Source: Tepidimicrobium xylanilyticum
GTDB lineage: Bacteria > Bacillota > Clostridia > Tissierellales > Tepidimicrobiaceae
Assembly: GCF_900106765.1 (NCBI RefSeq)
Contig: NZ_FNNG01000001.1
Location: 375,774-439,773, forward strand
Direction of reading: 5' to 3'
Length of the DNA stretch: 64,000 bases
Position numbers and translations under genes: made by a program. This document shows, piece after piece, positions 1 through 64,000 of this stretch. The notes below the pieces were generated by a model. The model searched no databases and had not been told where the DNA came from. It saw nothing but the letters and a program-made list of their open reading frames with translations. Numbering within the stretch: the stretch's first letter is position 1; each line of letters opens with the position of its first letter.

Positions 1-548
1 TTACAGAGAATAGAATTAATTTCAGCCATTACATTCTCTATCTGAGTTGGTTGTCTACTTGGTATTTTTATGATGAAATCTACAATTTCTTTTAATTTGC
101 CCCCACTTTCACCAGTTATGGCAACTGTATAGGCTCCTTTAACTTTTGCCTTTTCTATTCCATTTATTACATTTAACGAATTTCCACTGGTGCTTAATCC
201 GATAACTAAGTCGTTTTGCGAAGCATATACCTCTACTTGTTTTTTATAGATGTTTTCAAATCCATAGTCGTTAGATAGGGTAGTTATTATGTCTACATTT
301 GAAGATAAGGACAATACTGGTCTACCTTCTTTGCCAGATTTAAACCTACCTATAAATGATGCTGCCATTATGTTGGCTACTCCAGCGCAACCTCCATTAC
401 CAAATGCTATTATCTTATTCCCATTCTCAAAAGTTTTTTCAAACAAATCTGCTAGTTTTACTATATCTTCAACTAGAACTGATTTACACCTTTCTGACGT
501 ATTCTTAGTTTCATCCAAAAAATTCACTATAAGGCTTTTATCAATCAT
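1..548 (-). CDS. SIS-domain sugar-phosphate isomerase, GmhA-like (partial, cut by left edge)
   Basis: The N-terminal 182 residues of a SIS (sugar isomerase) domain protein; the C-terminus lies outside the window. Starting from ATG at 548, the frame shows GNGGCAG at about residues 50-56, NDYGFE at 93-98 and GLSTSGNS at 117-124, in the order and spacing of phosphoheptose isomerase (GmhA). A purine-rich AAGGGGAAGG lies just upstream of the start. It is the last visible gene of the PTS/Grd operon, 38 bases after the aldehyde dehydrogenase. SIS proteins bind phosphosugars and act as isomerases, deglycases or regulators. In this context a role in isomerising or deglycosylating the PTS-imported sugar phosphate is more likely than heptose biosynthesis, but that is inference. 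Confidence 0.85.
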   Translation of the reverse strand, partial: MIDKSLIVNFLDETKNTSERCKSVLVEDIVKLADLFEKTFENGNKIIAFGNGGCAGVANIMAASFIGRFKSGKEGRPVLSLSSNVDIITTLSNDYGFENIYKKQVEVYASQNDLVIGLSTSGNSLNVINGIEKAKVKGAYTVAITGESGGKLKEIVDFIIKIPSRQPTQIENVMAEINSILC

Positions 549-586
549 AGCCTTCCCCTTTCTTTATTATGGAATTTACTACCTTT

Positions 587-2080
587 TTAAAATGGAGGAT
601 TCACATTATCTCCTAATTCTACAAAGATTGTTTTAGAACGCATATATTTATGAATTCCTGCCACTCCTATTCCACTTTGTTTCCAACCTGCTCCGGGAGA
701 TTCTACCATTCCTTTGCTGAAATAGGTATTAATATAAATTTGTCCACCTTTAATCTTAGCTGCTACCCTATGGGCTCTTGCCACATCCTTTGTAAATACA
801 GCTCCTGCTAATCCATAATCCACTAAATTTGCTAAGTTTATAGCTTCTTCCTCCGTTTTAAATTTACTTACACATACTACAGGTCCAAATATTTCTTCCT
901 GAAAAATTGTCATTTCAGGAGTTATATCAGTAAAAATAGTAGGTAATATGAAATTACCATCCTTCAATTCTTCTGCAACACATCTACCATCTTTAATTAA
1001 AGTTGCCCCTTCTTTAATCCCTTTCTCTATATAGTTGCACACATTATTGTAATGCTCTTTTGAAATTAGGGGACCAAAATTCACACCTTTTTCATAATTA
1101 AATCCATCACCTGGTTTAAATTCATTACTATACCTGCATAAGGCTTCTACAAATTTATCATAAATAGACTCCTGAACTATTATTCTGGTACCGGATACAC
1201 ACACTTGTCCAGAATTTAATGTAAATCCATGTAATGCCCATTTGGCTGCATTTTCTATATCTACATCTTCAAAAATGATATTAGGGCTTTTCCCTCCTAA
1301 TTCTAACGCTAAATCCTTTATAGTAGAACTAGCTGCATTAAATACCTTTCTGCCCGTTTCTGTTCCTCCTGTCATAGATATCATGTCCACATCCTTGTCT
1401 TTGACAAGAACTTCTCCTACCAAAGATCCTGGACCTGTTACAATATTCACTACCCCTTTAGGGAATCCCGCCTCTTCAAACACAGAGGCTAAAGCCAACC
1501 AACTTAAAGATGCCCAAGAAGAAGGTTTTACAATTACAGTATTTCCTGCAGCCAAAATAGCAGCAATTTTCTGGCAACCCATCATCAATGGGCCATTCCA
1601 AGGCAATATTTCAGCTACAACTCCATAGGGTTCCCAATTTACATAATTTAAATAGTTTCCACCACCATCTACAGGGACTACCTTCCCTTCTATGCACCTA
1701 GCCTTCCCTGCGTAGTATTCAAAAGCATCTAAGCTTTGAGGCAATTCATAATATAGTACGCTGGGATAGAGTTTCCCACAATCCAGTGTTTCCAAACAAG
1801 CAAATTCCTCCTGCTTTTTAGCCAATGTATCTTTGAATTTTAAAAGTAGTTTACTCCTTTCCAAATTAGTCATCTTACCCCAGGGTCCCTTATCAAATGC
1901 ATCTTTGGCAGCTTTTATTGCTTTTTTTACATCATTTTCTCCACCTTTATATACTTTTGCAAAAGACTGATTATTTACAGGATTTATTACATCCATAGTT
2001 TCTCCTGATTCTGATTCAAGGAACTCACCATTTATATAAAGCTTATAGGGTTCATCTTTAACATATTTATAAGGATCCAT
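587..2080 (-). CDS. NAD(P)-dependent aldehyde dehydrogenase
   Basis: A 497-residue aldehyde dehydrogenase superfamily enzyme, of usual family length, oxidising an aldehyde to a carboxylate with NAD(P). Visible landmarks are N162 in the PWNGP loop, cofactor Lys185 in IVKPSSW, general base E260 in ELGGKSP and nucleophile C294 in GQVC. The longer open frame to 2182 overlaps the preceding gene; ATG at 2080 follows an AAGGGGG ribosome binding site and leaves a 28-base gap after the GrdE-like gene. It is co-directional with the Grd-like reductase and the alcohol dehydrogenase, so its aldehyde probably comes from the same pathway. The substrate cannot be read from sequence. Confidence 0.93.
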   Translation of the reverse strand: MDPYKYVKDEPYKLYINGEFLESESGETMDVINPVNNQSFAKVYKGGENDVKKAIKAAKDAFDKGPWGKMTNLERSKLLLKFKDTLAKKQEEFACLETLDCGKLYPSVLYYELPQSLDAFEYYAGKARCIEGKVVPVDGGGNYLNYVNWEPYGVVAEILPWNGPLMMGCQKIAAILAAGNTVIVKPSSWASLSWLALASVFEEAGFPKGVVNIVTGPGSLVGEVLVKDKDVDMISMTGGTETGRKVFNAASSTIKDLALELGGKSPNIIFEDVDIENAAKWALHGFTLNSGQVCVSGTRIIVQESIYDKFVEALCRYSNEFKPGDGFNYEKGVNFGPLISKEHYNNVCNYIEKGIKEGATLIKDGRCVAEELKDGNFILPTIFTDITPEMTIFQEEIFGPVVCVSKFKTEEEAINLANLVDYGLAGAVFTKDVARAHRVAAKIKGGQIYINTYFSKGMVESPGAGWKQSGIGVAGIHKYMRSKTIFVELGDNVNPPF

Positions 2081-2108
2081 CAAAGTCACTACCCCCTTAT
2101 AAGTAAAT

Positions 2109-3419
2109 CTAATAGGCTTCAGCAAATAGTTTGCCATGCCCCGATTGATTTCCTGAACAATAGAAATGAGTAGTCGTATCAAAGGTTATACTCTTATTTG
2201 CTGGGGGGAAGTATCCACCTGATTCCTTATTAAGTCTCAATACTTCACCACCAACTACCCTTTCAACCTTCGGCAGTGTGTAAGGCTTTTCTATTGAGCC
2301 ACCACTAATTATGGCATCCGCTTCTGGAACATCATCTACTAAAAGTATTCCTTCCGTTCCATCTACTCCCCCAAATTCAAATGTAATGGTTGAAGCTTTT
2401 ATTCCATTCTTTTCTGCGGCTTGGATTGTTAACATCCCATCTACAGCTGCATTTCCTCCACCTTCCCAAGCCATTATAAGTCCATCCGCTCCTAAATACT
2501 TAGCCAACTTAACACAGAAATTAGCAGAACGTTCCTTATGCCAATTGGTAGGATTATGACTTCTGCTCAATATTACACCTCTAAAGTTCAGTTCCTTATT
2601 GTGAAGTCTATATAGTTCTAACAATATGGGATGATTTACATGCAAATAGGTTGGCACTTTGAATGCTGGCCATACATAATTCCCACTTACAATACAACCA
2701 TCTAACATCTCATTTGGGTGCAATAAGGTTGGCACTAAATTAGATATATCATGACCGTATAAATAGGTATTTGAATAAACTCCTTGATTTTGACATTGCC
2801 ATACCAATACTACATTGGGTAGTTCAGGGTTTATATTGGATATGGAAAATTCTTCTACTTCATTTGGGACTTGTCCTACAGTTAACTCAGCCAAAATTTC
2901 CGAAACCTTTAGTCCACAAAGTCTAATATCATTATCATATTCTGCTGATGATTTTCCTTCTAAAAGCTTATAAGTTATAACTAGATTGATAGTTTGTGAA
3001 AAAGGAGTAAATCCAGCAATTGGACCAATCATATCTATAATTGCGTCCCTTGGATATAATAGACCACTGCTAGCACTGCTTTCATCCCATGGTAGAGGGG
3101 CACTTTCCATTACAGTGAAACCTCTTAATAAATTTGTTATCCCTTCACCTACTACATTTGGATGGCCAAAAAAACCAGAATATTGCTTCCCAATACCTTC
3201 TACTTTGTACATTGGCTGTATTGTGTCTAACACATGGACTATCCTTGCACTTTCCCCAGGTTTAACAAGCTCAAAATCTACATCAGTAACACTTTTCATT
3301 AATGGCCTAATTTTTTCTAATAATTCTTCCTCATTAATAGATAATACTCCATCCTTATATTGAGTTTTATCGGAAAAAATCACATCTTTCACATCAAAAT
3401 ACTGCCTTTTAAGTTTCAC
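2109..3419 (-). CDS. GrdE-like component B subunit of a glycine/sarcosine/betaine-type reductase, pyruvoyl Cys replaced by Tyr
   Basis: A 436-residue homologue of the GrdE/GrdG/GrdI proprotein of glycine, sarcosine and betaine reductases. In those enzymes component B binds the amine substrate, and the proprotein is cleaved at an internal Cys to make a pyruvoyl group. The match spans the whole chain (DGVLSINEEEL near residue 23, PGESARI near 54, DGCIVSGN at 240-247, KERSANFCVKLAKYLGADG in the C-terminal half). At the cleavage position after IVSGN this protein has Tyr248 (codon TAT) where, from memory of the family, Cys is expected. I choose GTG at 3419: GGAGGGG lies 6 bases upstream, overlapping the end of the GrdB-like gene. 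No grdA, grdC or grdD homologue is in the window. Either it lost pyruvoyl chemistry or it uses another electrophile. Confidence 0.85.
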   Translation of the reverse strand: MKLKRQYFDVKDVIFSDKTQYKDGVLSINEEELLEKIRPLMKSVTDVDFELVKPGESARIVHVLDTIQPMYKVEGIGKQYSGFFGHPNVVGEGITNLLRGFTVMESAPLPWDESSASSGLLYPRDAIIDMIGPIAGFTPFSQTINLVITYKLLEGKSSAEYDNDIRLCGLKVSEILAELTVGQVPNEVEEFSISNINPELPNVVLVWQCQNQGVYSNTYLYGHDISNLVPTLLHPNEMLDGCIVSGNYVWPAFKVPTYLHVNHPILLELYRLHNKELNFRGVILSRSHNPTNWHKERSANFCVKLAKYLGADGLIMAWEGGGNAAVDGMLTIQAAEKNGIKASTITFEFGGVDGTEGILLVDDVPEADAIISGGSIEKPYTLPKVERVVGGEVLRLNKESGGYFPPANKSITFDTTTHFYCSGNQSGHGKLFAEAY

Positions 3420-3420
3420 A

Positions 3421-4755
3421 TTACCCCTCCTTACTTTCGTCAACATAAAAAATAGTAGGTTCGGATACCGGAGTACTTACAGCTTCTAATGCCTTCATAA
3501 GAATATTCCGCCTATAGAACCTTTCTCTTTCCAATGGCAATTCAGGATTCCCTACAGGATTAGTAAAGTCTCCGCCAAAGACGATCCTATTAGCACCGAC
3601 ATTATAAGCTATAGATGTGAAAGCTGTAATAACAGCATTTGGAACGCCTTCTTTATCCAATTCCTTTGAAATAGTTGCAACGCAACGAGTACATGTCCCT
3701 CAGGTAGAAGTTAATAATGCCACATTTACTTTATTAGTCTTCAAGTCGCCAGCAATTCCTCTGCCTATTTTTTTACTGCTTTCCACATTGGTTCCGATGC
3801 CACATGTAGTAAAAAATTCGTCGTAAACTTTATTTATTTTTCCTTCTCTTTCTAATATGCGTAACTCATCTAATGGAACTAATCTATTTGGATCCTCATC
3901 CACTATTGTAGTGTCATATCCACCATGAATTGAAATAAAATCCCCTTTAGGAATTAGATCTAATCCAGCAATATTGTATTTACCGTAGGTTACAGAAAAA
4001 GCCTGTTTCAATTTGTCCGGATTACCTTTAGGCACCAATCCGCCTGTCGTAATTAAGGCTACATGAGCTTCTTTTAAATCCTTAATTGGATCTGCAGGAC
4101 TAACCTTTTCAAAACCTCTTAGCGGGATTTCCGTTTTATGTTTCTCCCCTTTTAATTTCTTTAATAATATTTCCACCACCCTTTGTGCACCAGTCTTTTC
4201 ATGATATTCATTATATCTATGGCCTGTAGGTAAATAGCCTTCTATTCTAGCTGGACCAATTTTTTCTCCCTTAGCTAATTTCAATGAAAATTTGCCTAGA
4301 ATCGGAAGCACTTCTTTCATACCAGCCGATGTTTCTGAACTTTCTATAATATAGTTATCCTTTACATACATCTGAACTGCTGGATTCTCATAATACATAG
4401 CTGTAACACTTGGTATATTGTGAGTCTTCTTTACATAATCGCATAATTTAGCACATGCAACACCATATCTACCAGCATTAAATGCAGGACCTGCAATAAA
4501 CACATCTGGATTTATTTTTTCCATAATCCTATCTATTTCTGGCAATATGCTCTCATACTTTTCATCATTATTGATAAAATTATCTCCACAGGAAATTACT
4601 TTTACAACTTCCATCTCGTTTCCCCAAAAACTTCCTATAGCAATAGCTGGCCCCTTTATATCATCCAATACTTTTAGACCCATATCAGCCTTTTCTTCTC
4701 CACCTATACCTGCATAGAATTGATTAACATAATAAACAGCTTTTAGCTTAGCCAT
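3421..4755 (-). CDS. GrdB-like selenoprotein subunit (UGA = selenocysteine)
   Basis: A 444-residue homologue of GrdB, the selenoprotein of component B in glycine/sarcosine/betaine reductase, read through an in-frame TGA at 3702-3700. Before the TGA the chain shows the GrdB landmarks YYVNQFYAGIGGEEKAD near the N-terminus, VFIAGPAFNAGRYGVACA, GGLVPKGNPDKL and the end VALLTST. After it the same frame continues GTCTRC and runs 90 residues through NVGANRIVFGGDFTNPVGNPEL to TAA at 3421. LTST-Sec-GTCTRC is the GrdB active-site context, so the TGA is Sec at residue 352 rather than a stop. ATG at 4755 has GAGGAGG 6 bases upstream. It sits in tandem with the GrdE-like gene. The substrate is unknown; the context points to a sugar-derived amine rather than glycine. 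Confidence 0.93.
3674..3702 (-). promoter_or_regulatory. In-frame UGA with SECIS-like hairpin
   Basis: TGA at 3702-3700 is followed 13 bases later by a small stem-loop, GTTGC-GTT-GCAAC (3686-3674). Its size and distance resemble the apical part of bacterial SECIS elements that recruit SelB. Inside coding sequence, this supports decoding as selenocysteine. The outer stem was not folded. Confidence 0.65.
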
Positions 4756-4803
4756 AATTCGCCTCCTCAACCTAATAGTCTATTTAAATGAATACAAATA
4801 ATC

Positions 4804-4843
4804 CTAAAAATTAGATGGATAGTACTATCCATCTAATTTTTAG
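4804..4843. terminator. 40-bp perfect palindrome between alcohol dehydrogenase and grdB-like gene
   Basis: The bases from 4804 to 4843 form a perfect palindrome with an AT-rich outer stem (CTAAAAATTAGATGG and its complement), so each 3' arm ends in a T run on either strand. It lies in the 100-base gap between the alcohol dehydrogenase stop and the GrdB-like start. It should act as an intrinsic terminator or attenuator that separates expression of the Grd module from the upstream PTS genes. Confidence 0.8.
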
Positions 4844-4856
4844 TTAAAAAAACCAA

Positions 4857-5909
4857 CTATTCATTCATAACTACTATTCTGTAGGTATCTGGCTTAATTG
4901 CTTCTTCGAAAGCTTTCTGGGCTTCTTCTAACGGGAATTTAGCAGATATCAATTTATCAGGTACGACTAATCCTTTAGAAAGCAATATGGATGATGTATG
5001 GAATGCTTCTACAGGTGGACTTACTGCACCTGTAATTACTACTTGAGTATTATGAATCCAGTTGGGGCTTACTGAAATGGGTTCATCTGGATGGATGGAG
5101 CTATACATTATAACTCTACCAGTTTTCCCTAAGCCTTGAACTGCTTCCTCAGCTATCTTTGCTATAGCAGTAGTGTTAAAGATTACATCTGCGCCCCTTC
5201 CTTCAGTAAGACTTTTAATTTTTTCTACAAAATTTTCTTCTAATGGATTAATTGTTATATCTGCACCAGCTTCTTTAGCTTTTTCTCTCCTAACTGGATC
5301 TGGTTCACTGACTATAACCCTTGCCCCTCTCAATTTACTAACCATTACATGTAATAATCCCATTATTCCTGCACCGATTATTACTACATCATTTCCTAAT
5401 TTCACTTGAGCCTGTTCCATACTATTTACTACACAGGCTAATGGTTCAGTAAATGCACCGTATTCAAAGGGTAGGTCGTTAGGAAGTTTAAATATGTCTT
5501 GTGGTTTTACAACAAGATATTGTCCCAACCCCCCCGGTCCACCTATTTCCCTACGTGGACCAGGTTGAGGTTTATGAGCATTAATACATAGATTTTCTTT
5601 TCCCTGTCTACAGTAATAACATCTACCACAGGAATTAAAGGATCGTACTGCAACCCTTTGACCTATTGGGAACTCTTCCTCATCCACCCCTTCCCCAACA
5701 GACTCAATAACCCCTGCCATTTCATGCCCTCCTAAAAATGGTAGAGGCATCTTTGTTATTTTTAGAAAAGTTCTTTGTTCCCATGTACAAAGTGCACATG
5801 CTTTAATCTTTACCAGTATTTCCCCTTCTCTTGGAACTGGCTTTTCTATTTCTAATATCTCTACCTTCCTTTCATCCGTTATAACTGCTGCCTTCATCTT
5901 TTCACTCAT
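4857..5909 (-). CDS. Zinc-dependent medium-chain alcohol/polyol dehydrogenase
   Basis: A 350-residue MDR-family dehydrogenase of the threonine/sorbitol dehydrogenase type, interconverting an alcohol and a ketone or aldehyde with NAD(P). Catalytic zinc ligands are visible as C41 (CALC), H62 and E63 (GGHE). The structural zinc site is C94, C97, C100 and C108 (CGRCYYCRQGKENLC). A Rossmann segment VVIIGAGIMG lies near residue 175. The start MSEKMKA is set by AAAGGAGGAAATAAAA just upstream. It lies between the EamA transporter and the GrdB-like gene, with a strong palindrome after its stop. Oxidation of a sugar alcohol or amino-sugar hydroxyl in the same catabolic route is the simplest reading. 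Confidence 0.92.
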   Translation of the reverse strand: MSEKMKAAVITDERKVEILEIEKPVPREGEILVKIKACALCTWEQRTFLKITKMPLPFLGGHEMAGVIESVGEGVDEEEFPIGQRVAVRSFNSCGRCYYCRQGKENLCINAHKPQPGPRREIGGPGGLGQYLVVKPQDIFKLPNDLPFEYGAFTEPLACVVNSMEQAQVKLGNDVVIIGAGIMGLLHVMVSKLRGARVIVSEPDPVRREKAKEAGADITINPLEENFVEKIKSLTEGRGADVIFNTTAIAKIAEEAVQGLGKTGRVIMYSSIHPDEPISVSPNWIHNTQVVITGAVSPPVEAFHTSSILLSKGLVVPDKLISAKFPLEEAQKAFEEAIKPDTYRIVVMNE

Positions 5910-5959
5910 TTTTATTTCCTCCTTTTAGTTTTATCTATTTAAATTAATTTCTTCTCTCA

Positions 5960-6892
5960 CTAATCGGTAACTGGTTTCTTCAACTGGACTATCATTACTC
6001 CAGCCATAATCAAAATTATTCCTAATCCTACTTCCAGATTTACTTTTTCACCTAATAAAATCATGGCTAAGATTGGTGCTATTGCAGTTTGGGTAGAATT
6101 AATGGTTGTGGCGCTAGCAACTTGGGTTAATGAAGTAGCCGTTGTAATAGAAATAATAGCAAGAGCACCAAATAAGCCTGCAAAGATAAACTTACTAATA
6201 GTAATACATGGAATTATTGAATAGTAATTGTTACCTTGGATCAAAAAAATTATATGAAGTAAAATCTCTCCCGTAGTCACTTCTAAAAAGCTTACAGTCC
6301 ATCTATCTAAGGATTTCTTGGTGAATAAATACCGTTTTATAACTCCAGAGGAGGAATAACATAAAGCGGCTAAAAGCGTCAAAGGAACAGCTTTTTGCCA
6401 TCCTTCTAACATTATATTTCCTCCCAAATTTCCTATTGTTAATAGTATGACACCTAAAAAACTTATAAGCATTCCTAGGATCATGGGGAAATTCATCTTT
6501 TCCTTTAAAAAAATATAGGAAATCAAAGTAGCCCACATAGCCTGGGTTCCCATAATAGGTGTAGTCAATATAACTGCACCTACTTTTAAGGCCTCAAAAA
6601 AGGCCCAATTCCCTAAAACATAAACTATAAATCCTAATAAAGCTAATATGAGAATACTATCCATACCAATAAAATCCTCAGACCTAGGATTTAACTTCTT
6701 CAAATATTCCTTACCAAGAAAGACTATAATTGAAATTAACCACATAGGCATGGTTTTAATTGCTGCCCCAAAAAGAGGGGGAGCATCAGCAAGAGCCCAT
6801 TTTAAAACTACATTTGTTAATGCATAGCTAAAAGCAGCCAATAAGGCCCAAGCTTCTCCCCTGCCTATTGAAGGGTATTTTTTATCTTTCAA
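5960..6892 (-). CDS. EamA/DMT-family membrane transporter
   Basis: A 310-residue, very hydrophobic protein with about ten membrane spans arranged as two EamA repeats, typical of the drug/metabolite transporter superfamily. The N-terminal repeat starts at GEAWALLAAFSYALTNVVLKW and the second around AVPLTLLAALCYSSSGVIKR. The start is TTG at 6892 with AGGAGG 8 bases upstream. It sits inside the PTS/Grd operon between aldolase and alcohol dehydrogenase. Import is already covered by the PTS, so it may export an end product or amine, or import an unphosphorylated relative; this is inference. Confidence 0.88.
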   Translation of the reverse strand: MKDKKYPSIGRGEAWALLAAFSYALTNVVLKWALADAPPLFGAAIKTMPMWLISIIVFLGKEYLKKLNPRSEDFIGMDSILILALLGFIVYVLGNWAFFEALKVGAVILTTPIMGTQAMWATLISYIFLKEKMNFPMILGMLISFLGVILLTIGNLGGNIMLEGWQKAVPLTLLAALCYSSSGVIKRYLFTKKSLDRWTVSFLEVTTGEILLHIIFLIQGNNYYSIIPCITISKFIFAGLFGALAIISITTATSLTQVASATTINSTQTAIAPILAMILLGEKVNLEVGLGIILIMAGVMIVQLKKPVTD

Positions 6893-6969
6893 AGAATTAT
6901 CCTCCTATAACTAAAAAACTATGGATTACACTTTTCTTTGGTTGAACTTCTAATTTTTATTTAAAAGCT

Positions 6970-7752
6970 TTATAATAATTTTAATGCTTCTTCCACATCT
7001 GCATCTTCATGGACTATTGCCACTATAGCTTTAACTAATTTATCTGGTGTTTCATGTCTCCAAATATTCCTACCTATAATTACACCTTTTGCTCCTGCTG
7101 TCATAGCTTCCTTTATCATCTGAAGCAAATCCTTTTCAGACTTAGTTGCTCCTCCGCCAAGTACTAAAACAGGTTTATAACAGCCTTCAACTACCTTTTT
7201 AAAGCTTTCAATATCTCCTGTATAATCTGTCTTAATAAAATCTGCTCCTAATTCTACACCTATCCTGCATGCAGATGCTATATTTTCTGGAGTTCTTGCA
7301 TCATCATCTCCCTCAAATCCCCTTGGAAGCATTTCGGCACCAACTACAAAATTCCATCGGGTTGCTTCACTTACTAATCTAGCTAATCCTTTAAGGGTTA
7401 CATCTTCATTACTTGCACCTGGAAATCCCATACAGAGCACTGCATCAGCACCAACTCTTATGGCATCTTCAATGCTATATATTACTTCCATACTTTTATC
7501 GTAAGTTTTGGCAAGATATGATGTACCTCCATCAATTCTTAGTATTAATCCGATATTCCCTAATTCTTCTTGAAATGTTGTAGCTATTCCATAGGTAGTG
7601 AGTATGGCATCAATACCGCCTTCAACACACTTTTTTAATATTTCGCCTGTATCATTTAATTCTGGTAAAACATTTAAACCATTACCATGGTCCATTGCTA
7701 ATACTACTGACTTTCCATCTTTTCTAAAAATATTATTTAATCTTCTCTTCAT
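6970..7752 (-). CDS. Class I aldolase of the DhnA/LsrF (FbaB) family
   Basis: A 260-residue TIM-barrel class I aldolase of the DhnA/FbaB/LsrF group, which cleaves phosphorylated ketoses through a Schiff base. Landmarks are AMDHG at residues 19-23 at the first strand, the probable Schiff-base lysine K174 in GADFIKTDYTG, and the phosphate-binding end GGGATKSEKD followed by GVIIGRNIW. ATG at 7752 follows a GGGGGG purine run; the longer frame to 7797 has no better site. It follows the EIID gene after a hairpin gap, so the natural substrate should be the sugar phosphate delivered by this PTS or a product of it. Confidence 0.9.
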   Translation of the reverse strand: MKRRLNNIFRKDGKSVVLAMDHGNGLNVLPELNDTGEILKKCVEGGIDAILTTYGIATTFQEELGNIGLILRIDGGTSYLAKTYDKSMEVIYSIEDAIRVGADAVLCMGFPGASNEDVTLKGLARLVSEATRWNFVVGAEMLPRGFEGDDDARTPENIASACRIGVELGADFIKTDYTGDIESFKKVVEGCYKPVLVLGGGATKSEKDLLQMIKEAMTAGAKGVIIGRNIWRHETPDKLVKAIVAIVHEDADVEEALKLL

Positions 7753-7813
7753 ATTAAGACCCCCCATTTTGTCCAAATCAATTTCAAATCTAAGCAATTT
7801 ACATAGATTTCTT

Positions 7814-7843
7814 AGCCAGAGATTAAATGGTTTATCTCTGGCT
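7814..7843 (-). terminator. Hairpin between EIID and aldolase
   Basis: AGCCAGAGAT (7814-7823) pairs with ATCTCTGGCT (7834-7843). No long T run follows on the minus strand, so it could be a weak terminator or an mRNA processing or stability element that sets the ratio of PTS to enzyme transcripts. Confidence 0.5.
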
Positions 7844-7854
7844 TGAAATCTAAA

Positions 7855-8679
7855 CTAGAATATTCCTATTAAACTTCCTACAACTCCGGCTACAATTATA
7901 ATTAGCATTATCCTTGCTGGGCTTACTCCTTTTTGTAGCAACTTATATACACCAAAGGTCAATAGCAAAGGAAGTAGACCAGGGAAAACTTTATCAATTA
8001 TATCTGCCTGTAAGGCTATTTTCGATTCACCAAAAGTCATTGTAATAGGTGTGGATAAACTTACATATTGAGCAGTTAGGGCTCCTATTACTGTACATCC
8101 TAATACTCCAGCTGCCATAATTACCTTATTAAAAGTTCCACTTTGGAGTAAATTTTCAACAGCATTACTACCAAACCTATAACCTTGCATGTAGAGTATA
8201 TAGCTAACACCCATTACTACAGCAGAAACTAAAATGGAGTATAATACAGGTCCTAATACATTACCCTCTCTAGATATACCTATACAAATAGCCAATAATA
8301 TTGGAACTACAGCCCCTTGAATTAAAGTATCTCCGATTCCTGCCAAAGGACCCATTAACCCTGTTTTAATTGCATTTATGGCTTCATCGCTTACAGGTGC
8401 TCCATTAGCCTTTTCCTCTTCCATAGCTGCTGTAATTCCAGGTATGATTGATCCGATAGTTGGTTGGGTATTGAAAAACACCAAATGTCTTTGTAATGCT
8501 GATGCTCTATCTTCTTTCTTGTCGTATAATTTATTAATTATTGGAGCCATAGAGTGTGCAAAACCTGGAGCTTGCATCCTTTCATAACTATAGGTAGATT
8601 GACAAAAAGTAAGCCATAAAAACCACGATTTTACTAATTCCTTTTTAGACAACTTTTTATTATTAACCTTATCGCTCAA
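7855..8679 (-). CDS. PTS mannose/fructose/sorbose-family EIID membrane subunit
   Basis: A 274-residue EIID subunit of a mannose-family (Man) PTS permease, which with EIIC forms the membrane channel. It matches the family from the N-terminal LVKSWFLWLTFCQSTYSYER segment through HLVFFNTQPTIGSIIPG and ends in hydrophobic spans. TTG at 8679 is preferred because GAGGAG sits 8 bases upstream; the more distal TTG at 8688 touches the ribosome binding site. The gene follows EIIC by 28 bases. Man-family systems take up hexoses, amino sugars, Amadori products and sugar acids, so the substrate is open. Confidence 0.95.
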   Translation of the reverse strand: MSDKVNNKKLSKKELVKSWFLWLTFCQSTYSYERMQAPGFAHSMAPIINKLYDKKEDRASALQRHLVFFNTQPTIGSIIPGITAAMEEEKANGAPVSDEAINAIKTGLMGPLAGIGDTLIQGAVVPILLAICIGISREGNVLGPVLYSILVSAVVMGVSYILYMQGYRFGSNAVENLLQSGTFNKVIMAAGVLGCTVIGALTAQYVSLSTPITMTFGESKIALQADIIDKVFPGLLPLLLTFGVYKLLQKGVSPARIMLIIIVAGVVGSLIGIF

Positions 8680-8707
8680 ACCAGCCAACTCCTCTCTTTA
8701 ATCGATA

Positions 8708-9478
8708 TTAAACATTGCTTTCCGATTCCAAAATATCCTTTTTGAAAGTCATATGGATAAATGCCGCTATTGCTCCAAATATTGCTATTCCTATTACATC
8801 TAATTTTAGATAAATGCTTAAAAAGAACCCTAAGAAAAAGTATGCACGATTATCACCTTTAAATATTGCTCTTAAGTTCATTGCAATACCTAGAGCAGGC
8901 ATCATGCCTCCTACTACCATTAATGCACTTAATACGTTTTCTCCAAGGAAAGCTATTGCAGATTCTACTGCTTGTGGACCATATAATACTGCTAAAAATA
9001 CTGGTATAAAACTTATTATAAATAGGAAAACTTGTGCTGGTATCATGTTTAATAATGAAACTCCTCTAGCATCTCCTTCTTCTGCCCGTTTATCAACCCA
9101 GTGAACAAAAAAGGAATTCAATGTCATCCTGCCAAACCATATTAAAGTTCCCAACAAACCCAATGGTACTGCCAATGCTAAAGCTGCTTCTGGTTCTAGC
9201 CCTGAACTTATGGCTAATGCTGTACCTAAAGTTCCCGCCAAAGCTGGATCACCAGGTAATGCTCCTCCAGCAGATATAAATCCTACATACATAAGGTTAA
9301 TAGTCGCACCTATAATAGTTCCTTGAACTGGATCTCCAAGTATAATTCCAACTATAAGTCCTGCAACCAAAGGTCTATATAATGTGTAATATCCAACTCC
9401 AAAAAGCCAACTGGAATTGCCCAGATAATATACCAAAGCTATTAAAAATGCCTTAAAAGCGGTAATTTCCAATTCCAT
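8708..9478 (-). CDS. PTS mannose/fructose/sorbose-family EIIC membrane subunit
   Basis: A 256-residue polytopic EIIC subunit of a Man-family PTS. Family landmarks include PLVAGLIVGIILGDPVQG near residue 35 and the loop ISAGGALPGDPALAGTLGTA near 69-88, which is the typical EIIC conserved stretch. Together with EIID it translocates the sugar while EIIB phosphorylates it. It is the third gene after the sigma-54 promoter. Confidence 0.95.
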   Translation of the reverse strand: MELEITAFKAFLIALVYYLGNSSWLFGVGYYTLYRPLVAGLIVGIILGDPVQGTIIGATINLMYVGFISAGGALPGDPALAGTLGTALAISSGLEPEAALALAVPLGLLGTLIWFGRMTLNSFFVHWVDKRAEEGDARGVSLLNMIPAQVFLFIISFIPVFLAVLYGPQAVESAIAFLGENVLSALMVVGGMMPALGIAMNLRAIFKGDNRAYFFLGFFLSIYLKLDVIGIAIFGAIAAFIHMTFKKDILESESNV

Positions 9479-9537
9479 TTCCTCCCTTCATTTTTCGAGA
9501 AACCTTTTAAATTTTATAAAACCTTTTCTACCATTTG

Positions 9538-10014
9538 TTATAACAGTGTAGATATTTCAATAGGCTTGTCATCAGGTACTATTCTGATATCGATTTCCAC
9601 CCCCTTATCTAATAATCGAGAAAAGATAGCCTTTTCCTCCTCTGATACTGAAATATTTCTGTAGAATTTCTTCCTTCCAGGGCCTGCTCCCATGCCTCCA
9701 ACTATTAATTTTTCAATTTTAACCCCTTTATCCACTAGTTTTTCGATAGTATGAGGATATTTAACTAAAATAATTACCCTTTCACCTTCTTTGGCCTCTG
9801 CTTTTAATGCTTCAGCTCCTTCTCCTACATCATATACTTCAACTTTTATGCCAGGAGGTGCTGCCATTTTTAATACTCTCTGAAGGAATTGGTCCTGTGC
9901 TACTGCGTCGTCTACAATGATTATCCTATTGCCTTCTGTTGATTTTACCCAGGCTGTCATAACCTGACCATGAATTAATCTGTCATCAATCCTAGTTAAA
10001 ACAATGTTTACCAT
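9538..10014 (-). CDS. PTS mannose/fructose/sorbose-family EIIB subunit
   Basis: A 158-residue cytoplasmic EIIB of the Man/sorbose family. The phosphorylated histidine is H15 in RIDDRLIHGQV, and GGMGAGPGRKKFYRNISVS near residue 107 is the second conserved patch. It takes phosphate from EIIA and passes it to the sugar. The gene starts 16 bases after the EIIA stop. Confidence 0.96.
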   Translation of the reverse strand: MVNIVLTRIDDRLIHGQVMTAWVKSTEGNRIIIVDDAVAQDQFLQRVLKMAAPPGIKVEVYDVGEGAEALKAEAKEGERVIILVKYPHTIEKLVDKGVKIEKLIVGGMGAGPGRKKFYRNISVSEEEKAIFSRLLDKGVEIDIRIVPDDKPIEISTLL

Positions 10015-10030
10015 CTTTTCCCCTCCAATT

Positions 10031-10435
10031 TTATATATTATTATTTAATATTGCTCCAATGTTTTTAATACCTTCATATCCGGCTTTAAATGCAGAGTCA
10101 ACCAACTCTCCTATATCTACACATTCTCTCATGCTAAGAACTTCTATAAGCATTGGTAAATTCACTCCCGTAAGACTATGAAAATTTAAATGCTCCATAT
10201 TTGCTGCCGCTGCATTTGAAGGACTTCCTCCAAATAAATCAGTTAAGACTAAGACTCCATCTCCTTCATCCAATTTTTCTATTGAAGTTTTAATTTGATG
10301 GTGTAATTCTTCAATACTATCCCCATGTTCAAGGCCTAACGTTAAAACATTTTTTTGCTGTCCTATTATGAGCTCAGCACTTTTTAATAGTTCATGTCCA
10401 AATTTTCCATGTGTGACAATTAATATTCCAATCAT
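10031..10435 (-). CDS. PTS mannose-family EIIA subunit
   Basis: A 134-residue EIIA of the Man family with phospho-acceptor H9 in ILIVTHG and the conserved VLTDLFGGSPSNAA patch near residues 63-76. It is the first gene after the sigma-54 promoter, with a leader of roughly 100 bases. EIIA also donates phosphate to PRD domains of LevR-type activators, so it links sugar flux to expression of its own operon. Confidence 0.96.
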   Translation of the reverse strand: MIGILIVTHGKFGHELLKSAELIIGQQKNVLTLGLEHGDSIEELHHQIKTSIEKLDEGDGVLVLTDLFGGSPSNAAAANMEHLNFHSLTGVNLPMLIEVLSMRECVDIGELVDSAFKAGYEGIKNIGAILNNNI

Positions 10436-10552
10436 TTTCAGCTCCCTTTCTAAATTTTTTATGCTTCCATTGAAATCTTTCTTATTCTTGTATCTTTTTG
10501 CTTAATGATAGTTGAATACTTATTAGTAATATTTTTGCTGCCACTTATTAGA

Positions 10553-10568
10553 GCAACTATTGTGCCAA
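10553..10568 (-). promoter_or_regulatory. Sigma-54 (-24/-12) promoter of the PTS operon
   Basis: The minus strand reads TTGGCACAATAGTTGC. This has the GG and GC dinucleotides separated by exactly 10 bases and matches TGGCAC-N5-TTGC. It lies about 120 bases upstream of the EIIA start and directly downstream of a LevR-type sigma-54 activator gene. Confidence 0.93.
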
Positions 10569-10630
10569 TTTACGTCTCACTTCGCAGAAAAACTTTGAAA
10601 AGCCTTAAATTATCAAACTTTAATAAAATG

Positions 10631-10668
10631 TAAATAAAAAAGCACATGATCAAAATTATCATGTGCTT
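10631..10668 (-). terminator. Intrinsic terminator after the LevR-like gene
   Basis: On the minus strand, AAGCACATGAT, a 7-base loop and the perfect complement ATCATGTGCTT are followed by TTTTTATTTA. It closes the regulator transcript before the separate sigma-54 promoter of the PTS operon. Confidence 0.93.
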
Positions 10669-10687
10669 CACTATTATTTGATTTGCT

Positions 10688-13510
10688 TTATTGTGCATCA
10701 AAAAAATCCATTATATATCCTATTTCTGTATCAGGAATCTCAATGCCAAATTTCTCCTCAATTTCTTGTAAATTATTTTTTATTACCTTATATAACTGAG
10801 GTTTTGCTTGAATCAACCTCTGAATATTATTATACGTTAAACTTTCACCTGTTAATACCCTCTCTACCATGGTACAGGTGTGAAACAAAAACCCTATTCT
10901 CATACGATCATTGTTTACCAATCCCAGTTCATTAATTATCTTAATAAATACATTTCTAATAATTTCATAAGCTTTGATTGGATTTAGAAATGCCAATGTT
11001 TCTTCTAGTACACCAATAATGCTATATTCTGAAGGCTTATTATAATTGCCTAATTCTTGTCCTGTTATCAATTTCTCAAGTGTCTTTAATCCATCTCCAA
11101 TAATAACTTCATCAATTGGAATATATGGCACATCGGGAATCTTTAAATCTACCGTTCCCACTACTGCAATCAGGTTTTTTGTTTCTATCCCATTCAATTT
11201 AGTATCCTGGTCATAATTTAATGGCACCAAATTAACGTTATAATCTTTGATTATAGGTAGCGCATTATTTATAAACTGAACAAGTTTTATGGCACTTCCC
11301 TGTCCTGTTAAACAGGTGGTAATAATTGTCTTAGGTTCATCAATTAGCACTTTATTTTTTATATCCTTAGTAAGTACTCTACCAATATAAGGACCTACAT
11401 TTTGAATATCTTCACAAAGCTGGTTAAGGGTCATTTCTGGAAGCATAGCCTTTCTTACCGCTTCTAACACCATAGGCGTTGAAACCATTTCCACAGATTT
11501 AGTTTCTATACCAGTCTTTTTTGTTACTATTTCTGCAAAAGCAACTAATGAACCCATATCCACCATAAGAAGTACTCCTTTGCCTTGAACGATAGATTTT
11601 ACCATATTTATTGTTTTATCAAGGACTTCCTCCACTTTACAGTCTAAGGGCATATCTATAGCTTTACAATGTTTGGTTCCTAGTAAACTATTTACTGTAT
11701 CTGCTATACTAGAAGCAGTAGATTTACCATGGGCTAAAACAATTACCCCTATTGCTCCTTCTGACTCCCCTAAGTCTGCATTAACTGAACTTAAGAACAT
11801 GGCTATAATTCCTATTTCTTCCTTAGGAATACTTATACCTAATTCCTCTTCAAGTATCTCCTTAATTAACCTTGCTGCATTTAATTCAACGGGATTATTG
11901 AGCACTATATCATTTAATTGAGGATAATCCAAAGTCTTTCCCTCATAACTCCTTTCCATCAAAGCGCAAATATGCATACAGAGCCCAATAAGGACCTTCT
12001 TGTTATATCTTTTCTTGAATTTTTGCTCTACAAGATTTAAAGCCAATTCCATAGCATAATAGACTTTTGGACTGACTATCTTAAACAACTCTTCATCCTT
12101 TGGAATCCCCCTTACAATATCGAATCTCTTTATAAGTCTTTTAATATACTCTTCTATATATACGTTTAGCATTTGATTAATTTTTTGTTTGGAATAACCT
12201 TGCTTGGAATACTCTATATGTTTTTCTTTGATAATTTTATATAAGTCCTCAGAAATATCATATTCGCCTAACATTGTAAACCCTTCATCAAAGGGCGTAA
12301 ATTCATAATAGTTACTATTATCTCTACCAATAAGATCCATTATCTCCTGATTATTATATCCTCGTTTTAATAGTCCCTTATATATGTAGTCGTGTAATAA
12401 AGATGTGTGTATTTCTATCCTATCCTTATCATAGGTTCTATAATCCAAAAAACCTCTAGCACAGGTCAATTGTATATCGCTTTTTAACTGCCCAATATTC
12501 CCATTACAATCATATAGAAGGAAGGCTTTTATTACGTCTTTGCTGACTCTAATGGGTACTTGTACACATTTTGCCTCATCAAGGAAAAACTGTTTAATAA
12601 GTTGAAGCCTTTCTATTAAAGGCTTTTCAGATAGATCCGGTAATTTTATTACCATTGGAATCCTTCTTAAAAAGGTTTGCAATAGGCTGGAGTTAACATC
12701 TTCAGTAGTAGCTCCTATTAATAACACATTGGCCTTTCTAGTATTTCCCGTCTCTCCAAGACGCCTATAGATATTCTTGTCCATTAACAAGAAAAGCATT
12801 TCCTGACCTTCAGGTGGAAGCCGGTGTATCTCATCTAATAATAGTACTCCTCCATTGCTCTTTTCCACAAGACCTGCTTTATCAGTATCTGCTCCTGTAA
12901 AGGCACCCTTTTTATAACCAAATAATTGGGATAATAATAATTGGGGATTGTTGGCATATTCTGAACAGTTAAAAATTACAAATTCCGCATCTGAGTCTAT
13001 GGTACCAGATTCCACTGCAAAATTATACATCATCTCTGCAAATGTGGTTTTTCCCACTCCAGTAGAGCCTACTAACAAGGTATGAAGTCCCCTAGGTGGA
13101 TATAATATTGCTGCCTTGGCCTGTTTAATTGGAAGATCTAAGCTTCCATTAGCCCCTATTAACTTTTCAAAGGATTTTTCCTCTACTTTAATTGCATTCT
13201 TAGAATCGTTCTTCCTTTCAATAAAATAATTGATTGAATCTACTTCAAATACCTTATCTTCCAGTTTTATGGAAAGAAGTTCCTCCAATCTCTCCCTAGT
13301 AAAAAAGTAGACTGGCCTACCTTTAATCTTAACTATTCTCTTTTCTGCCGTCAGTGCATTAAGCTCTGCACTAGCATTATTTCTACTTATATCGGCCTTT
13401 TGTCCAACTTCCGATGCCTGAAAACCGGAAAAACCACCTTCTAAATCGTCTAAAGTCACCTGGTCGCAAAGAGCTTGTAAACAATTGAAAACCTTTTCTT
13501 TTCTAGTCAA
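10688..13510 (-). CDS. LevR-type sigma-54 activator with PRD, EIIA and EIIB domains
   Basis: A 940-residue transcription activator. Domains in order are an N-terminal winged helix (about 1-80), a sigma-54 interaction AAA+ module with Walker A GSTGVGKT (148-155), GAFTGA loop (202-207) and Walker B GGVLLLDEI, a first PRD with H513, a Man-type EIIA-like domain with H594 in VLAHGKS, an EIIB-like domain with TTCLTGQGS near 740, and a second PRD near the C-terminus (FLFHTCTMVER). It hydrolyses ATP to open sigma-54 promoters, and the PRDs are tuned by PTS phosphorylation. Start is TTG at 13510 with AAGGAGG 7 bases upstream. Its own sigma-A promoter and terminator are visible. It surely drives the adjacent PTS operon. 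Confidence 0.95.
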   Translation of the reverse strand: MTRKEKVFNCLQALCDQVTLDDLEGGFSGFQASEVGQKADISRNNASAELNALTAEKRIVKIKGRPVYFFTRERLEELLSIKLEDKVFEVDSINYFIERKNDSKNAIKVEEKSFEKLIGANGSLDLPIKQAKAAILYPPRGLHTLLVGSTGVGKTTFAEMMYNFAVESGTIDSDAEFVIFNCSEYANNPQLLLSQLFGYKKGAFTGADTDKAGLVEKSNGGVLLLDEIHRLPPEGQEMLFLLMDKNIYRRLGETGNTRKANVLLIGATTEDVNSSLLQTFLRRIPMVIKLPDLSEKPLIERLQLIKQFFLDEAKCVQVPIRVSKDVIKAFLLYDCNGNIGQLKSDIQLTCARGFLDYRTYDKDRIEIHTSLLHDYIYKGLLKRGYNNQEIMDLIGRDNSNYYEFTPFDEGFTMLGEYDISEDLYKIIKEKHIEYSKQGYSKQKINQMLNVYIEEYIKRLIKRFDIVRGIPKDEELFKIVSPKVYYAMELALNLVEQKFKKRYNKKVLIGLCMHICALMERSYEGKTLDYPQLNDIVLNNPVELNAARLIKEILEEELGISIPKEEIGIIAMFLSSVNADLGESEGAIGVIVLAHGKSTASSIADTVNSLLGTKHCKAIDMPLDCKVEEVLDKTINMVKSIVQGKGVLLMVDMGSLVAFAEIVTKKTGIETKSVEMVSTPMVLEAVRKAMLPEMTLNQLCEDIQNVGPYIGRVLTKDIKNKVLIDEPKTIITTCLTGQGSAIKLVQFINNALPIIKDYNVNLVPLNYDQDTKLNGIETKNLIAVVGTVDLKIPDVPYIPIDEVIIGDGLKTLEKLITGQELGNYNKPSEYSIIGVLEETLAFLNPIKAYEIIRNVFIKIINELGLVNNDRMRIGFLFHTCTMVERVLTGESLTYNNIQRLIQAKPQLYKVIKNNLQEIEEKFGIEIPDTEIGYIMDFFDAQ

Positions 13511-13604
13511 TTAAATGCCTCCTTATGAAATTAATTTTTTACCCCAAATCCCCTTTCTCAATTTATCTCTAGGAAGCAACAAATTGTATGAATATTTTTT
13601 ATTT

Positions 13605-13633
13605 ATTATATAGCGTATCAATATAATAGTCAA
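13605..13633 (-). promoter_or_regulatory. Sigma-A promoter of the LevR-like gene
   Basis: The minus strand has TTGACT (13633-13628), a 17-base spacer and a perfect TATAAT (13610-13605), about 95 bases upstream of the TTG start at 13510. Confidence 0.85.
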
Positions 13634-13768
13634 CTTCGACATTGTTTTATGTTATTCTGCAATTTAGCCCTCAAGACTACCTATATCCCAATTTCTAGCC
13701 TTTTGTCAAACTTTAGCAATAATAGCTATTTTCAGTAAATGTAATATCTGGTATCTACTCCTATGGTG

Positions 13769-13797
13769 TTTACATAATCTTTTTCTTCTTATATAAT
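13769..13797 (+). promoter_or_regulatory. Sigma-A promoter of the cell wall hydrolase
   Basis: TTTACA (13769-13774), a 17-base spacer and TATAAT (13792-13797) lie about 30 bases before the riboswitch. Transcription should start near 13804 and read into the aptamer. Confidence 0.75.
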
Positions 13798-13828
13798 AAC
13801 CTTTGTTGTAAATCAAGCAATGACTGAT

Positions 13829-13904
13829 CCTAAATTTGAGGTACGAGGGAACCAACAAAGGGGTTTATCCCCATCCGAATGCTAACTTCGGACTAGATTT
13901 AGGA
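13829..13904 (+). promoter_or_regulatory. c-di-AMP riboswitch, ydaO/yuaA type (compact form)
   Basis: The leader holds the conserved blocks of ydaO-type aptamers in order: GGTACGAGGGAACC, then GGGGTTTAT, then CCGAATGCTAACTTCGG, then GGAAGGAG. The outer P1 helix pairs CCTAAATTT (13830-13838) with AGATTTAGG (13896-13904, one G-U pair). The 3' arm overlaps the start of the ribosome binding site of the following hydrolase. c-di-AMP riboswitches are off switches that commonly control cell wall hydrolases and osmolyte transport, which fits. The variable internal arm present in the well-known examples is very short here. Confidence 0.8.
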
Positions 13905-13919
13905 AGGAGTGCATTGAAA

Positions 13920-14603
13920 ATGAAGAAAAAAACAATATTATTAGTTATGGTAATGTTAATCCTACTAGCCCTTCCAGCATCGGCTAGTGGCTATTCCAGA
14001 ACCTTATATTATGGCCATCGTGGTAATGATGTTTTAAGGCTGCAAAGAGAATTAAATTCTAGAGGTTATTACAATTTCTATATTGATGGAATATATGGAT
14101 TGATAACTGAAAGGGCAGTTATCAATTTTCAAATAGACCATCGTTTAAGAATCGATGGTATTGCTGGACCAGAAACTCAAAGGGCTTTATATAGCTATCC
14201 TATAGCTTCAAGGGGACAAGCCCTAGGTAGATTCACCTCCGATGATATCTATTGGTTAGCCCGTATCATAGAAGCAGAAGCTGGCGGAGAACCTTATTTG
14301 GGTAAGGTGGCCGTTGGTAATGTAGTTTTAAATAGGGTAAATTCTTGGGATTTTCCAAATACCATCTACAATGTAATATTTGAATATTATGATAATATAC
14401 CTCAATTCAGTCCTGTTGCTGATGGTACGATTTACAACACTCCATCCCAGGATAGTATAAATGCAGCAAAAGATGCCATAAATGGATTTAGGCCAGTTGG
14501 AAATGCAACATATTTCTTTAACCCTAGTAAATCAGCAGGTTCTTGGATTGTACGTAACAAAACTTATGTAACTAGGATTGGTGGACATGTATTTTATCAA
14601 TAA
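13920..14603 (+). CDS. Secreted cell wall hydrolase, SleB-like, with peptidoglycan-binding domain
   Basis: A 227-residue secreted protein with signal peptide (1-23, MKKKTILLVM then ASASG), peptidoglycan-binding type 1 domain (about 28-92, GHRGNDVLRLQRELNSRGYY and DGIAGPETQRAL) and a C-terminal Hydrolase_2 lytic domain of the SleB/CwlJ family. The probable catalytic acid is in RIIEAEAGGE (E118 or E120). SleB is a spore cortex lytic transglycosylase; single-gene homologues also act in vegetative wall turnover. No ypeB partner is adjacent. ATG at 13920 follows AGGAAGGAG; the longer frame from 13836 runs through the riboswitch and is not the start. c-di-AMP control suggests growth-phase turgor or wall regulation rather than a purely sporulation role. 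Confidence 0.9.
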   Translation: MKKKTILLVMVMLILLALPASASGYSRTLYYGHRGNDVLRLQRELNSRGYYNFYIDGIYGLITERAVINFQIDHRLRIDGIAGPETQRALYSYPIASRGQALGRFTSDDIYWLARIIEAEAGGEPYLGKVAVGNVVLNRVNSWDFPNTIYNVIFEYYDNIPQFSPVADGTIYNTPSQDSINAAKDAINGFRPVGNATYFFNPSKSAGSWIVRNKTYVTRIGGHVFYQ

Positions 14604-14640
14604 TAAATCAGGGAGAAATCCCTGATTTATTATTGATAAA
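14593..14640. terminator. 22-bp perfect stem bidirectional terminator
   Basis: TTTATCAATAATAAATCAGG and its exact complement flank a GAAA tetraloop (14615-14618). The stem includes the hydrolase stop codon. It lies between convergent genes, the plus-strand hydrolase and minus-strand murJ, and could serve both. Confidence 0.85.
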
Positions 14641-14705
14641 GCATTATGTTAGGAATATTATGGTTATGAACATACATAAGCCAGAGGCTTCATGAAACTT
14701 CTATC

Positions 14706-16247
14706 TTATTTTCTTATTAATCCCTTAAACAATAATCTAACCTCTTTCACCCTCAATATAGAACATAAAATAAAATATATGCTTGCCCCTATGCCTATGG
14801 ACATAATTAGTATAACAAATTCTCCTATTGTAGAACTAATAAGATTAGCCGTTAATCCAAAATAAATAAAATATACTAATATCCCCATAACTATCGATGC
14901 AAATAATACCTTTAAAAAGCATTTCAAATAGTTTCTTAACCCTATAGGACCTATTTTTCTTCTCAAACTTAAAAATAAGAGTAAAGTAGTAAAAGTAGCA
15001 GATATACTAGTAGCCAATGCTAGGCCGCTATGCGCCATAAATCTTATTAATATTAAATTTAATATGATATTTAAACCTACTGCAAACGCCCCATTTAACA
15101 TGGGTGTTTTGGTATCGTGAAAAGCATAAAATACCCTATTTAACATTAACCTTAATGAAGCACCTACCAATCCTAAAGAATAGAATATGAAGGCTTGGGA
15201 GGTCATAATGGTTGCATTAGAATCGAAGGCACCTCTTTGGAAAAATATTCTTACTATAGGTTCTGATAATACTATTATCCCCATGGTAGCAGGTACCGTA
15301 ATAATCAGTATAATATTGATTCCTTGGTTTAATATCTTTTTAACCTGCCTAATATCTTCCTGCGAAAAAGCTTTAGACAGCATTGGAAATACTACTGTTG
15401 TAACCGCAGCTACAAAAACAGAGATTATTAAGTCCTTCAACCTAGAAGCATAGGTAAGAGCTGAAATACTTCCTTCTACTAAGCTAGAGGCTAAAGTCCT
15501 ATCAATCACCGTATTAAACTGTTGTACAGCCGACCCCATCATTACTGGCAATACTAATACTAAGGCCCTTTTTAAATAGGGGTCACTTAAATTGACATCC
15601 AGTTTATATCTATAACCCTGGTACCTAATAGCTGGTATCTGGATTAAAAATTGGGTGGATGCTGCTACAACGCTGGTTAACATTAGCCCCTCAATATTTC
15701 CCTTGTCTGCAAAAAAGATTAGGAAAAACAGAAATACAAAATTATAAGGAAGTCCCATAATTGCAGGAGGACCAAATATTTCGCTACTATGTAGGTATCC
15801 TGAAAAAACATAGGTAAAACCTAAAAAAATTACAATAGGAAGGCCTACCCTATTCAATTTCACCGCTAGCTGAAACTGTTCTCCTTCAAATCCCTTGGCC
15901 AATATTTTAATTATTATGGGAGAAAGAAAAAATCCAAATAAAGCTAATAATATGGTAATAAGTAGTATTACATTTAGTATATTATTCAAATACCTTAGTT
16001 TTCCCCTTCTCCCGCTTCTCTCCCCTATTTCTGTGAAAATGGGTATAAGGGTTGTATTCAATGAAGCACCAATTGTAGTCATTAAAATAGTAGTAGCCGT
16101 CATGGCAACAAAATAGGTATCCGTCTCGTATCCAGAACCATATTTAGATGCAATTAAAACTTCCCTTAAAAACCCTAAAACCTTACTTATTAAAGTAAAA
16201 ATTCCAATCATAGCTGCATGTTTTGCTACCTTCCCAGTATTCGACAT
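14706..16247 (-). CDS. murJ: Lipid II flippase MurJ (MviN family)
   Basis: A 513-residue polytopic MOP-superfamily protein that flips lipid II across the membrane during peptidoglycan synthesis. The N-terminal pattern KHAAMIGIFTLISKVLGFLRE followed by ASKYG and ETDTYFVA is characteristic of MurJ, with about 14 hydrophobic spans of the usual length. ATG at 16247 is preceded by GAAGGAGAATATAT; the upstream frame to 16268 is not needed. It follows the SLH/PrcB surface protein gene by 54 bases after that gene's terminator. Clostridia often carry several MurJ copies, some for other polymers, so lipid II as the substrate is by family. Confidence 0.92.
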   Translation of the reverse strand: MSNTGKVAKHAAMIGIFTLISKVLGFLREVLIASKYGSGYETDTYFVAMTATTILMTTIGASLNTTLIPIFTEIGERSGRRGKLRYLNNILNVILLITILLALFGFFLSPIIIKILAKGFEGEQFQLAVKLNRVGLPIVIFLGFTYVFSGYLHSSEIFGPPAIMGLPYNFVFLFFLIFFADKGNIEGLMLTSVVAASTQFLIQIPAIRYQGYRYKLDVNLSDPYLKRALVLVLPVMMGSAVQQFNTVIDRTLASSLVEGSISALTYASRLKDLIISVFVAAVTTVVFPMLSKAFSQEDIRQVKKILNQGINIILIITVPATMGIIVLSEPIVRIFFQRGAFDSNATIMTSQAFIFYSLGLVGASLRLMLNRVFYAFHDTKTPMLNGAFAVGLNIILNLILIRFMAHSGLALATSISATFTTLLLFLSLRRKIGPIGLRNYLKCFLKVLFASIVMGILVYFIYFGLTANLISSTIGEFVILIMSIGIGASIYFILCSILRVKEVRLLFKGLIRK

Positions 16248-16301
16248 ATATATTCTCCTTCCATGCATTACTCCATAGATATGTATATATTATACTACAA
16301 T

Positions 16302-17186
16302 TTATCCACAAAATTTACACAAAAAAACCCATACAAATTTGTATGGGGGAAGGCCTAAATCCTGCTTATTAATTTCGATGGTAATAGTTTTAAATGTAAT
16401 AACCATTAGCTGTTCGCTATCCTTACTTGGGGGAGTAATATTTAAATATATTTTATATTCATCCTTTTCTTTTAAGATCTTATCTACTCCCATAGAATAA
16501 CCTGTAGTGGGAAATTCTTTGGTAATGGTTACATATACTTTATCTTCTCCTATCTTTGAATTAATTCCCTCTACTCCGGAATAGGATTGGACTATTCCAG
16601 ACAGAGTAAAGGGAATATTTATAATCTCATCTTCCTCAGCATTTTCTGTTTTATTGACTTCATCTAAAAGTTTATCTACCCTCTGCAATAATATTATTAC
16701 TTCTCCTTGGGTAGCATGTGCATATGGATTAAACTTAAAATTAGACTGTCCATTGATAAGCCCAGCATGATATAGTGCTTGTAAAGTTTCCTTCTTTTCT
16801 ATAGGAACCCCTTCTAAATCTTTAAAAGGAACTGGCTCCTGATTAAGTTCTATTGCTCCAATCTCTAATAGCTTTTCAGCTAAAAGCTTCACCATGTCGA
16901 TTCTAGTCAATTTCTCTTTCCAGCCTATCTCCATTCTAGTATAACCTTTCTCCTTCAATAATGAAGAAAAAGATAGTAGGAATTCATCTTCATAAAAAGC
17001 TTCCTTCAAATTTAGCCTATTAAAATTATCTTTTGCCAAATAGGGGAAATAGTAGAGTAAAAAATCCCTTTCTATCTCATTTTTCGACCAGTGATTCCCT
17101 AATTTTTCTTCTAGGCTAGCAGCCGCATAGATAGGTGAAGCAAATATTAAAATGAGAACTAGAAAAATTAAAACTTTTTTCTTCAC
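16302..17186 (-). CDS. Secreted SLH-domain protein with C-terminal PrcB-like domain
   Basis: A 294-residue exported protein with signal peptide (1-22, KKKVLIFLVLILIFA then YAAA). A middle region has the look of two to three S-layer homology repeats (for example LTRIDMVKLLAEKLLE, FKDLEGVP and INGQSNFKFNPYAHATQGE). The C-terminal beta domain resembles PrcB (KEFPTTGYSMGVDKI and the PPSKDSEQ turn). GTG at 17186 follows AAGGGGGATAAT. SLH repeats suggest attachment to the cell envelope; function otherwise unknown. The last 14 codons run through the gene's own terminator hairpin and T run, giving a strange tail FVWVFLCKFCG, which may mean a recent frameshift or lost stop codon. Confidence 0.75.
   Translation of the reverse strand: MKKKVLIFLVLILIFASPIYAAASLEEKLGNHWSKNEIERDFLLYYFPYLAKDNFNRLNLKEAFYEDEFLLSFSSLLKEKGYTRMEIGWKEKLTRIDMVKLLAEKLLEIGAIELNQEPVPFKDLEGVPIEKKETLQALYHAGLINGQSNFKFNPYAHATQGEVIILLQRVDKLLDEVNKTENAEEDEIINIPFTLSGIVQSYSGVEGINSKIGEDKVYVTITKEFPTTGYSMGVDKILKEKDEYKIYLNITPPSKDSEQLMVITFKTITIEINKQDLGLPPYKFVWVFLCKFCG
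16321..16347 (-). terminator. Intrinsic terminator lying inside the 3' end of the SLH/PrcB gene
   Basis: CCCATACAAATTTGTATGGG (16328-16347) is a perfect 20-base palindrome, followed on the minus strand by seven T. It is fully inside the open frame that ends at 16302. Confidence 0.88.
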
Positions 17187-17530
17187 ATTATCCCCCTTTC
17201 TAGATGTAACCAACCTTAAATCTATTATAATATTATAATAATTTCATTTGGTTACATAATAGTTACAATTGTAGGGAAATTTCCACTATTTACAATATAG
17301 AAATATCAATTTACAAAAGTATTACAATTCAATTACATTAAAATGCATGATACAAATTATCATAATTAGGTATAAGTACCTATGTAAATTTAAAGACTAC
17401 TTAACTTAAAATGATTATAATATTGATAATAATACTAAAATTTTCATAAAAATAAAGGATTTTGAAATTTTTTGTCTAATAATTACATATGTGAAAATAT
17501 TCATCATTTTTACAAAGGGGTTGGAATCAT
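17187..17530. other. AT-rich divergent intergenic region
   Basis: About 340 bases between divergent genes, the SLH/PrcB protein and a chemoreceptor. It is extremely AT-rich, with several TATAAT-like hexamers on both strands, so no single promoter can be picked with confidence. I see no gene, riboswitch or repeat. Confidence 0.6.
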
Positions 17531-19639
17531 ATGATAATAAAGGGGAAAACAAAATTTTTAAAAAAGAAAACTAAGAAGAAAAATAATAATAAGGTAAGCA
17601 CTCATAGTATAAGTTCTAAAATGATTACATTTACCACTTTAACACTAATAATATTCGTTATAGTAATAGGCCAAATTTCTTATTTAATATCCAAAAAGGA
17701 GTTAATATCCTCCTATGAAGAGTTGCTCTATAACAAAGCCATAGACTCTGCTAATTTAGTAAATGAACGAATTAAAAGTTATACCTATTCAATTGAAACA
17801 TTGGGAAATGTAGATATCCTTGGAAACCCTGAAATCCCAATGAAAGAAAAGTTCAAAACTTTGGATTTAGAAAAGGGAAGGCTTAAATTATCCACTATTG
17901 GGATATCGGATAGGCAAGGCAATCTATACCTTTCCGATGGTAAGCAACTGGATATATATGAAGAAGAATACTTTATGAAAGCTTATCTTGGAAAAACCTT
18001 CTTCTCCGAGCCTATGATAAACCCTGCTACAAATAAGGCTGAAATAATAATTGCAGCACCTTTAAAATATGAACAGGTACATGTAGGCGTAGTAGTAGCC
18101 AGCATATCAGCTCAAGAGCTTTATAAAGTTGCCAGTGAAATCACTTTTGGAGAAGGGGGACATGCATATATACTAAATGAGACTGCTGATATAATTGCTC
18201 ATCCAACTGTAGTAGGAAGTGCAACTGTCAGTAATGGCTCTAGTAGGGTAGTCACTTTCGGTGGATTAAAGGACAGAGTTTCTTCTAGTAGCGTAGAAGA
18301 AGTAGCTACTATGGAGCAAATGATAAAGGATGGAATTCCAGGCATCGGTAAATATGAGCAAGATGGTAAAATTACCCACATTGGTTTTTCTCCTATTAGT
18401 TCTAAGAACTGGACTTTAATAGTTAGCATAGATGAAGCGGAAATACTAAAAGGTCTTAATTCACTAAAGACGACTTTAATTACCACCATGGGGTTAGCCT
18501 TAGCTATTGGAATAATATTCTCATTAACATTTGGTAGAAGCCTTGCGAAACCAATTGCTAAAATAACAAATTATGCTGTTGCTCTATCCCAATTAGATTT
18601 TAGCCTGGATATAGAATCTAAATTGATAAAAAGAAAAGATGAGATTGGTAAAATGGCTCAATCCCTACAGCTTATAACGGATAATATGAGAAACTTTGCA
18701 ACTGAAGTCCTGGAATCCTCACATCAAGTAGCATCTTCTTCCGAAGAGTTAGCTGCCATCTCAGAAGAATCTACAGCTACTGCTACAAATATAGCAGAAA
18801 TTTCAGGAGAAGTTGCCGAGGCTTCTCAAGCTCAATTAAATGAAATATCAAATATTACTTCATCTATTAAGGAAATTTCAAATCAGGTAGACCAAATGGC
18901 AAAAGAAACAAAAAATGCTGAATCCTTAGGAAAAAGAGTTATAGATAGTACTAAAATAGGAAGAGAAAAAATAGAAGACGTAATTTCACAGATGGAAAAC
19001 ATCAAGGATAGTACTTCAACCGTTAGATCCTCTTTGGACAACGTCAACACTAGCTCTAAAGAAATGAATAAAATGTTAGATTTAATTCAGGAAATAGCAG
19101 AGCAAACTAATTTATTAGCCTTAAATGCTGCCATAGAAGCGGCAAGAGCTGGCGAATATGGCCGAGGCTTTGCAGTAGTAGCAGATGAAATAAGAAAATT
19201 AGCCGAAGAAACTAAGAAATCGGCGGAAGAAATTTATCTTATATTAGTAAACAACAATACTTTAATAGATTACGTCAATGAAAAAATGGATACCACCAAT
19301 AAGGAAGTTGAAGTAGGAATCACAAGAGTAAAAGAAGCTGAAGAAGGTTTTAATGAAATTGCCAATTTGATTATAAATATTGCAGAAAGCATAAATAAAG
19401 TAGTACAATCTACCAACAGCATAGATAACAATGTGGATTCTGTAGCCAATGCAGCCATATCTATAGAAAACATGAGCAAAGACATAGCCTCAATGATCCA
19501 AAACTCCTCTGCAGCTACAGAAGAGCAAATGGCCTCTATGGAGGAAATATCCTCCTCCACAGAAAGTTTAGCATCTTTAGCAGAGGAACTTCAAATGCTA
19601 CTGGATAATATAAAATTAGAAATGAACACAAAAAATTAG
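17531..19639 (+). CDS. Methyl-accepting chemotaxis protein with dCache-type sensor
   Basis: A 702-residue chemoreceptor. A Lys-rich start ([11 protein letters not shown] near residues 11-21) precedes TM1 (about 30-52). A periplasmic double-Cache-like sensor follows to about 300 ([41 protein letters not shown]), then TM2 (about 315-335), HAMP and a long coiled-coil signalling domain whose tip is [20 protein letters not shown] near residues 518-537. The ligand is unknown; dCache sensors commonly bind amino acids, purines or carboxylates. ATG at 17531 follows AAAGGGG. No che genes are nearby. A terminator overlaps its stop codon. Confidence 0.95.
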
Positions 19640-19662
19640 CCCTTTTAAAAGGGCTAATTTTT
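19631..19662 (+). terminator. Intrinsic terminator of the chemoreceptor gene
   Basis: AAAAATTAGCCCTTTT and its exact complement (19631-19662) form a perfect 32-base palindrome ending in a T run. The stop codon TAG is inside the stem. Confidence 0.9.
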
Positions 19663-19985
19663 ATTATGGGGTGAGGTTAACAATAATGTTAACACTCAAG
19701 TGTGTGGGTAGTTTTATACATAATCTATTATACCAAAAAAAGATTAAAAAGGAAAAGTATATTAACCAATTTTATATAATTTTTCTTTCTTCCTTCACTG
19801 AATATATACTTTACTATACTACCTACACGTTTTTCACTTAATATATAGTGATGAAATTAATCTGCTAGTCACACCTTCTAAGTCATACCCATAATAAGGA
19901 ATGGTTTAATTTGGCATAAAGCCATAGAGCAAGTTTAAAAAAGTTAAGGAATATAACCAATTTCCTTTGATTTTTTTAAAATTGC
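19663..19985. other. Non-coding gap between convergent genes
   Basis: An AT-rich 320-base stretch with no convincing gene. It contains GTTAACAATAATGTTAAC (19677-19694), a small inverted repeat of unknown meaning. Near the right end a weak hairpin AAGGAA/TTCCTT (19946-19967), followed by a T run on either strand, could end the TraB-family transcript. Confidence 0.5.
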
Positions 19986-21365
19986 CTAATAATTAAATAC
20001 CTCTACATTATATCCTTTATCTTTTAATTGATAAATTATAGTATCTGGAACAACAAAATGGCCTGCACCTACTACAACAAAATAAGTACCTTTTTCTTCC
20101 GATTCAAGCAAGTCTATTATTTTTTCTGCCATATTCCTATCCCTTTCTCCAAAGAGCATATTGGAGATCTCATCTTCTGTATCTACAGCATTTTTTAAAT
20201 AACTTTCAGTAAATCCTTCAATGTCTCCATCTTTCCACTGATTTAGCCATTCTTCTAAAAGCTCAACTGAATCTAAATGATCATCAGATGGATTTAGTAT
20301 GTTATCTAAAACTTTATTTAAATATTGATCTTGAAATTCTGATGACAAATTGTCAAATAAATCGGATTGGTGGCTTAACCCTTCTAATTCAATAATAGGC
20401 ATTTGAATTATTTGGGCATGGGACATAAAATATAAATCTATTCCTAAGATAGCCGATGGTAGATTTCCATCTACATTGTCTATATCGGTCATAGATAGGG
20501 TTTCTAAGGTAATACCTATACTCCAGGGTTTAAATTCTTCAAATAATTCTATCGGCATACCGTATATTTCACTAACTTGTAAAAGCTTTTGGTATGTTTT
20601 TTCACTAATATGGTCTTTCAATGTAGTGCCATCCTGGTATGTAATTAGTTCTATGAAACCTTCTAACTGATTCCCCATATTAAGTATATTAGCTTCTACA
20701 AGTAGTGCATCAGATTCATAAAAAGCTTCCTTTAATTTATCGTTTATAGGATAGATAAGACTGTTGCCTGCATGTATTGAACCTAATAAATAGACGGTAT
20801 TACCGTTGTGTTCTACTTTCCATGCTAGCCCTTTAGCACCTGCATCCAATAAATTGTAAGTATCTTCTATTAGTCTAGTAGCAAAAACCACTGCTTGTTC
20901 TGTAGTGCATATGCTATTAAGGTCTAATCCACTCCCTGTACCCCGTAATATATTTTTTTCCAGCATATAATCAATATGGGAATCACCAACTGGAATATCA
21001 TATTGGGCTAATATATTATACAACCTTATTAGTACATCCTCTCGAGTTCTATCACCCTTTGAGGGTATTGGTGTAAAATGTTCATTTTTATTCAATTCTA
21101 AGGCTTCTATTTTGCTTGCTGTGTTTTCCAACAATAGTTCCAATCTTTCCTGCGAAATTTCCTCCCTAAAACCGTCATAATACCAATCAGTAGTGTAGAT
21201 ACCATACCTTTCTCCCTCATTTAGGGTAATTAAAGCCCAAGGACTTATATCAGGCGTCGGAAATTCGATTGCCCAAATAGGTACAATAAAAGTTAATAAA
21301 ATCGTAAAAATAATAGATAAACTTACTATGGTCTTTAATAGATCTCTCTTAATTCTCATGTACAT
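19986..21365 (-). CDS. Secreted or membrane-anchored TraB/GumN family protein
   Basis: A 459-residue protein with an N-terminal signal or anchor segment (about 11-33) and a C-terminal TraB/GumN (PF01963-like) domain from about residue 180. Typical motifs are VYLLGSIHAG, ALLVEANI in the following strand and YFVVVGAGHFVVPDTIIYQL near the end; the GSxH and GxxH histidines are proposed metal ligands in this Tiki-like metalloprotease superfamily. The 140-residue N-terminal part is alpha-helical with SLH-like character and is not assignable. ATG at 21365 follows TTAGGAGAG. Substrate unknown. Confidence 0.85.
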   Translation of the reverse strand: MYMRIKRDLLKTIVSLSIIFTILLTFIVPIWAIEFPTPDISPWALITLNEGERYGIYTTDWYYDGFREEISQERLELLLENTASKIEALELNKNEHFTPIPSKGDRTREDVLIRLYNILAQYDIPVGDSHIDYMLEKNILRGTGSGLDLNSICTTEQAVVFATRLIEDTYNLLDAGAKGLAWKVEHNGNTVYLLGSIHAGNSLIYPINDKLKEAFYESDALLVEANILNMGNQLEGFIELITYQDGTTLKDHISEKTYQKLLQVSEIYGMPIELFEEFKPWSIGITLETLSMTDIDNVDGNLPSAILGIDLYFMSHAQIIQMPIIELEGLSHQSDLFDNLSSEFQDQYLNKVLDNILNPSDDHLDSVELLEEWLNQWKDGDIEGFTESYLKNAVDTEDEISNMLFGERDRNMAEKIIDLLESEEKGTYFVVVGAGHFVVPDTIIYQLKDKGYNVEVFNY

Positions 21366-21503
21366 ATTATCTCTCCTAATAAATTTTATTTTCGATCAAT
21401 TCCCATTATAATCCATTAATGGATAAAAAACAATGGTTAAATGCTATCAAATTTATATATTCTCAGTTATAGTATATTGTATGGCAATGAAAAGCAAAAC
21501 TTA

Positions 21504-22484
21504 TTAAAACAAGTCCCTATAAGCCTTAAGCCCATAAGCCGATTCTGCTGATCTAATAGCATTTATTACCGCCCTTTCCACAGCTCTTGCAGCTAAAAAA
21601 CCTACTACATTAATATCTGCTTCTACCTTACCAGTAGCAATAGTAAATATAGTATCCCCATCAAATATGGAATGGGCTGGCCTAATAGTCCTTGCATATC
21701 CATTATGTGCCATGGAGGCTAATTTATTAGCTTCCGATTTAGTAAATATTCCGTTGGTGGCAATAACTCCTATGGTAGTATTACCACTAAAAATATTCTT
21801 TTTTTCTGAATATTTTGCCGCCATTATATTTTCAGTACCTATTAATTTTTTGCCCTCTTCATCTAATAGACCAGCTAATATCTTTCCAGTGTCTGGATCG
21901 ATTATATCTCCTAAAGCATTTACAGCTACTATAGCACCCACCTTTAAATGGCCAATTTGAATAGCATATGAACCTAATCCTCCTTTCATAGCCCTTTCCA
22001 TTCCTAAAAACTTCCCAATGGTAGCACCAGTTCCAGCTCCCACATTGCCATTAGGACACTCCTCATTCGTTGCATTCTTGCAAGCCTCATATCCCATATT
22101 GAAATCTGGCCTTACCCTATAGTCTCCAACTGTTAAATCAAATAATACTGCACTGCACACTATAGGTACTTTAGTTATCTGGACATCAAATCCAATTCCC
22201 CTTTCCTCTAAATACTTCATGACTCCAGAAGCTGCATCCAGCCCAAAGGCAGAACCCCCTGATAGCATTACTGCATGGATTTTATCTACTAAATTCTGTG
22301 GATTTAATAAATCTGTCTCCCTAGTTCCAGGAGAACCTCCCCTAACATCAACGCCAGCAGTTGCTCCCTCTTCACAGATAATAACGGTACATCCTGTGCC
22401 CGCTTCAATATCTTGGGCATGTCCAACTTTAATTCCATCAATATTTGTAAAGGGTATTTCCTTTATATTATTGTTCTTTTCCAT
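21504..22484 (-). CDS. P1 family peptidase (DmpA/NylC-type N-terminal nucleophile hydrolase)
   Basis: A 326-residue P1-family (DmpA, NylC, BapA type) hydrolase, which cleaves itself to expose an N-terminal Thr or Ser nucleophile and then hydrolyses amides such as N-terminal amino acid, beta-peptide or nylon oligomer bonds. The probable autocleavage site is N235-T236 in SGNTTIGVIATNG. Other landmarks are VDVRGGSPGTRETDLL near 46-60, LSGGSAFGLDAASGVM near 74-89 and GNVGAGTGATIGK near 146-158. It is of usual length and monocistronic. The physiological substrate is not known for most members. Confidence 0.93.
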   Translation of the reverse strand: MEKNNNIKEIPFTNIDGIKVGHAQDIEAGTGCTVIICEEGATAGVDVRGGSPGTRETDLLNPQNLVDKIHAVMLSGGSAFGLDAASGVMKYLEERGIGFDVQITKVPIVCSAVLFDLTVGDYRVRPDFNMGYEACKNATNEECPNGNVGAGTGATIGKFLGMERAMKGGLGSYAIQIGHLKVGAIVAVNALGDIIDPDTGKILAGLLDEEGKKLIGTENIMAAKYSEKKNIFSGNTTIGVIATNGIFTKSEANKLASMAHNGYARTIRPAHSIFDGDTIFTIATGKVEADINVVGFLAARAVERAVINAIRSAESAYGLKAYRDLF

Positions 22485-22635
22485 AACCCAAACCTCCTTT
22501 TAGAATATTACTTTAATTAAAAAGTTTAACTTCCTTTTTGTCTATCAGTAATAATTATACTAAAGAAATGCATTGAATTAATCCCTCTTTAAAAATTTCA
22601 TGGATATATTAGCTCTCTTATAAATTAGGAATTAT

Positions 22636-22668
22636 CTCAAAAACATACCCTCCTTTTTAAGGAGGGTA
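22636..22668 (-). terminator. Terminator of the yhf operon
   Basis: TACCCTCCTT and AAGGAGGGTA form a hairpin at 22645-22668 followed on the minus strand by TGTTTTTG, just after the yhfW-like stop codon. Confidence 0.88.
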
Positions 22669-22674
22669 CTGATC

Positions 22675-23883
22675 TCATAGTTTTAAAAGTGGCAAGAAAC
22701 TAATTCCATTTTCAGTTCTATCAACATTAAAGTAGTCCGATATGGTTGCTGCAATATCGGATAAAGTACTTCTTTCTCCTAAATCCGTTTTCTTTATTCT
22801 TTTCCCATATACCAGTAGGAATGTTTTTTCTCTAGTATGCTGGCTGAAACCTATAGTTGGATCATTACCATGATCTGCAGTAATAAATAATATATCTTCA
22901 TCTCTCATTATATTCATAATATGGCCAATATATTTGTCCACAATCATCAACTTCTCTGCATACTTTTCTACATCTTGAGCATGTCCTGCTAAGTCCGTTT
23001 CCTGAACAGTAGCAGCAATAATTCCTGAACTTAGATGATTCATGGAATCAAGGGTTTGTTGCATAACTTTTTCCGTATCTACTACAGGAATTCTCCTTGC
23101 TTTTTCACATTCTATGACATCTTGCATCTTTCCTATTAAGGTTACTTTATAACCCTTTGTAGCTAGTATATTGCTTATCTGTTTATCAGGGGCTACTCCA
23201 TAACCTAAGTGTCGGCTTAAATAGCCTTTATTATATACTCCCGACTTAGGTGAATTCACTCCAGTTAATCCATCTTCCCTTGTTTCAATACTATTTAAAA
23301 TCTTTTCTATGGTAACCCCTTTGCCTCCAAGGGCTATTACCCTATTTACCTTTACAACGTTCCTCACCTTTCTACCAATGTCTATTACCTCTTCAAAAGT
23401 AATATAATCCAAAGGTGCAGTAACGTTATATATTTGCCCATAATCAGTTTCTATATTGTCTGCCACAACAACTAAATCATCTACTAAAATATACGGTTTA
23501 TCTTTATCTGGAGAAGTTACCTTATGCCCTTCAGCTTCTAACTTTTTTATTACCTCGTTTCTAAAATAACTAAAAGGCTTTAATAAGGGTTTCTTAGGTT
23601 TAGTTCCCATAATCTCCTGATGGCCTACATAGCTATCTGCACCATAATGCTCAAGATTTAGTATTCCATAACTTCCTAAATTGTCTACTTGATTTAATCT
23701 CTCATGTTTAAGTATCTTATTAATGCCCAATCTTTCAAAATTAGGTATATTGATCTTTTTAGCCTTATCTAGCAAATGGATAAAGGTATTCGCCCCTACA
23801 TCTTGAGGTCGGGTTTCATATACATCTTCCATATGCCCTACACCTAAACTATCTACAACTACAACAATAGCTCGTTTCATCAC
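22675..23883 (-). CDS. yhfW: YhfW-like phosphopentomutase-type metalloenzyme
   Basis: A 402-residue member of the phosphopentomutase/alkaline phosphatase superfamily, matching E. coli YhfW. Metal-binding motifs visible are VVVDSLGVG at the N-terminus, DLAGHAQD in the middle of the C-terminal half, and ITADHGNDPTIGFSQHTRE, which supply the two-metal site Asp/His residues as in DeoB. The cap domain replaces the deoxyribose-phosphate specific part, so the mutase substrate is unknown. It is the last gene of the yhf-type operon, 7 bases after the yhfX-like gene, and is followed by a terminator. Confidence 0.9.
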   Translation of the reverse strand: MMKRAIVVVVDSLGVGHMEDVYETRPQDVGANTFIHLLDKAKKINIPNFERLGINKILKHERLNQVDNLGSYGILNLEHYGADSYVGHQEIMGTKPKKPLLKPFSYFRNEVIKKLEAEGHKVTSPDKDKPYILVDDLVVVADNIETDYGQIYNVTAPLDYITFEEVIDIGRKVRNVVKVNRVIALGGKGVTIEKILNSIETREDGLTGVNSPKSGVYNKGYLSRHLGYGVAPDKQISNILATKGYKVTLIGKMQDVIECEKARRIPVVDTEKVMQQTLDSMNHLSSGIIAATVQETDLAGHAQDVEKYAEKLMIVDKYIGHIMNIMRDEDILFITADHGNDPTIGFSQHTREKTFLLVYGKRIKKTDLGERSTLSDIAATISDYFNVDRTENGISFLPLLKL

Positions 23884-23890
23884 ATCACCT

Positions 23891-25066
23891 CTATTTGAGC
23901 CGGTTCCCTAGACTATCATATATTCCCATTAATTCCGGTTTTCCTTCCTTAATTCCCTTTACTAAGGCTACCTCGGATCTAGTTACAAATATTTGGGTTC
24001 TAAAAGCATAAATAACCGTTTCCCCAACTCTTACTTCTCTATCTTTTATTTTAAGTCCTCCATAATAATCTATATTTGTAGGAGACAGTGGTATTACATC
24101 CAACATATTATTTAAACTATCATCTAAATTTCTACCTACTAAAGCTTTTTTTAAATTGCCTCTTCTATAAAATCCACCTCCATATGCATAAGCCACTCCA
24201 TCATATATATGGGAAACTTCACTGACATAAACTATGGCCGGAACCTCTGGTTGGTCTATATCCGCATTAATTGGAATAGTTCCCGTAAAAGCATGACCGG
24301 GCTCTCCGTAGTTCGCTCCTATCTCCTTTAGAATTGGAATGGAAGCTATAGAGTTGGCGCTAGGAGCATTTATCTGCTTTAATTCTAGATTCAATTCTTC
24401 CCTTAAAATCCTTGCACTTTCCATAAGAGTCTTAGAATTAGGTGTTTTTATTATTTGCCTTCCCTTAGAATCATATAAAAAGCAAGGAAAAGCCGTAACC
24501 CCAACTATTCTTACCCCTTTTAATCTTTTTATTTCTTTAGCTGTTTTTTCTAATTCACTAATCTTAAATCCACCATTTTGCCCTTCATAGATTAAATCCT
24601 CATTACCTATCACCTTTAGTAGTATATCTTGAACTTTTCCCTGCCTTTCCGCCTCCTCGGAAATCTCCCTAGCTTTTTCAATAGTAAATACTGTAATTAC
24701 CTCTGGATCCAAACTTACTACACATTTAACCATATTCGATGGAATCTGGACTAAATGCCCAACATTCCCTATTTTGATTCCATTCCTTGTTAAAGTCATA
24801 GCTTCCCAAGGATCTACCGCTACTGCTTTATCAATACCTATTTCAGATATCATCTTAGCAATTTCAGGATTTCTACCTATCTGTTTAGTCATCATATAAA
24901 GTTTTATCTTGTTTCTATCAGCTTCTTCTTTTATTCTCTTTGCATTATCCACTATATTATCAATATCCAGTACATAGGTATTAGGTTTAATTTCACCTTT
25001 TTGATGAAAATAAACTGCTGCATCTATTAATTCCACATTTCGCCTAATAGTTATATCCAAAAACAT
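23891..25066 (-). CDS. yhfX: YhfX-like PLP-dependent racemase/aldolase-fold protein
   Basis: A 391-residue homologue of E. coli YhfX with an alanine-racemase-type PLP barrel. The PLP lysine is likely K60 in LYMMTKQIGRNPE, and SEVSHIYDGVAYAYGGGFYRR in the C-terminal part is conserved in the family. The reaction is unknown; the fold covers racemases, D-threonine aldolases and PLP carriers. It lies 9 bases after the yhfS-like gene and 7 before yhfW, a tight operon, pointing to a PLP enzyme pair feeding a phospho-mutase. Confidence 0.9.
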   Translation of the reverse strand: MFLDITIRRNVELIDAAVYFHQKGEIKPNTYVLDIDNIVDNAKRIKEEADRNKIKLYMMTKQIGRNPEIAKMISEIGIDKAVAVDPWEAMTLTRNGIKIGNVGHLVQIPSNMVKCVVSLDPEVITVFTIEKAREISEEAERQGKVQDILLKVIGNEDLIYEGQNGGFKISELEKTAKEIKRLKGVRIVGVTAFPCFLYDSKGRQIIKTPNSKTLMESARILREELNLELKQINAPSANSIASIPILKEIGANYGEPGHAFTGTIPINADIDQPEVPAIVYVSEVSHIYDGVAYAYGGGFYRRGNLKKALVGRNLDDSLNNMLDVIPLSPTNIDYYGGLKIKDREVRVGETVIYAFRTQIFVTRSEVALVKGIKEGKPELMGIYDSLGNRLK

Positions 25067-25075
25067 TTAACCACC

Positions 25076-26170
25076 TCATTTCAAGACTTTAGCTATAGCT
25101 TCGTCCAAAACTCTTATTATAGTTTCTGCTCCTGCTCTCATTGGATTTATTCTAATCATGTAATCTTCTAATTCAGGATTGGATTTTAAAAAGGTTCCTG
25201 ACACCCTATAAAACATTCCTGTAATTTCATATCTGGACTCGGCTCCTACGGGGTAAGGAGCTCCTCCCAAAATATTGGTATATTCCAACACCTTCTTTGC
25301 TATCGGTTGCTCAAATTCTACAAGTATTACTCTTGATTGAGCATTAGCGATAAATGCAGATTTAATACCTCTTATTCTGCCTTCATTAATCTGCTTTACA
25401 ACTTCATCTACCACTTCTTTTTGTATGGCTAGCATTACTGGTGCATATACCAAAGACCTTAATGCGTCCATGGCTTCAAAACCTTGTATCTGACTTCCCC
25501 CAGAATAATTCATCTTTCTAATCCTATCAATAGTTCCTTCATCACCAGCTATACACCCTATACCTTCTGGCCCCAATAGCTTAAATAATGAAAAGGCACT
25601 GGAATCTCCTCCGCTTTGTACTCCTATTTTTCTCGCTTTCATTACTACATAATTATCATCTACTAGGATGTATAATTCTTTATTTATTAACTTCAGCTTA
25701 TCAATTACTTCTTGCAAATCATATCTATCGTCTATTTTTTGTCTTGAATGTTGGATAAGACAAAAGTCAACATCCTTAATTAGATCCTCGCCTATACAAT
25801 CTATCCTATTAAAATCAACTGTAACAGGTTCTAATCCCATAGATTCTATAATTATCTTTGTTGTAGGATATGTCGGAGCATCATGAATTAATATCTTATC
25901 ACCGGGTTTAACTCTAGCATTTATCACGTTCCTTATAGCACCAGTACCAGCACCTCTAACTAAAATACATGCTTCTGCATCAAAAAATTCTGCCAATACT
26001 TCTTCTACCTTTTTGGTATAAATAGGTCTACCAATACCTGGTACCACTCCATAATCCCCAGTACCTAAGAATTCATCTCCTCTAAAATGTCTATGGATAA
26101 TATCTACTAATTTAAACTGAAACCCTTTTGCTTCCTCTATATTGATGGTTTCTATAGGATAAGTTTTCAT
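25076..26170 (-). CDS. yhfS: YhfS-like PLP-dependent aminotransferase-fold enzyme
   Basis: A 364-residue fold-type I PLP enzyme matching E. coli YhfS. The cofactor-binding glycine loop is LVRGAGTGAIRNVINA, the Asp is in ILVDDNYV and the Schiff-base Lys is in SAFSLFKLLGPEG. An AYPYTP-like Cys/Met metabolism or SelA-like reaction has been suggested for relatives, but none is established to my knowledge. It is followed at 9 bases by the yhfX-like gene and preceded at 12 bases by the phosphotriesterase homologue. Confidence 0.9.
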   Translation of the reverse strand: MKTYPIETINIEEAKGFQFKLVDIIHRHFRGDEFLGTGDYGVVPGIGRPIYTKKVEEVLAEFFDAEACILVRGAGTGAIRNVINARVKPGDKILIHDAPTYPTTKIIIESMGLEPVTVDFNRIDCIGEDLIKDVDFCLIQHSRQKIDDRYDLQEVIDKLKLINKELYILVDDNYVVMKARKIGVQSGGDSSAFSLFKLLGPEGIGCIAGDEGTIDRIRKMNYSGGSQIQGFEAMDALRSLVYAPVMLAIQKEVVDEVVKQINEGRIRGIKSAFIANAQSRVILVEFEQPIAKKVLEYTNILGGAPYPVGAESRYEITGMFYRVSGTFLKSNPELEDYMIRINPMRAGAETIIRVLDEAIAKVLK

Positions 26171-26182
26171 TATAAGCCTCCT

Positions 26183-27085
26183 TTAAGGTATACTAAGTAA
26201 TCTCTCTGGATTTTGGACTAAAAACTTATTAATTGTCTCTTCTTTAATTCCAGATTTAATTAATAAAGGTACAAATGTATCTATAAGGTAAGAATATCCA
26301 ATTCCCTTATATTTTTTTAAGTGGGACTTTCTGGTTAAATCTAAGGATATAATAATCTGATTTTCATGTCCTCTAGCAACCAATTCCTTAATTAAGTTAA
26401 TTCTATTTTCATCAGGTTGATAGTTAACTTTACCTATTGTATCAAATCCCAAATAACAGCCCTTATCTGCAACCCTTAGATGATATTCCAGATTATAATT
26501 CAAGTCCATGTGGCCTATTAATACTTTTTCTAAGTTAACTTTTTTTTCTTCAAGTATCTGTATTTGTTCTAACGCCATTGTTCCCAAAGTTGTATGAGTA
26601 AAAATTGGCTTTCCAGTATTTAAATGTACATCTCCTATAATGTCAAAAAGTCTTTTTTCCGCTGCATGAATCTCATTATAACTAGTTCCTACTTCCCCTA
26701 ATACATGAGCCTTTATGCCAGTCCCATCTATACCTTCCTCAATATCTTTAATAAGCATTTGAATTAATTCTTTATCACTTAACTGATAAAAATATTCAGG
26801 GAAGAAAGGTTCTTTATAAAAGCCAGTACTTGCTATTATGTTTAAGCCTGTTTTTTCTGCTAATTCTACCATCGCCAAAACATCTCTACCCATACCACGA
26901 TTCGTAACTTCAACTATTGAATCAATCCCCTTTTCCTTAATTTCTTTTAATTCCAGCATCACTTCATTTGTATCATCATAATTTGTATCAGGATCTTTCT
27001 TATGACCTGATAAATCTAGTTTAATATGTTCGTGTATATAAGTTTTGCCAAGCTTTTTCACTTCTCCCCTAACTGTATTAATCAT
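26183..27085 (-). CDS. php: Phosphotriesterase homology protein (Php/YhfV)
   Basis: A 300-residue amidohydrolase-superfamily protein of the phosphotriesterase group, matching E. coli Php (YhfV). HxH metal ligands are in YIHEHIKLD at residues 17-25, a metal-bridging Glu is in HVLGEVGTSY, histidines follow in FTHTTLG and LIGHMDLNY, and the last Asp is in ISLDLTRKS. E. coli Php has no established substrate; relatives are lactonases. It is separated from yhfT by about 145 bases containing a strong hairpin, so it may be less transcribed or have an internal promoter. Confidence 0.9.
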   Translation of the reverse strand: MINTVRGEVKKLGKTYIHEHIKLDLSGHKKDPDTNYDDTNEVMLELKEIKEKGIDSIVEVTNRGMGRDVLAMVELAEKTGLNIIASTGFYKEPFFPEYFYQLSDKELIQMLIKDIEEGIDGTGIKAHVLGEVGTSYNEIHAAEKRLFDIIGDVHLNTGKPIFTHTTLGTMALEQIQILEEKKVNLEKVLIGHMDLNYNLEYHLRVADKGCYLGFDTIGKVNYQPDENRINLIKELVARGHENQIIISLDLTRKSHLKKYKGIGYSYLIDTFVPLLIKSGIKEETINKFLVQNPERLLSIP

Positions 27086-27182
27086 TTTCTTACTCCTTAT
27101 CTTTTAATATTATTTATATAACTCTGTTAATACTTTAAATGCCATTAAAATATTAACAGCCTTATATAAAACAATAGTTAGA

Positions 27183-27216
27183 TAAAGTTAAGGGAGAAAT
27201 TTCTCCCTTAACTTTA
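27183..27216 (-). terminator. 34-bp palindrome between yhfT and php
   Basis: TAAAGTTAAGGGAGAAA and its exact complement form a perfect palindrome directly downstream of yhfT. There is no long T run after it, so it may attenuate, or stabilise the 3' end of the upstream transcript, rather than fully terminate. Confidence 0.6.
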
Positions 27217-27229
27217 AAGGAGCTCTACC

Positions 27230-28549
27230 TTATCCAATGGGGAATAAGCCTAGTAGGTGGAGAATGTTTACTATTAAACCAATTGTTATGGCACCAAGTG
27301 GCCCAACCGCCATTGATGCAATAGGCTTGCTGGAAATTTGATTTAAGAAAAATAAACCAATTACCCAAATATACCCTATATTAGGAGCAATTGCATTGGC
27401 TGCTAACATACCACCAACGAGCAATGCAGTATCTAATACTTTGGACATTGCAGTACGCGCATTATCTCCTAATTCTTTCATCCCTGGGAACTTATCCATT
27501 CCAGCAGCTATGAATCCCAATAATAATATTTCTATTGCCATTATTAAAGCTCCAACGAAGAAAGAACCGACCAATCCCATAATTCCCATATTAATAAATA
27601 AGATTGCAGGAACATGAACAGCTTTAGTACCAGCAGGTGAATATACTCCTGAAATAATTGCAGTAGTCATCACTAAAGGAATGAAGCCTAAAGTTCTTCC
27701 TAATGCAACCATTGCTGCTTCAGCATATCTACCTTCTGCAGTAAGAGTTAAGGAAGCTGGTCCTTCAGCAATAAGAAATAAGGTTGTTGATAATGCAACA
27801 ATTCCACCACTAATAGCTAAAATAACTATGTTTTTCTTAATTCTTTCAATATTTTTACCAAATACTGCAAAGGTACTTGCTGCCTCTCCGTCTGATTTTC
27901 TATTATGTCTTGCAGCAACAAAAACCATAGCAACAATTCCAAATAGTAATGCCATTCCATCGGCATTTAATACTACATCTACTGTTTTTATAGAAAAGTG
28001 TCCATATAAAGACGTAATTTGTTTTATTAGCATAATTAAAATTAATACAATTCCACCTTTTATTACTCCTGCTTGATACCCAACTGCAATAGCAGGAAAT
28101 ACAGAGAATGATACAATTATTAAACTTCCTACTGTGCTAAGATCGTTAGTAAAATCTATAGGCAATACCGAAAAAATATCCATGATTACTTGCATACCGA
28201 ATAACAAAAGAATTCCAAATAATGCTCCAACAGATGTTGATATCCACTTGCCTTTTTCATTATCAGGAAAAGCAGTCCCTATAATATCACAAGCAAGCAT
28301 AATAGTATGAACGATGATTATCTTTCCTGCAATCGATGTAGGTATACCAAAGCCAATCACTAAACCAAATGATAAAGCAAAACTTGTAGCAAATAATGTC
28401 TTTCGATCCATGATACCATCAAAATATTGAGGATATAAGGGACGTAAGCCATCATGAAATACAGCTATATTCTGGTTTGCCAAATAGGCACAAATACCAC
28501 CCAAGGCTGCCATTACAATAATGGTGAGCAAATTTATTTCAAATAACAT
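27230..28549 (-). CDS. yhfT: YhfT-like membrane transporter
   Basis: A 439-residue protein with about 11-12 hydrophobic spans, matching E. coli YhfT, a predicted transporter of its own family (recognisable by GGICAYLANQNIAVFHDGLR near the N-terminus, PLYPQYFDGIMDRK after it, and AAGMDKFPGMKELGDN near 340). It is presumed to import the unknown substrate of the yhf pathway. It follows the yhfU-like gene by three bases, implying translational coupling. Confidence 0.9.
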   Translation of the reverse strand: MLFEINLLTIIVMAALGGICAYLANQNIAVFHDGLRPLYPQYFDGIMDRKTLFATSFALSFGLVIGFGIPTSIAGKIIIVHTIMLACDIIGTAFPDNEKGKWISTSVGALFGILLLFGMQVIMDIFSVLPIDFTNDLSTVGSLIIVSFSVFPAIAVGYQAGVIKGGIVLILIMLIKQITSLYGHFSIKTVDVVLNADGMALLFGIVAMVFVAARHNRKSDGEAASTFAVFGKNIERIKKNIVILAISGGIVALSTTLFLIAEGPASLTLTAEGRYAEAAMVALGRTLGFIPLVMTTAIISGVYSPAGTKAVHVPAILFINMGIMGLVGSFFVGALIMAIEILLLGFIAAGMDKFPGMKELGDNARTAMSKVLDTALLVGGMLAANAIAPNIGYIWVIGLFFLNQISSKPIASMAVGPLGAITIGLIVNILHLLGLFPIG

Positions 28550-28552
28550 TTC

Positions 28553-28921
28553 CTATTCCTCCTTTTTCAATATTTCATCAATTAAAACAGGTATAACTTT
28601 CTCAGCGTCAGTGTTTACAAATCCAAAAGCTTTCTTTCCTTCTCGAACTGCCTTTCTCATTTCTTCTTCTGTTAAAATCTTTCCAGGTATGCTTACAGAT
28701 ACACAATTCTGCGCACCGATTAATCCGATGGCCATAGCTAAAGCCCCTCCTGCCCCTGTAGCACAAGAGCCAAAGTAATAATCTGCTTGTCCATTTTTTA
28801 CATCAAGTACAGCTTCTATATCCCCTTTAGCACTAGCTTTTACTTTTCCTTTACCATGTTCTTCAATAAGCTTTCCTATTAATTGCTTATCCATTTGTCC
28901 ACCAACAACAATATTCACCAT
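28553..28921 (-). CDS. yhfU: YhfU-like small protein (DUF2620 type)
   Basis: A 122-residue protein matching E. coli YhfU. It begins VNIVVGGQMDKQLIGK, has YYFGSCATGAGGALAMAIGL near residues 53-72 and an EEEMRKAVREGKKAFGF helix near the end. It is soluble, of unknown function, and always found with yhfT; the GG-rich loop suggests ligand binding, possibly as a transporter partner. It precedes yhfT by three bases. Confidence 0.85.
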   Translation of the reverse strand: MVNIVVGGQMDKQLIGKLIEEHGKGKVKASAKGDIEAVLDVKNGQADYYFGSCATGAGGALAMAIGLIGAQNCVSVSIPGKILTEEEMRKAVREGKKAFGFVNTDAEKVIPVLIDEILKKEE

Positions 28922-29031
28922 TCTAACAACCTCCTTTATTTTCTATTAATATATTCATTAACTCATACATCCACAAACGATCACCTCTTCACTAAATTTA
29001 TTTTGAATCTATAAATAATAAATTAAAAACC

Positions 29032-29397
29032 TTAATTTTGTAAATTATTTAAGTTACATAAATGGAGGGCTATATACCCAAATTCCGATTCAGGTATTTC
29101 TATATTAAACTTTTCCTCTAATTCATTAATTATTGAAGGCACTCTTGAGTAAATAGCAGAAGTTTTCACTTCTTCAAATAAAACATCTTCCATAGGTAAA
29201 ATCTCTTCTCCTTTTTTAATCCTTGCTAAAGCCATTGCCATATGATTTACTAACATTGACCCATTTTTTTCAGTTATAGTAAATGATAATTCCTTTTTTA
29301 TAATCTCTATGAATTCCTTAATAATTTGTATTATTTCCTCATCTATAGCTCCTGCATTTAATAACAAATCCAATCTCATCATCAATTGCTCATCCAT
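29032..29397 (-). CDS. yhfY: YhfY-like PRD-domain protein
   Basis: A 121-residue stand-alone PTS-regulation domain (PRD). It has NHMAMALARIKKGE with a candidate phospho-His near residue 52 and FNIEIPESEFGYIALHL near the C-terminus, the normal PRD ending. No DNA-binding part is fused, as in E. coli YhfY. It lies 61 bases after the yhfZ-like regulator and may modulate it in response to PTS phosphorylation; that is inference. Confidence 0.88.
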   Translation of the reverse strand: MDEQLMMRLDLLLNAGAIDEEIIQIIKEFIEIIKKELSFTITEKNGSMLVNHMAMALARIKKGEEILPMEDVLFEEVKTSAIYSRVPSIINELEEKFNIEIPESEFGYIALHLCNLNNLQN

Positions 29398-29457
29398 TAC
29401 TATCCCTCCTATAGCTGAGTTGATTATACAGTTTTTTGTATATTCAGTTTAAAAAAA

Positions 29458-30396
29458 TTAGTACATGGGAATTATATTCCCCTTTAATACTTCTTCTTGA
29501 ATCTCTTCTATATAATTCATATCTATATATTTTTTTATAATCTTTTTAAATTCCAAGTTCTCGTTGTTTATTACCATAGCTGCTGCAGTGTCCTTTTTAT
29601 TCACCTCTAAACTCTTTTGATTTGTTAACTTTTTAATATTAAATTTTAAACCCTTTTCCCTTATTTCATCTTCATTCCATACTGCTGCATCTATTTCTTT
29701 ATTCTTTAATTTTTCTACTATTTGATTATAGGAAGTTTCTATATACTTTACATTTTTCCCTTCACATTCATATTGGGTTAGCAAAAATTGGTCAGGTGAA
29801 GCTGGGTCTATTCCTATCCTCATACCATCTTCTATTCTATTAATATTATTATCCCTAAATATAATAATATGTTCCCCTACATAACTTCCTTCATTAAAAA
29901 TATGCACTACATCAATATATTCGTATTTATCTTTTTCATGAAGAGCAGCTAACTTTGAAGTAATAGCAAAATCATATTTCCCCATATCTAATGCTTGTAT
30001 CCTCTTTTCTGCTCCTCTCATAAAAGCTAAACTAAAAGGAATATTTGCCTTTTCAAAGGCTTTATATAATCCAGTTGCCAATCCTTCATACCTTTTTGAA
30101 TATGGCAAGGGCATAACCCCCATCACTACTCCAAAGTCAGCAATACTCCATAATCTATTGAAATCCACGGATAATATAAAAGTCCCTAGATGCCCTCTAC
30201 TCTCTAATCTTATGGCTCCCTCCGACTCCAGTAGTTTTATTGCAGATTGAACTGTACCTCTACCAGTGTTAAAAATCTCTGCATAATCTCTTATAGTTCT
30301 AATCCTATCCCCTACATCATAACTAATAAACTCTCTTGCTAAGAGCATGGCAACCTCACCATTTTTGGACATTAATTTTCTCTTAGAACTCTGCAT
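29458..30396 (-). CDS. yhfZ: YhfZ-like GntR-type regulator with solute-binding C-terminal domain
   Basis: A 312-residue transcription regulator: an N-terminal GntR-like winged helix (about 1-75, DRIRTIRDYAEIFNTGRGTVQSA-type helix-turn-helix) and a C-terminal periplasmic-binding-protein-like ligand domain (about 90-300), matching E. coli YhfZ. It is the promoter-proximal gene of the yhf operon. A sigma-A promoter and a TGTAC-N8-GTACA palindrome overlap the expected transcription start, which suggests autoregulation with an effector bound in the C-terminal domain. Confidence 0.88.
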   Translation of the reverse strand: MQSSKRKLMSKNGEVAMLLAREFISYDVGDRIRTIRDYAEIFNTGRGTVQSAIKLLESEGAIRLESRGHLGTFILSVDFNRLWSIADFGVVMGVMPLPYSKRYEGLATGLYKAFEKANIPFSLAFMRGAEKRIQALDMGKYDFAITSKLAALHEKDKYEYIDVVHIFNEGSYVGEHIIIFRDNNINRIEDGMRIGIDPASPDQFLLTQYECEGKNVKYIETSYNQIVEKLKNKEIDAAVWNEDEIREKGLKFNIKKLTNQKSLEVNKKDTAAAMVINNENLEFKKIIKKYIDMNYIEEIQEEVLKGNIIPMY

Positions 30397-30425
30397 CTAC
30401 ATCTTCCTCTTTCAATAATATTCAT

Positions 30426-30443
30426 TGTACGGAATATTGTACA
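30426..30443 (-). promoter_or_regulatory. Candidate YhfZ operator
   Basis: TGTAC and GTACA arms separated by 8 bases form an inverted repeat over the predicted +1 region of the yhf promoter, a position suited to repression. Confidence 0.5.
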
Positions 30444-30446
30444 TTA

Positions 30447-30475
30447 ATTGTATCATATTTTGAAAATGTTTGCAA
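30447..30475 (-). promoter_or_regulatory. Sigma-A promoter of the yhf operon
   Basis: On the minus strand TTGCAA (30475-30470), a 17-base spacer and TACAAT (30452-30447) lie about 50 bases before the yhfZ-like start. Confidence 0.8.
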
Positions 30476-31284
30476 CATTTTTGGTTGAGAATTATATTTT
30501 TATAAGTATTAGGGAAGAAAGAGAAGTTAAAAGCATACTTATCTAAGGACGGTAGAACAGTTGTTTTATACATCTTTGGTTCCTTTATATAAAATATTTA
30601 ATACTAATGATATAGACCTTATTAATTTAAATAAGACTCCTTTAAACCTTCAACACAATGTTGTTTGTGCAAGTGAACTCCTCTATTGTAGCAATTTTTT
30701 AAAACAATTAGGCTTCAAAGAAATAGTTTTTAAACTGTACAAAAATTTTGGTATAACTTTAAAATTGTCTTATGGTAGCTTTCTAAAAGGAATGGTAAAA
30801 GAATGACTATTGATAAAGATAAGCTCATGACTAGATTTCACAATAAAATTGATAAAAAATCAATAAACCACCCTCTATCCCAGTGATTATCCAGATAAAG
30901 GGTGGTTTTTATCACTTGCTCACAATTATGACTTTGGCTAATACATAATAAATAAACAGAGAGTATCGCCATAGTTTTTTATTGGAGGTTAGTTATTGTG
31001 ATCCCCTTTACTGTAATATGTCAACGGGGAGGGAACTATATGCGGCATACCCTCTGTCACAAGCATAATCGGTTTTAAATGGAATATGTTAAGAATTATT
31101 ATTTAATTCTTTTTTAGTCTCAAGTCATTTTAACATAAGAGCTATCTTTATTCCAATTCAAAAAATCTATAGTATTGTACAGCATATAAATTCTGCTAAT
31201 GCACAATATTGATCTCAAGGAGCTATTCTTTTATTTACATATTTGACCACGAATATATGTCCTTGCTATACCTCCTTCTAAGTA
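30476..31284 (+). other. Decayed region with a short unassigned frame and a terminator
   Basis: An 800-base stretch with no convincing intact gene. A frame of 81 codons at 30561-30806 starts at TTG with a poor ribosome binding site and matches nothing I recognise. It is followed by a good plus-strand terminator near 30866. GTGATCCCCTTTACTG and GGGGAGGGAACTATATGC near 31000-31040 look like gene-start debris. Together with the truncated aldolase downstream, this reads as the remains of a sugar operon. Confidence 0.5.
30866..30912 (+). terminator. Intrinsic terminator (plus strand)
   Basis: AACCACCCT (30866-30874) pairs with AGGGTGGTT (30899-30907) and is followed by TTTTA. It may end a transcript of the degraded locus. 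Confidence 0.75.
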
Positions 31285-31589
31285 TATCTTTAGGAGGAAA
31301 ACCAAACATGGACATAGATAGATTTGAAAAAATAGCCAAAAAAGTTAGCATCCCATCAGTCTTACATGGTGGCTCAGGTACCAGTAAAAACAGCTTGAAA
31401 AAATGCATTAAGTTAGGCATAATTAAAATTAATATTTGGACAGATCTCATGGTTGCAGCAACAGAAGGCATAAAGGAATCTTTAAAAACTGCCGATAATT
31501 TTGGAGATATTAACCTAGTCGCCGAAGCGGCTATAAAAGAATGCCTTATTAAATACTATAAAATGTTTAACTGTTTAAGTAGAATATAA
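31285..31589 (+). pseudogene. 5'-truncated class II (tagatose/fructose-bisphosphate type) aldolase
   Basis: The frame encodes only the C-terminal third of a GatY/KbaY/Fba-type class II aldolase: the zinc-ligand strand PSVLHGGSGTSKN, the phosphate-binding region KLGIIKINIWTDL and the C-terminal helices, about 100 residues against a normal 280. The preceding codons in the same frame (from 31209) have no aldolase similarity, and the region upstream has stop codons in all frames. It lacks the catalytic Asp and first zinc His, so it cannot be active. It lies 19 bases before an intact FSA-type aldolase, suggesting a former sugar-phosphate operon. Confidence 0.8.
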
Positions 31590-31608
31590 CTAGAAAGGTG
31601 GTTCCATA

Positions 31609-32280
31609 ATGCTTATATTCTTGGATACTGCAGATATTAATAGCATCAAAAAAGGAATAGAATATTACCCAATAGCAGGTGTTACAACAAATCCTACCAT
31701 TATTGCAAAAGAAAATAGAGATTATCTAGATCTATTGAAAGATATTAGAAAGGTCATAGGAGAGGAGAAAATGTTCCATATTCAAGTTTTAGCTACTAAG
31801 GCTGAAAATATAATAAAAGAAGCCCATTTCATCAAAGATACCATTGGTGGGAATATCTATATAAAAATTCCAGTTATTAGAGAAGGAATAAAAGCAATTA
31901 AAATGCTGAAAGAGGAAAATTTCAAGATTACAGCAACTGCTATATTCACTCCACAACAAGCTCTAGTGGCAGCTTTAGCTGGAGCCAATTTTGTAGCACC
32001 GTATGTAAATAGATTGGATAACATCTCCGGTGATGGTGTTAAGGTAATTAGGCAAATCAAAAAATTGTTTGATACTTATAATTTAGATTCAAAAATATTA
32101 GCAGCTAGCTTCAAAAATGTGGAACAAGTGCATAAGTCAAGTCTTGAAGGAGCACATTCTGTTACCTTGCCGCTGGAAGTACTTGAAAACTTATTACATC
32201 ACCCATTAACGGATTCTAGCGTTGAAGCCTTTATAAAGGACTGGAAAACAGCCTATAATCAAACTTATCTTATAGATTAA
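31609..32280 (+). CDS. Fructose-6-phosphate aldolase / transaldolase-like protein (FSA/TalC/MipB family)
   Basis: A 223-residue short transaldolase-family protein. The Schiff-base lysine is K86 in GNIYIKIPV; LDTADI at residues 5-10, GVTTNPTI at 24-31 and AAGANFVAPYVNRL-type sequence near 125-136 are diagnostic. Such proteins act as fructose-6-phosphate aldolase or as transaldolase. The ribosome binding site AGAAAGGTGG is good and the frame intact, so it may still be expressed although its upstream partner is a pseudogene. Confidence 0.92.
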   Translation: MLIFLDTADINSIKKGIEYYPIAGVTTNPTIIAKENRDYLDLLKDIRKVIGEEKMFHIQVLATKAENIIKEAHFIKDTIGGNIYIKIPVIREGIKAIKMLKEENFKITATAIFTPQQALVAALAGANFVAPYVNRLDNISGDGVKVIRQIKKLFDTYNLDSKILAASFKNVEQVHKSSLEGAHSVTLPLEVLENLLHHPLTDSSVEAFIKDWKTAYNQTYLID

Positions 32281-32283
32281 AAT

Positions 32284-32317
32284 AATCCTGCTAAGGATTT
32301 AAGTCCTTAGCAGGATT
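32284..32317. terminator. Bidirectional terminator between convergent genes
   Basis: AATCCTGCTAAGGA and its exact complement TCCTTAGCAGGATT flank a 6-base loop, between the FSA-like gene and the 5'-nucleotidase. Confidence 0.85.
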
Positions 32318-32325
32318 TATATGCT

Positions 32326-34053
32326 TTATTGGGCTGGTATTAATATTTTCTGACCTGGGAATATTAGATGTGGATTTTTCAGCTTATTGTATTCAGCTAG
32401 TCTTTCCCAAGTTAATCCAAACTTTTTCGCTATCTTCCATAATACATCGCCTGGTTTTACCACATAAGTAGCTACTACCTCTGGTTTTTCAACTGGTGTT
32501 TCAGCAACTACTTCCTCTACAGTTGTAATCCTGCCTTCAGCTTGATAATCTATTACTCCTATTTTTTCAATATACTTAATTAAAGCCTCATCAAGACCTT
32601 CAAACTCTCCAACTATCGGAGCGTCTTCGAACATCGTATATCCATCTCCGCCAACTGCTAGAAAATCATTAGTCGCAAGGGTATAGGTTTTATTCAATTC
32701 TACAGGTTTTCCATCAATTAATAATTCCACTATTCTACTGCCAGCTTCTTTAGATGGATCTATCTTATAAGTCATTCCTGCCACATGAGGAAACTTTCCT
32801 GCTGGTTCAGGATAAGTATCTACACCATGCTCTAGGGCCTTAATAATATCTTCCCCTGTCAATTCTAGTACTACTATATAGTTACCAAATGGGAATACCT
32901 CAAGTATATTTCCTTTAGATATTTGGCCAGCTGGGATGGAAGCTCTAATTCCCCCTCCATTGGTAAGGGCTACATCTGCTCCTGTTATATCCAGCATAGC
33001 ATCTGTTGCTAAATTGCCTAGATTTGATTCTCCTGCCCTTACTACTTCCCTTTCTCCTACTAAATCAACATTGCTTTGGCCAATTGTCACTGATAGTACC
33101 TGATTATTTTCCTCTTCTAACTCGGATATTTTATTAGATATCTCTTCATCCTCTTTTAAGGCTAAAGCATCTTCAAATGTCATTAGTTTAGCTTCTTTTT
33201 TGCTTATTTTGCCATCTGCAAGCTCAACATTTACTACCCCTATATTTTTAAGATATTCTCCCGTTTGAACTATAAGCGTATCTCCTATTACTTCTCCTTC
33301 TTCCAACATAGTATGGCTATGTCCATCTATGATAATATCTATCCCCTGGACCTTTTTGGCTATATCTGTAGTTTTAGGATTACTTTCCTCATCCATGCCT
33401 ATGTGTGCCAATGCAATAACTAACTTTACATCTTCTTCCTTTAGTTTTTTAACCATTTCCTCTGCCACAGCTACTGGATCGTTAATATTAATTCCCTCAG
33501 TATTTTTAGGATTGGATTTAAATTTGGTTTCTTGGGTAGTCAAACCAAATATGCCTACTTTAATACCATCTATTTCTATAATAGTATATTCCTCTAAATC
33601 CCTAGTGCCATCTTCTCTAATAACATTTGCTGCCAGTATTGGAAAGTCAGCCATTCTATTTAATTCAATTAGTCTATCATATCCATAATTAAAATCATGA
33701 TTTCCTGGTACCATTGCATCATAGCCCATCTGGTTCATAAGCTTTATTATGGACTCGCCATTAGATATAGTGGCAATAGGTAGTCCGTGAGTTGTATCTC
33801 CTGCATCTAACAATAATACATTTCCTTCTTTTCTCATTTCCTTAACTAGAGTGGCCAATTTTGCATATCCAATCAAGCTATCCTCGCTACCCACAACCCT
33901 GCTATGAACGTCATTAGTATGAATGATGGTAAGTTTTACTACATCCCCTTCCTCAGCAAAGGCTAGGTTATGTACTGGTCCAATTAATAAACCTAGTACC
34001 AATACTAAGGACAGGAAAAAGCTTAGTAATCCTTTGTTCCCAAATTTAAACAC
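32326..34053 (-). CDS. Secreted 5'-nucleotidase (UshA family) with C-terminal LysM
   Basis: A 575-residue exported metallophosphoesterase: signal peptide (1-33, ending AFAEE), calcineurin-like catalytic domain (about 40-290; HTNDVHSR, DAGDT, GNHDFNYG, HIGMD and GHSHTM supply the two-metal ligands), 5'-nucleotidase C-terminal domain (about 320-510; RAGESNLGNLATDA, NGGGIRASIP, NDFLAVGGDGY) and one LysM (about 529-573) that should hold it on peptidoglycan. It hydrolyses extracellular nucleotides to nucleosides. Its LysM is nearly the same as that of the enzyme at 35221, indicating duplication or gene conversion. It probably scavenges purines for the island to the right. Confidence 0.93.
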   Translation of the reverse strand: MFKFGNKGLLSFFLSLVLVLGLLIGPVHNLAFAEEGDVVKLTIIHTNDVHSRVVGSEDSLIGYAKLATLVKEMRKEGNVLLLDAGDTTHGLPIATISNGESIIKLMNQMGYDAMVPGNHDFNYGYDRLIELNRMADFPILAANVIREDGTRDLEEYTIIEIDGIKVGIFGLTTQETKFKSNPKNTEGININDPVAVAEEMVKKLKEEDVKLVIALAHIGMDEESNPKTTDIAKKVQGIDIIIDGHSHTMLEEGEVIGDTLIVQTGEYLKNIGVVNVELADGKISKKEAKLMTFEDALALKEDEEISNKISELEEENNQVLSVTIGQSNVDLVGEREVVRAGESNLGNLATDAMLDITGADVALTNGGGIRASIPAGQISKGNILEVFPFGNYIVVLELTGEDIIKALEHGVDTYPEPAGKFPHVAGMTYKIDPSKEAGSRIVELLIDGKPVELNKTYTLATNDFLAVGGDGYTMFEDAPIVGEFEGLDEALIKYIEKIGVIDYQAEGRITTVEEVVAETPVEKPEVVATYVVKPGDVLWKIAKKFGLTWERLAEYNKLKNPHLIFPGQKILIPAQ

Positions 34054-34090
34054 TAAAAATTCCCCCTTTTAAATTAATGTTCTATTTTCA

Positions 34091-34112
34091 AATACCCATT
34101 TAGTTGGGTATT
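34091..34112 (-). terminator. Small hairpin after the transposase gene
   Basis: AATACCC and GGGTATT arms around an 8-base loop lie 19 bases after the RAYT stop. The T run is poor, so termination strength is uncertain; it could also be part of a target hairpin for the transposase. Confidence 0.45.
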
Positions 34113-34130
34113 ATTAACAAATAACATAAG

Positions 34131-34973
34131 TCATATCCTCAATATTTTCCTCACAGAAGTTGATGAAATACCAATATTCTCCCCTATCTGCTTATAGGTA
34201 TAGCCTTGGTCTTTTCCCAACTTAATATATTTTAGTTTGTATTTTGTAAGATACCTCTTCCTAGAACCAGATTTTATAAGATTATATTCAGTTTCCGTAG
34301 GGCAACAGTCTTTGAGTATTTTATCTAAAGTTTTTTTCCTCCATTCATAAGCCCCCTGCATCCTCCTTATAAAAGCCTTTGAGCCTATAATGGGTTTTTT
34401 CTCATAGAAATCCTCTAATACTTTATAATTAGTAATTTTTGAATCCATCAATTCTACATATTTTTCTATGGCAACCTTTCTGTCTAATGAAAAAGAGTCT
34501 AATAAGCTGTCAATATCCACCATATTCCCTATATTTAGCCTATAAAACACATCGCTGCTCCATTTGTATTCCTCCATATTACTGCATATATTTGCAATTA
34601 CCGGTTTACTGTGTATGTATTTAATAATATTGGGAAGATAGCTCTCATCTTGAACTAATATGCTTTTATATCTTCTATAAAACACAGGTCCTATATTACT
34701 CCGCTTAGAATTATAGTATTTGGCATATTTAGTATTGATATTATGCATAATCCTACTTATAGGTATATTAAAGGTTCTCATCAGAAAATGACAGTGATTA
34801 TCCATTAAAACATATGCAAATATCCTAAAATCATAAAGTTCTTTTGTCTCATTTAATAATTTTAGTAAATGGAACTTGTCCTCATCTTCCTTAAAGACAG
34901 CTACTCCATTACCCCCCGATTGGATTATGTGGTAAATAGCACCATAATATTGAATTCTAGGTTTTCTTCCCAT
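34131..34973 (-). mobile_element. RAYT-type / IS200-like Y1 transposase gene
   Basis: A 280-residue Y1 (HUH) transposase of the REP-associated tyrosine transposase type. The start GRKPRIQYYGAIYHIIQSGGN, the metal-binding HxH at H60/H62 in DNHCHFLM, and the nucleophile tyrosine Y119 in KYIHSKPV are all intact. A C-terminal extension (about 190-280) ends in a helix-turn-helix (YTYKQIGENIGISSTSVRKI), as in longer RAYTs of Firmicutes. It carries no IS ends that I can define and is flanked by two paralogous LysM nucleotidase genes. Such genes are usually single-copy and domesticated. Confidence 0.9.
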
Positions 34974-35124
34974 AATATTCCCCCTGATTACCTTTTGCTA
35001 CATATAATATTCTACAGAAATATTAAATTTCCTTCTTTTTGCTACCTTTTCATTTTTTCCCGGGAAATAAATAGGACTATATGTAAAACCATCTTAATTT
35101 CATGTCAGAAATAGATTTTTAAAA

Positions 35125-35194
35125 TAGCCTACTGGCGCCCCTGTTTATTTAGCCCTAATTGGCATAGATATTAGTTGACAGTGCCAGTAGGCTA
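35125..35194. repeat. Long hairpin between the transposase and second nucleotidase gene
   Basis: TAGCCTACTGGC (35125-35136) pairs perfectly with GCCAGTAGGCTA (35183-35194) around a 46-base interior that has further partial pairing (CCTGTT with GACAGT). It sits after the CpdB-like stop codon and may be its terminator or a REP-like hairpin linked to the adjacent Y1 transposase. Confidence 0.6.
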
Positions 35195-35220
35195 TAGTAA
35201 GACCTATTAAATTATTATGC

Positions 35221-37224
35221 TTAATTTTGAGGAATAATTATCTTTTGTCCCGGAAATATTAAATGTGGATTTTTTAACTTATTAAATTCTGCCAATCTTT
35301 GCCATGTAGTATTAAACTTCTCAGCAATTTTCCATAATACATCCCCTGGTTTTACTACATATTCGTCATATTTACTAAATGTATATTCAGCCGTAGGTGC
35401 CTCCTTTACTACTATAGAATCCGTTACCGTTTCTTCTATTTCTATATCGGTTAATAATTCATCCGGTATTAATCCTTCTTCAATCAATTCATATACATTC
35501 AATGATTTCACATTAACTGTTCTTCCATCTTCCGATGTAGGAATCGCTATATTCCCTAAGTTAACTTGCTCGATTATATAATCCCTCAGTGGGTGGTCTA
35601 AATCGGCTCCTATAATTTCCCAGTTATTGTCTACATTTGGCTCTATAGTCCCTAATTCCCTTATATATTGGGCTATATAGGACCTTAAAGATATAGGATC
35701 AGAATCAAAATAAGGTTCATTGTTGATGATTCCCATGCTTTGAAGTCCGCTTAACCTATAATTATTTATGGCCAATTTGAAAACATCGTCATCCTTAACT
35801 GGCTTTCCTTTGAAAGTTAGGTCTACAATTCTTTCTCCTGCAGGCTTTGAAATGTCTATTTTATACTCTACCCCTTGGAACATATCGTAGTTATAGCCTC
35901 TAATATTTGGGTTAAAGCTTATAGTCACATCTCCAGGCTTATAGGTATTATAATAGGAGGCTGACCATTCCATATAATTTTTCAATTCCTTCCCTGTAAC
36001 CTCTACTCCTACAAGGGTATTTGGATATTTATATATATCGAAAATACTGCTATAGGTTATATCTCCTTTGCTGATATTTGAAGAAGGTTGGAATAAGGCT
36101 GCTGCAGATATATCTGCCCCTGAATACTTAAGTTGCACATCGTTGATCAAGTCCATTACAGCAGTATCCCTAATTTGCCCTTCAGGAATCCCCTTTACTT
36201 CAGAAGCAGGATGAAAATCTTCTGTCGCTTGTCCTATTACTTCTTCTAAGAAATCTAAAGTGGCTTCATGATACTCCTTTGCATATTCTTTTAATTCTTC
36301 TGAAGCCTCATAGGCCGCTACATCTATTAATTCTACCTTTTTATCGATTATTGCCCAATTATCCCCTTCTTTTTCCAATATTAAATCAAATCTTATAACC
36401 TGTTTTCCAGCATCTCTAGCTCCGCCAACTACAGTATTACCTACCATTTCACTTACCGATATATGCGCATGACCAACTATAGCCACATCTATTTCTGGAT
36501 TTTCTTCAATAGCAAGCCTTACCGAATCTGCATCTCCATATTCTGAATCTAGACCAGAGTGAGCTAGTACTACTAAAACATCAACTTTATCCTTCAATTC
36601 CCCTACATATTTTCTGGTTGCTACATTTATGGCCTCGAATTCTAGCTCTGTTACCTTTGGTCCATCCCATCTTGGAATATTTGGATTGGTCAAACCTATA
36701 ATACCTATTTTAATACCAGCAACTTCCTTTATTATATAAGGCTCTGCAAAATTAGAACCATCTTTCCACCTTATATTAGCCCCTAAAATTGGAAACTCAG
36801 CCTCGTCTACTATCTTATGGATTAATTCAAGGCCAAAGTTAAACTCATGATTGCCTAAAGTCATAGCATCATAGCCCATAAAATTCATAACATCAATTAC
36901 TGGATGAGACAGGTCTAAATTGTTATTGTACAAATCATCTGAAAGGATTGTTCCCTGTATGGTATCTCCATTGTCCAACAGTAAGGTATTAGGATTTTCC
37001 TCTCTGACCGCCTTAATTACAGAATAAACTTTTGTCATCCCTAGGTCATCAACTTCCTTCCCATCTTCATAAGACCAATTGTAGATATTGGCATGGAGAT
37101 CCGTAGTCCCTAGGATGGTTAAATGAACCGTCTCATTCTCAGCCTTTACAGGTATATTAAATATACCTATAACTAATAAAAATGATAGAATCAGGCTAAA
37201 CAGCCTTTTGCTTTTGGAATACAC
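35221..37224 (-). CDS. Secreted 2',3'-cyclic-nucleotide phosphodiesterase/nucleotidase (CpdB-like) with C-terminal LysM
   Basis: A 667-residue exported enzyme: signal peptide (1-28, ending VKAEN), metallophosphoesterase domain (TTDLHAN, DNGDTIQG, GNHEFNFG, HSGLD, GHAHIS), nucleotidase C-terminal domain (about 330-560) and a LysM (about 622-666). The DLHAN and NGDTIQG forms are those of bifunctional 2',3'-cyclic phosphodiesterase/3'-nucleotidases (CpdB/YfkN type). The linker before the LysM is acidic. It would turn extracellular RNA fragments into nucleosides, supplying purine. Its LysM end matches that of the UshA-like protein 1.2 kb away almost residue for residue. Confidence 0.92.
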   Translation of the reverse strand: MYSKSKRLFSLILSFLLVIGIFNIPVKAENETVHLTILGTTDLHANIYNWSYEDGKEVDDLGMTKVYSVIKAVREENPNTLLLDNGDTIQGTILSDDLYNNNLDLSHPVIDVMNFMGYDAMTLGNHEFNFGLELIHKIVDEAEFPILGANIRWKDGSNFAEPYIIKEVAGIKIGIIGLTNPNIPRWDGPKVTELEFEAINVATRKYVGELKDKVDVLVVLAHSGLDSEYGDADSVRLAIEENPEIDVAIVGHAHISVSEMVGNTVVGGARDAGKQVIRFDLILEKEGDNWAIIDKKVELIDVAAYEASEELKEYAKEYHEATLDFLEEVIGQATEDFHPASEVKGIPEGQIRDTAVMDLINDVQLKYSGADISAAALFQPSSNISKGDITYSSIFDIYKYPNTLVGVEVTGKELKNYMEWSASYYNTYKPGDVTISFNPNIRGYNYDMFQGVEYKIDISKPAGERIVDLTFKGKPVKDDDVFKLAINNYRLSGLQSMGIINNEPYFDSDPISLRSYIAQYIRELGTIEPNVDNNWEIIGADLDHPLRDYIIEQVNLGNIAIPTSEDGRTVNVKSLNVYELIEEGLIPDELLTDIEIEETVTDSIVVKEAPTAEYTFSKYDEYVVKPGDVLWKIAEKFNTTWQRLAEFNKLKNPHLIFPGQKIIIPQN

Positions 37225-37371
37225 TTTATAACCCCCTTTTGAATTTTTAAGGTTAAATTATACTTTAACCTATTATACCCACCTTGAAACAAATTTTACT
37301 TACATATACATTATAACCATTTTATGTTCATTATTCATTATGATTATCAATAACTTTATTCCATAATAATA

Positions 37372-37396
37372 AAAGGTTGGCCTAAGGCCAACCTTT
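37372..37396. terminator. Terminator hairpin between the CpdB-like and ftcD genes
   Basis: AAAGGTTGGCC and GGCCAACCTTT form an 11-bp perfect stem with a 3-base loop about 57 bases after the formiminotransferase stop. The arms give short T runs on both strands. Confidence 0.8.
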
Positions 37397-37452
37397 ATAA
37401 AAATTTAGGTCAATCGGATTTACTCATGGCTGCTTAAAACAATCGGCCTAAC

Positions 37453-38379
37453 TTACTTCATCAGATGATATTCTAATATTTGGTCCTTTCTCAACCCTTG
37501 TAGACCTAAATAATACTCTAAATTGTTTAGTAGATAGTCTAATTTAACAGGACCCACTATTTCCGAGCCTGTAACAGCAACCCCATATTTCTTTGCCTCT
37601 TGTTTTACCAATTCAAAGGCTCTATATAATGGAGTATTGGCACAATCGAACATATTCATAGAAACTACTACTCCATCCCTTTCAGGGAACTTAATGCCAA
37701 CGGCTCTTACAGTAGAAAATCCACCACTAGGTCCTCTAACAGCTTTAGCTATCGCCTTTGCAATATTTAAATCTTCTGTTGCTAAAAATACGTTATATGC
37801 AGTCAGACCTTCCATATCAGCGCTTACTATGGTTGCACCAGCTTTTTCGCTTAATTTACCATCAACGGATAAATCTGGCTTTCTCTTTTCATAATCTGGA
37901 TGGTTAGTATCCTCCAACAAGGCCTTTAATCCTTCATATTGTCCTTTTCTTATAAAGGAAATGCTCTTCTTATCTTCAGTTCTTGCATTTTGTCCTGAAA
38001 AGAATATAGGTACCTTATATTTCTCAAACAATTCCTTACCTATTTCTTCTGCTAATTGAACACATTCCTCTAGTGTAATGTTCCTTAATGGAAATATGGG
38101 GATAGTATCCTGTGCTCCAATTCTTGGATGGGTTCCTTCCTGTTCCCTCATATCTATTAATTCATAAGACTTGCCAGCCATAGCAATTAAAGCTTCCTTC
38201 AAAGGCTCAGGCTCTCCTATGGCAGTTACTACTGTTCTATTGAAATCGTATTCCGGCTCAACACTTACTAGTGTAACGCCTTCTCTATCTTTAAATACCG
38301 ATACAATAGCTTCAATAATTTCCTCTCTTCTTCCTTCACTAAAGTTAGGCACTGCTAATATGTATTTCTTTTCACCCAT
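37453..38379 (-). CDS. ftcD: Glutamate/glycine formimidoyltransferase (FtcD formiminotransferase domain)
   Basis: A 308-residue stand-alone formiminotransferase. Landmarks are VPNFSEGR near residue 10, DFNRTVVT-type sequence near 48, EGTHPRIGAQDTIP near 78-91 (folate and formimino-substrate region with catalytic His) and AVRGPSGGFSTVRAVGI near 208. No cyclodeaminase domain is fused. It transfers a formimino group from formiminoglutamate or formiminoglycine to tetrahydrofolate. In purine-fermenting clostridia the formiminoglycine reaction ends xanthine breakdown. ATG at 38379 follows GAAAGGAGAATTCCT; the longer frame is not needed. Its place at the end of the purine island supports the formiminoglycine role; no histidine-degradation genes are nearby. 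Confidence 0.9.
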   Translation of the reverse strand: MGEKKYILAVPNFSEGRREEIIEAIVSVFKDREGVTLVSVEPEYDFNRTVVTAIGEPEPLKEALIAMAGKSYELIDMREQEGTHPRIGAQDTIPIFPLRNITLEECVQLAEEIGKELFEKYKVPIFFSGQNARTEDKKSISFIRKGQYEGLKALLEDTNHPDYEKRKPDLSVDGKLSEKAGATIVSADMEGLTAYNVFLATEDLNIAKAIAKAVRGPSGGFSTVRAVGIKFPERDGVVVSMNMFDCANTPLYRAFELVKQEAKKYGVAVTGSEIVGPVKLDYLLNNLEYYLGLQGLRKDQILEYHLMK

Positions 38380-38478
38380 AGGAATTCTCCTTTCTAATAT
38401 AGTCTCGAACATAATAGCATAGTTTAATATATTTTTCATTGTAGATTTTCTATAAAAATTCACAGAAATGATAAATAG

Positions 38479-38515
38479 ATAGGTTATCCATTAGTTTATG
38501 CTAATGAGAACCTAT
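38479..38515 (-). terminator. Hairpin after the ABC transporter operon
   Basis: ATAGGTT and AACCTAT, with inner arms CATTAG and CTAATG, form a stem-loop 7 bases after the stop of the binding-protein gene. The T run is weak. Confidence 0.55.
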
Positions 38516-38521
38516 AATAGA

Positions 38522-39646
38522 TTAATGTCTTGTTGAATTTTTGAGTAAATCTACCAACTCATCATCACTTAACTCATAATGGTAGAACTTGCTATAAAAT
38601 TCCGTTACTACCTCCGATATATCATAATTGAATACCTCTGGATATATTAAATTGCCTAACCACCTTAACCCCAATATCCTGTTAACCGATGGAGGTCTGT
38701 CAAACCAGTTAAAGGGCCTATTTGGAATTTCGTATACTTCTTCATTTTCTACTGCTTTTATACTCTGCCATGTAGAATCTTCAAATATTCTTGAATAATA
38801 GCCTCCCCTTTCATCATCCCAAGATATAATTAGGTCTGGATTCCAGTTTAATAGCTGTTCTATGGACACTAAGGATTTTCCCGTATCAGCCCTTGCTTCT
38901 ACTTCTGCTACATTTCTTCCCCCTACTAAGTCAATTATTGCAGCATGCCAGGAACCAGAAGGCTCTGTTTCTAATCCATCAGGACCTTGGGCATAATACA
39001 CCCCTATTCTTTCATCATCGGAAATATCCTTAGCCAAATTCTGCACTTCTTCAATAGCTTTTCTACAGTAATCTGCCAACTCCTTGGCCCTTTCCTCTTC
39101 ACCTATTATCTTTCCTAAAATCTCGTAAGCTTCATCTAACTTAAGCAAATCTGAATCCAATATTATTGTAGGCTTTCCTGTCTTTTGCTCCAATTCCTCT
39201 GCATCCGATAAAGATTTTTCTATTACCTCTTCCATTATTATTAAAACATCAGGGTCCAGTTTCAAAAGTTCTTCTATATTTACAGCATTCTTACCAGAAC
39301 CACCTAAATTAGGCAGATTATGATATTTCTCTGGTATAAACTGTTTTTCTCCATCTCTTAAATCATAATTCCAGCCTATCATCTTGTCAGGGTTTAAAGT
39401 ATATAAAAGAATGGTTCCTGTCGGCCTAGTAGCAAAGACTCTATTTGCTGGTTTGGGCAATGTAATAGTTCTGCCAGCCATATCTACTACTTCTATGGTT
39501 TCATCTACTTCCTCTGCAGTATTCACTTCTTCTACTTCATTTTCTTCTAGTGTATCTTCTACAGCAGTATCTCCTATACTGCAACCAACCAATATGGAAA
39601 ATATAATTACTAGAATTAATGAAAAGGAAATAAATCTTTTAATCAT
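38522..39646 (-). CDS. Substrate-binding lipoprotein of a FecBCD/MolBCA-type ABC importer
   Basis: A 374-residue lipoprotein with lipobox ILVGC (Cys22), an acidic linker (about 28-52) and a type III (FecB/BtuF) binding domain (EVVDMAGRTITLP, then RVFATRPTGTILLY, and the helix-hinge region near 150-175). Type III proteins carry siderophores, cobalamin, heme or, in MolA, molybdate and tungstate. The operon starts with Mo-hydroxylase accessory genes and a ModE-like regulator, so molybdate or tungstate is the best guess; iron or cobalamin remain possible. It is the last gene of the operon. Confidence 0.85.
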   Translation of the reverse strand: MIKRFISFSLILVIIFSILVGCSIGDTAVEDTLEENEVEEVNTAEEVDETIEVVDMAGRTITLPKPANRVFATRPTGTILLYTLNPDKMIGWNYDLRDGEKQFIPEKYHNLPNLGGSGKNAVNIEELLKLDPDVLIIMEEVIEKSLSDAEELEQKTGKPTIILDSDLLKLDEAYEILGKIIGEEERAKELADYCRKAIEEVQNLAKDISDDERIGVYYAQGPDGLETEPSGSWHAAIIDLVGGRNVAEVEARADTGKSLVSIEQLLNWNPDLIISWDDERGGYYSRIFEDSTWQSIKAVENEEVYEIPNRPFNWFDRPPSVNRILGLRWLGNLIYPEVFNYDISEVVTEFYSKFYHYELSDDELVDLLKNSTRH

Positions 39647-39659
39647 ATTACCTCTCCTT

Positions 39660-40433
39660 TCATATTACTGGTAAACACATTTTAATATTCTTATCCCTAG
39701 AATTTAATTCGATAACTTTTAACTCTACATCATATAGGTTCTGCAGGTCTTCCTTCTTCAAATTTACACCAGGTTTATCGACTACTACAACTTTTCCATC
39801 CTTTACTAATAGAGCCTTAGTTCCATATAAAAAAGTATGTTCTGGCAAATGAGTAGCCATTATAATGGTAATTCCTCTCTCTGCGCTTTGAATTAAATGC
39901 TTAATCATTACCATTTGATTCCCAAAATCTAAATTGTTGGTAGGTTCATCCATTACTATAATTTTCGATTGCTGGGCTAGTGCTTGAGCTATTTTTACCA
40001 ACTGCCTTTCACCGCCACTTAATTGGGAATATATTTTATTCCTCAAATGGGATATTTTAAGGGTTTCCATAGCTTCTTCTGCAATTCTTTCATCTTCTTT
40101 AGAAGGAGATGAAGCAAATTTTAAATAGGAGGTTCTTCCCATTAGTATTATATCCTTAACCCGATATTGAAAAGTAGAATTAAAGGATTGGGGAATATAA
40201 CTAATTACCTGAGCCCGCCTCCTCCAAGCCCAATCCAAAATGGAATTGCCATCTATTAGCACATCTCCTTTATGAGGTTTTAACAATCCTATTATAGTTT
40301 TTATCAAAGTAGACTTGCCTGAACCATTGGAACCCATTATACAGACTATATCTCCTGGTTTGGCAATAAAATTTACATTCTCTAAAACCCTTTCATTCCC
40401 GTAGCCACAGCTTAGATTCCTAACCTCCAACAT
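39660..40433 (-). CDS. ABC importer ATPase (FecE/MolC type)
   Basis: A 257-residue ATPase with Walker A GSNGSGKST at residues 34-42, Q-loop in ISYIPQSFNS, signature LSGGERQ, Walker B IIVMDEPTNNLDFG and switch His in MATHLPEH. The Q-loop and MGRTSYLKF stretch are typical of FecE/BtuD/MolC ATPases. It starts 4 bases after the permease stop and is followed at 13 bases by the binding lipoprotein. Confidence 0.93.
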   Translation of the reverse strand: MLEVRNLSCGYGNERVLENVNFIAKPGDIVCIMGSNGSGKSTLIKTIIGLLKPHKGDVLIDGNSILDWAWRRRAQVISYIPQSFNSTFQYRVKDIILMGRTSYLKFASSPSKEDERIAEEAMETLKISHLRNKIYSQLSGGERQLVKIAQALAQQSKIIVMDEPTNNLDFGNQMVMIKHLIQSAERGITIIMATHLPEHTFLYGTKALLVKDGKVVVVDKPGVNLKKEDLQNLYDVELKVIELNSRDKNIKMCLPVI

Positions 40434-40437
40434 ATTA

Positions 40438-41457
40438 TTAACTCCTTCCTCTGTTTAATAATAGGAGTATGAAAAAGGGTGCTCCTATTAACGATGTAAG
40501 TATGCCAAGGGGAATTTCTACCGTAGTAAGAGTTCTTGCAATATTATCTATTAACAGCAGATAGGAACTGCCTAATAAAATAGTGGTAGGAATCAATAAC
40601 CTATAATCTGGTCCAACTAAAAATCTTCCTAAATGGGGAATTACCAGACCTATCCACCCAATTATGCCACTGACTGAAACTGCAGAAGCAGTCATTAGGG
40701 TAGAGCAAATTATTACTATAGCCCTAATCCTTCCAGTATCCAATCCTAAGCTTTTAGCCTCTTCTTCACTTAAGGAAATAATATTTAATTTCCACCTTAA
40801 CAAATATAGTGGTATTATTCCTAATAGTATTGGAATAGAAATATTCTTTATATCCCTTTGCATTATTCCCGAAAGGCTTCCCATAAGCCAAAAGGTTATG
40901 GCAGGTAATTTATCTTCCGAATCTGCCATATACTTTACCAAGGATACAAGTGAATTAAATAGGGAACCTATTAATACTCCAATAATCACCAAGGTCATTA
41001 ATTGATCGGCTTTAATACTTTGGCTAATAAGATATACTAAAACTACTGCCAATATGCCAAATATAAAAGCAGATAACTGAATACCGGTAGTATTAAAGGA
41101 CAGAAATATGGCTAAAGCTGCTCCAAAAGCAGAACCTGCTGAAACTCCCAATATATCTGGGGAAACTAAAGGATTTTTAAACATTCCTTGGTAAACTGCC
41201 CCAGATAAAGAAAGAGCTGCTCCTACCAAAATAGCCCCTATAATCCTTGGTAGCCTTACTTGAAAGACTATAACCTCAATAGTATCAGACCAGGTTTTGT
41301 CGATAGGCAAGACCCTTGACAAAAATACCTTCAATAAGGTTATGATATCTACTGGATATCTGCCAACGACAAAGGATAGCAGAAAAATTCCTATAAAAAG
41401 CATTACAAACGGATAAATACTCAAATACTCCTTTTTTCTCTTTCTTAGAAAGTTCAT
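40438..41457 (-). CDS. ABC importer permease (FecCD/BtuC/MolB type)
   Basis: A 339-residue permease with about ten spans. Diagnostic FecCD motifs are VRLPRIIGAILVGAALSLSG followed by YQGMFKNPLVSPDILGVSAG near residues 70-115, and GIIGWIGLVIPHLGR near 260. ATG at 41457 follows AAGGAGAGGG. A single permease gene implies a homodimer as in MolB/BtuC. Confidence 0.93.
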   Translation of the reverse strand: MNFLRKRKKEYLSIYPFVMLFIGIFLLSFVVGRYPVDIITLLKVFLSRVLPIDKTWSDTIEVIVFQVRLPRIIGAILVGAALSLSGAVYQGMFKNPLVSPDILGVSAGSAFGAALAIFLSFNTTGIQLSAFIFGILAVVLVYLISQSIKADQLMTLVIIGVLIGSLFNSLVSLVKYMADSEDKLPAITFWLMGSLSGIMQRDIKNISIPILLGIIPLYLLRWKLNIISLSEEEAKSLGLDTGRIRAIVIICSTLMTASAVSVSGIIGWIGLVIPHLGRFLVGPDYRLLIPTTILLGSSYLLLIDNIARTLTTVEIPLGILTSLIGAPFFILLLLNRGRS

Positions 41458-41507
41458 AGCCCTCTCCTTACCCGTTATTCTTTCAGTCATATAACGCCTA
41501 CAAAAAA

Positions 41508-41852
41508 TTAGATGTTTCTAAAGAACTTTTCATAAATCTTTTCTACCGTTTCCTCTGCTTCTTTAGTAAAATCCTCATAGGCCTTTATTAAATCCTTAGC
41601 CTTATCGGTTAAACAAGAGCCTCCTCCATCGACTCCACCAGTTTCCCTGTTCAACAAATTATATCCCAATAGTTTTTCAGCCCTATTGATAATAGCCCAA
41701 GCTTTACTATAGGACATGTTTAACTCCTTACAAGCCTTATTTAAACTTCCTAACCTATCTACTGTTTTTAATAACATATAAGGTCCTCTACCAAAAACCT
41801 TTTCCCCCTCTATGGTCATCCAAAACCTGCTTTCCAATTTCAAGATTTTCAC
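41508..41852 (-). CDS. ModE-like winged-helix regulator (N-terminal domain only)
   Basis: A 114-residue protein equal to the N-terminal DNA-binding domain of ModE/LysR-like regulators: GRGPYMLLKTVDRLGSLNKA, then ELNMSYSKAWAIINRAEKLLG (split here), then GGVDGGGSCLTDKAKDLI. The molybdate-binding TOBE part is absent, as in many clostridial copies. Its ATG overlaps the TGA of the xdhC-family gene (ATGA), so it is coupled to Mo-enzyme maturation and precedes the ABC importer. It probably senses or controls molybdate supply. Confidence 0.87.
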   Translation of the reverse strand: MKILKLESRFWMTIEGEKVFGRGPYMLLKTVDRLGSLNKACKELNMSYSKAWAIINRAEKLLGYNLLNRETGGVDGGGSCLTDKAKDLIKAYEDFTKEAEETVEKIYEKFFRNI

Positions 41853-42667
41853 CTACTCTTATAAAGATAGGGAGCATCCTTGCCATATTTAACTGCCTGA
41901 ATCTCTGCCATAATAGCTAAAGCTATTTCCTCCGGACTCTCTCCACCTAAATCTAAACCTATTGGAGTATAGACCTTTGATAGTTCTTCCTCAGTAAATC
42001 CCTTTTCCATTAAATTATTAAAACAGGTCTTAATTTTATTTAGGCTTCCTATCATCCCAATATATTTTGCATTACTTCTTACAACTGCCTCCAATACATC
42101 TTGGTCAAATTTATGACCATGAGTAGCAATTACTATATAGGTATTCTTATTAATGTCTAGATTATTTATATTATCCACTATGTCACCATGTATAAGATTT
42201 CCCACATTGGGGAATAACTCTTTAGTCAGCCTTTCCTTCCTAGAATCTAAAACGGTAATAGAGTAGCCTAGTATATGAGCTATTTTGCACAATTTTTCCG
42301 CTATATGCCCTGCACCAGCTACTATCAGTTCCTCTTGAGAAATATAAACCTTTATAAAGAGGCTCACCTTTCCACCACATATCATAGGTAGAACATTTCC
42401 ATTTCGAGACGATCTGTCCAAATCATAATCGATTAAAGTGGATTTTTTATGTCTTATGCAATCTACAGCATCTCTTTTAGCCTTTTCCTCTAAAATACCT
42501 CCGCCAATAGTACCTTCTATCAAATTGCCTTCCTCATCTACCAACATGGTGCTTCCAACTCCCCTAGGAGTAGAACCTTCAGCCTTTACAACGGTTACAG
42601 TAGCAACTGATCTGTTTTTTTCTATGCATTTGTTTAGTCTTACTAAAATCTTCCTATCCTCTATCAT
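41849..42667 (-). CDS. xdhC: XdhC/CoxI-family molybdenum hydroxylase maturation factor
   Basis: A 272-residue XdhC/CoxI family protein that binds Mo cofactor, helps insert its terminal sulfur (or selenium) ligand and delivers it to the hydroxylase. The N-terminal domain has AEGSTPRGVGSTMLV near 30-44 and GGGILEEKA, with cysteine in MICGGKV. The C-terminal Rossmann domain has VAGAGHIAEKL and ATHGHKFDQDVL. It starts two bases after the yqeB stop. Confidence 0.92.
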   Translation of the reverse strand: MIEDRKILVRLNKCIEKNRSVATVTVVKAEGSTPRGVGSTMLVDEEGNLIEGTIGGGILEEKAKRDAVDCIRHKKSTLIDYDLDRSSRNGNVLPMICGGKVSLFIKVYISQEELIVAGAGHIAEKLCKIAHILGYSITVLDSRKERLTKELFPNVGNLIHGDIVDNINNLDINKNTYIVIATHGHKFDQDVLEAVVRSNAKYIGMIGSLNKIKTCFNNLMEKGFTEEELSKVYTPIGLDLGGESPEEIALAIMAEIQAVKYGKDAPYLYKSR

Positions 42668-42668
42668 A

Positions 42669-43466
42669 CTAAGCCTCCCTTTTCAGTCGTATACATTCTA
42701 AGGCCTTTAATGTTCCATCTCCTATCACCTTAGCCTTATCGGATATGGAAAAAGCCAATTCCCTTCTGCACCTAGGGTCTATATCTCCAATTTTAAGCCC
42801 TTCCTCTACCATAATGCCTTCCTTTATCATACCTCTAAGGACACCATCAAACTTTGCTACTACCTCTTTATCTCCTACTTCACAAATAATTTCCCCTTTT
42901 CTTATCAAATCTCCTATATTGTGAAAAGGTTTTACTATACCAGAAGTTGGGGCCCTAAGAACTCTTTCCTCTGCATATCCCATTACAGGTGCAGGAATTC
43001 CTGTATTCTTTTCAGCTCTACCCTTAAAAATAACCTTTCCTAAATTAGCCCCCCTATTACTTTCTATTACACAATCAACATCTACTCCTGCTTCAAATCC
43101 AGGACCTACCCCTATAGTAATGGGAGCCATTCCTCTATAAGTACCAATATTTCTCTTAGCCATTATTGCATCTACTACTGCTAAGGGTTTAATTTTATCG
43201 ATAAGTTCTCCATTAGCATCGACACAAACAGGTATATGTCCTATCTCCAATATCCTGTAGATATCCTTTAGGTACCCTGCTAAAACTCCCTTGATGCCTT
43301 CAACTTTTGTCTCCCCTTCATAAACTGCTTCACTAAAAGCTACAGATCTTCTTACAGTTAAGGGCTTGTCTATTTCCAATATAACAACCTTATAACTCGC
43401 ATTATACAACTTGTAAGCAATACCCGATGCTAAGTCACCACCACCCCTGATGATTATGATATCCAC
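42669..43466 (-). CDS. yqeB: Selenium-dependent molybdenum hydroxylase system protein YqeB
   Basis: A 265-residue protein of the YqeB/EF2563 family, which occurs with selenium-dependent Mo hydroxylases. Landmarks are IIIRGGGDLASGIAYKL at the N-terminus, VDAIMAKRNIGT in the middle and DIDPRCRRELAFSISDKA near the end. Its presence with yqeC, mocA and xdhC predicts that the xanthine dehydrogenase here carries a labile selenium ligand. The exact biochemical role of YqeB is unknown. Confidence 0.92.
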   Translation of the reverse strand: MDIIIIRGGGDLASGIAYKLYNASYKVVILEIDKPLTVRRSVAFSEAVYEGETKVEGIKGVLAGYLKDIYRILEIGHIPVCVDANGELIDKIKPLAVVDAIMAKRNIGTYRGMAPITIGVGPGFEAGVDVDCVIESNRGANLGKVIFKGRAEKNTGIPAPVMGYAEERVLRAPTSGIVKPFHNIGDLIRKGEIICEVGDKEVVAKFDGVLRGMIKEGIMVEEGLKIGDIDPRCRRELAFSISDKAKVIGDGTLKALECIRLKREA

Positions 43467-43552
43467 TTTGTCACCTCCATGCCTGATTATAAATCATTAT
43501 ATCGCAACCTTTGTTTATAAACATTGTTTATTATTCACAAAAGTTCGAAAGT

Positions 43553-44122
43553 TTAAAATAGTTGTTTTGTAAAATCCTCTAATACATCTAAATCAAACCC
43601 TATCCTTTCATCTTCTATATAGACCTTTTTAACGGAAGCAATATTAGCTTTTATAATGTCTCTGCCTCCCTTATCTCCTTCAACCTTTAATAGTTCATCC
43701 CTATGTCGAGATGAAAAAATGGTGGGAGTGCCATTTCTACCATTATAACAGGGTATAATAATGGAGTATTCGCCTTTTTTATACTCCTCAATCAATCTAT
43801 TGATTAGTTTACTATTTATAAAAGGCTGATCCCCTACTAAAAACATATAAGCTTGGCTATCTAAAGATGCTCTAATTCCCAATTTCATGCTTTCCGACTG
43901 TCCTAGATGGGCATTAGGGTTATATATGGTTTGAATATCATATTTTTCTCCAATCCTTCTAACTTCTTCTTTCCTATACACTAATATGACTCTGTCTAAG
44001 ATGGATTGAGTACAGCTTCTAATAACCCTTTCCAACATTTTTACCCCATCTATTTCCATCAATAATTTGTCTTTTCCCATCCTTTTTGAAAATCCAGAAG
44101 CCATAATAATCCCGGTAATCAT
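43553..44122 (-). CDS. mocA: MocA-type molybdenum cofactor cytidylyltransferase
   Basis: A 189-residue nucleotidyltransferase (MobA-like fold) with the nucleotide-binding start GIIMASGFSKRMGKDKLL, FLVGDQPF near the active site and a C-terminal GFDLDVLEDF. It converts molybdopterin to the cytosine dinucleotide form used by xanthine dehydrogenase-family enzymes. ATG at 44122 is chosen because AGGAG lies 7 bases upstream. The frame overlaps nothing, and it sits 10 bases after the yqeC stop. Confidence 0.9.
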   Translation of the reverse strand: MITGIIMASGFSKRMGKDKLLMEIDGVKMLERVIRSCTQSILDRVILVYRKEEVRRIGEKYDIQTIYNPNAHLGQSESMKLGIRASLDSQAYMFLVGDQPFINSKLINRLIEEYKKGEYSIIIPCYNGRNGTPTIFSSRHRDELLKVEGDKGGRDIIKANIASVKKVYIEDERIGFDLDVLEDFTKQLF

Positions 44123-44132
44123 ATCCATTCTC

Positions 44133-44846
44133 CTAATAGAATTTTTTTGTTTTAATATCTGAAACCAGTACACTGCCCTTAAATCCTTTTTCTAATAGCT
44201 TATTCCTGATTTCATTCCCTTTAAAGGAATAATACTGATTAGAAGCCTTATTTAACAGGAGGATTTTTTCCCCTCTAGCTTCCTTAAATAAACCCTCAGG
44301 ATGGAATATAAGTTTTATAATAATGTCAGCATCTATTGTATCTGAATAATTAGAATTGGTAATTTCAATAAACTTCTCAGGTCTATGGACTATATGGTCT
44401 ATCCTTTTCTCAAAAGAATCTAATCCAATTACTCCTATGGTTTTAGTTGTGCACTTTGGAATTACAGGTTCATAATCATTAGGAGCCTTAATGGGTTTTC
44501 CTTTAGAACCATCTGCTTCAATTAATATGAAATCGAATATATTTTTTTCAACAATTTCTTCAATTTCAATGGAAGAAGGGCCCTTTAACTTCCCTTCTTC
44601 TATCCTATTACCAAATATGGTGATGCTTCCTTCCTTTGGTGTAAAATATTCTAATTTGCCTAAAAAATAATAATCGTACTCTTCCTCCTTAGGACTGAAT
44701 ATGGCAGTAGTAGTGGTAACCAGCACCCTTTTGTTTAAATTCCTTAATTCATCAGCCAGTATAAAAAGGGTGGTAGTCTTTCCACCACCACCAACTATTG
44801 ATATTACCTCTTCTTTCTTTAAGCCTAATTTTTTAAATAAATACAT
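44133..44846 (-). CDS. yqeC: Selenium-dependent hydroxylase accessory protein YqeC
   Basis: A 237-residue P-loop protein of the YqeC family: Walker A-like VGGGGKTTTLF near residue 20, LVTTTTAIFSP near 42, LIEADGSKGKPIKAP near 109-123. It belongs to the selenium-dependent Mo-hydroxylase gene set; its biochemical role is not established. ATG at 44846 follows AGGTGATATTG. The first three upstream codons in frame (GTG-ATA-TTG) are probably not used. Confidence 0.9.
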   Translation of the reverse strand: MYLFKKLGLKKEEVISIVGGGGKTTTLFILADELRNLNKRVLVTTTTAIFSPKEEEYDYYFLGKLEYFTPKEGSITIFGNRIEEGKLKGPSSIEIEEIVEKNIFDFILIEADGSKGKPIKAPNDYEPVIPKCTTKTIGVIGLDSFEKRIDHIVHRPEKFIEITNSNYSDTIDADIIIKLIFHPEGLFKEARGEKILLLNKASNQYYSFKGNEIRNKLLEKGFKGSVLVSDIKTKKFY

Positions 44847-44863
44847 CAATATCACCTGTGTTA

Positions 44864-46438
44864 TTAACTTAATAAGGATTCTAAGGATAAGCCCACTTCA
44901 TATAATCTTTTCTTGTCATCTGCAATAGTTAAGAACTTAAATAGTTTTCCATCCTCTACCCTAATCTTAATGGGAGTTACCACATACTCTACCTTTCCTT
45001 CCTTTAATGCTTGGAAGCTCTGATCCACTTTATAGAGATTTAGTCCTATAGCAGATTTCTCGTTAGTAAATTCTACTGTTCCCGATGAGTTAGTTATGTA
45101 TATGGCGTCCATTTTGGTCTTTATCAACAATTCTTCTATGTCCTTTTCACTTAAATCACCCTTATTAAGGGCATATTCTCTAATATAATGGGCTTGTTTT
45201 AACATTATCTCTTCCATTACATTCCCAACGACAAATTGCTGCATATCGAAAACCTGTTTTTTAATGTCTTCTGCCATTTTTCGCAAAAACTCAGCTCTTG
45301 AATTCTGTTCTGAGGTTTCAAGGGCAGTTTCCGCTATTTGAGAAGATATTTCCTGCGAAAAAGAAGATACTTGCTCAATATTTTCCGAAACCCTTATAAT
45401 TGCCGAGTTATTTCTTTCTATAACGTCAGTAATCTCTTCTAAGCTATACTTCCCTTTATTGAGCCTTTCTATAATGGATTCAAATTCCTTGCTGATATCC
45501 AACATTACTTCCCAATTTTCCTCCATATACTCCATTACATCCTCCATAAATCCCTTAGAAGAGGATATATGTCCTTTTAAATTTTGAATTACTTCTTCTA
45601 TCCTAGAAGAAGCTTTTTTAGTTTCCTCGGCCAGCTTTCCAATTTCCATTGCAACTATGGCAAATCCTTTTCCCTCCTGTCCAGCCCTAGCTGCTTCAAT
45701 AGATGCATTTAAGGAAAGCATACTAGTTTCCTTAGAAATGGAATTGATTAAATCTATCAAGTTTACTATTTCATCTGAGTAACTGTTCAATCTCAATATC
45801 TGTTCCAAAGTTTTTTCAGTCATATCTTTTGATTGCCTTATTCTCTTTCCAATTATATTTGCATTTTTCATGCTTTCTTGTGCTGTGGTAATGGATTCAG
45901 ATATGAATTGGCTCTTATCGGTTATTTCCTTTTCTATCTTCTCTAAAGAATGGACTATTTCAGTAGCAGTGCTGCTGGCATCTATCAACATATTGGACTG
46001 TTCAAGAGTGTTTTTATCCACAATATCCACAGAAGAAGCTATTAGTGCTGCAGAATTTAAACTGTCCATGGAGACCGAGTTCAATTTTTCACATATATCG
46101 AATAATCTGGTGGATATCTCCACTTGAGTCTTCAGATTATTTCTGATACTATCAGCTAATACATCCAATTCCCTTTTCATATATTCAGGTATGAATTTTA
46201 CACCATCAGATGTAAAATCCATACTCTTAAAAATATTTACATATCTTTTAATATGGTTAACAACTCTTTTCGTTAAGCCTTTATACAGAACAATACTGGA
46301 TAATAAGGCCATTAATGCAAACAGACCTAAAACTCCAATAAGCTCATCTATAATAGAAGCTAAATAATAGCTAATCCCCATGGTAACGAAAATCGTTATA
46401 AATAATAAGGCAATCCCATTCTTGCTCTTAACATTCAA
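44864..46438 (-). CDS. Methyl-accepting chemotaxis protein with C-terminal sensor
   Basis: A 524-residue receptor with two adjacent membrane spans near the N-terminus (about 8-27 and 34-52) and almost no periplasmic loop. A methyl-accepting coiled coil follows, with tip near 225-265 ([20 protein letters not shown]), and then a C-terminal PAS/Cache-like sensor (about 395-520, [20 protein letters not shown]). Signal is therefore probably sensed in the cytoplasm. It is embedded between the purine enzymes and the Mo-hydroxylase accessory genes, on the same strand, so it may direct movement by purine or redox state. Confidence 0.88.
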
Positions 46439-46475
46439 GTGTTATCACCTACCCCTTATATCAAATATTTGAACC

Positions 46476-48188
46476 TTATTGATTTAACTCAATAAACTTA
46501 AACTCTCCTACATCGAACAACCCTAAATCCGTCAATTTAATCTCTGGTATAACAGGCAGTGCAATAAAGGATAGGGTCATAAAGGGATCTATATTTCTAC
46601 TAACCTTTAATTTCTCATAAGCCATATCAAGCATTTTATTAAGCTTTTCATCTACTTCCTCCAAAGGTTCTTCCGACATGAGACCAGCTATGCTCAAAGG
46701 TAAAGTGCCCAATACCCTCCTTTCTGATACAATAGTCAAGCCTCCACCAACCCTTTCTAATTCCTCTATGGCCAGAATCATATCCTTATCATTATCACCA
46801 ATTACTATGAGATTATGGGAATCGTGAGCTACCGTAGAAGCAATAGCTCCATTTTCCAATCCAAAATCTTCTACTAAACCTAATCCTATATTTCCCGTCT
46901 TATTATGGCGTTCAATTACTGCAACCTTTAATAGATTTTCCCCTTTTACAAAATATCCATCTTCCACTACTATATCCTTCACATCCCTTACTGCCCTTTC
47001 AGTTATCAAGCTGTGAGAAAGTAATTTTATTACATTTAGCTTATTCCCTTTAATGGAGATTTTTAAGTCATCTATTTTAACCTTCTTTATATTCACCGTA
47101 TTTTTCATGGAAGCATTATCCCTGCTAGGAACGGAGAATAGAGCCTTATTATTTTCTGCCACCAATTTACCTTCTTTAAATACCTTTACTATATTGAAAT
47201 CATCAAGGTTATCTATTACCACCATATCTGCAATATAACCTGGAGCTATGGCCCCTTTTCCTCTTAACCTGTAGACTTCAGCCGCATTTAGAGAAGCCAT
47301 CTTTATACAATCTATTGGGTCTATCCCTTCCTTAATGGCCAATCTAATATTGTGGTCGATGCTTCCATCCTTTAATAAATCACTTGGATGCTTATCATCA
47401 GTACAGAAGATGCATCGCCTCAAATTATCCTTATTTACTACCTGGATTAATTCTCTTAAATTCTTCGCTGCAGAACCCTCTCTAATGTGGATATACATCC
47501 CAAGCCTTAACCTTTCCAACATTTCCTCCTTTGTAGAGCATTCGTGTTCAGTTTTTACCCCTGCAGCCACATAAGCGTTTAATTCCTTTCCACTAATAAG
47601 GGGGCCATGTCCGTCAATTATCTTATCCTTAAATAGTTCCAGCTTCTTTAGTACCTTTTCATCCTTACCTATGACCCCTGGATAATTCATCATCTCCCCT
47701 AGCCCGAGTACCCTTTCATCATCCTTTAATTTTTTCAAGTCCTCTGCTTCCAAAACAGCTCCTGCATTTTCAAAAGGAGTTGAAGGAACACAGCTAGAAG
47801 CCATTACATACACATCTAAGGGAAGGTCTTCGCTTTCCTCTAACATATACCTTATACCATCTATCCCTTTTACATTGGCTATTTCATGAGGATCGGTTAT
47901 AACTGTAGTAACCCCTCTTGGCACTACTGCCTTTGCAAACTGACCAGGCGTTACCATGGAAGACTCAATATGAACATGGGAATCTACAAAACCGGGTGCC
48001 AGGTACTTCCCTTCTAAATCCATTTCTTCTTCTCCTTCGTATTCTCCAATTCCCACTATCTTCCCTTGAAAAACAGCCACATCTCCCTCTATGATTTCAT
48101 TGGTAAATACATTTATAATGTTGGCATTCTTTAATACTAATTCAGCTTTTTCTTCGCCCTTTGATATGCTTATAACCCTTTCCATCAT
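46476..48188 (-). CDS. ade: Adenine deaminase
   Basis: A 570-residue amidohydrolase matching bacterial adenine deaminase (Ade), which makes hypoxanthine and ammonia from adenine. Metal-site motifs are VDSHVHIESSM near residues 68-78, DPHEIANV near 101, IDGHGPLI near 192, KTEHECS and FCTDDKHPSD. The C-terminal domain has SHNLIVIGDND and GGGLTIVSERRVLGTLPLSIAGL. Its ATG overlaps the stop of the xanthine dehydrogenase C-terminal fragment by four bases. Hypoxanthine is then oxidised by the adjacent dehydrogenase. Confidence 0.95.
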   Translation of the reverse strand: MMERVISISKGEEKAELVLKNANIINVFTNEIIEGDVAVFQGKIVGIGEYEGEEEMDLEGKYLAPGFVDSHVHIESSMVTPGQFAKAVVPRGVTTVITDPHEIANVKGIDGIRYMLEESEDLPLDVYVMASSCVPSTPFENAGAVLEAEDLKKLKDDERVLGLGEMMNYPGVIGKDEKVLKKLELFKDKIIDGHGPLISGKELNAYVAAGVKTEHECSTKEEMLERLRLGMYIHIREGSAAKNLRELIQVVNKDNLRRCIFCTDDKHPSDLLKDGSIDHNIRLAIKEGIDPIDCIKMASLNAAEVYRLRGKGAIAPGYIADMVVIDNLDDFNIVKVFKEGKLVAENNKALFSVPSRDNASMKNTVNIKKVKIDDLKISIKGNKLNVIKLLSHSLITERAVRDVKDIVVEDGYFVKGENLLKVAVIERHNKTGNIGLGLVEDFGLENGAIASTVAHDSHNLIVIGDNDKDMILAIEELERVGGGLTIVSERRVLGTLPLSIAGLMSEEPLEEVDEKLNKMLDMAYEKLKVSRNIDPFMTLSFIALPVIPEIKLTDLGLFDVGEFKFIELNQ

Positions 48189-49186
48189 ATCTCCTCTTTC
48201 CTTTCATTGTCCTCTTGAATTAGCTTGATTAGATTTTCTGGAGTGACTGGTAATTCAGTTACCCTTACTCCTATAGCATCATAAATAGCGTTCAATATGG
48301 CAGGCCCTACTGGAATCATAGTTGGTTCCCCTATTCCCTTAGCTCCATAAGGAGCAGTAGACTCTGGATCCTCCACTATTATATTTTCAACCTTTAATGT
48401 ATCCATAGCAGTTGGAATTAAATATCTGGAGAATCTATCATTATAAATTTTACCTTCTTTTATGTTCAAATCCTCAAACAATATATAACCTAAAGCCATG
48501 GCAAATCCTCCATCCATTTGGCCTTCCACCAAATGTGGATTTACTGCTCTTCCCACGTCTTGAGCAAATACTGCCTTTAATATTTCTACCTGCCCAGTTA
48601 AGGTATCTACTTCTAATTCCACCCCACATGCATTAAAGGTATAAGGCCAATAAGGTGCTCCTTGTCCAGTTTCTGGATCCATCATCACCGTTTGAGCAAC
48701 GAACTCGCCTTCAACTTCTATAATACTATCCTTATATATTTTGGACAATTCCTTATAGGAAATCCTCTTTTGTGGGAAAATTTCTAGGAATATATGCCCA
48801 TCTTCCGCCTTTAATCCATATACGCTATTTAAATTAAGCTGTTCCTTGGCCAACTCCTTTAGCCTTTCAACAAATTTTTCACAGGCTATCCTAATGGCAT
48901 TTCCCGTATTATAGGTTTGACGGCTGGCAGCGGCTGTACCTGCATCTGGAGTCAAACTGGTGTCCTCAGCAATAAATACAATTTCCTCTACAGGCAATTT
49001 CAATGTTTCTGCCCCTATCTGAGTGAGAACCGTTTTGGCACCTTGACCTACTTCGGTACTCCCAACATAAATGCCCACTTTGCCATCCTCAAGCAATCTT
49101 ACTTTAGCCTTTGATACATCAGGAAAGCCATTTCCATATCCTGTGCCATAAAAGGATAGCCCTATTCCCCTTCCTCTTTTTTTCAT
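48185..49186 (-). CDS. Xanthine dehydrogenase Mo-binding subunit, C-terminal half (split gene)
   Basis: A 333-residue protein equal to the C-terminal half of the Mo-binding subunit (XdhA/PucD type). It starts GIGLSFYGTGYGNG and includes VGSTEVGQGAKTVLTQIGAE (Mo-cofactor contacts), AASRQTYNTGNA, and the catalytic Glu region YGAKGIGEPTMIP near 280-292. The start ATG at 49186 overlaps the TGA of the N-terminal half (TGATG) and has GAGGAGG 7 bases upstream within that gene, so both halves are made as separate chains by coupling. No catalytic motif seems missing. Confidence 0.88.
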   Translation of the reverse strand: MKKRGRGIGLSFYGTGYGNGFPDVSKAKVRLLEDGKVGIYVGSTEVGQGAKTVLTQIGAETLKLPVEEIVFIAEDTSLTPDAGTAAASRQTYNTGNAIRIACEKFVERLKELAKEQLNLNSVYGLKAEDGHIFLEIFPQKRISYKELSKIYKDSIIEVEGEFVAQTVMMDPETGQGAPYWPYTFNACGVELEVDTLTGQVEILKAVFAQDVGRAVNPHLVEGQMDGGFAMALGYILFEDLNIKEGKIYNDRFSRYLIPTAMDTLKVENIIVEDPESTAPYGAKGIGEPTMIPVGPAILNAIYDAIGVRVTELPVTPENLIKLIQEDNERKEEI

Positions 49187-50451
49187 CAATAGGCCTCCTC
49201 TCTTTTAATTGGAAAATCCATCCTTTCAATTACCCTTTCCAAACACTCCTGTAAAGGTACGCTTTCCTTTAACACTTGCCCTGTGGCAGTAACGGAACCC
49301 TTCTTAAACATATTTTTAAGCCTAATGGTTATAGGGTCCACCCCTAATTTCTCTGCTAAAATGTCCATTTGCTGTTCATAAGCTATAGGCACTTGGGTAG
49401 CTCCAAATCCTCTCATGGCTCCTGTAAAAGGATTGTTTGTATAAACTGCAATGCTGTCCACCTTCACATTTGGTATAACATAAGGACCTGTTGCATGAAC
49501 TCCCGATTTTCTAAGAACATTCATTGCCCAGGATGCATAGGCTCCTGAATCGCCTATTATCTCTGCCTCTAAAGCTAGCAAATTTCCTTCCTTATCTGCT
49601 CCAGTTTTATACTTCATAACCATAGCATGCCTTTTAGAATGGGATATAAAAGATTCTGGTCTGGAATATACCGTTTTTACCGGTCTTTTTAACTCCTTAG
49701 CTGCCAGAGCCAAGTGGATTTGTAAGCTAATATCCTCTCTCCCACCAAAGGCTCCTCCTACATTGGCGTTTATTACCCTTACAGTGTCCTCTGGTATTTT
49801 TAGAGCAGAGGCTATTTCTTCTTTATCGTAATGGGGATATTGAGTAGCAACTATCACTGTAATTCTGCCTTCCTCATCTATAAAGGATACTCCCGCTTCT
49901 GGCTGTAAAAAAGCATGGTCTACCATATGGGTCTTATAGGTATTTTCCACTATCACATGGCTATTTTTAAAACCCTCTTCCACATTCCCTTTTCTAATTT
50001 TGAAATGATATAATATGTTGGAATCCCCATGCACCTTGGGACAATCCTCTTTCATTGCTTCTATCGGATCAAATACGCCTTTTATTTCTTCATATTCTAC
50101 AATAATATTTTTTAAGGCCAAATCACAGATCTTCTGGTCTTTTGCTACTACAAAGGCTATTGGGTCCCCAATGCGTCGAACTTTTTCACTACAAAAAACC
50201 TCATGGTCTTTAAATACTACCCCATGTTCATTATTCGGCACATCCTTGTAAGTAAATATTTTTAATACTCCATCTATTCTTTCTGCTTTGCTAGTATCCA
50301 CCTTTATATAAGCATGGGGTACCTTAGATCTCAATGTTTTACCATAAACCATGTTTTCCATATATACATCCTCTGGAAATAAGGCCTTTCCAGTAACCTT
50401 GCTTTCAGCATCTACACGAATAATATTCTTACCCACAACATTAAGGCTCAT
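49186..50451 (-). CDS. Xanthine dehydrogenase Mo-binding subunit, N-terminal half (split gene)
   Basis: A 421-residue protein equal to the N-terminal half of the Mo subunit: the ald_Xan_dh_C-like a/b hammerhead domain (KVTGKALFPEDVYM near residue 18, RSKVPHA after it) and the first Mo-binding domain (NANVGGAFGGREDISLQIH near 230, GAMRGFGATQVPIA near 340). Full-length homologues are about 760 residues, and the two halves sum to 754. It follows the 2Fe-2S subunit by two bases. Substrate by context is hypoxanthine, xanthine or urate. Confidence 0.9.
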   Translation of the reverse strand: MSLNVVGKNIIRVDAESKVTGKALFPEDVYMENMVYGKTLRSKVPHAYIKVDTSKAERIDGVLKIFTYKDVPNNEHGVVFKDHEVFCSEKVRRIGDPIAFVVAKDQKICDLALKNIIVEYEEIKGVFDPIEAMKEDCPKVHGDSNILYHFKIRKGNVEEGFKNSHVIVENTYKTHMVDHAFLQPEAGVSFIDEEGRITVIVATQYPHYDKEEIASALKIPEDTVRVINANVGGAFGGREDISLQIHLALAAKELKRPVKTVYSRPESFISHSKRHAMVMKYKTGADKEGNLLALEAEIIGDSGAYASWAMNVLRKSGVHATGPYVIPNVKVDSIAVYTNNPFTGAMRGFGATQVPIAYEQQMDILAEKLGVDPITIRLKNMFKKGSVTATGQVLKESVPLQECLERVIERMDFPIKREEAY

Positions 50452-50453
50452 GT

Positions 50454-50912
50454 CTACACCCCCTTAGCCCTATTTATGGCTTCGACTATCTTATTATATC
50501 CGGTACACCTACAGAGGTTTCCAGATATCCCTTCCCTAATTTCCTCCTCCGTAGGGTCAGGATTTTTATCTAATAGAGCTTTAGCTGATAAAATCATGCC
50601 TGGAGTACAGAATCCACATTGGACTGCACCCACCTCTATAAAGGCCTTTTGTAATGGATGAAGTTTTCCTTCCTCCTCCAGACCTTCTATAGTTATGATG
50701 TTGCTACCATGAGCTTGAAAAGCCATTACCAAACATGAATTTACCGTTTTCCCATCCATTATTACGGTACATGCACCACATTCACCTTCGCTGCAGCCTT
50801 CCTTAACTCCTGTTAATCCCAACTCTTCCCTTAATAAATCGATTAATCTCATATCCTCCCTTACTTCTAAGCTATGTTCCACTCCGTTTACCACCAAATC
50901 TATTTTTACCAT
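50454..50912 (-). CDS. Xanthine dehydrogenase 2Fe-2S subunit
   Basis: A 152-residue iron-sulfur subunit with both clusters visible: the plant-type ferredoxin cluster CSEGECGACT with a later Cys in VNSCL, and the second cluster CGFCTPGM and CRCTGY. It passes electrons from the Mo centre to the FAD subunit. Its start overlaps the end of the FAD-subunit gene by seven bases. Confidence 0.95.
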   Translation of the reverse strand: MVKIDLVVNGVEHSLEVREDMRLIDLLREELGLTGVKEGCSEGECGACTVIMDGKTVNSCLVMAFQAHGSNIITIEGLEEEGKLHPLQKAFIEVGAVQCGFCTPGMILSAKALLDKNPDPTEEEIREGISGNLCRCTGYNKIVEAINRAKGV

Positions 50913-51769
50913 GTTTCTGCCCCCTTTAGCCTTGCTATTCCTTGTCCTATTGCATCTTTAAATATCCTTTCTACGGCCCTTCTCTTATAAGGCAAAGTAG
51001 GTCTTCCCTTTAATCTCTCATCCATGGCCTCTTTTAATACTAAAATCGCTTCATCGATTACCTCATCGTTTAATTCCTTCCCTATTAAAAATTCTTCCAC
51101 CTTATGCTCCCTCAGAGGGTATCTGCCTAAGGAACCACTGGCTATCCTTATGGTTTTGACCATATTATCCTCATCTAATTCCAATAAAGTGGCTATAGAA
51201 AGTCTGGAAATAGCTAAGGCCTTTCTAAGACCTAGTTTTGAGAAAGATAAAACTTGGCATGATTTTGGCTTTTGAAACTGTATTGCAATTATAAGCTCAT
51301 CGTCTGCAATTTTAAAGTTTCCCTCATAATAATCTTTAAGTTTTATCTCCCTTTCTCCTCTTATGCTCCTTAAAATCAAGATGCTGTCCAAACATAGAAG
51401 GGGAGGAACGGAATCAGCAGCAGGAGAACCATTAGCAATATTTCCACCTATAGTCCCCTTATTTCTTATCTGAGGGGAACCCACTTCCCTCGAGGCTTTC
51501 TTCAATCCATATAAATTATCTTCAAATAAAGGGTCTTCTACAAGCTGAGTAAAGGTAGTTGCTGCCCCTATCCTTATATACTCACCTATATCCTCAACAC
51601 CTTTTAACTCATCTATGCTAGATATATCTATCAAAGCATCAACATTAACCTTACTTTCCCTCATAGCTATAATTAGGTCGGTACCGCCTGCAATTAATTT
51701 GCCTTTTTCCTTATACTGATCTAATAACCTTATTACTTCATCTAGGGATTTTCCTTTATGTGCATACAT
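50906..51769 (-). CDS. Xanthine dehydrogenase FAD-binding subunit
   Basis: A 287-residue subunit of the CoxM/XdhB type. FAD-binding motifs are LIAGGTDLIIAMR near residues 25-37 and TIGGNIANGSPAADSVPPLL near 107-126. It is the first gene of the dehydrogenase set and starts 73 bases after the purine permease, behind a terminator-like hairpin, so it probably relies on read-through or an internal promoter. Confidence 0.94.
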   Translation of the reverse strand: MYAHKGKSLDEVIRLLDQYKEKGKLIAGGTDLIIAMRESKVNVDALIDISSIDELKGVEDIGEYIRIGAATTFTQLVEDPLFEDNLYGLKKASREVGSPQIRNKGTIGGNIANGSPAADSVPPLLCLDSILILRSIRGEREIKLKDYYEGNFKIADDELIIAIQFQKPKSCQVLSFSKLGLRKALAISRLSIATLLELDEDNMVKTIRIASGSLGRYPLREHKVEEFLIGKELNDEVIDEAILVLKEAMDERLKGRPTLPYKRRAVERIFKDAIGQGIARLKGAETW

Positions 51770-51790
51770 GCTTTAACCTCCTTCCCAGCT

Positions 51791-51828
51791 TTTTTTAAAA
51801 AAGCCGCCTCCAGCGGGAGGCAGCTTTA
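51791..51828 (-). terminator. Terminator between purine permease and xanthine dehydrogenase genes
   Basis: AAGCTGCCTCC and GGAGGCGGCTT (with one mismatch) form a GC-rich stem followed on the minus strand by TTTTTT. It directly follows the permease stop and would separate or attenuate transcription into the dehydrogenase operon. Confidence 0.85.
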
Positions 51829-51842
51829 AGCATTTATATTAA

Positions 51843-53165
51843 TTATAGGAATATATACTTCAATATGAATAAAGCTGCTAGTATATACATTATTAAAGAT
51901 ATATCCTTATATCTTCCGGTTATAAGCTTTAATACTACATAGGAAACCATACCAAATACGATACCTTCAGCAATACTGTAAGCAAAAGGCATCATTACAA
52001 TAGTTAAAAAGGCTGGTATAGCTTCGGTAAAGTCATCTAAATCGATTTCCTTAATTGGGCTCATCATGAATAATCCTACTAGAATTAATGCTGGAGCAGT
52101 TGCTTGACTTGGTATTATAGCAAAAAGTGGTGAGAAGAATAATGCCAATAAGAACATTACTGCTGTAGACACTGCAGTTAACCCGGTTCTGCCTCCATCA
52201 GCAACACCAGAAGCTGATTCTACATATGTAGTAACTGTACTAGTTCCTAAGCAAGACCCTGCAACTGTACCCACAGCATCTGAAAGTAAAGCTTGACTAA
52301 CCCTTGGAAGTTGCCCTTTTTCATCTAGCATATTAGCTTTGGATGCAACTCCTACTAAGGTTCCTACAGTATCGAATACGTCTACAAACAGGAAGGTAAA
52401 CATTACTACTAGCATGTCCATTGAAAATATATTGGCCCATTCAAATTGGAAGGCTACATTTCTTACAGAAGGAGGTAGTGTGAAAAATCCTTCAGGCATA
52501 GGTGTAATTCCAAGAGGTATACCTATTATGGTAGTAACAATAATGCCTATCAATAATGCCCCCTTAACATTCTTAGCTAACAATACTCCCATTATTATTA
52601 AGCCTATTAATGCTAAAATTGGACCTCTTGAAACAAGATTTCCTAATCCCAAAATAGTTCCATCTCCAGTTTGAACTATACCTGCATTAACAAAACCTAT
52701 TAGTGCAATAAACAATCCTATACCTACCGATACACCTTTTTTCAGGTTAATTGGTATGGCATTAAATATGGCCTCTCTTACTTGGAAAAATGATAAAAGT
52801 ATGAATATAATCCCTTCCAAAAATACTGCTGTTAAGGCAAATTGCCAAGTATGACCCATTCCCTTCACTACCGTATAGGTGAAGAAAGCGTTAAGACCCA
52901 TACCTGGAGCCAATGCAAATGGATAGTTAGCAAGTAGTCCCATCATAAGAGTTGCAATTGCTGCAGATAAAGCTGTAGCTGTAAATACTCCTCCCCAATC
53001 CATTCCTGTTTCTGATAACATTCCTGGATTGACCATTAATATATAAGCCATGGTCATAAAGGTGGTAATACCCGCTAAAATCTCTGTTCTAGCATCAGTA
53101 TTGTTTTCCCGTAACTTAAATTTTCTTTCTAAAAAACCATCATTACCTAGAGTTTTGTCTGACAT
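51843..53165 (-). CDS. pbuG: NCS2 purine permease (AzgA/PbuG type)
   Basis: A 440-residue permease of the AzgA/PbuG branch, taking up hypoxanthine, guanine or adenine by proton symport. Diagnostic sequence is AGITTFMTMAYILMVNPGML near residues 31-50, GLLANYPFALAPGMGLNAFF near 76-95 and GTSTVTTYVESASGVADGGR near 300. About 12-14 spans are predicted. No purine riboswitch is seen in its leader, which instead contains a repeat element. It supplies substrate for the deaminases and dehydrogenase next to it. Confidence 0.94.
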   Translation of the reverse strand: MSDKTLGNDGFLERKFKLRENNTDARTEILAGITTFMTMAYILMVNPGMLSETGMDWGGVFTATALSAAIATLMMGLLANYPFALAPGMGLNAFFTYTVVKGMGHTWQFALTAVFLEGIIFILLSFFQVREAIFNAIPINLKKGVSVGIGLFIALIGFVNAGIVQTGDGTILGLGNLVSRGPILALIGLIIMGVLLAKNVKGALLIGIIVTTIIGIPLGITPMPEGFFTLPPSVRNVAFQFEWANIFSMDMLVVMFTFLFVDVFDTVGTLVGVASKANMLDEKGQLPRVSQALLSDAVGTVAGSCLGTSTVTTYVESASGVADGGRTGLTAVSTAVMFLLALFFSPLFAIIPSQATAPALILVGLFMMSPIKEIDLDDFTEAIPAFLTIVMMPFAYSIAEGIVFGMVSYVVLKLITGRYKDISLIMYILAALFILKYIFL

Positions 53166-53229
53166 AACAATCCCCCTTTATATAATTATTAATAATATAA
53201 TTGCTAATCGCTACCCTCCTTTCCTTTTC

Positions 53230-53408
53230 CAATGCACAATTCACAATGTTTGACAATGCACAGTTCTCAACTCACAACTCACGATTATTAGGGGCTAGCC
53301 CTTAGGACTTTTAAACTACGAAAGACCGCTATGGAAACCCCAAAGCTAGACTTAAGTGCATCGCAAATTGTGAATTGATTAAAACTGTGCATCGTGTACT
53401 GTGAATTG
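53230..53408. repeat. Inverted-repeat intergenic element A
   Basis: About 180 bases whose left end carries short tandem CAATGCACAATTCACAATG-type units and whose right end carries the complementary ATTGTGAATTG / ACTGTGCAT units, around a non-coding core with GGGGCTAGCCC. Related elements lie at 55241 and 59526. It fills the gap between the adenine deaminase paralogue and the purine permease. Confidence 0.7.
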
Positions 53409-53409
53409 C

Positions 53410-55218
53410 CTAAATTGTTGGCGAAAGGATTTTGAAGTTATTTACGTCTACAAGGCCTTTGTCGGTGATTTTCCATGTAGGTGATGTGGATAGGGATAAG
53501 AAGGATAGATGCATAAATGGCGCATGGACTTTACATCCTAGATCCTCTCTTGCTATCCTTTCTAGTTCAGCAATTTTTTGGCTCACCTCATGACCACTTA
53601 ATTCATCAGTTATTAATCCACCAACTGGAAGCCTCATATCGGACAAAATCCTTCCATTATTGGCTATAGCAATGCCTCCTCCCAGCTCTATAACCCTGTT
53701 TACTGCTAAGGTCATATCTCTAATATTTGTACCTACTACTAAGATATTATGGGTATCATGAGCTACAGATTCAGCAAAAGCCCCACTCTTCATTCCAAAA
53801 CCCTTTACAAAAGCCTTCCCAATATTGCCAGTCCTACCGTACCTCTCAATACAAGCTATTTCTAAAGTATCAGTAGTAACATCTGGTTGAGCCACTCCAT
53901 TGTAAACCCTTACAGTTTCTTCAGCTTTGCCAGTTAAATTTTGATCTGGAATAAGCTCTATACACCTTACTCTTGCAGTAGTACCTTCTGCCCTTATTTC
54001 CAAATCTCTTTCAGATATAGGCTTAATTTTAACTGAATTCTTAACTTCATCAGGATAAGTATAAGATGGTAAGTCTATTAGCAATTCCCCTTTTGACGCT
54101 ACAAGCTTTCCATCTATAAATACTGCATCTACTACCATTTCTTCTAAATCGCTTATAACAGCTATGTCTGCTATCTTGCCTGGGGCTAATACACCTATAT
54201 CTTCCAATCCAAAGTAAGTAGCTGGATTTATGGTAACCATCTGTATTGCCTCTACTGGATTTACTCCTTCTTTTATAGTCCTTCTAACTATATCATTCAT
54301 ATGACCTGAAGTTTCTAAATCTGCTGCCACCATATCGTCGGAAGCTAGTATACATCTTCTGGAATCCATATTTTCTTCCGTAACAGCTCTAATACATTCG
54401 GCCATATTCCTCTGAGTAGATCCTTCTCTCATGAATAGATAAACTCCCTGGCGAAGTTTTTCCACCGCCTCTTCTTTTGTTGTTGTTTCATGGCAGGAAC
54501 ACTTGCCTCCAGTTGAAATTATATGTGCGGCTAATTCCGCTCCAAATAATTCTGGTGCATTCCCATCCACTACCATGTTCTTAGATTTAGCATACATGGT
54601 TGACGCCAATAGGTCTGTAATTATTTCTGGAGTATTCCTATATACATGTTTTGCATTGCTAAACCCTTGCAATTCTCCTATACCAATTATGTGTTTATAG
54701 TTAAGCAAATCTTCCATATCCTTAGAATTTGTATCATACCCTGCCGTCTCTAAATCTGGACAGTCAGGAGTTAAAGCTGGCACCACTAAATAAACCTTAT
54801 TTGGCACCGAATCTATCTCATCGGCCATCGCCTTCATTCCTACAGGACCTAAGGCATTCCCTATTTCGTGGGGATCTGCAACTAAAGTGGTAGTTCCTGA
54901 TGGAATAGATAGCCTGGAAAATTCAGTAATGGTAAGCATGCTTGATTCAAAATGCATATGGGAATCTATGAAACCAGGTGATAAATACTTGCCTTCCATA
55001 TCTATAACTAAAGTATCAGGTCCAATTAACTTTTTACAATCTCCTACTAAAAGAATGTATTTCCCTTTAATGGCAATGTCTCCTTCGTATATTTCTCTAG
55101 TAATTACATTTATTATCTTTCCATTGTATAGGACTATATCTGCATAATCTTTATCGCCCATTAGTACATCTATTAAATTCCTATACTCCATTGCCATCTT
55201 CGTATACTTAGAATCCAA
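53410..55218 (-). CDS. Adenine deaminase paralogue; candidate 4-aminoimidazole deaminase
   Basis: A 602-residue amidohydrolase of the adenine deaminase family, with IDSHMHFESSM near residue 87, DPHEIGN, GNAPELFG, CSCHETTTKEE and LASDDMV, and the same C-terminal domain as Ade (THNILVVGTN, LPVGGLITDEL). It differs from the neighbouring true ade by a 30-residue N-terminal addition and altered motifs (ASDD for CTDD, no GHGP). It is transcribed directly after the microcompartment shell genes. In the classical xanthine route an aminohydrolase must deaminate 4-aminoimidazole, and this paralogue is the obvious candidate; a second adenine deaminase is the alternative. Start TTG at 55218 has GGGGAGG upstream. 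Confidence 0.8.
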   Translation of the reverse strand: MDSKYTKMAMEYRNLIDVLMGDKDYADIVLYNGKIINVITREIYEGDIAIKGKYILLVGDCKKLIGPDTLVIDMEGKYLSPGFIDSHMHFESSMLTITEFSRLSIPSGTTTLVADPHEIGNALGPVGMKAMADEIDSVPNKVYLVVPALTPDCPDLETAGYDTNSKDMEDLLNYKHIIGIGELQGFSNAKHVYRNTPEIITDLLASTMYAKSKNMVVDGNAPELFGAELAAHIISTGGKCSCHETTTKEEAVEKLRQGVYLFMREGSTQRNMAECIRAVTEENMDSRRCILASDDMVAADLETSGHMNDIVRRTIKEGVNPVEAIQMVTINPATYFGLEDIGVLAPGKIADIAVISDLEEMVVDAVFIDGKLVASKGELLIDLPSYTYPDEVKNSVKIKPISERDLEIRAEGTTARVRCIELIPDQNLTGKAEETVRVYNGVAQPDVTTDTLEIACIERYGRTGNIGKAFVKGFGMKSGAFAESVAHDTHNILVVGTNIRDMTLAVNRVIELGGGIAIANNGRILSDMRLPVGGLITDELSGHEVSQKIAELERIAREDLGCKVHAPFMHLSFLSLSTSPTWKITDKGLVDVNNFKILSPTI

Positions 55219-55240
55219 TCTAAAACCTCCCCTCTTTCTT

Positions 55241-55339
55241 CAATGGACAATTGACAATAATTTAGGTTTAGCTTTTGCGCCACTTAGGCAACCGCAGGTT
55301 GCCCATAATTGTCAACTGTGCATTGTCAATTGTCAATTG
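55241..55339. repeat. Inverted-repeat intergenic element B
   Basis: A 99-base element: left end CAATGGACAATTGACAATAA, right end CATTGTCAATTGTCAATTG, which are reverse complements over most of their length, around a core with a GCAACC-GCAGG-TTGC hairpin. It provides the stop codon and last residues (ITIDN) of the pentameric shell protein gene, so it was inserted into or has grown over that gene's end. Confidence 0.75.
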
Positions 55340-55595
55340 TAATATCATCTACTATTCCTACTATGGCACAGTCGATGGGGGAGTCCATCTTTCTAGCCGC
55401 TATTCTCGAAGCAGTGCCTTTTACATAAAGAACTACCTCTCCTATCCCTGCCCCCACCGTATCTACAGCAATTATGGGTTCACCTATTGGTTTTAGGTCC
55501 ATACTAAGAGGTTGGGTAATCATGAGCTTAGTACCTATTAAGTTTTCATCCTTCCTTGTTGCTACCACCGTTCCTATAACCTTTCCTAAATGCAT
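55326..55595 (-). CDS. BMC pentameric vertex shell protein (EutN/CcmL family)
   Basis: An 89-residue BMC-P protein that caps microcompartment vertices. Family landmarks are MHLGKVIGTVVATRKDENL at the N-terminus, then GTKLMITQP, AVDTVGAGIGEVVLYVKG near residues 43-60 and the acidic end AIVGIVDDITID. It overlaps repeat element B at the 3' end. It is the only vertex protein in the locus. Confidence 0.95.
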   Translation of the reverse strand: MHLGKVIGTVVATRKDENLIGTKLMITQPLSMDLKPIGEPIIAVDTVGAGIGEVVLYVKGTASRIAARKMDSPIDCAIVGIVDDITIDN

Positions 55596-55609
55596 TTATA
55601 ACCCTCCCT

Positions 55610-56359
55610 CTATTTTTCCATCTCTAATCTAATTCCCAATTCCTTAGCCTTATCTTTAGCTAAAGGGGTTATTATGGTACCCTTTCTTATTACTAAAGGA
55701 GCTTTGGAATTATGGTTTAACAAATCCTTTTCAGTAATAACTTTATTATACTGTTTATCTTCTACTTTGTAATCAGGTTGGGATAAATTTTTATTAAGTA
55801 ATTTTTTCCCATGGTCCTGTGTATTTATTTCTACAGCTCCCATCCTTTTAATTTTATCTATTCTTTCCTCGATTAAATCCCTAATTACCTTGTTATTAGA
55901 TGGGCTTCCAAGATAACTTCTTACGGAAGTAAAATCTAAATATACTGGCTTTTCTTTATATAGGAAAGTCCATATAACGTTGGATATAAAGCTATCTACC
56001 ATGCCTAAAGTTACCTTGGAAAGGGTGTTCATGGTAATGTTGACTCCAATTACGGAAGAATGGCTGTTTACAATATCCTCCAATTGGAATATGTCCTCTT
56101 CCCTATATACCTTTATGGGCTTCAAATTATTTATGATATAATCCACATCTAGAATCCTTTCACCCATAAAGGAAAATGCCAAGGAAAAATCTATTCCTTT
56201 TTCTTTAAACCTTTTTAATTCTTCGATTTTCCCTTCCAAATCAATATTGGAGCCAGTAAAAACTATTAATACCTGTTCCTTATTCTTAGCATAACTTTCT
56301 CCGCCAATCCTTCTACTAATGTCCGCCAATACATTTAAGGTAATTTTGTTTTTCACCAT
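55610..56359 (-). CDS. BMC-associated flavoprotein-like protein
   Basis: A 249-residue protein. The N-terminal 170 residues resemble the flavoprotein (PPC decarboxylase/UbiX) fold seen in some microcompartment loci, with VLIVFTGSNIDLEGKIEEL near 28 and the cofactor-region motif NITMNTLSKVTLGMVDSF near 103-120. The last 40 residues (ITEKDLL and GTIITPLAKDKAKELGI) match a C-terminal segment found in several BMC accessory proteins. Its role is unknown: it might bind FMN for the UbiD partner or serve redox inside the shell. It lies 14 bases before the BMC-P gene. Confidence 0.7.
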   Translation of the reverse strand: MVKNKITLNVLADISRRIGGESYAKNKEQVLIVFTGSNIDLEGKIEELKRFKEKGIDFSLAFSFMGERILDVDYIINNLKPIKVYREEDIFQLEDIVNSHSSVIGVNITMNTLSKVTLGMVDSFISNVIWTFLYKEKPVYLDFTSVRSYLGSPSNNKVIRDLIEERIDKIKRMGAVEINTQDHGKKLLNKNLSQPDYKVEDKQYNKVITEKDLLNHNSKAPLVIRKGTIITPLAKDKAKELGIRLEMEK

Positions 56360-56378
56360 TTAATACACCCCAATGGGA

Positions 56379-56657
56379 TTATTCGTATTGCTTCAATATA
56401 ACCCTTTCAACTTCTGAATGGGGTCTTGGTATTACATGAACTGAATGTAATTCTCCAACAGCTCTAGCTGCTTCTGCTCCTGCTTCAACTGCTGCTTTAA
56501 CAGCACCTACATCCCCTCTAACCATTACTGTTACAAGTCCAAAACCTATTTTCTCATAAGCTATTAAAGTAACATTAGCAGCCTTTACCATTGCATCTGC
56601 TGCCTCAATGGAACCCACCAAACCTTTTGTTTCAATTAAACCTAATGCTTGACTCAT
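56379..56657 (-). CDS. BMC hexameric shell protein (BMC-H), 92 aa
   Basis: A single-domain BMC-H facet protein starting [20 protein letters not shown]. It has [20 protein letters not shown] in the middle and [14 protein letters not shown] at the end; these are the canonical BMC-H features, including the PRPH pore-adjacent segment. It lies two bases after the neighbouring BMC-H stop and is one of three BMC-H paralogues here. Confidence 0.96.
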
Positions 56658-56659
56658 AA

Positions 56660-57043
56660 TTATTCCTCCTTATTTGATTTTTTATTTTTATTTTTGTCCT
56701 TTTCTTTTTGCTCTTTTCCTTGCTTTTCTATTTCTTTATTGTTTCCCTTTAAATTACGGGAAAACTTTTCCAGCAACTTATCCACCTCATCATGAGGCCT
56801 TGGTATTACATGGCTAGCAATTACAGTTCCTACTCTGTTTCCTGCTTCCACCCCTGCAGCAACGGCAGCTTTCACAGCAGCTACTTCTCCAGCAATTTGT
56901 ATATTTACCCCTACTGCTTTTCCTACACCGATTACCTTCTCAAACCCTATTAAGGTTACATCAGCAGCTTTGCTAGCCGCATCTAAGGCTGAAACAGCAG
57001 TAGTAAGTCCTAATGCTTCAATAAGTCCTACAGCCATTTGCAT
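56660..57043 (-). CDS. BMC hexameric shell protein (BMC-H) with charged C-terminal tail, 127 aa
   Basis: Residues 1-93 are a normal BMC-H domain ([54 protein letters not shown]). It continues in a 35-residue, Lys/Glu/Asn-rich tail (residues 93-127, for example [17 protein letters not shown]). Tails of this kind are disordered and face one side of the facet; it may recruit cargo or link facets. The BMC-H core also has the inserted loop [11 protein letters not shown], different from its neighbours. Confidence 0.93.
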
Positions 57044-57061
57044 TTCTTAAAACCCCCTTTA

Positions 57062-57283
57062 CTAAAGGTTCTTCTTTACCATATCTACTGCCTGGTCTAA
57101 AGTAACCACATTTCCTTTACCGGTGTAATTTTCAACTTGTTTATTTCCCTTAATAAGGTCCTTCAATAACTCAACCTCTCTACTACTTAAATTCCCAAAA
57201 CTACCCTGTTCCCTATAAGGTGTTGAATCTTCCTTGTTTTTAGTAAGGTTGCTCATAACAACCCTAGCTAATGGATTAACCAT
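57062..57283 (-). CDS. Small BMC-locus protein of unknown function, 73 aa
   Basis: A 73-residue polar protein between two BMC-H genes, with good spacing on both sides (18 and 17 bases). It has a helix SSREVELLKDLIKG (about 33-46), a Gly-rich linker and a C-terminal amphipathic helix VVTLDQAVDMVKKNL, similar in character to encapsulation peptides that dock cargo to shell facets. No family is recognised. An adaptor or scaffold role is inference. Confidence 0.7.
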   Translation of the reverse strand: MVNPLARVVMSNLTKNKEDSTPYREQGSFGNLSSREVELLKDLIKGNKQVENYTGKGNVVTLDQAVDMVKKNL

Positions 57284-57300
57284 AATATTTCACCACCATG

Positions 57301-57564
57301 TTAAAATATTTTATCCACTTCGTCATGAGGTCTAGGAATTACGTTTGTGGAAACCACTTCAGCTACTTTGGCTGCTTCTTCCTTTCCGCTTTCAACGGCT
57401 GCCTTAACCGCAGCTACATCTCCTGTTACAACAACAGCCACTAATCCAGAACCTACAAAATGGAAGTCCAATATTTTTACATTAGCAGCCTTCGTCATAG
57501 CATCTGCTGCTTGGATGGCCCCAATTAAAGATCTGGTTTCTACCATTCCAATTGCTTCCTTCAT
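57301..57564 (-). CDS. BMC hexameric shell protein (BMC-H), 87 aa
   Basis: A minimal BMC-H protein starting KEAIGMVETRSLIGAIQAAD, with GSGLVAVVVTGDVAAVKAA in the middle and [14 protein letters not shown] at the end. It is the first shell gene in transcription order, 15 bases after ubiD. With the two other BMC-H paralogues and one BMC-P it could form a complete shell, although no BMC-T trimer gene is visible. Confidence 0.96.
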   Translation of the reverse strand: MKEAIGMVETRSLIGAIQAADAMTKAANVKILDFHFVGSGLVAVVVTGDVAAVKAAVESGKEEAAKVAEVVSTNVIPRPHDEVDKIF

Positions 57565-57579
57565 TTTAACTCACCTTCT

Positions 57580-58932
57580 CTATACCAATTTTGGAAAATA
57601 CTTTCTGATGTCTATGTCCTCATAACCCGGAATTCTAGCTCTCTCAAATCTTTCAGCCACTTCTCCTAAAGGCTTGGTAGCGTCAATTCCCACTTTATCC
57701 GTTACACCTCTTAAATCATGGGATGGTTCTAAAGATGAACCTAATGCTCCAGGCACTATAACAAAATCCTGACTAGCTTGTGCTCTTGTAGTAATAGCCC
57801 ATTCTATATCTTGTAAATCGAATATATCTACATCTCCATCTACTATTACTACCTGTTTTAAGTCTTTATTAGAGCCTAGTGCTGCTAAAATTGCTGATTT
57901 CCCATCTCCATCTTTCTTCTTATTTATGGAGGCAAAAGCGTTAAATCGATAGCCCCCTCCTTCTGTAACATTTACATCTATTACATCGACCTGATTCTTC
58001 AAGTAATTATATAATTCCACTTCCCTTATAAGGCCATTAGACAGGTGTTCCTCTCTACATGGAAATGCAATTTGGAATATGGGATCATTTCTATACATAA
58101 CTCCAGTTATTTCAATGATTGGATGAGGAGCCACCCCGCCATAATATCCCATTAGTTCACCAAAGGGACCTTCCAATTCCCTTCTTCCTGGTACTAATTT
58201 CCCTTCAAGTACTATTTCACAATGAGCTGGCACCAATAAATCTACTGTCTCACAATGCACTAGTTCTAAAGGTTCTCCTCTTAAAGCACTATCAATCTCA
58301 AATTTGTCCACTCCGTAGCTTTCCGAACTAACCTGACTAGCCATCAAGAAAAAGGCATCATATCCGAGAACTATAGCCACTTCCAAAGGCTTATTTTCCT
58401 TTTCCAGTTGGAGGAAATCGTTAGTTAACTTTGGAGAAGCTATTAAAGCAGAAAGTTGATTGCCTCCATTTACCTGTAGTCGCCTTATGGAAGTAAAGTA
58501 CTTTTTAGTTTCTGGATCCTTTACCACCATTACTCCCGCTGTAATAAAACTAGATGAGTCTTTTTCCTGATACTTAGGTATAGGGAACAGCCTTGATAAG
58601 TCGATATTTCTTGTAATTATATTCTCCTTTATAGGACCTTTATCAACTATCTTATAGGGTTTAGGATTAGCTATGGCCTCCATGAATTTAAATAGCCTAT
58701 TGTCATGTTCCATGTGTAATAGCTTATACATTATTTCCCTATTTCCATAAAGGCCTCCTATTCCTCTGACGGTGCTATTTTTAATTTTGGGGAATAGTAT
58801 GGGCTTTTTATTCCTAAAATACTTTAAAACTCCGCCCAATTCATATATGGGGTCTACTTCCCTTTCACAGACTAGAATCTCTCCCATCTGATCTAGCCTT
58901 TCCAAGGTATATCTGAGCATTTGTCTTTCCAA
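57580..58932 (-). CDS. UbiD-family prenyl-FMN decarboxylase; candidate 4-amino-5-imidazolecarboxylate decarboxylase
   Basis: A 450-residue UbiD-family (de)carboxylase that uses prenylated FMN made by UbiX. The catalytic R-E-E region is RRELEGPFGELMGYYGG near residues 250-266; VKDPETKKYFTSIRRLQV near 137 and the C-terminal GSSLEPSHDLRGVTDKVGID are typical. TTG at 58932 follows GGGAGGGG. UbiX precedes it by 15 bases. UbiD enzymes act on aromatic and heteroaromatic acids (pyrrole- and furan-carboxylates), so the amino-imidazole-carboxylate of the xanthine route is chemically suitable. That assignment is inference from context. Confidence 0.9.
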   Translation of the reverse strand: MERQMLRYTLERLDQMGEILVCEREVDPIYELGGVLKYFRNKKPILFPKIKNSTVRGIGGLYGNREIMYKLLHMEHDNRLFKFMEAIANPKPYKIVDKGPIKENIITRNIDLSRLFPIPKYQEKDSSSFITAGVMVVKDPETKKYFTSIRRLQVNGGNQLSALIASPKLTNDFLQLEKENKPLEVAIVLGYDAFFLMASQVSSESYGVDKFEIDSALRGEPLELVHCETVDLLVPAHCEIVLEGKLVPGRRELEGPFGELMGYYGGVAPHPIIEITGVMYRNDPIFQIAFPCREEHLSNGLIREVELYNYLKNQVDVIDVNVTEGGGYRFNAFASINKKKDGDGKSAILAALGSNKDLKQVVIVDGDVDIFDLQDIEWAITTRAQASQDFVIVPGALGSSLEPSHDLRGVTDKVGIDATKPLGEVAERFERARIPGYEDIDIRKYFPKLV

Positions 58933-58947
58933 TAAATCCCCTCCCTT

Positions 58948-59508
58948 CTACAGTCCTTTCCACCTCTTAACCAGATTGTTGTCTATGCCTAATGAATCCA
59001 GTATCCTTCCAGTCATATTTATAACAATATCCTCGATAGTCTCCGGATGATTATAAAATCCAGGGCTAGGAGGAAATATGGTAACTCCTATTCTTGATAA
59101 CTTTAACATGTTTTCTAAATGAATAGGGCTTAAAGGGGTCTCTCTTGGCACTAAAACCAGTTTCCTTTTTTCCTTAATGATCACATCACAAGCTCTAGTA
59201 AGGAGGCTGTCTGTAAAACCATTAGCAATAGATGATAGGGTTTTCATAGAACAAGGCACAACTACCATGCCATCTACCTTAAAGGAACCGCTAGCTATTG
59301 GTGCAGCAAAATTCTTGTTGTCATGGAAATAGGTAGCCATCTTCTTTAATTCATGTAAATCTATTCCACATTCATGCTGAGTAACGAACTCCCCCATGGT
59401 ACTTACCACCAAGTGAGTTTCTATATTCAATTGTTGAAGGGCTTTTAATAGGGATACTGCATAAATTGATCCGCTTCCACCTGATATTCCAACTACTATC
59501 TTCTTCAT
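58948..59508 (-). CDS. ubiX: UbiX-family flavin prenyltransferase
   Basis: A 186-residue flavin prenyltransferase that makes prenyl-FMN for UbiD. Landmarks are VVGISGGSGSIYAVSLLKAL at the N-terminus, IASGSFKVDGMVVVPCSMKT with SIANGFTDSLLTRA near 80-115, and LVPRETPLSPIHLENML near 132-148. ATG at 59508 gives the normal family length; the frame to 59535 runs into repeat element C. The ribosome binding site (AAAGG) is weak, possibly altered by the repeat. Confidence 0.93.
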   Translation of the reverse strand: MKKIVVGISGGSGSIYAVSLLKALQQLNIETHLVVSTMGEFVTQHECGIDLHELKKMATYFHDNKNFAAPIASGSFKVDGMVVVPCSMKTLSSIANGFTDSLLTRACDVIIKEKRKLVLVPRETPLSPIHLENMLKLSRIGVTIFPPSPGFYNHPETIEDIVINMTGRILDSLGIDNNLVKRWKGL

Positions 59509-59525
59509 ATCAAACAACCTTTCTT

Positions 59526-59674
59526 CAATTGACAATTGACAGTTGACAATTACCTAGCCCTAGTTTTCGGATTTTTACAGCAACCTCAAATCACTCTTTA
59601 GACTAAAGAGTTAAACTTTAATAATTATCCGTTTCACACTGTCAACTGTCTAAAATTGTCAATTATCCATTGTC
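59526..59674. repeat. Inverted-repeat intergenic element C
   Basis: A 149-base element with left end CAATTGACAATTGACAGTTG and right end containing CACTGTCAACTGTC and ATTGTCAATTATCCATTG, complementary over much of their length. The core is AT-rich with TTTAGACTAAAG. It fills the gap between ubiX and the cysteine hydrolase gene and belongs to the same family as elements A and B. Confidence 0.72.
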
Positions 59675-59678
59675 TAAA

Positions 59679-60290
59679 CTATTCTACTTTATTCTCTGGA
59701 TCGCCGCCGCCTTCCCATGGGTCTAGGCCTTTTTCCCAAGCATCTATATACTCGTCTACGGTCATAACCTTCGAGAATATGCTTAGGTCTTTAAGTCCAG
59801 CTTGGTGCATTTCTTCAGTTTTTGATGCACAAGCATCGCTTAAAGTAATAACTTTATATGCATAGTATAAAGCATCTGATGCAGAACTTCTAACGCATAC
59901 ATTTGTCCAGGTTCCAGTAACTACTACTGTATCTATCTTTTCCTCTCTTAGGTACAAGTCTAAGTCTGTATGGGCAAAAGCGCTGTGCCTTCTCTTTTGA
60001 ACTATATATTCACCTTTTTCTGGTTTAAGCTCATCTATAAATTCTGAACCCCAAGTCCCTTTTACAGCATGAACTGGTCTAACTTTAAAATCAGCATCAT
60101 TTTCCCTATGAGCTTCTTGTATGTGAATTAGTTGTATGTCATCCTTGCCTTGGGCATTTCTCTCCCTAACCCAGTTCATAAGCTTTTGTAATGTAGGAAT
60201 TATAGTCCTATTGGTTGGGCAATATAATACTCCATCTGGATGAGCAAAATCGTTTAACATATCAATTATTAGTATACCATGTCTTGGCAT
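59679..60290 (-). CDS. Isochorismatase-like cysteine hydrolase; candidate ureidoimidazole-carboxylate amidohydrolase
   Basis: A 203-residue cysteine hydrolase of the isochorismatase/N-carbamoylsarcosine amidase family. The catalytic triad is D10 (LIIDMLNDF), K99 (VQKRRHSAF) and C132 (GTWTNVCVRSSASDA). Family members cleave N-carbamoyl groups to amine, CO2 and ammonia. Next to a hydantoinase-type ring-opening enzyme, the natural role is removal of the carbamoyl (ureido) group, here from 4-ureido-5-imidazolecarboxylate. A nicotinamidase or other amidase role is less likely in this context. ATG at 60290 follows GGAGGAAG. Confidence 0.9.
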   Translation of the reverse strand: MPRHGILIIDMLNDFAHPDGVLYCPTNRTIIPTLQKLMNWVRERNAQGKDDIQLIHIQEAHRENDADFKVRPVHAVKGTWGSEFIDELKPEKGEYIVQKRRHSAFAHTDLDLYLREEKIDTVVVTGTWTNVCVRSSASDALYYAYKVITLSDACASKTEEMHQAGLKDLSIFSKVMTVDEYIDAWEKGLDPWEGGGDPENKVE

Positions 60291-60326
60291 AATTCTTCCT
60301 CCTTTATTATTTACAAATTTTATTTA

Positions 60327-61928
60327 TTAATAGGTTATAGTTCTTGGTAGAACTTGAATGCTTTGTCTCTTAACAAATTTCCCAAATCCTGGTCTAACCT
60401 TAATGCCTTTAATTCCTCTAATATGTTGATCTATCAATTCAGGATGTTCTTTCCTATAGCTCTTTTCATATTCTTGGCTGTGTAGATTTGGAAACTCTTT
60501 AAATATTTCTGAATATCTTTCTTCTACGCCTTCAGGATACTTGTGAACAATTCTTTGTAATTCTTCGTCGCTTAAATCCTTCAAGGTGCTGCCTTCCACA
60601 TCTTCAAATACCAAATGACCTCTAACTATGGTCTTAACTACCTTTCCTTTTAACTCCATTCCTTCTAATGGTGTATACCCACACATGGAAGCTTGGTCTT
60701 TAAGGTCGATAGTCCATCTTTTTTCTAAATCTATGATGGTAAAGTCAGCATCTGAACCAATATGCATTGCACCCTTCTTTGGATATAATCCGTAGTGCTT
60801 AGCTGCATTAGTACTTAATATATCCACCATCTTGGACAAGGAAATTCTTCCCTTGTTATATCCTTCACTAACTATAATTGGCACCATAGTTTCTACTCCT
60901 GGTATCCCGGGGAAAGCAGTCCAGATGTTCATGCCCTTCTTATGCTTTTCACTTTCTATTTCATAAGGAGCATGGTCAGTAGCTATAAAATCTACGCTTC
61001 CATTATTTAAGCCTTCCCATAGCATTTCGTTATCCTTCTTTTCCCTTAAAGGTGGAGCAATTTTAGCTAATGGACCGTACTTAGTCATAGCTTCTTGATA
61101 ATTTAATGTTAGATAATGAGGACAAGTTTCACTAGTTACATTCAATCCTCTAGCTTTAGCTTCTCCTACCAATTTAGCTCCAATTCCTGTACTCATGTGG
61201 ACTATATGAAGTCTAGCACCTGTATCCTCAGCAAAGCTAATACCTAATTGAATGGCAACCTTTTCCGCTAGTTCCATTCTAGCTTCTGCCCAAGCAGGTC
61301 CGTCCATTCTACCTTCCCTTTGGAATTTCTTTACAAAATAGTCACACATAGCAAAGTTTTCAGCATGAATTCCTATTGGAAGCCCAGTTTCTGCTACAGC
61401 TTTAAAGGCTTCATACATTTCCGGATCAGAAACCCTCGGATAAGTTGGAACGGAAGGTGTCATATATACTTTAAAAGCTACGGCTCCAAAATCTGCCTGC
61501 TCTTTTACATTGTGTAACCAACCTTCTCTTACGTCTTCTCCAGTTACTCCTCCCCACATAGCATAATCTACTAGGGCTTGAGGTTCTACTAATTCGATTT
61601 TCAACTTCAACTGTTCAACACTTCTAGCCGATGGAACGGAGCAACAAGGCATATCTATAACAGTTGTAATACCGCCTCTTGCTGCTGCAGCCGAACCAGT
61701 TAGGAAATTCTCCCTATGTGGGAACCCCTGATACATGAAATGAGTATGAGAATCTATACAACCAGGTAGTGTTAAGTGACCGTTAGCATCTATGACCTCT
61801 TTAGCTTCTATGCCAACCACATTGTCTAAAAATCCAGCAATCTTTTCGTCTTTTACCAGTATATTGGTGATAACGGTATCATCTCCTTGTGGAATCCTGG
61901 CATTTTTAATAATTACATCATATACCAC
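60327..61928 (-). CDS. Dihydropyrimidinase/hydantoinase-family amidohydrolase; candidate xanthine amidohydrolase
   Basis: A 533-residue cyclic amidohydrolase of the dihydropyrimidinase/allantoinase group. Metal ligands are H61 and H63 (IDSHTHF), the carboxylated lysine K153 (AFKVYMTPS), H188 (GIHAEN), a His in LHIVHMSTG and Asp in FIATDHAPYE. About 70 extra C-terminal residues (from about 465, KYPEGVEERYSEIF to IQVLPRTITY) exceed the family's usual length and could carry a shell-docking segment. Start GTG at 61928 follows GGAGGGATATATT. Purine-ring opening of xanthine to the ureido acid is the predicted reaction; allantoin or hydantoin hydrolysis are alternatives. Confidence 0.9.
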   Translation of the reverse strand: MVYDVIIKNARIPQGDDTVITNILVKDEKIAGFLDNVVGIEAKEVIDANGHLTLPGCIDSHTHFMYQGFPHRENFLTGSAAAARGGITTVIDMPCCSVPSARSVEQLKLKIELVEPQALVDYAMWGGVTGEDVREGWLHNVKEQADFGAVAFKVYMTPSVPTYPRVSDPEMYEAFKAVAETGLPIGIHAENFAMCDYFVKKFQREGRMDGPAWAEARMELAEKVAIQLGISFAEDTGARLHIVHMSTGIGAKLVGEAKARGLNVTSETCPHYLTLNYQEAMTKYGPLAKIAPPLREKKDNEMLWEGLNNGSVDFIATDHAPYEIESEKHKKGMNIWTAFPGIPGVETMVPIIVSEGYNKGRISLSKMVDILSTNAAKHYGLYPKKGAMHIGSDADFTIIDLEKRWTIDLKDQASMCGYTPLEGMELKGKVVKTIVRGHLVFEDVEGSTLKDLSDEELQRIVHKYPEGVEERYSEIFKEFPNLHSQEYEKSYRKEHPELIDQHIRGIKGIKVRPGFGKFVKRQSIQVLPRTITY

Positions 61929-62233
61929 AATATATCCCTCCTATTATTTTTTTATTTCCCAGTAATATATTATCATGGAGAAAAAAAATATACCTTGTTG
62001 ATGTTTGATAAAAATGTATTTTCTATTTATACATTTAAATTAATTTTTTGTAAGTTTTTAATGATATCTATTTTAAGTCTATTATTAATTTATTCACAAT
62101 CCATCTAATAAATAGCTTCCCTAGAAAGATGAAGTATTCAACTTGTCACAAACTACTTAGAAATTTTCTTTCAAGATAAACTAATTCTTAAACCATTTCA
62201 CTTTGTTAAGTTCTAAAAGTTCCGTTTTGTATC
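61929..62233 (-). other. Leader region of the catabolic/BMC operon
   Basis: An AT-rich 305-base gap between the xanthine-type permease and the hydantoinase gene. On the minus strand TTGTGA, an 18-base spacer and TAAAAT is a possible promoter near 62100-62070, but not a strong one. I see no riboswitch or gene. Confidence 0.4.
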
Positions 62234-63589
62234 TTAATCTATAATTTCACTTACTGTATGTTGAGGACTTTCTTTTAATACCAAGCTAAGCAATAAAGCT
62301 ACAATTGTACCAGCTGAAATTCCTGAGCCAAATAAACTACCTAGAATTCCAGGAAGTTGCTCAACAACTTCAGGTCTAAAAGTAACCCCTAATCCTATTC
62401 CTAAAGCACTTGCAATAATTAATATGTTTCTATTATTAAGTTCAACTTGTAACAAAGTTTTAACACCTGAAACTGTAATTGTACCAAACATTAATATACT
62501 AGCACCACCAAGAACACATGAAGGCATGATAGATATAATTGTTGAAAATTTAGGGCAAAGACTCATGAAAATTAGTAATAAACCCGTAACAATACCTATA
62601 TGTTTTGATGCACATTTAGTAAGTGGGATTAACCCTACATTTTGGCTAAAGGATTGCACTGGACCTGAACCAATAAATGGACTTAGGAAAGAACCCACTG
62701 CATCAGCTCTAACACCTGCAACCATATCTTCATCTGTCATACTAGTTCCTGTAACTTGACCAAGTGTCTCCATAACCCCTACGGTTTCTATAATTGTAAC
62801 CAAATATCCTGCTAGGAATGGAACAACATATTTAAGTTCAAAATTAATTCCAAAGGGCAGTATTTTAGGTAATTGAATCCAGTCAGCTTCTGCTACTTGT
62901 GAGAAATCAACAAGCCCCATCGGAATACAAATTATATATCCTATTACAATCCCAATTAAAACAGCAGCTGTACTGATCATTCCTTTTCCATAAAGGTTTA
63001 ATAATAATACTAGAACAAATACAATTACAGCAACTAGCAAATATTTCACATCTCCATAGTTTGGATTACCTACCCCACCAGCAACCCAGTCAAAAGCTAC
63101 TGGCATCATAGACATTCCCATAAGTGAGATAACAGTACCTGTTACTGTTGGTGTAAATATTTTCATCAAAGGTTTTACAAAGAAGCTTAGGATAAATTCA
63201 AATATTGCTCCTAATACTGTTGCACCAAAATAAGCTGGTAATCCTCCTCCCATAGTATTGATAACTATATTAGCAGGTGGCACAAATCCAAAATCTGTTC
63301 CCATAACTGTTGGAAGTCCTACACCAATACGGAATTTTTTTGGTCCAATTCCTGCTGATTGTATTATAGATGTAATACCAGATGCAAGTAATCCTGCTGA
63401 TATTAAAAAAGCTGTCTCAACAACATTGCATCCTGCAATTCCTGCAATAATCAAAGGCACTGCAACAATACCACCAAAAGATGTTAAAATATTTTGGAAT
63501 CCTAAAATAATAGAAGTAAAAAACCCAGGTTTATCATGCACATCATAAAGTAACCCTAATTGTGATTTATCAACAACTTTATTTTCCAA
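62234..63589 (-). CDS. Uracil-xanthine permease family transporter (probable xanthine or urate permease)
   Basis: A 451-residue NCS2 nucleobase:cation symporter of the PbuX/UacT/UraA branch with about 14 spans. Diagnostic segments are FQNILTSFGGIVAVPLIIAG near residues 30-50, GVGLPTVMGTDFGFVPPA, and the signature GSGPVQSFSQNVGLIPLTK near 305-323, where the QNxGxxxxTK pattern sets xanthine/uracil branch specificity. Start TTG at 63589 follows GAGAGGTG. As the first gene of the purine island it is predicted to import xanthine (or urate). Confidence 0.92.
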   Translation of the reverse strand: MENKVVDKSQLGLLYDVHDKPGFFTSIILGFQNILTSFGGIVAVPLIIAGIAGCNVVETAFLISAGLLASGITSIIQSAGIGPKKFRIGVGLPTVMGTDFGFVPPANIVINTMGGGLPAYFGATVLGAIFEFILSFFVKPLMKIFTPTVTGTVISLMGMSMMPVAFDWVAGGVGNPNYGDVKYLLVAVIVFVLVLLLNLYGKGMISTAAVLIGIVIGYIICIPMGLVDFSQVAEADWIQLPKILPFGINFELKYVVPFLAGYLVTIIETVGVMETLGQVTGTSMTDEDMVAGVRADAVGSFLSPFIGSGPVQSFSQNVGLIPLTKCASKHIGIVTGLLLIFMSLCPKFSTIISIMPSCVLGGASILMFGTITVSGVKTLLQVELNNRNILIIASALGIGLGVTFRPEVVEQLPGILGSLFGSGISAGTIVALLLSLVLKESPQHTVSEIID

Positions 63590-64000
63590 TTATTTTCACC
63601 TCTCATTTTTTGGTTGAACACTAATATGATATTTTCATCTATATTTCCCAGCTTGCATATCCAGTAGTTAAATAAATCAAGCTATTAGTATCACCCCTTG
63701 CTTTCTCTAATCTTTACTAGTTATTAGGCCCAATAACTAAGATAAATAGATTTTTATATTTAATTGGCTTGATTCCCTATTATAAGCATTGTCTATACCT
63801 ATAAAAAGGGAAGTTGTACCAATTTTAGCTAAATTGTTGGGAACGTTTGCTGGTATGCTGTAATAGCAATGTTAAATATTTGATTGTTTATTATTAAACA
63901 ATCTAGGTGAAATTTAAAAGGTTGTCCGCATTATTTATCATAAAATAAAATACAACCAACTATTATTACTTATGTAAATATTTGCAAAATTCATTTTTTA
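63590..64000. other. Right-edge non-coding region
   Basis: A 410-base AT-rich stretch upstream of the permease. A hairpin GATTGTTTA/TAAACAATC (63882-63902) may end a gene beyond the window. No purine-type riboswitch aptamer and no clear sigma-54 site are visible. I see no gene. Confidence 0.5.

Follow-up and report, generated by a model that had tools for sequence, protein, structure and literature searches.

An operon of Tepidimicrobium xylanilyticum that joins a Man-family phosphotransferase system (PTS) to two homologs of glycine/betaine/sarcosine reductase (Grd) subunits may plausibly encode an anaerobic pathway, here fed by the PTS, that degrades a sugar-alcohol side chain and would end in a Grd component B of a new substrate class. 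The same Grd pair adjoins riboflavin-kinase genes in other anaerobes, suggesting an oxygen-free route of vitamin B2 breakdown. A flavin is the likely substrate of those RibF-type loci, and the case for a flavin in the T. xylanilyticum operon itself is about evenly balanced.

Operon architecture

The window analysed is a 64,000-nt stretch of contig NZ_FNNG01000001.1 (assembly GCF_900106765.1; forward strand, 375,774–439,773). All genes that a first-pass annotation had assigned to a shared operon are indeed present on the minus strand, with a LevR activator, a sigma-54 site, a Man-PTS and a Grd pair, in the order LevR, EIIA, EIIB, EIIC, EIID, aldolase, EamA, Zn-dehydrogenase, GrdB, GrdE, aldehyde dehydrogenase (ALDH). 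The LevR-type PTS/sigma-54 activator (10688–13510) contains AAA+, PRD and EIIA-man domains (Pfam Sigma54_activat, PRD, EIIA-man). Upstream of EIIA lies a sigma-54 promoter (TGGCAC-N5-TTGCT; 10567–10552), the only exact match to the -24/-12 consensus among four in the window with at most one mismatch (1.05 expected). EIIA (Man family, 10031–10435; PF03610), EIIB (Man/sorbose family, 9538–10014; PF03830), EIIC (8708–9478; AgaW and TIGR00822 models, both under curated cut-offs) and EIID (7855–8688; PF03613) make up a LevR-controlled Man-PTS. They are followed by a DhnA/DeoC-type class I aldolase (6970–7797; PF01791), an EamA/DMT transporter (6892–5960; PF00892), a Zn-dependent dehydrogenase (4857–5909; PF08240, PF00107), a GrdB-like selenoprotein with one in-frame UGA (3421–4755; PF07355, and TIGR01918 above cut-off), a GrdE-like subunit (2109–3419; PF09338) and ALDH (587–2080; PF00171). 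The EamA transporter, omitted from the first-pass annotation, has a relative of 44% identity in another PTS locus (L121) and perhaps serves product export or import.

The SIS protein previously placed in the operon span exists, but its gene lies at 1–548, outside 587–13510, and runs off the left end of the window. It is GmhA-like (SIS_2), although its 141 bits stay under the TIGR00441 cut-off of 209 for the sedoheptulose-7-P isomerase GmhA, measures 186 aa in locus L046, and is followed on the same strand by a class II aldolase and an Fe-ADH. This protein would suit the original proposal that GrdBE reductively deaminates an Amadori compound or a phosphorylated amino sugar and passes an aldehyde to ALDH. 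So would the PTS, in which EIIA and EIIC, half of its four subunits, score best with N-acetylgalactosamine models, though under the cut-offs. By contrast, Pfam and NCBIfam searches of the operon genes turned up neither a deaminase or deacetylase nor a two-domain SIS deglycase, and the recurrent partner of the Grd pair is a riboflavin-kinase homolog; together with the cysteine loss described below, this makes the amino-sugar proposal highly improbable. In neither the window nor eight relatives did an FMN riboswitch reach the Rfam gathering score; in the relatives, only SECIS_4, tRNA, tRNA-Sec and one T-box did so.

Selenoprotein component B

The GrdB selenocysteine codon (UGA, 3702–3700) lies in a motif, TST-U-GTCTRC, that is common to the genome's own glycine- and betaine-type GrdB. 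A SECIS_4-like hairpin directly follows it (3662–3699; E 7e-5) and is not reported at the gathering threshold because its 29.3 bits fall below the Rfam cut-off of 38 bits, which is exceeded in all eight relatives searched. With a UxxCxxC GrdB, this sub-threshold SECIS and an adjoining GrdE-type subunit, the pair has the hallmarks of a component B. As noted earlier, GrdA and GrdC/D are missing from the operon, but the genome encodes them elsewhere (GrdA on contigs C8 and C4, GrdC/GrdD on C8); among 21 genomes searched, a GrdA match was missing in three (G547, G551 and G559).

The window GrdB scores below all substrate-specific NCBIfam cut-offs (GrdF, 478 against 800 bits; glycine GrdB, 435 against 602; GrdH, 415 against 775), as does GrdE for GrdG (273 against 780). 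These cut-offs are strict, and the glycine- and betaine-type B components of the same genome, their GrdB scored minus the post-Sec part, fall under them too. We propose that the pair represents a new substrate class of component B.

In Clostridioides difficile GrdE, Cys242 is the cysteine turned into a pyruvoyl group (PMC9908766). This position is Tyr in 17/17 aligned members of the clade to which the window GrdE belongs and in both sister members, whereas cysteine is kept in eight of nine other GrdE. In the window protein, Tyr257 and Ala261 replace the pyruvoyl-site cysteines, which sets it apart from glycine and sarcosine reductases. According to PMC10838667, the Schiff-base route is tied to glycine and sarcosine, and betaine GrdI and fluoroacetate FarE also lack the pyruvoyl cysteine. 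Its loss in the clade is therefore evidence against amino sugars, Amadori amines and glucosaminate, the substrates first suggested.

An AlphaFold model of GrdE (mean pLDDT 80.5) has several low-confidence loops, including the clade-specific 120–132 and 256–262; a fold search with it yielded nothing useful, and sequence searches found no solved relatives of GrdE or GrdB. Five clade-specific Trp residues in GrdE were considered as a mark of a flat aromatic substrate, an argument not leaned on here because the genome's betaine-type GrdE also carries six Trp.

A distinct clade and its gene company

GrdB and GrdE belong to a distinct clade of 25 loci including the window, with GrdE sequences 64–82% identical and all others at most 48%. 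The 25 rows sit on a long stem (1.68) in the GrdE tree, for which duplicate sequences were removed and 14 rows from among the more distant ones served as outgroup. Within the clade, loci of the RibF, PTS and minimal types are intermingled, as if the B component had kept one substrate, although in our judgement Grd specificity can shift among close relatives.

An aldehyde-oxidising gene occurs in 21/25 clade loci (ALDH in 18, AOR in three others), aldolase in 13/25, Zn-dehydrogenase in 13/25, including every locus with aldolase, and a RibF homolog in 11/25 (10, and an eleventh in L075 that the edge of the locus truncates). Each of these is found in 0/18 control Grd loci (16 from the best-scoring list, all of the same order as the window, plus both such loci of the window genome itself), 16 of which carry GrdC/D. 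No clade row was dropped from this count; the ALDH misses are L065, L067, L070 and L073, at contig ends or on short contigs, L067 carrying an ALDH fragment and the others being contigs of 3.6–6.2 kb.

That a PTS-linked pathway joins aldolase, dehydrogenases and a Grd-type reductase, as first proposed, is supported. The first-pass annotation held that a lack of conserved PTS–Grd linkage in other genomes would count against it; the linkage recurs but is rare (EIIA in 3/25 clade loci, the window, L079 and L069; EIIB/C/D in the window and L079), with a further PTS in one sister-group locus (L081/L123). The combination of PTS, Zn-dehydrogenase, aldolase and GrdBE is also seen in L079 and in L081/L123, where the aldolase of the latter is of class II. 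Unrelated genes stand in for one another at three steps: PTS or RibF at phosphorylation, class II aldolase for DhnA (L081), and AOR for ALDH (L059, L069 and L079).

Other loci are minimal and feature an APC permease together with a regulator of the XRE-cupin type; some of these (L074/G559, L061/G551 and L064/G554) lie in genomes without an aldolase match. A search of 17 clade genomes yielded no such match in five (those three, G659 and G661) and only weak ones (28–34%) in G226, G296 and G556; in G660, G662 and G548 the aldolase and Zn-dehydrogenase occupy a separate site, adjoined by RibF in G660. ALDH–GrdBE might accordingly be self-standing, acting on ready-made aldehydes or alcohols (formylmethyl- or hydroxyethylflavin) or on a quaternary amine, as the similar cysteine loss in betaine GrdI (PMC10838667) would allow, with the PTS serving an ordinary sugar. 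We consider this unlikely, given that GrdB–GrdE–ALDH lie inside the PTS operon, with Zn-dehydrogenase on one side and SIS on the other, and given the recurrence in L079 and L081/L123.

Riboflavin kinase and aldolase relatives

The kinase motif is kept in 11/11 full copies of operon RibF. In the adenylyltransferase motif SS[T/S]xI[R/K], the third-place Ser/Thr is lost in 12/12 copies and kept in 17/17 other RibF; the flavin loop is lost in 7/12 operon copies. An altered adenylyltransferase and intact kinase motif fit a kinase stopping at FMN. In Treponema putidum and the L071 genome, the operon RibF is the sole RibF found, and loss of FAD synthesis therefore cannot be general. The discussion of PMC12934955 suggests that fin-type genes serve flavin overflow or repair, with FinB as an FADH2 pyrophosphorylase and lumichrome as damage. 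The altered motif in all 12 copies (the C. scindens copy not among them) argues against this view, which also leaves unexplained why aldolase, ALDH/AOR and GrdBE travel together, and we hold it to be very doubtful. There is no RibF beside the window operon; the genome's single match, on contig C6, has an intact motif.

The window GrdE shares 82% identity with its counterpart in L055, a RibF-type locus, and is placed among RibF-type members. In the aldolase tree, the only one built with a careful method, the window protein clusters with enzymes from RibF-type loci (Faecalicatena contorta, L071 and T. putidum; support 95/90). Both observations favour a flavin over a different polyol compound, imported by the PTS and processed by the same logic, with GrdBE cleaving another X-CH2-COO- whose leaving group is good from the outset (for instance a quaternary or aromatic N, or a deazaflavin). 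The latter reading is somewhat unlikely, yet it would accommodate the SIS and class II aldolase genes and the fact that, of 11 loci found with DhnA aldolase, Zn-dehydrogenase and PTS EII modules, nine are without Grd and have no visible flavin gene. It would also fit related aldolase/Zn-dehydrogenase pairs that adjoin FGGY-type kinases and nucleoside-type ABC transporters (two assignments made by eye), a creatininase or an Ftr homolog. In the family of F. contorta, a close fin-type aldolase occurs in 2/397 genomes, one being that of L072 itself; the second locus (L180) has no Grd, RibF or Zn-dehydrogenase match on its 9.5-kb contig.

Proposed pathway

The step logic set out here is probably correct. 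A compound X-CH2-(CHOH)3-CH2OH, with riboflavin (X = flavin N10) as the most likely candidate, would be imported and phosphorylated on its terminal OH, by the Man-PTS in the window and by RibF-type riboflavin kinase in relatives. The Zn-dehydrogenase would oxidise the carbon beside the phosphate-bearing carbon, giving 4'-keto-FMN, and DhnA aldolase would then perform a retro-aldol cleavage at C2'–C3' to yield DHAP and X-CH2-CHO (10-formylmethylflavin). ALDH (tungsten AOR in some relatives) would convert the latter into X-CH2-COO- (10-carboxymethylflavin, an N-substituted glycine). Selenoprotein GrdB and GrdE, dispensing with Schiff-base activation, would move the carboxymethyl group to the selenium of GrdA and set X-H (lumichrome) free. 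Acetyl phosphate would then be made by GrdC/D, whose genes lie elsewhere in the genome. We infer every one of these reactions from directly observed gene content, selenocysteine signals, clade, gene company, stand-ins and cysteine loss.

Attack of component B on X-CH2-COO- is established for glycine, sarcosine and betaine; for this reason ALDH most likely acts ahead of GrdBE, making its substrate, and not after it as first suggested. Glycolate, from a plain pentitol (X = OH), was rejected as a Grd substrate, being presumably a poor leaving-group case. Methylthioribose and sulfo-sugar analogues were also considered; no gene hinting at them was noticed in passing.

For the window, we tentatively suggest, at somewhat short of even likelihood, that the Man-PTS imports riboflavin and phosphorylates it to FMN in one step, a vitamin group translocation, with GrdB cleaving N10–CH2 of 10-carboxymethylflavin and DHAP, acetyl phosphate and lumichrome as products. 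We know of no PTS taking riboflavin, and none appeared among the eight listed of 15 hits in a literature search. Against a flavin scheme, the GmhA-like SIS and class II aldolase would have no role in it, and the window has a PTS, rare in the clade, where relatives have RibF.

MR1 binds lumichrome and related catabolites, which may reduce the activation of MAIT cells (PMC12650265). The scheme is one testable route that could explain different products in strains with and without Grd genes; it adds a substrate class to Grd B components and predicts that lumichrome formation depends on selenium.

Comparison with known systems

LevR/Man-PTS catabolic operons include those for fructoselysine (gfr) and glucosaminate (dga). 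The window shares their LevR activator, sigma-54 promoter and Man-PTS; unlike them, it shows no SIS deglycase pair or dehydratase, with aldolase, Zn-dehydrogenase and Grd in place. Like betaine reductase GrdH/GrdI, it has a GrdE-type subunit without pyruvoyl cysteine (for GrdI, PMC10838667); however, it belongs to another clade, its GrdB falls short of the GrdH cut-off, and its GrdE is 37% identical to the copy (L008) in the genome's own betaine-type set on contig C4. Fluoroacetate FarB/FarE likewise represent a component B recruited to another X-CH2-COO- without the pyruvoyl cysteine (PMC10838667). By contrast with FarB, which lacks CxxC according to the same source, the window GrdB keeps UxxCxxC, and its GrdE reaches 145.6 against 675 bits for FarE, so that the pair does not qualify as a fluoroacetate reductase.

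A close likeness is that to the fin neighbourhood of C. scindens (RibF, aldolase, ADH, ALDH and Grd homologs), which is riboflavin-induced in a strain that makes lumichrome (PMC12934955, a bioRxiv 2026 preprint). The available text of that preprint proposes no reaction sequence for fin and does not contain 'selen' or 'phosphotransferase'. It reports hydroxyethylflavin as the product of F. fissicatena, which lacks the Grd genes and has an aldehyde-alcohol dehydrogenase nearby. In our scheme, a branch point at formylmethylflavin would account for this outcome. The window was matched to fin through loci of the same gene content (for example F. contorta L072) and not through C. scindens sequence. 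Both combine a class I aldolase and an alcohol dehydrogenase with ALDH and a pair of homologs of glycine/betaine/sarcosine reductase; in place of finB, the RibF homolog of fin, the window carries LevR, a Man-PTS and EamA.

Operon structure and clade distribution

The window operon is complete and real. On the minus strand it runs from LevR and a sigma-54 promoter through EIIA-EIIB-EIIC-EIID, a DhnA aldolase, an EamA transporter, a zinc dehydrogenase (Zn-DH), GrdB and GrdE to an aldehyde dehydrogenase (ALDH), followed by SIS, which runs off the window, and past the edge by a class II aldolase and Fe-ADH; all genes listed in the first-pass annotation were recovered, confirming its account of the gene content. 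A Shine-Dalgarno-like sequence precedes four starts (GrdB, 4755; GrdE, GTG at 3419; ALDH, 2080; SIS, 548), and an in-frame UGA (3702-3700) within the standard GrdB motif, with a SECIS-like hairpin directly after it, marks a selenocysteine GrdB. Upstream of the operon, MurJ-like and SLH-like genes (14706-17213, by eye) are homologous (54% and 39% identity) to a pair downstream of the PTS operon in locus L121 (14847-17397).

GrdE matches occurred in 119 of 150 relatives, only two of them close outside the window's genome (81% and 77%), with the remaining listed matches at or below 41%. Clade GrdE was present in 6 more genomes of a 398-genome phylum sample, and scanning named genomes gave 20 clade loci; those two relatives are among them, as are Alkaliphilus peptidifermentans, Lutispora saccharofermentans, Faecalicatena contorta and Treponema putidum. 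In the tree, a single long stem carries 25 rows including the window, and the sister group, at 46-48%, has two members. GrdA is present in 18 of the 21 genome handles bearing the clade, two of which, G501 and G554, are apparently the same genome; the search did not find it in G547, G551 or G559. On contig C8 the window genome itself encodes a glycine-type reductase set that includes GrdA, C and D, and on contig C4 a betaine-type B component with GrdA, so partner proteins for the B component of the operon are available. Contig C12 carries a partial GrdB/GrdE-like pair, perhaps a D-proline reductase. The C4 stretch with the betaine-type genes (L043) also has an Fe-ADH match, as if an alcohol-aldehyde-acid chain fed that reductase too.

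Neighbours and proposed order of steps

Neighbourhoods were clustered, and neighbours were then counted with a fixed query set at the 25 clade loci versus 18 control Grd loci: the window genome's own two, and 16 that were drawn from the best-scoring GrdE list and belong to other members of the window's order. Clade loci carry ALDH (18/25) or, in three others, AOR, together with aldolase and Zn-DH (13/25 each), Fe-ADH (7/25), APC permease (18/25), XRE-cupin (12/25) and SorC (9/25) regulators, RibF (10/25, or 11 with L075 included, where the locus ends within the gene), PTS EIIA (3/25), EIIB/C/D and LevR (2/25 each) and GrdC/D (3/25). By contrast, the same queries found no ALDH, AOR, aldolase, Zn-DH, RibF, APC or PTS at the 18 controls, where GrdC/D (16/18) and TrxB (15/18) prevail and Fe-ADH occurs once. 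Clade GrdE stands beside GrdC, GrdD and thioredoxin reductase in L058, L065 and L079. The L058 run (2-13061) of ALDH, regulator, GrdB, GrdE, TrxB, GrdC, GrdD, SelA-like and SelB-like genes and tRNA-Sec is nearly a whole selenium-dependent reductase package.

The order of steps is argued for by unrelated genes filling the same steps: AOR replaces ALDH in L059, L069 and L079, a class II aldolase replaces DhnA in sister locus L081, and the PTS takes the place of RibF, absent from the operon, in the window and L079. Some genomes have the pathway split between loci, with RibF, APC, SorC, aldolase and Zn-DH apart from ALDH and GrdBE in G660, and SorC, aldolase and Zn-DH apart from the Grd genes in G548 and G662. 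An aldolase match was absent from five of 17 clade genomes searched and weak in three more, so part of the clade must obtain its substrate by another route, unless genes are missing from the assemblies.

Substrate class and proposed route

Cys242, shown in C. difficile GrdE to be the pyruvoyl site (PMC9908766), is replaced by Tyr in 17/17 rows of the clade and in 2/2 of the sister group, and is retained in 8/9 others. According to PMC10838667, FarE and GrdI likewise have no pyruvoyl cysteine, and the Schiff base is tied to glycine and sarcosine; the clade substrate should therefore need no Schiff base, which makes a primary or secondary amine unlikely.

Because RibF adjoins an aldolase, riboflavin is proposed as the substrate. 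Oxidation of FMN at C4', then cleavage by an aldolase of the DHAP-forming kind, would yield DHAP and 10-formylmethylflavin, whose oxidation would give 10-carboxymethylflavin, an N-substituted glycine of the kind that a Grd B component would cleave. The first-pass annotation had proposed a PTS-linked Grd pathway that reductively removes an amine or other group from a sugar phosphate or its aldol product, for example an Amadori compound, amino sugar or amino-sugar acid, and passes an aldehyde to ALDH. Its PTS-Grd link holds, in one operon and again in L079; its amine substrate is improbable given the Tyr in all 17 clade rows, and its order is probably wrong too, since Grd B components attack X-CH2-COO-, which ALDH would have to make first.

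In operon RibF the Ser/Thr at position 3 of the adenylyltransferase motif is changed in 12/12 copies, the flavin loop is missing from 7/12 and the kinase motif is intact in 11/11 full copies, whereas the other RibF compared retain the Ser/Thr in 17/17. This pattern fits a kinase that makes FMN and goes no further, and lends no support to the pyrophosphorylase idea in the available text of PMC12934955. Counting against an FMN-only kinase, the operon copy is the sole RibF found in T. putidum and the L071 genome. The T. putidum copy (L068, 14621-15535), the only match in that complete genome, has the changed motif.

PTS variant

The aldolases of the window and two PTS-type orthologs group with RibF-type aldolases of F. 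contorta, L071 and T. putidum (95/90); the Zn-DH tree does not resolve this branching. PTS EII, DhnA aldolase and Zn-DH co-occur with Grd at two loci (window, L079) and without Grd nearby at nine (L120, L121, L144, L149, L170, L171, L172, L173 and L174, the last starting near a contig end), so the module also exists apart from the Grd branch. The L144 and L149 genomes have clade Grd genes elsewhere (L075 and L073, respectively). Since, moreover, no flavin genes were seen in the nine loci, the odds that flavin is the window operon's substrate are about even. Fe-ADH occurs in L120, L121 and L171. The division into loci with and without Grd fits a single aldehyde intermediate that ends up either as an alcohol or as acetyl phosphate.

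Creatininase-family proteins lie within L144 (7997-8785, Pfam match) and L172 (7510-8232, by eye) and might serve to open a ring or an amide in the compound that the PTS takes up. Elsewhere in the window's phylum, relatives of its aldolase neighbour an FGGY-type kinase, an amidohydrolase and an Ftr-like protein (formylmethanofuran:H4MPT formyltransferase family) in L145 (4058-10769, Pfam-checked) and L175 (5090-10860, by eye), perhaps to degrade a different cofactor with a ribityl chain, for instance methanopterin. In L176 and L179, aldolase/Zn-DH pairs also adjoin apparent BMP/nucleoside-type ABC transporters, FGGY kinases and flavodoxin-fold reductases (by eye); such pairs may act on phosphorylated polyol moieties in general.

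Comparison with known systems

According to the available text of PMC12934955, C. scindens converts riboflavin to lumichrome anaerobically, and a neighbourhood with the very kinds of genes found at the clade loci is induced by riboflavin; that text offers no reaction scheme and contains none of the terms 'carboxymethylflavin', 'DHAP', 'acetyl' or 'retro'. Beyond this preprint and a riboswitch review, the partly accessible literature yielded no link between glycine reductase and lumichrome, nor further such work on lumichrome, C. scindens, riboflavin catabolism or selenocysteine. The preprint's F. fissicatena, without Grd homologs and with an aldehyde-alcohol dehydrogenase alongside, produces hydroxyethylflavin, which fits formylmethylflavin as the branch point. 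Beside the RibF version, already reported in 2026 with no mechanism given in the text available (PMC12934955), the window operon encodes a Grd component B of a putative new substrate class within a predicted PTS-fed version of the pathway.
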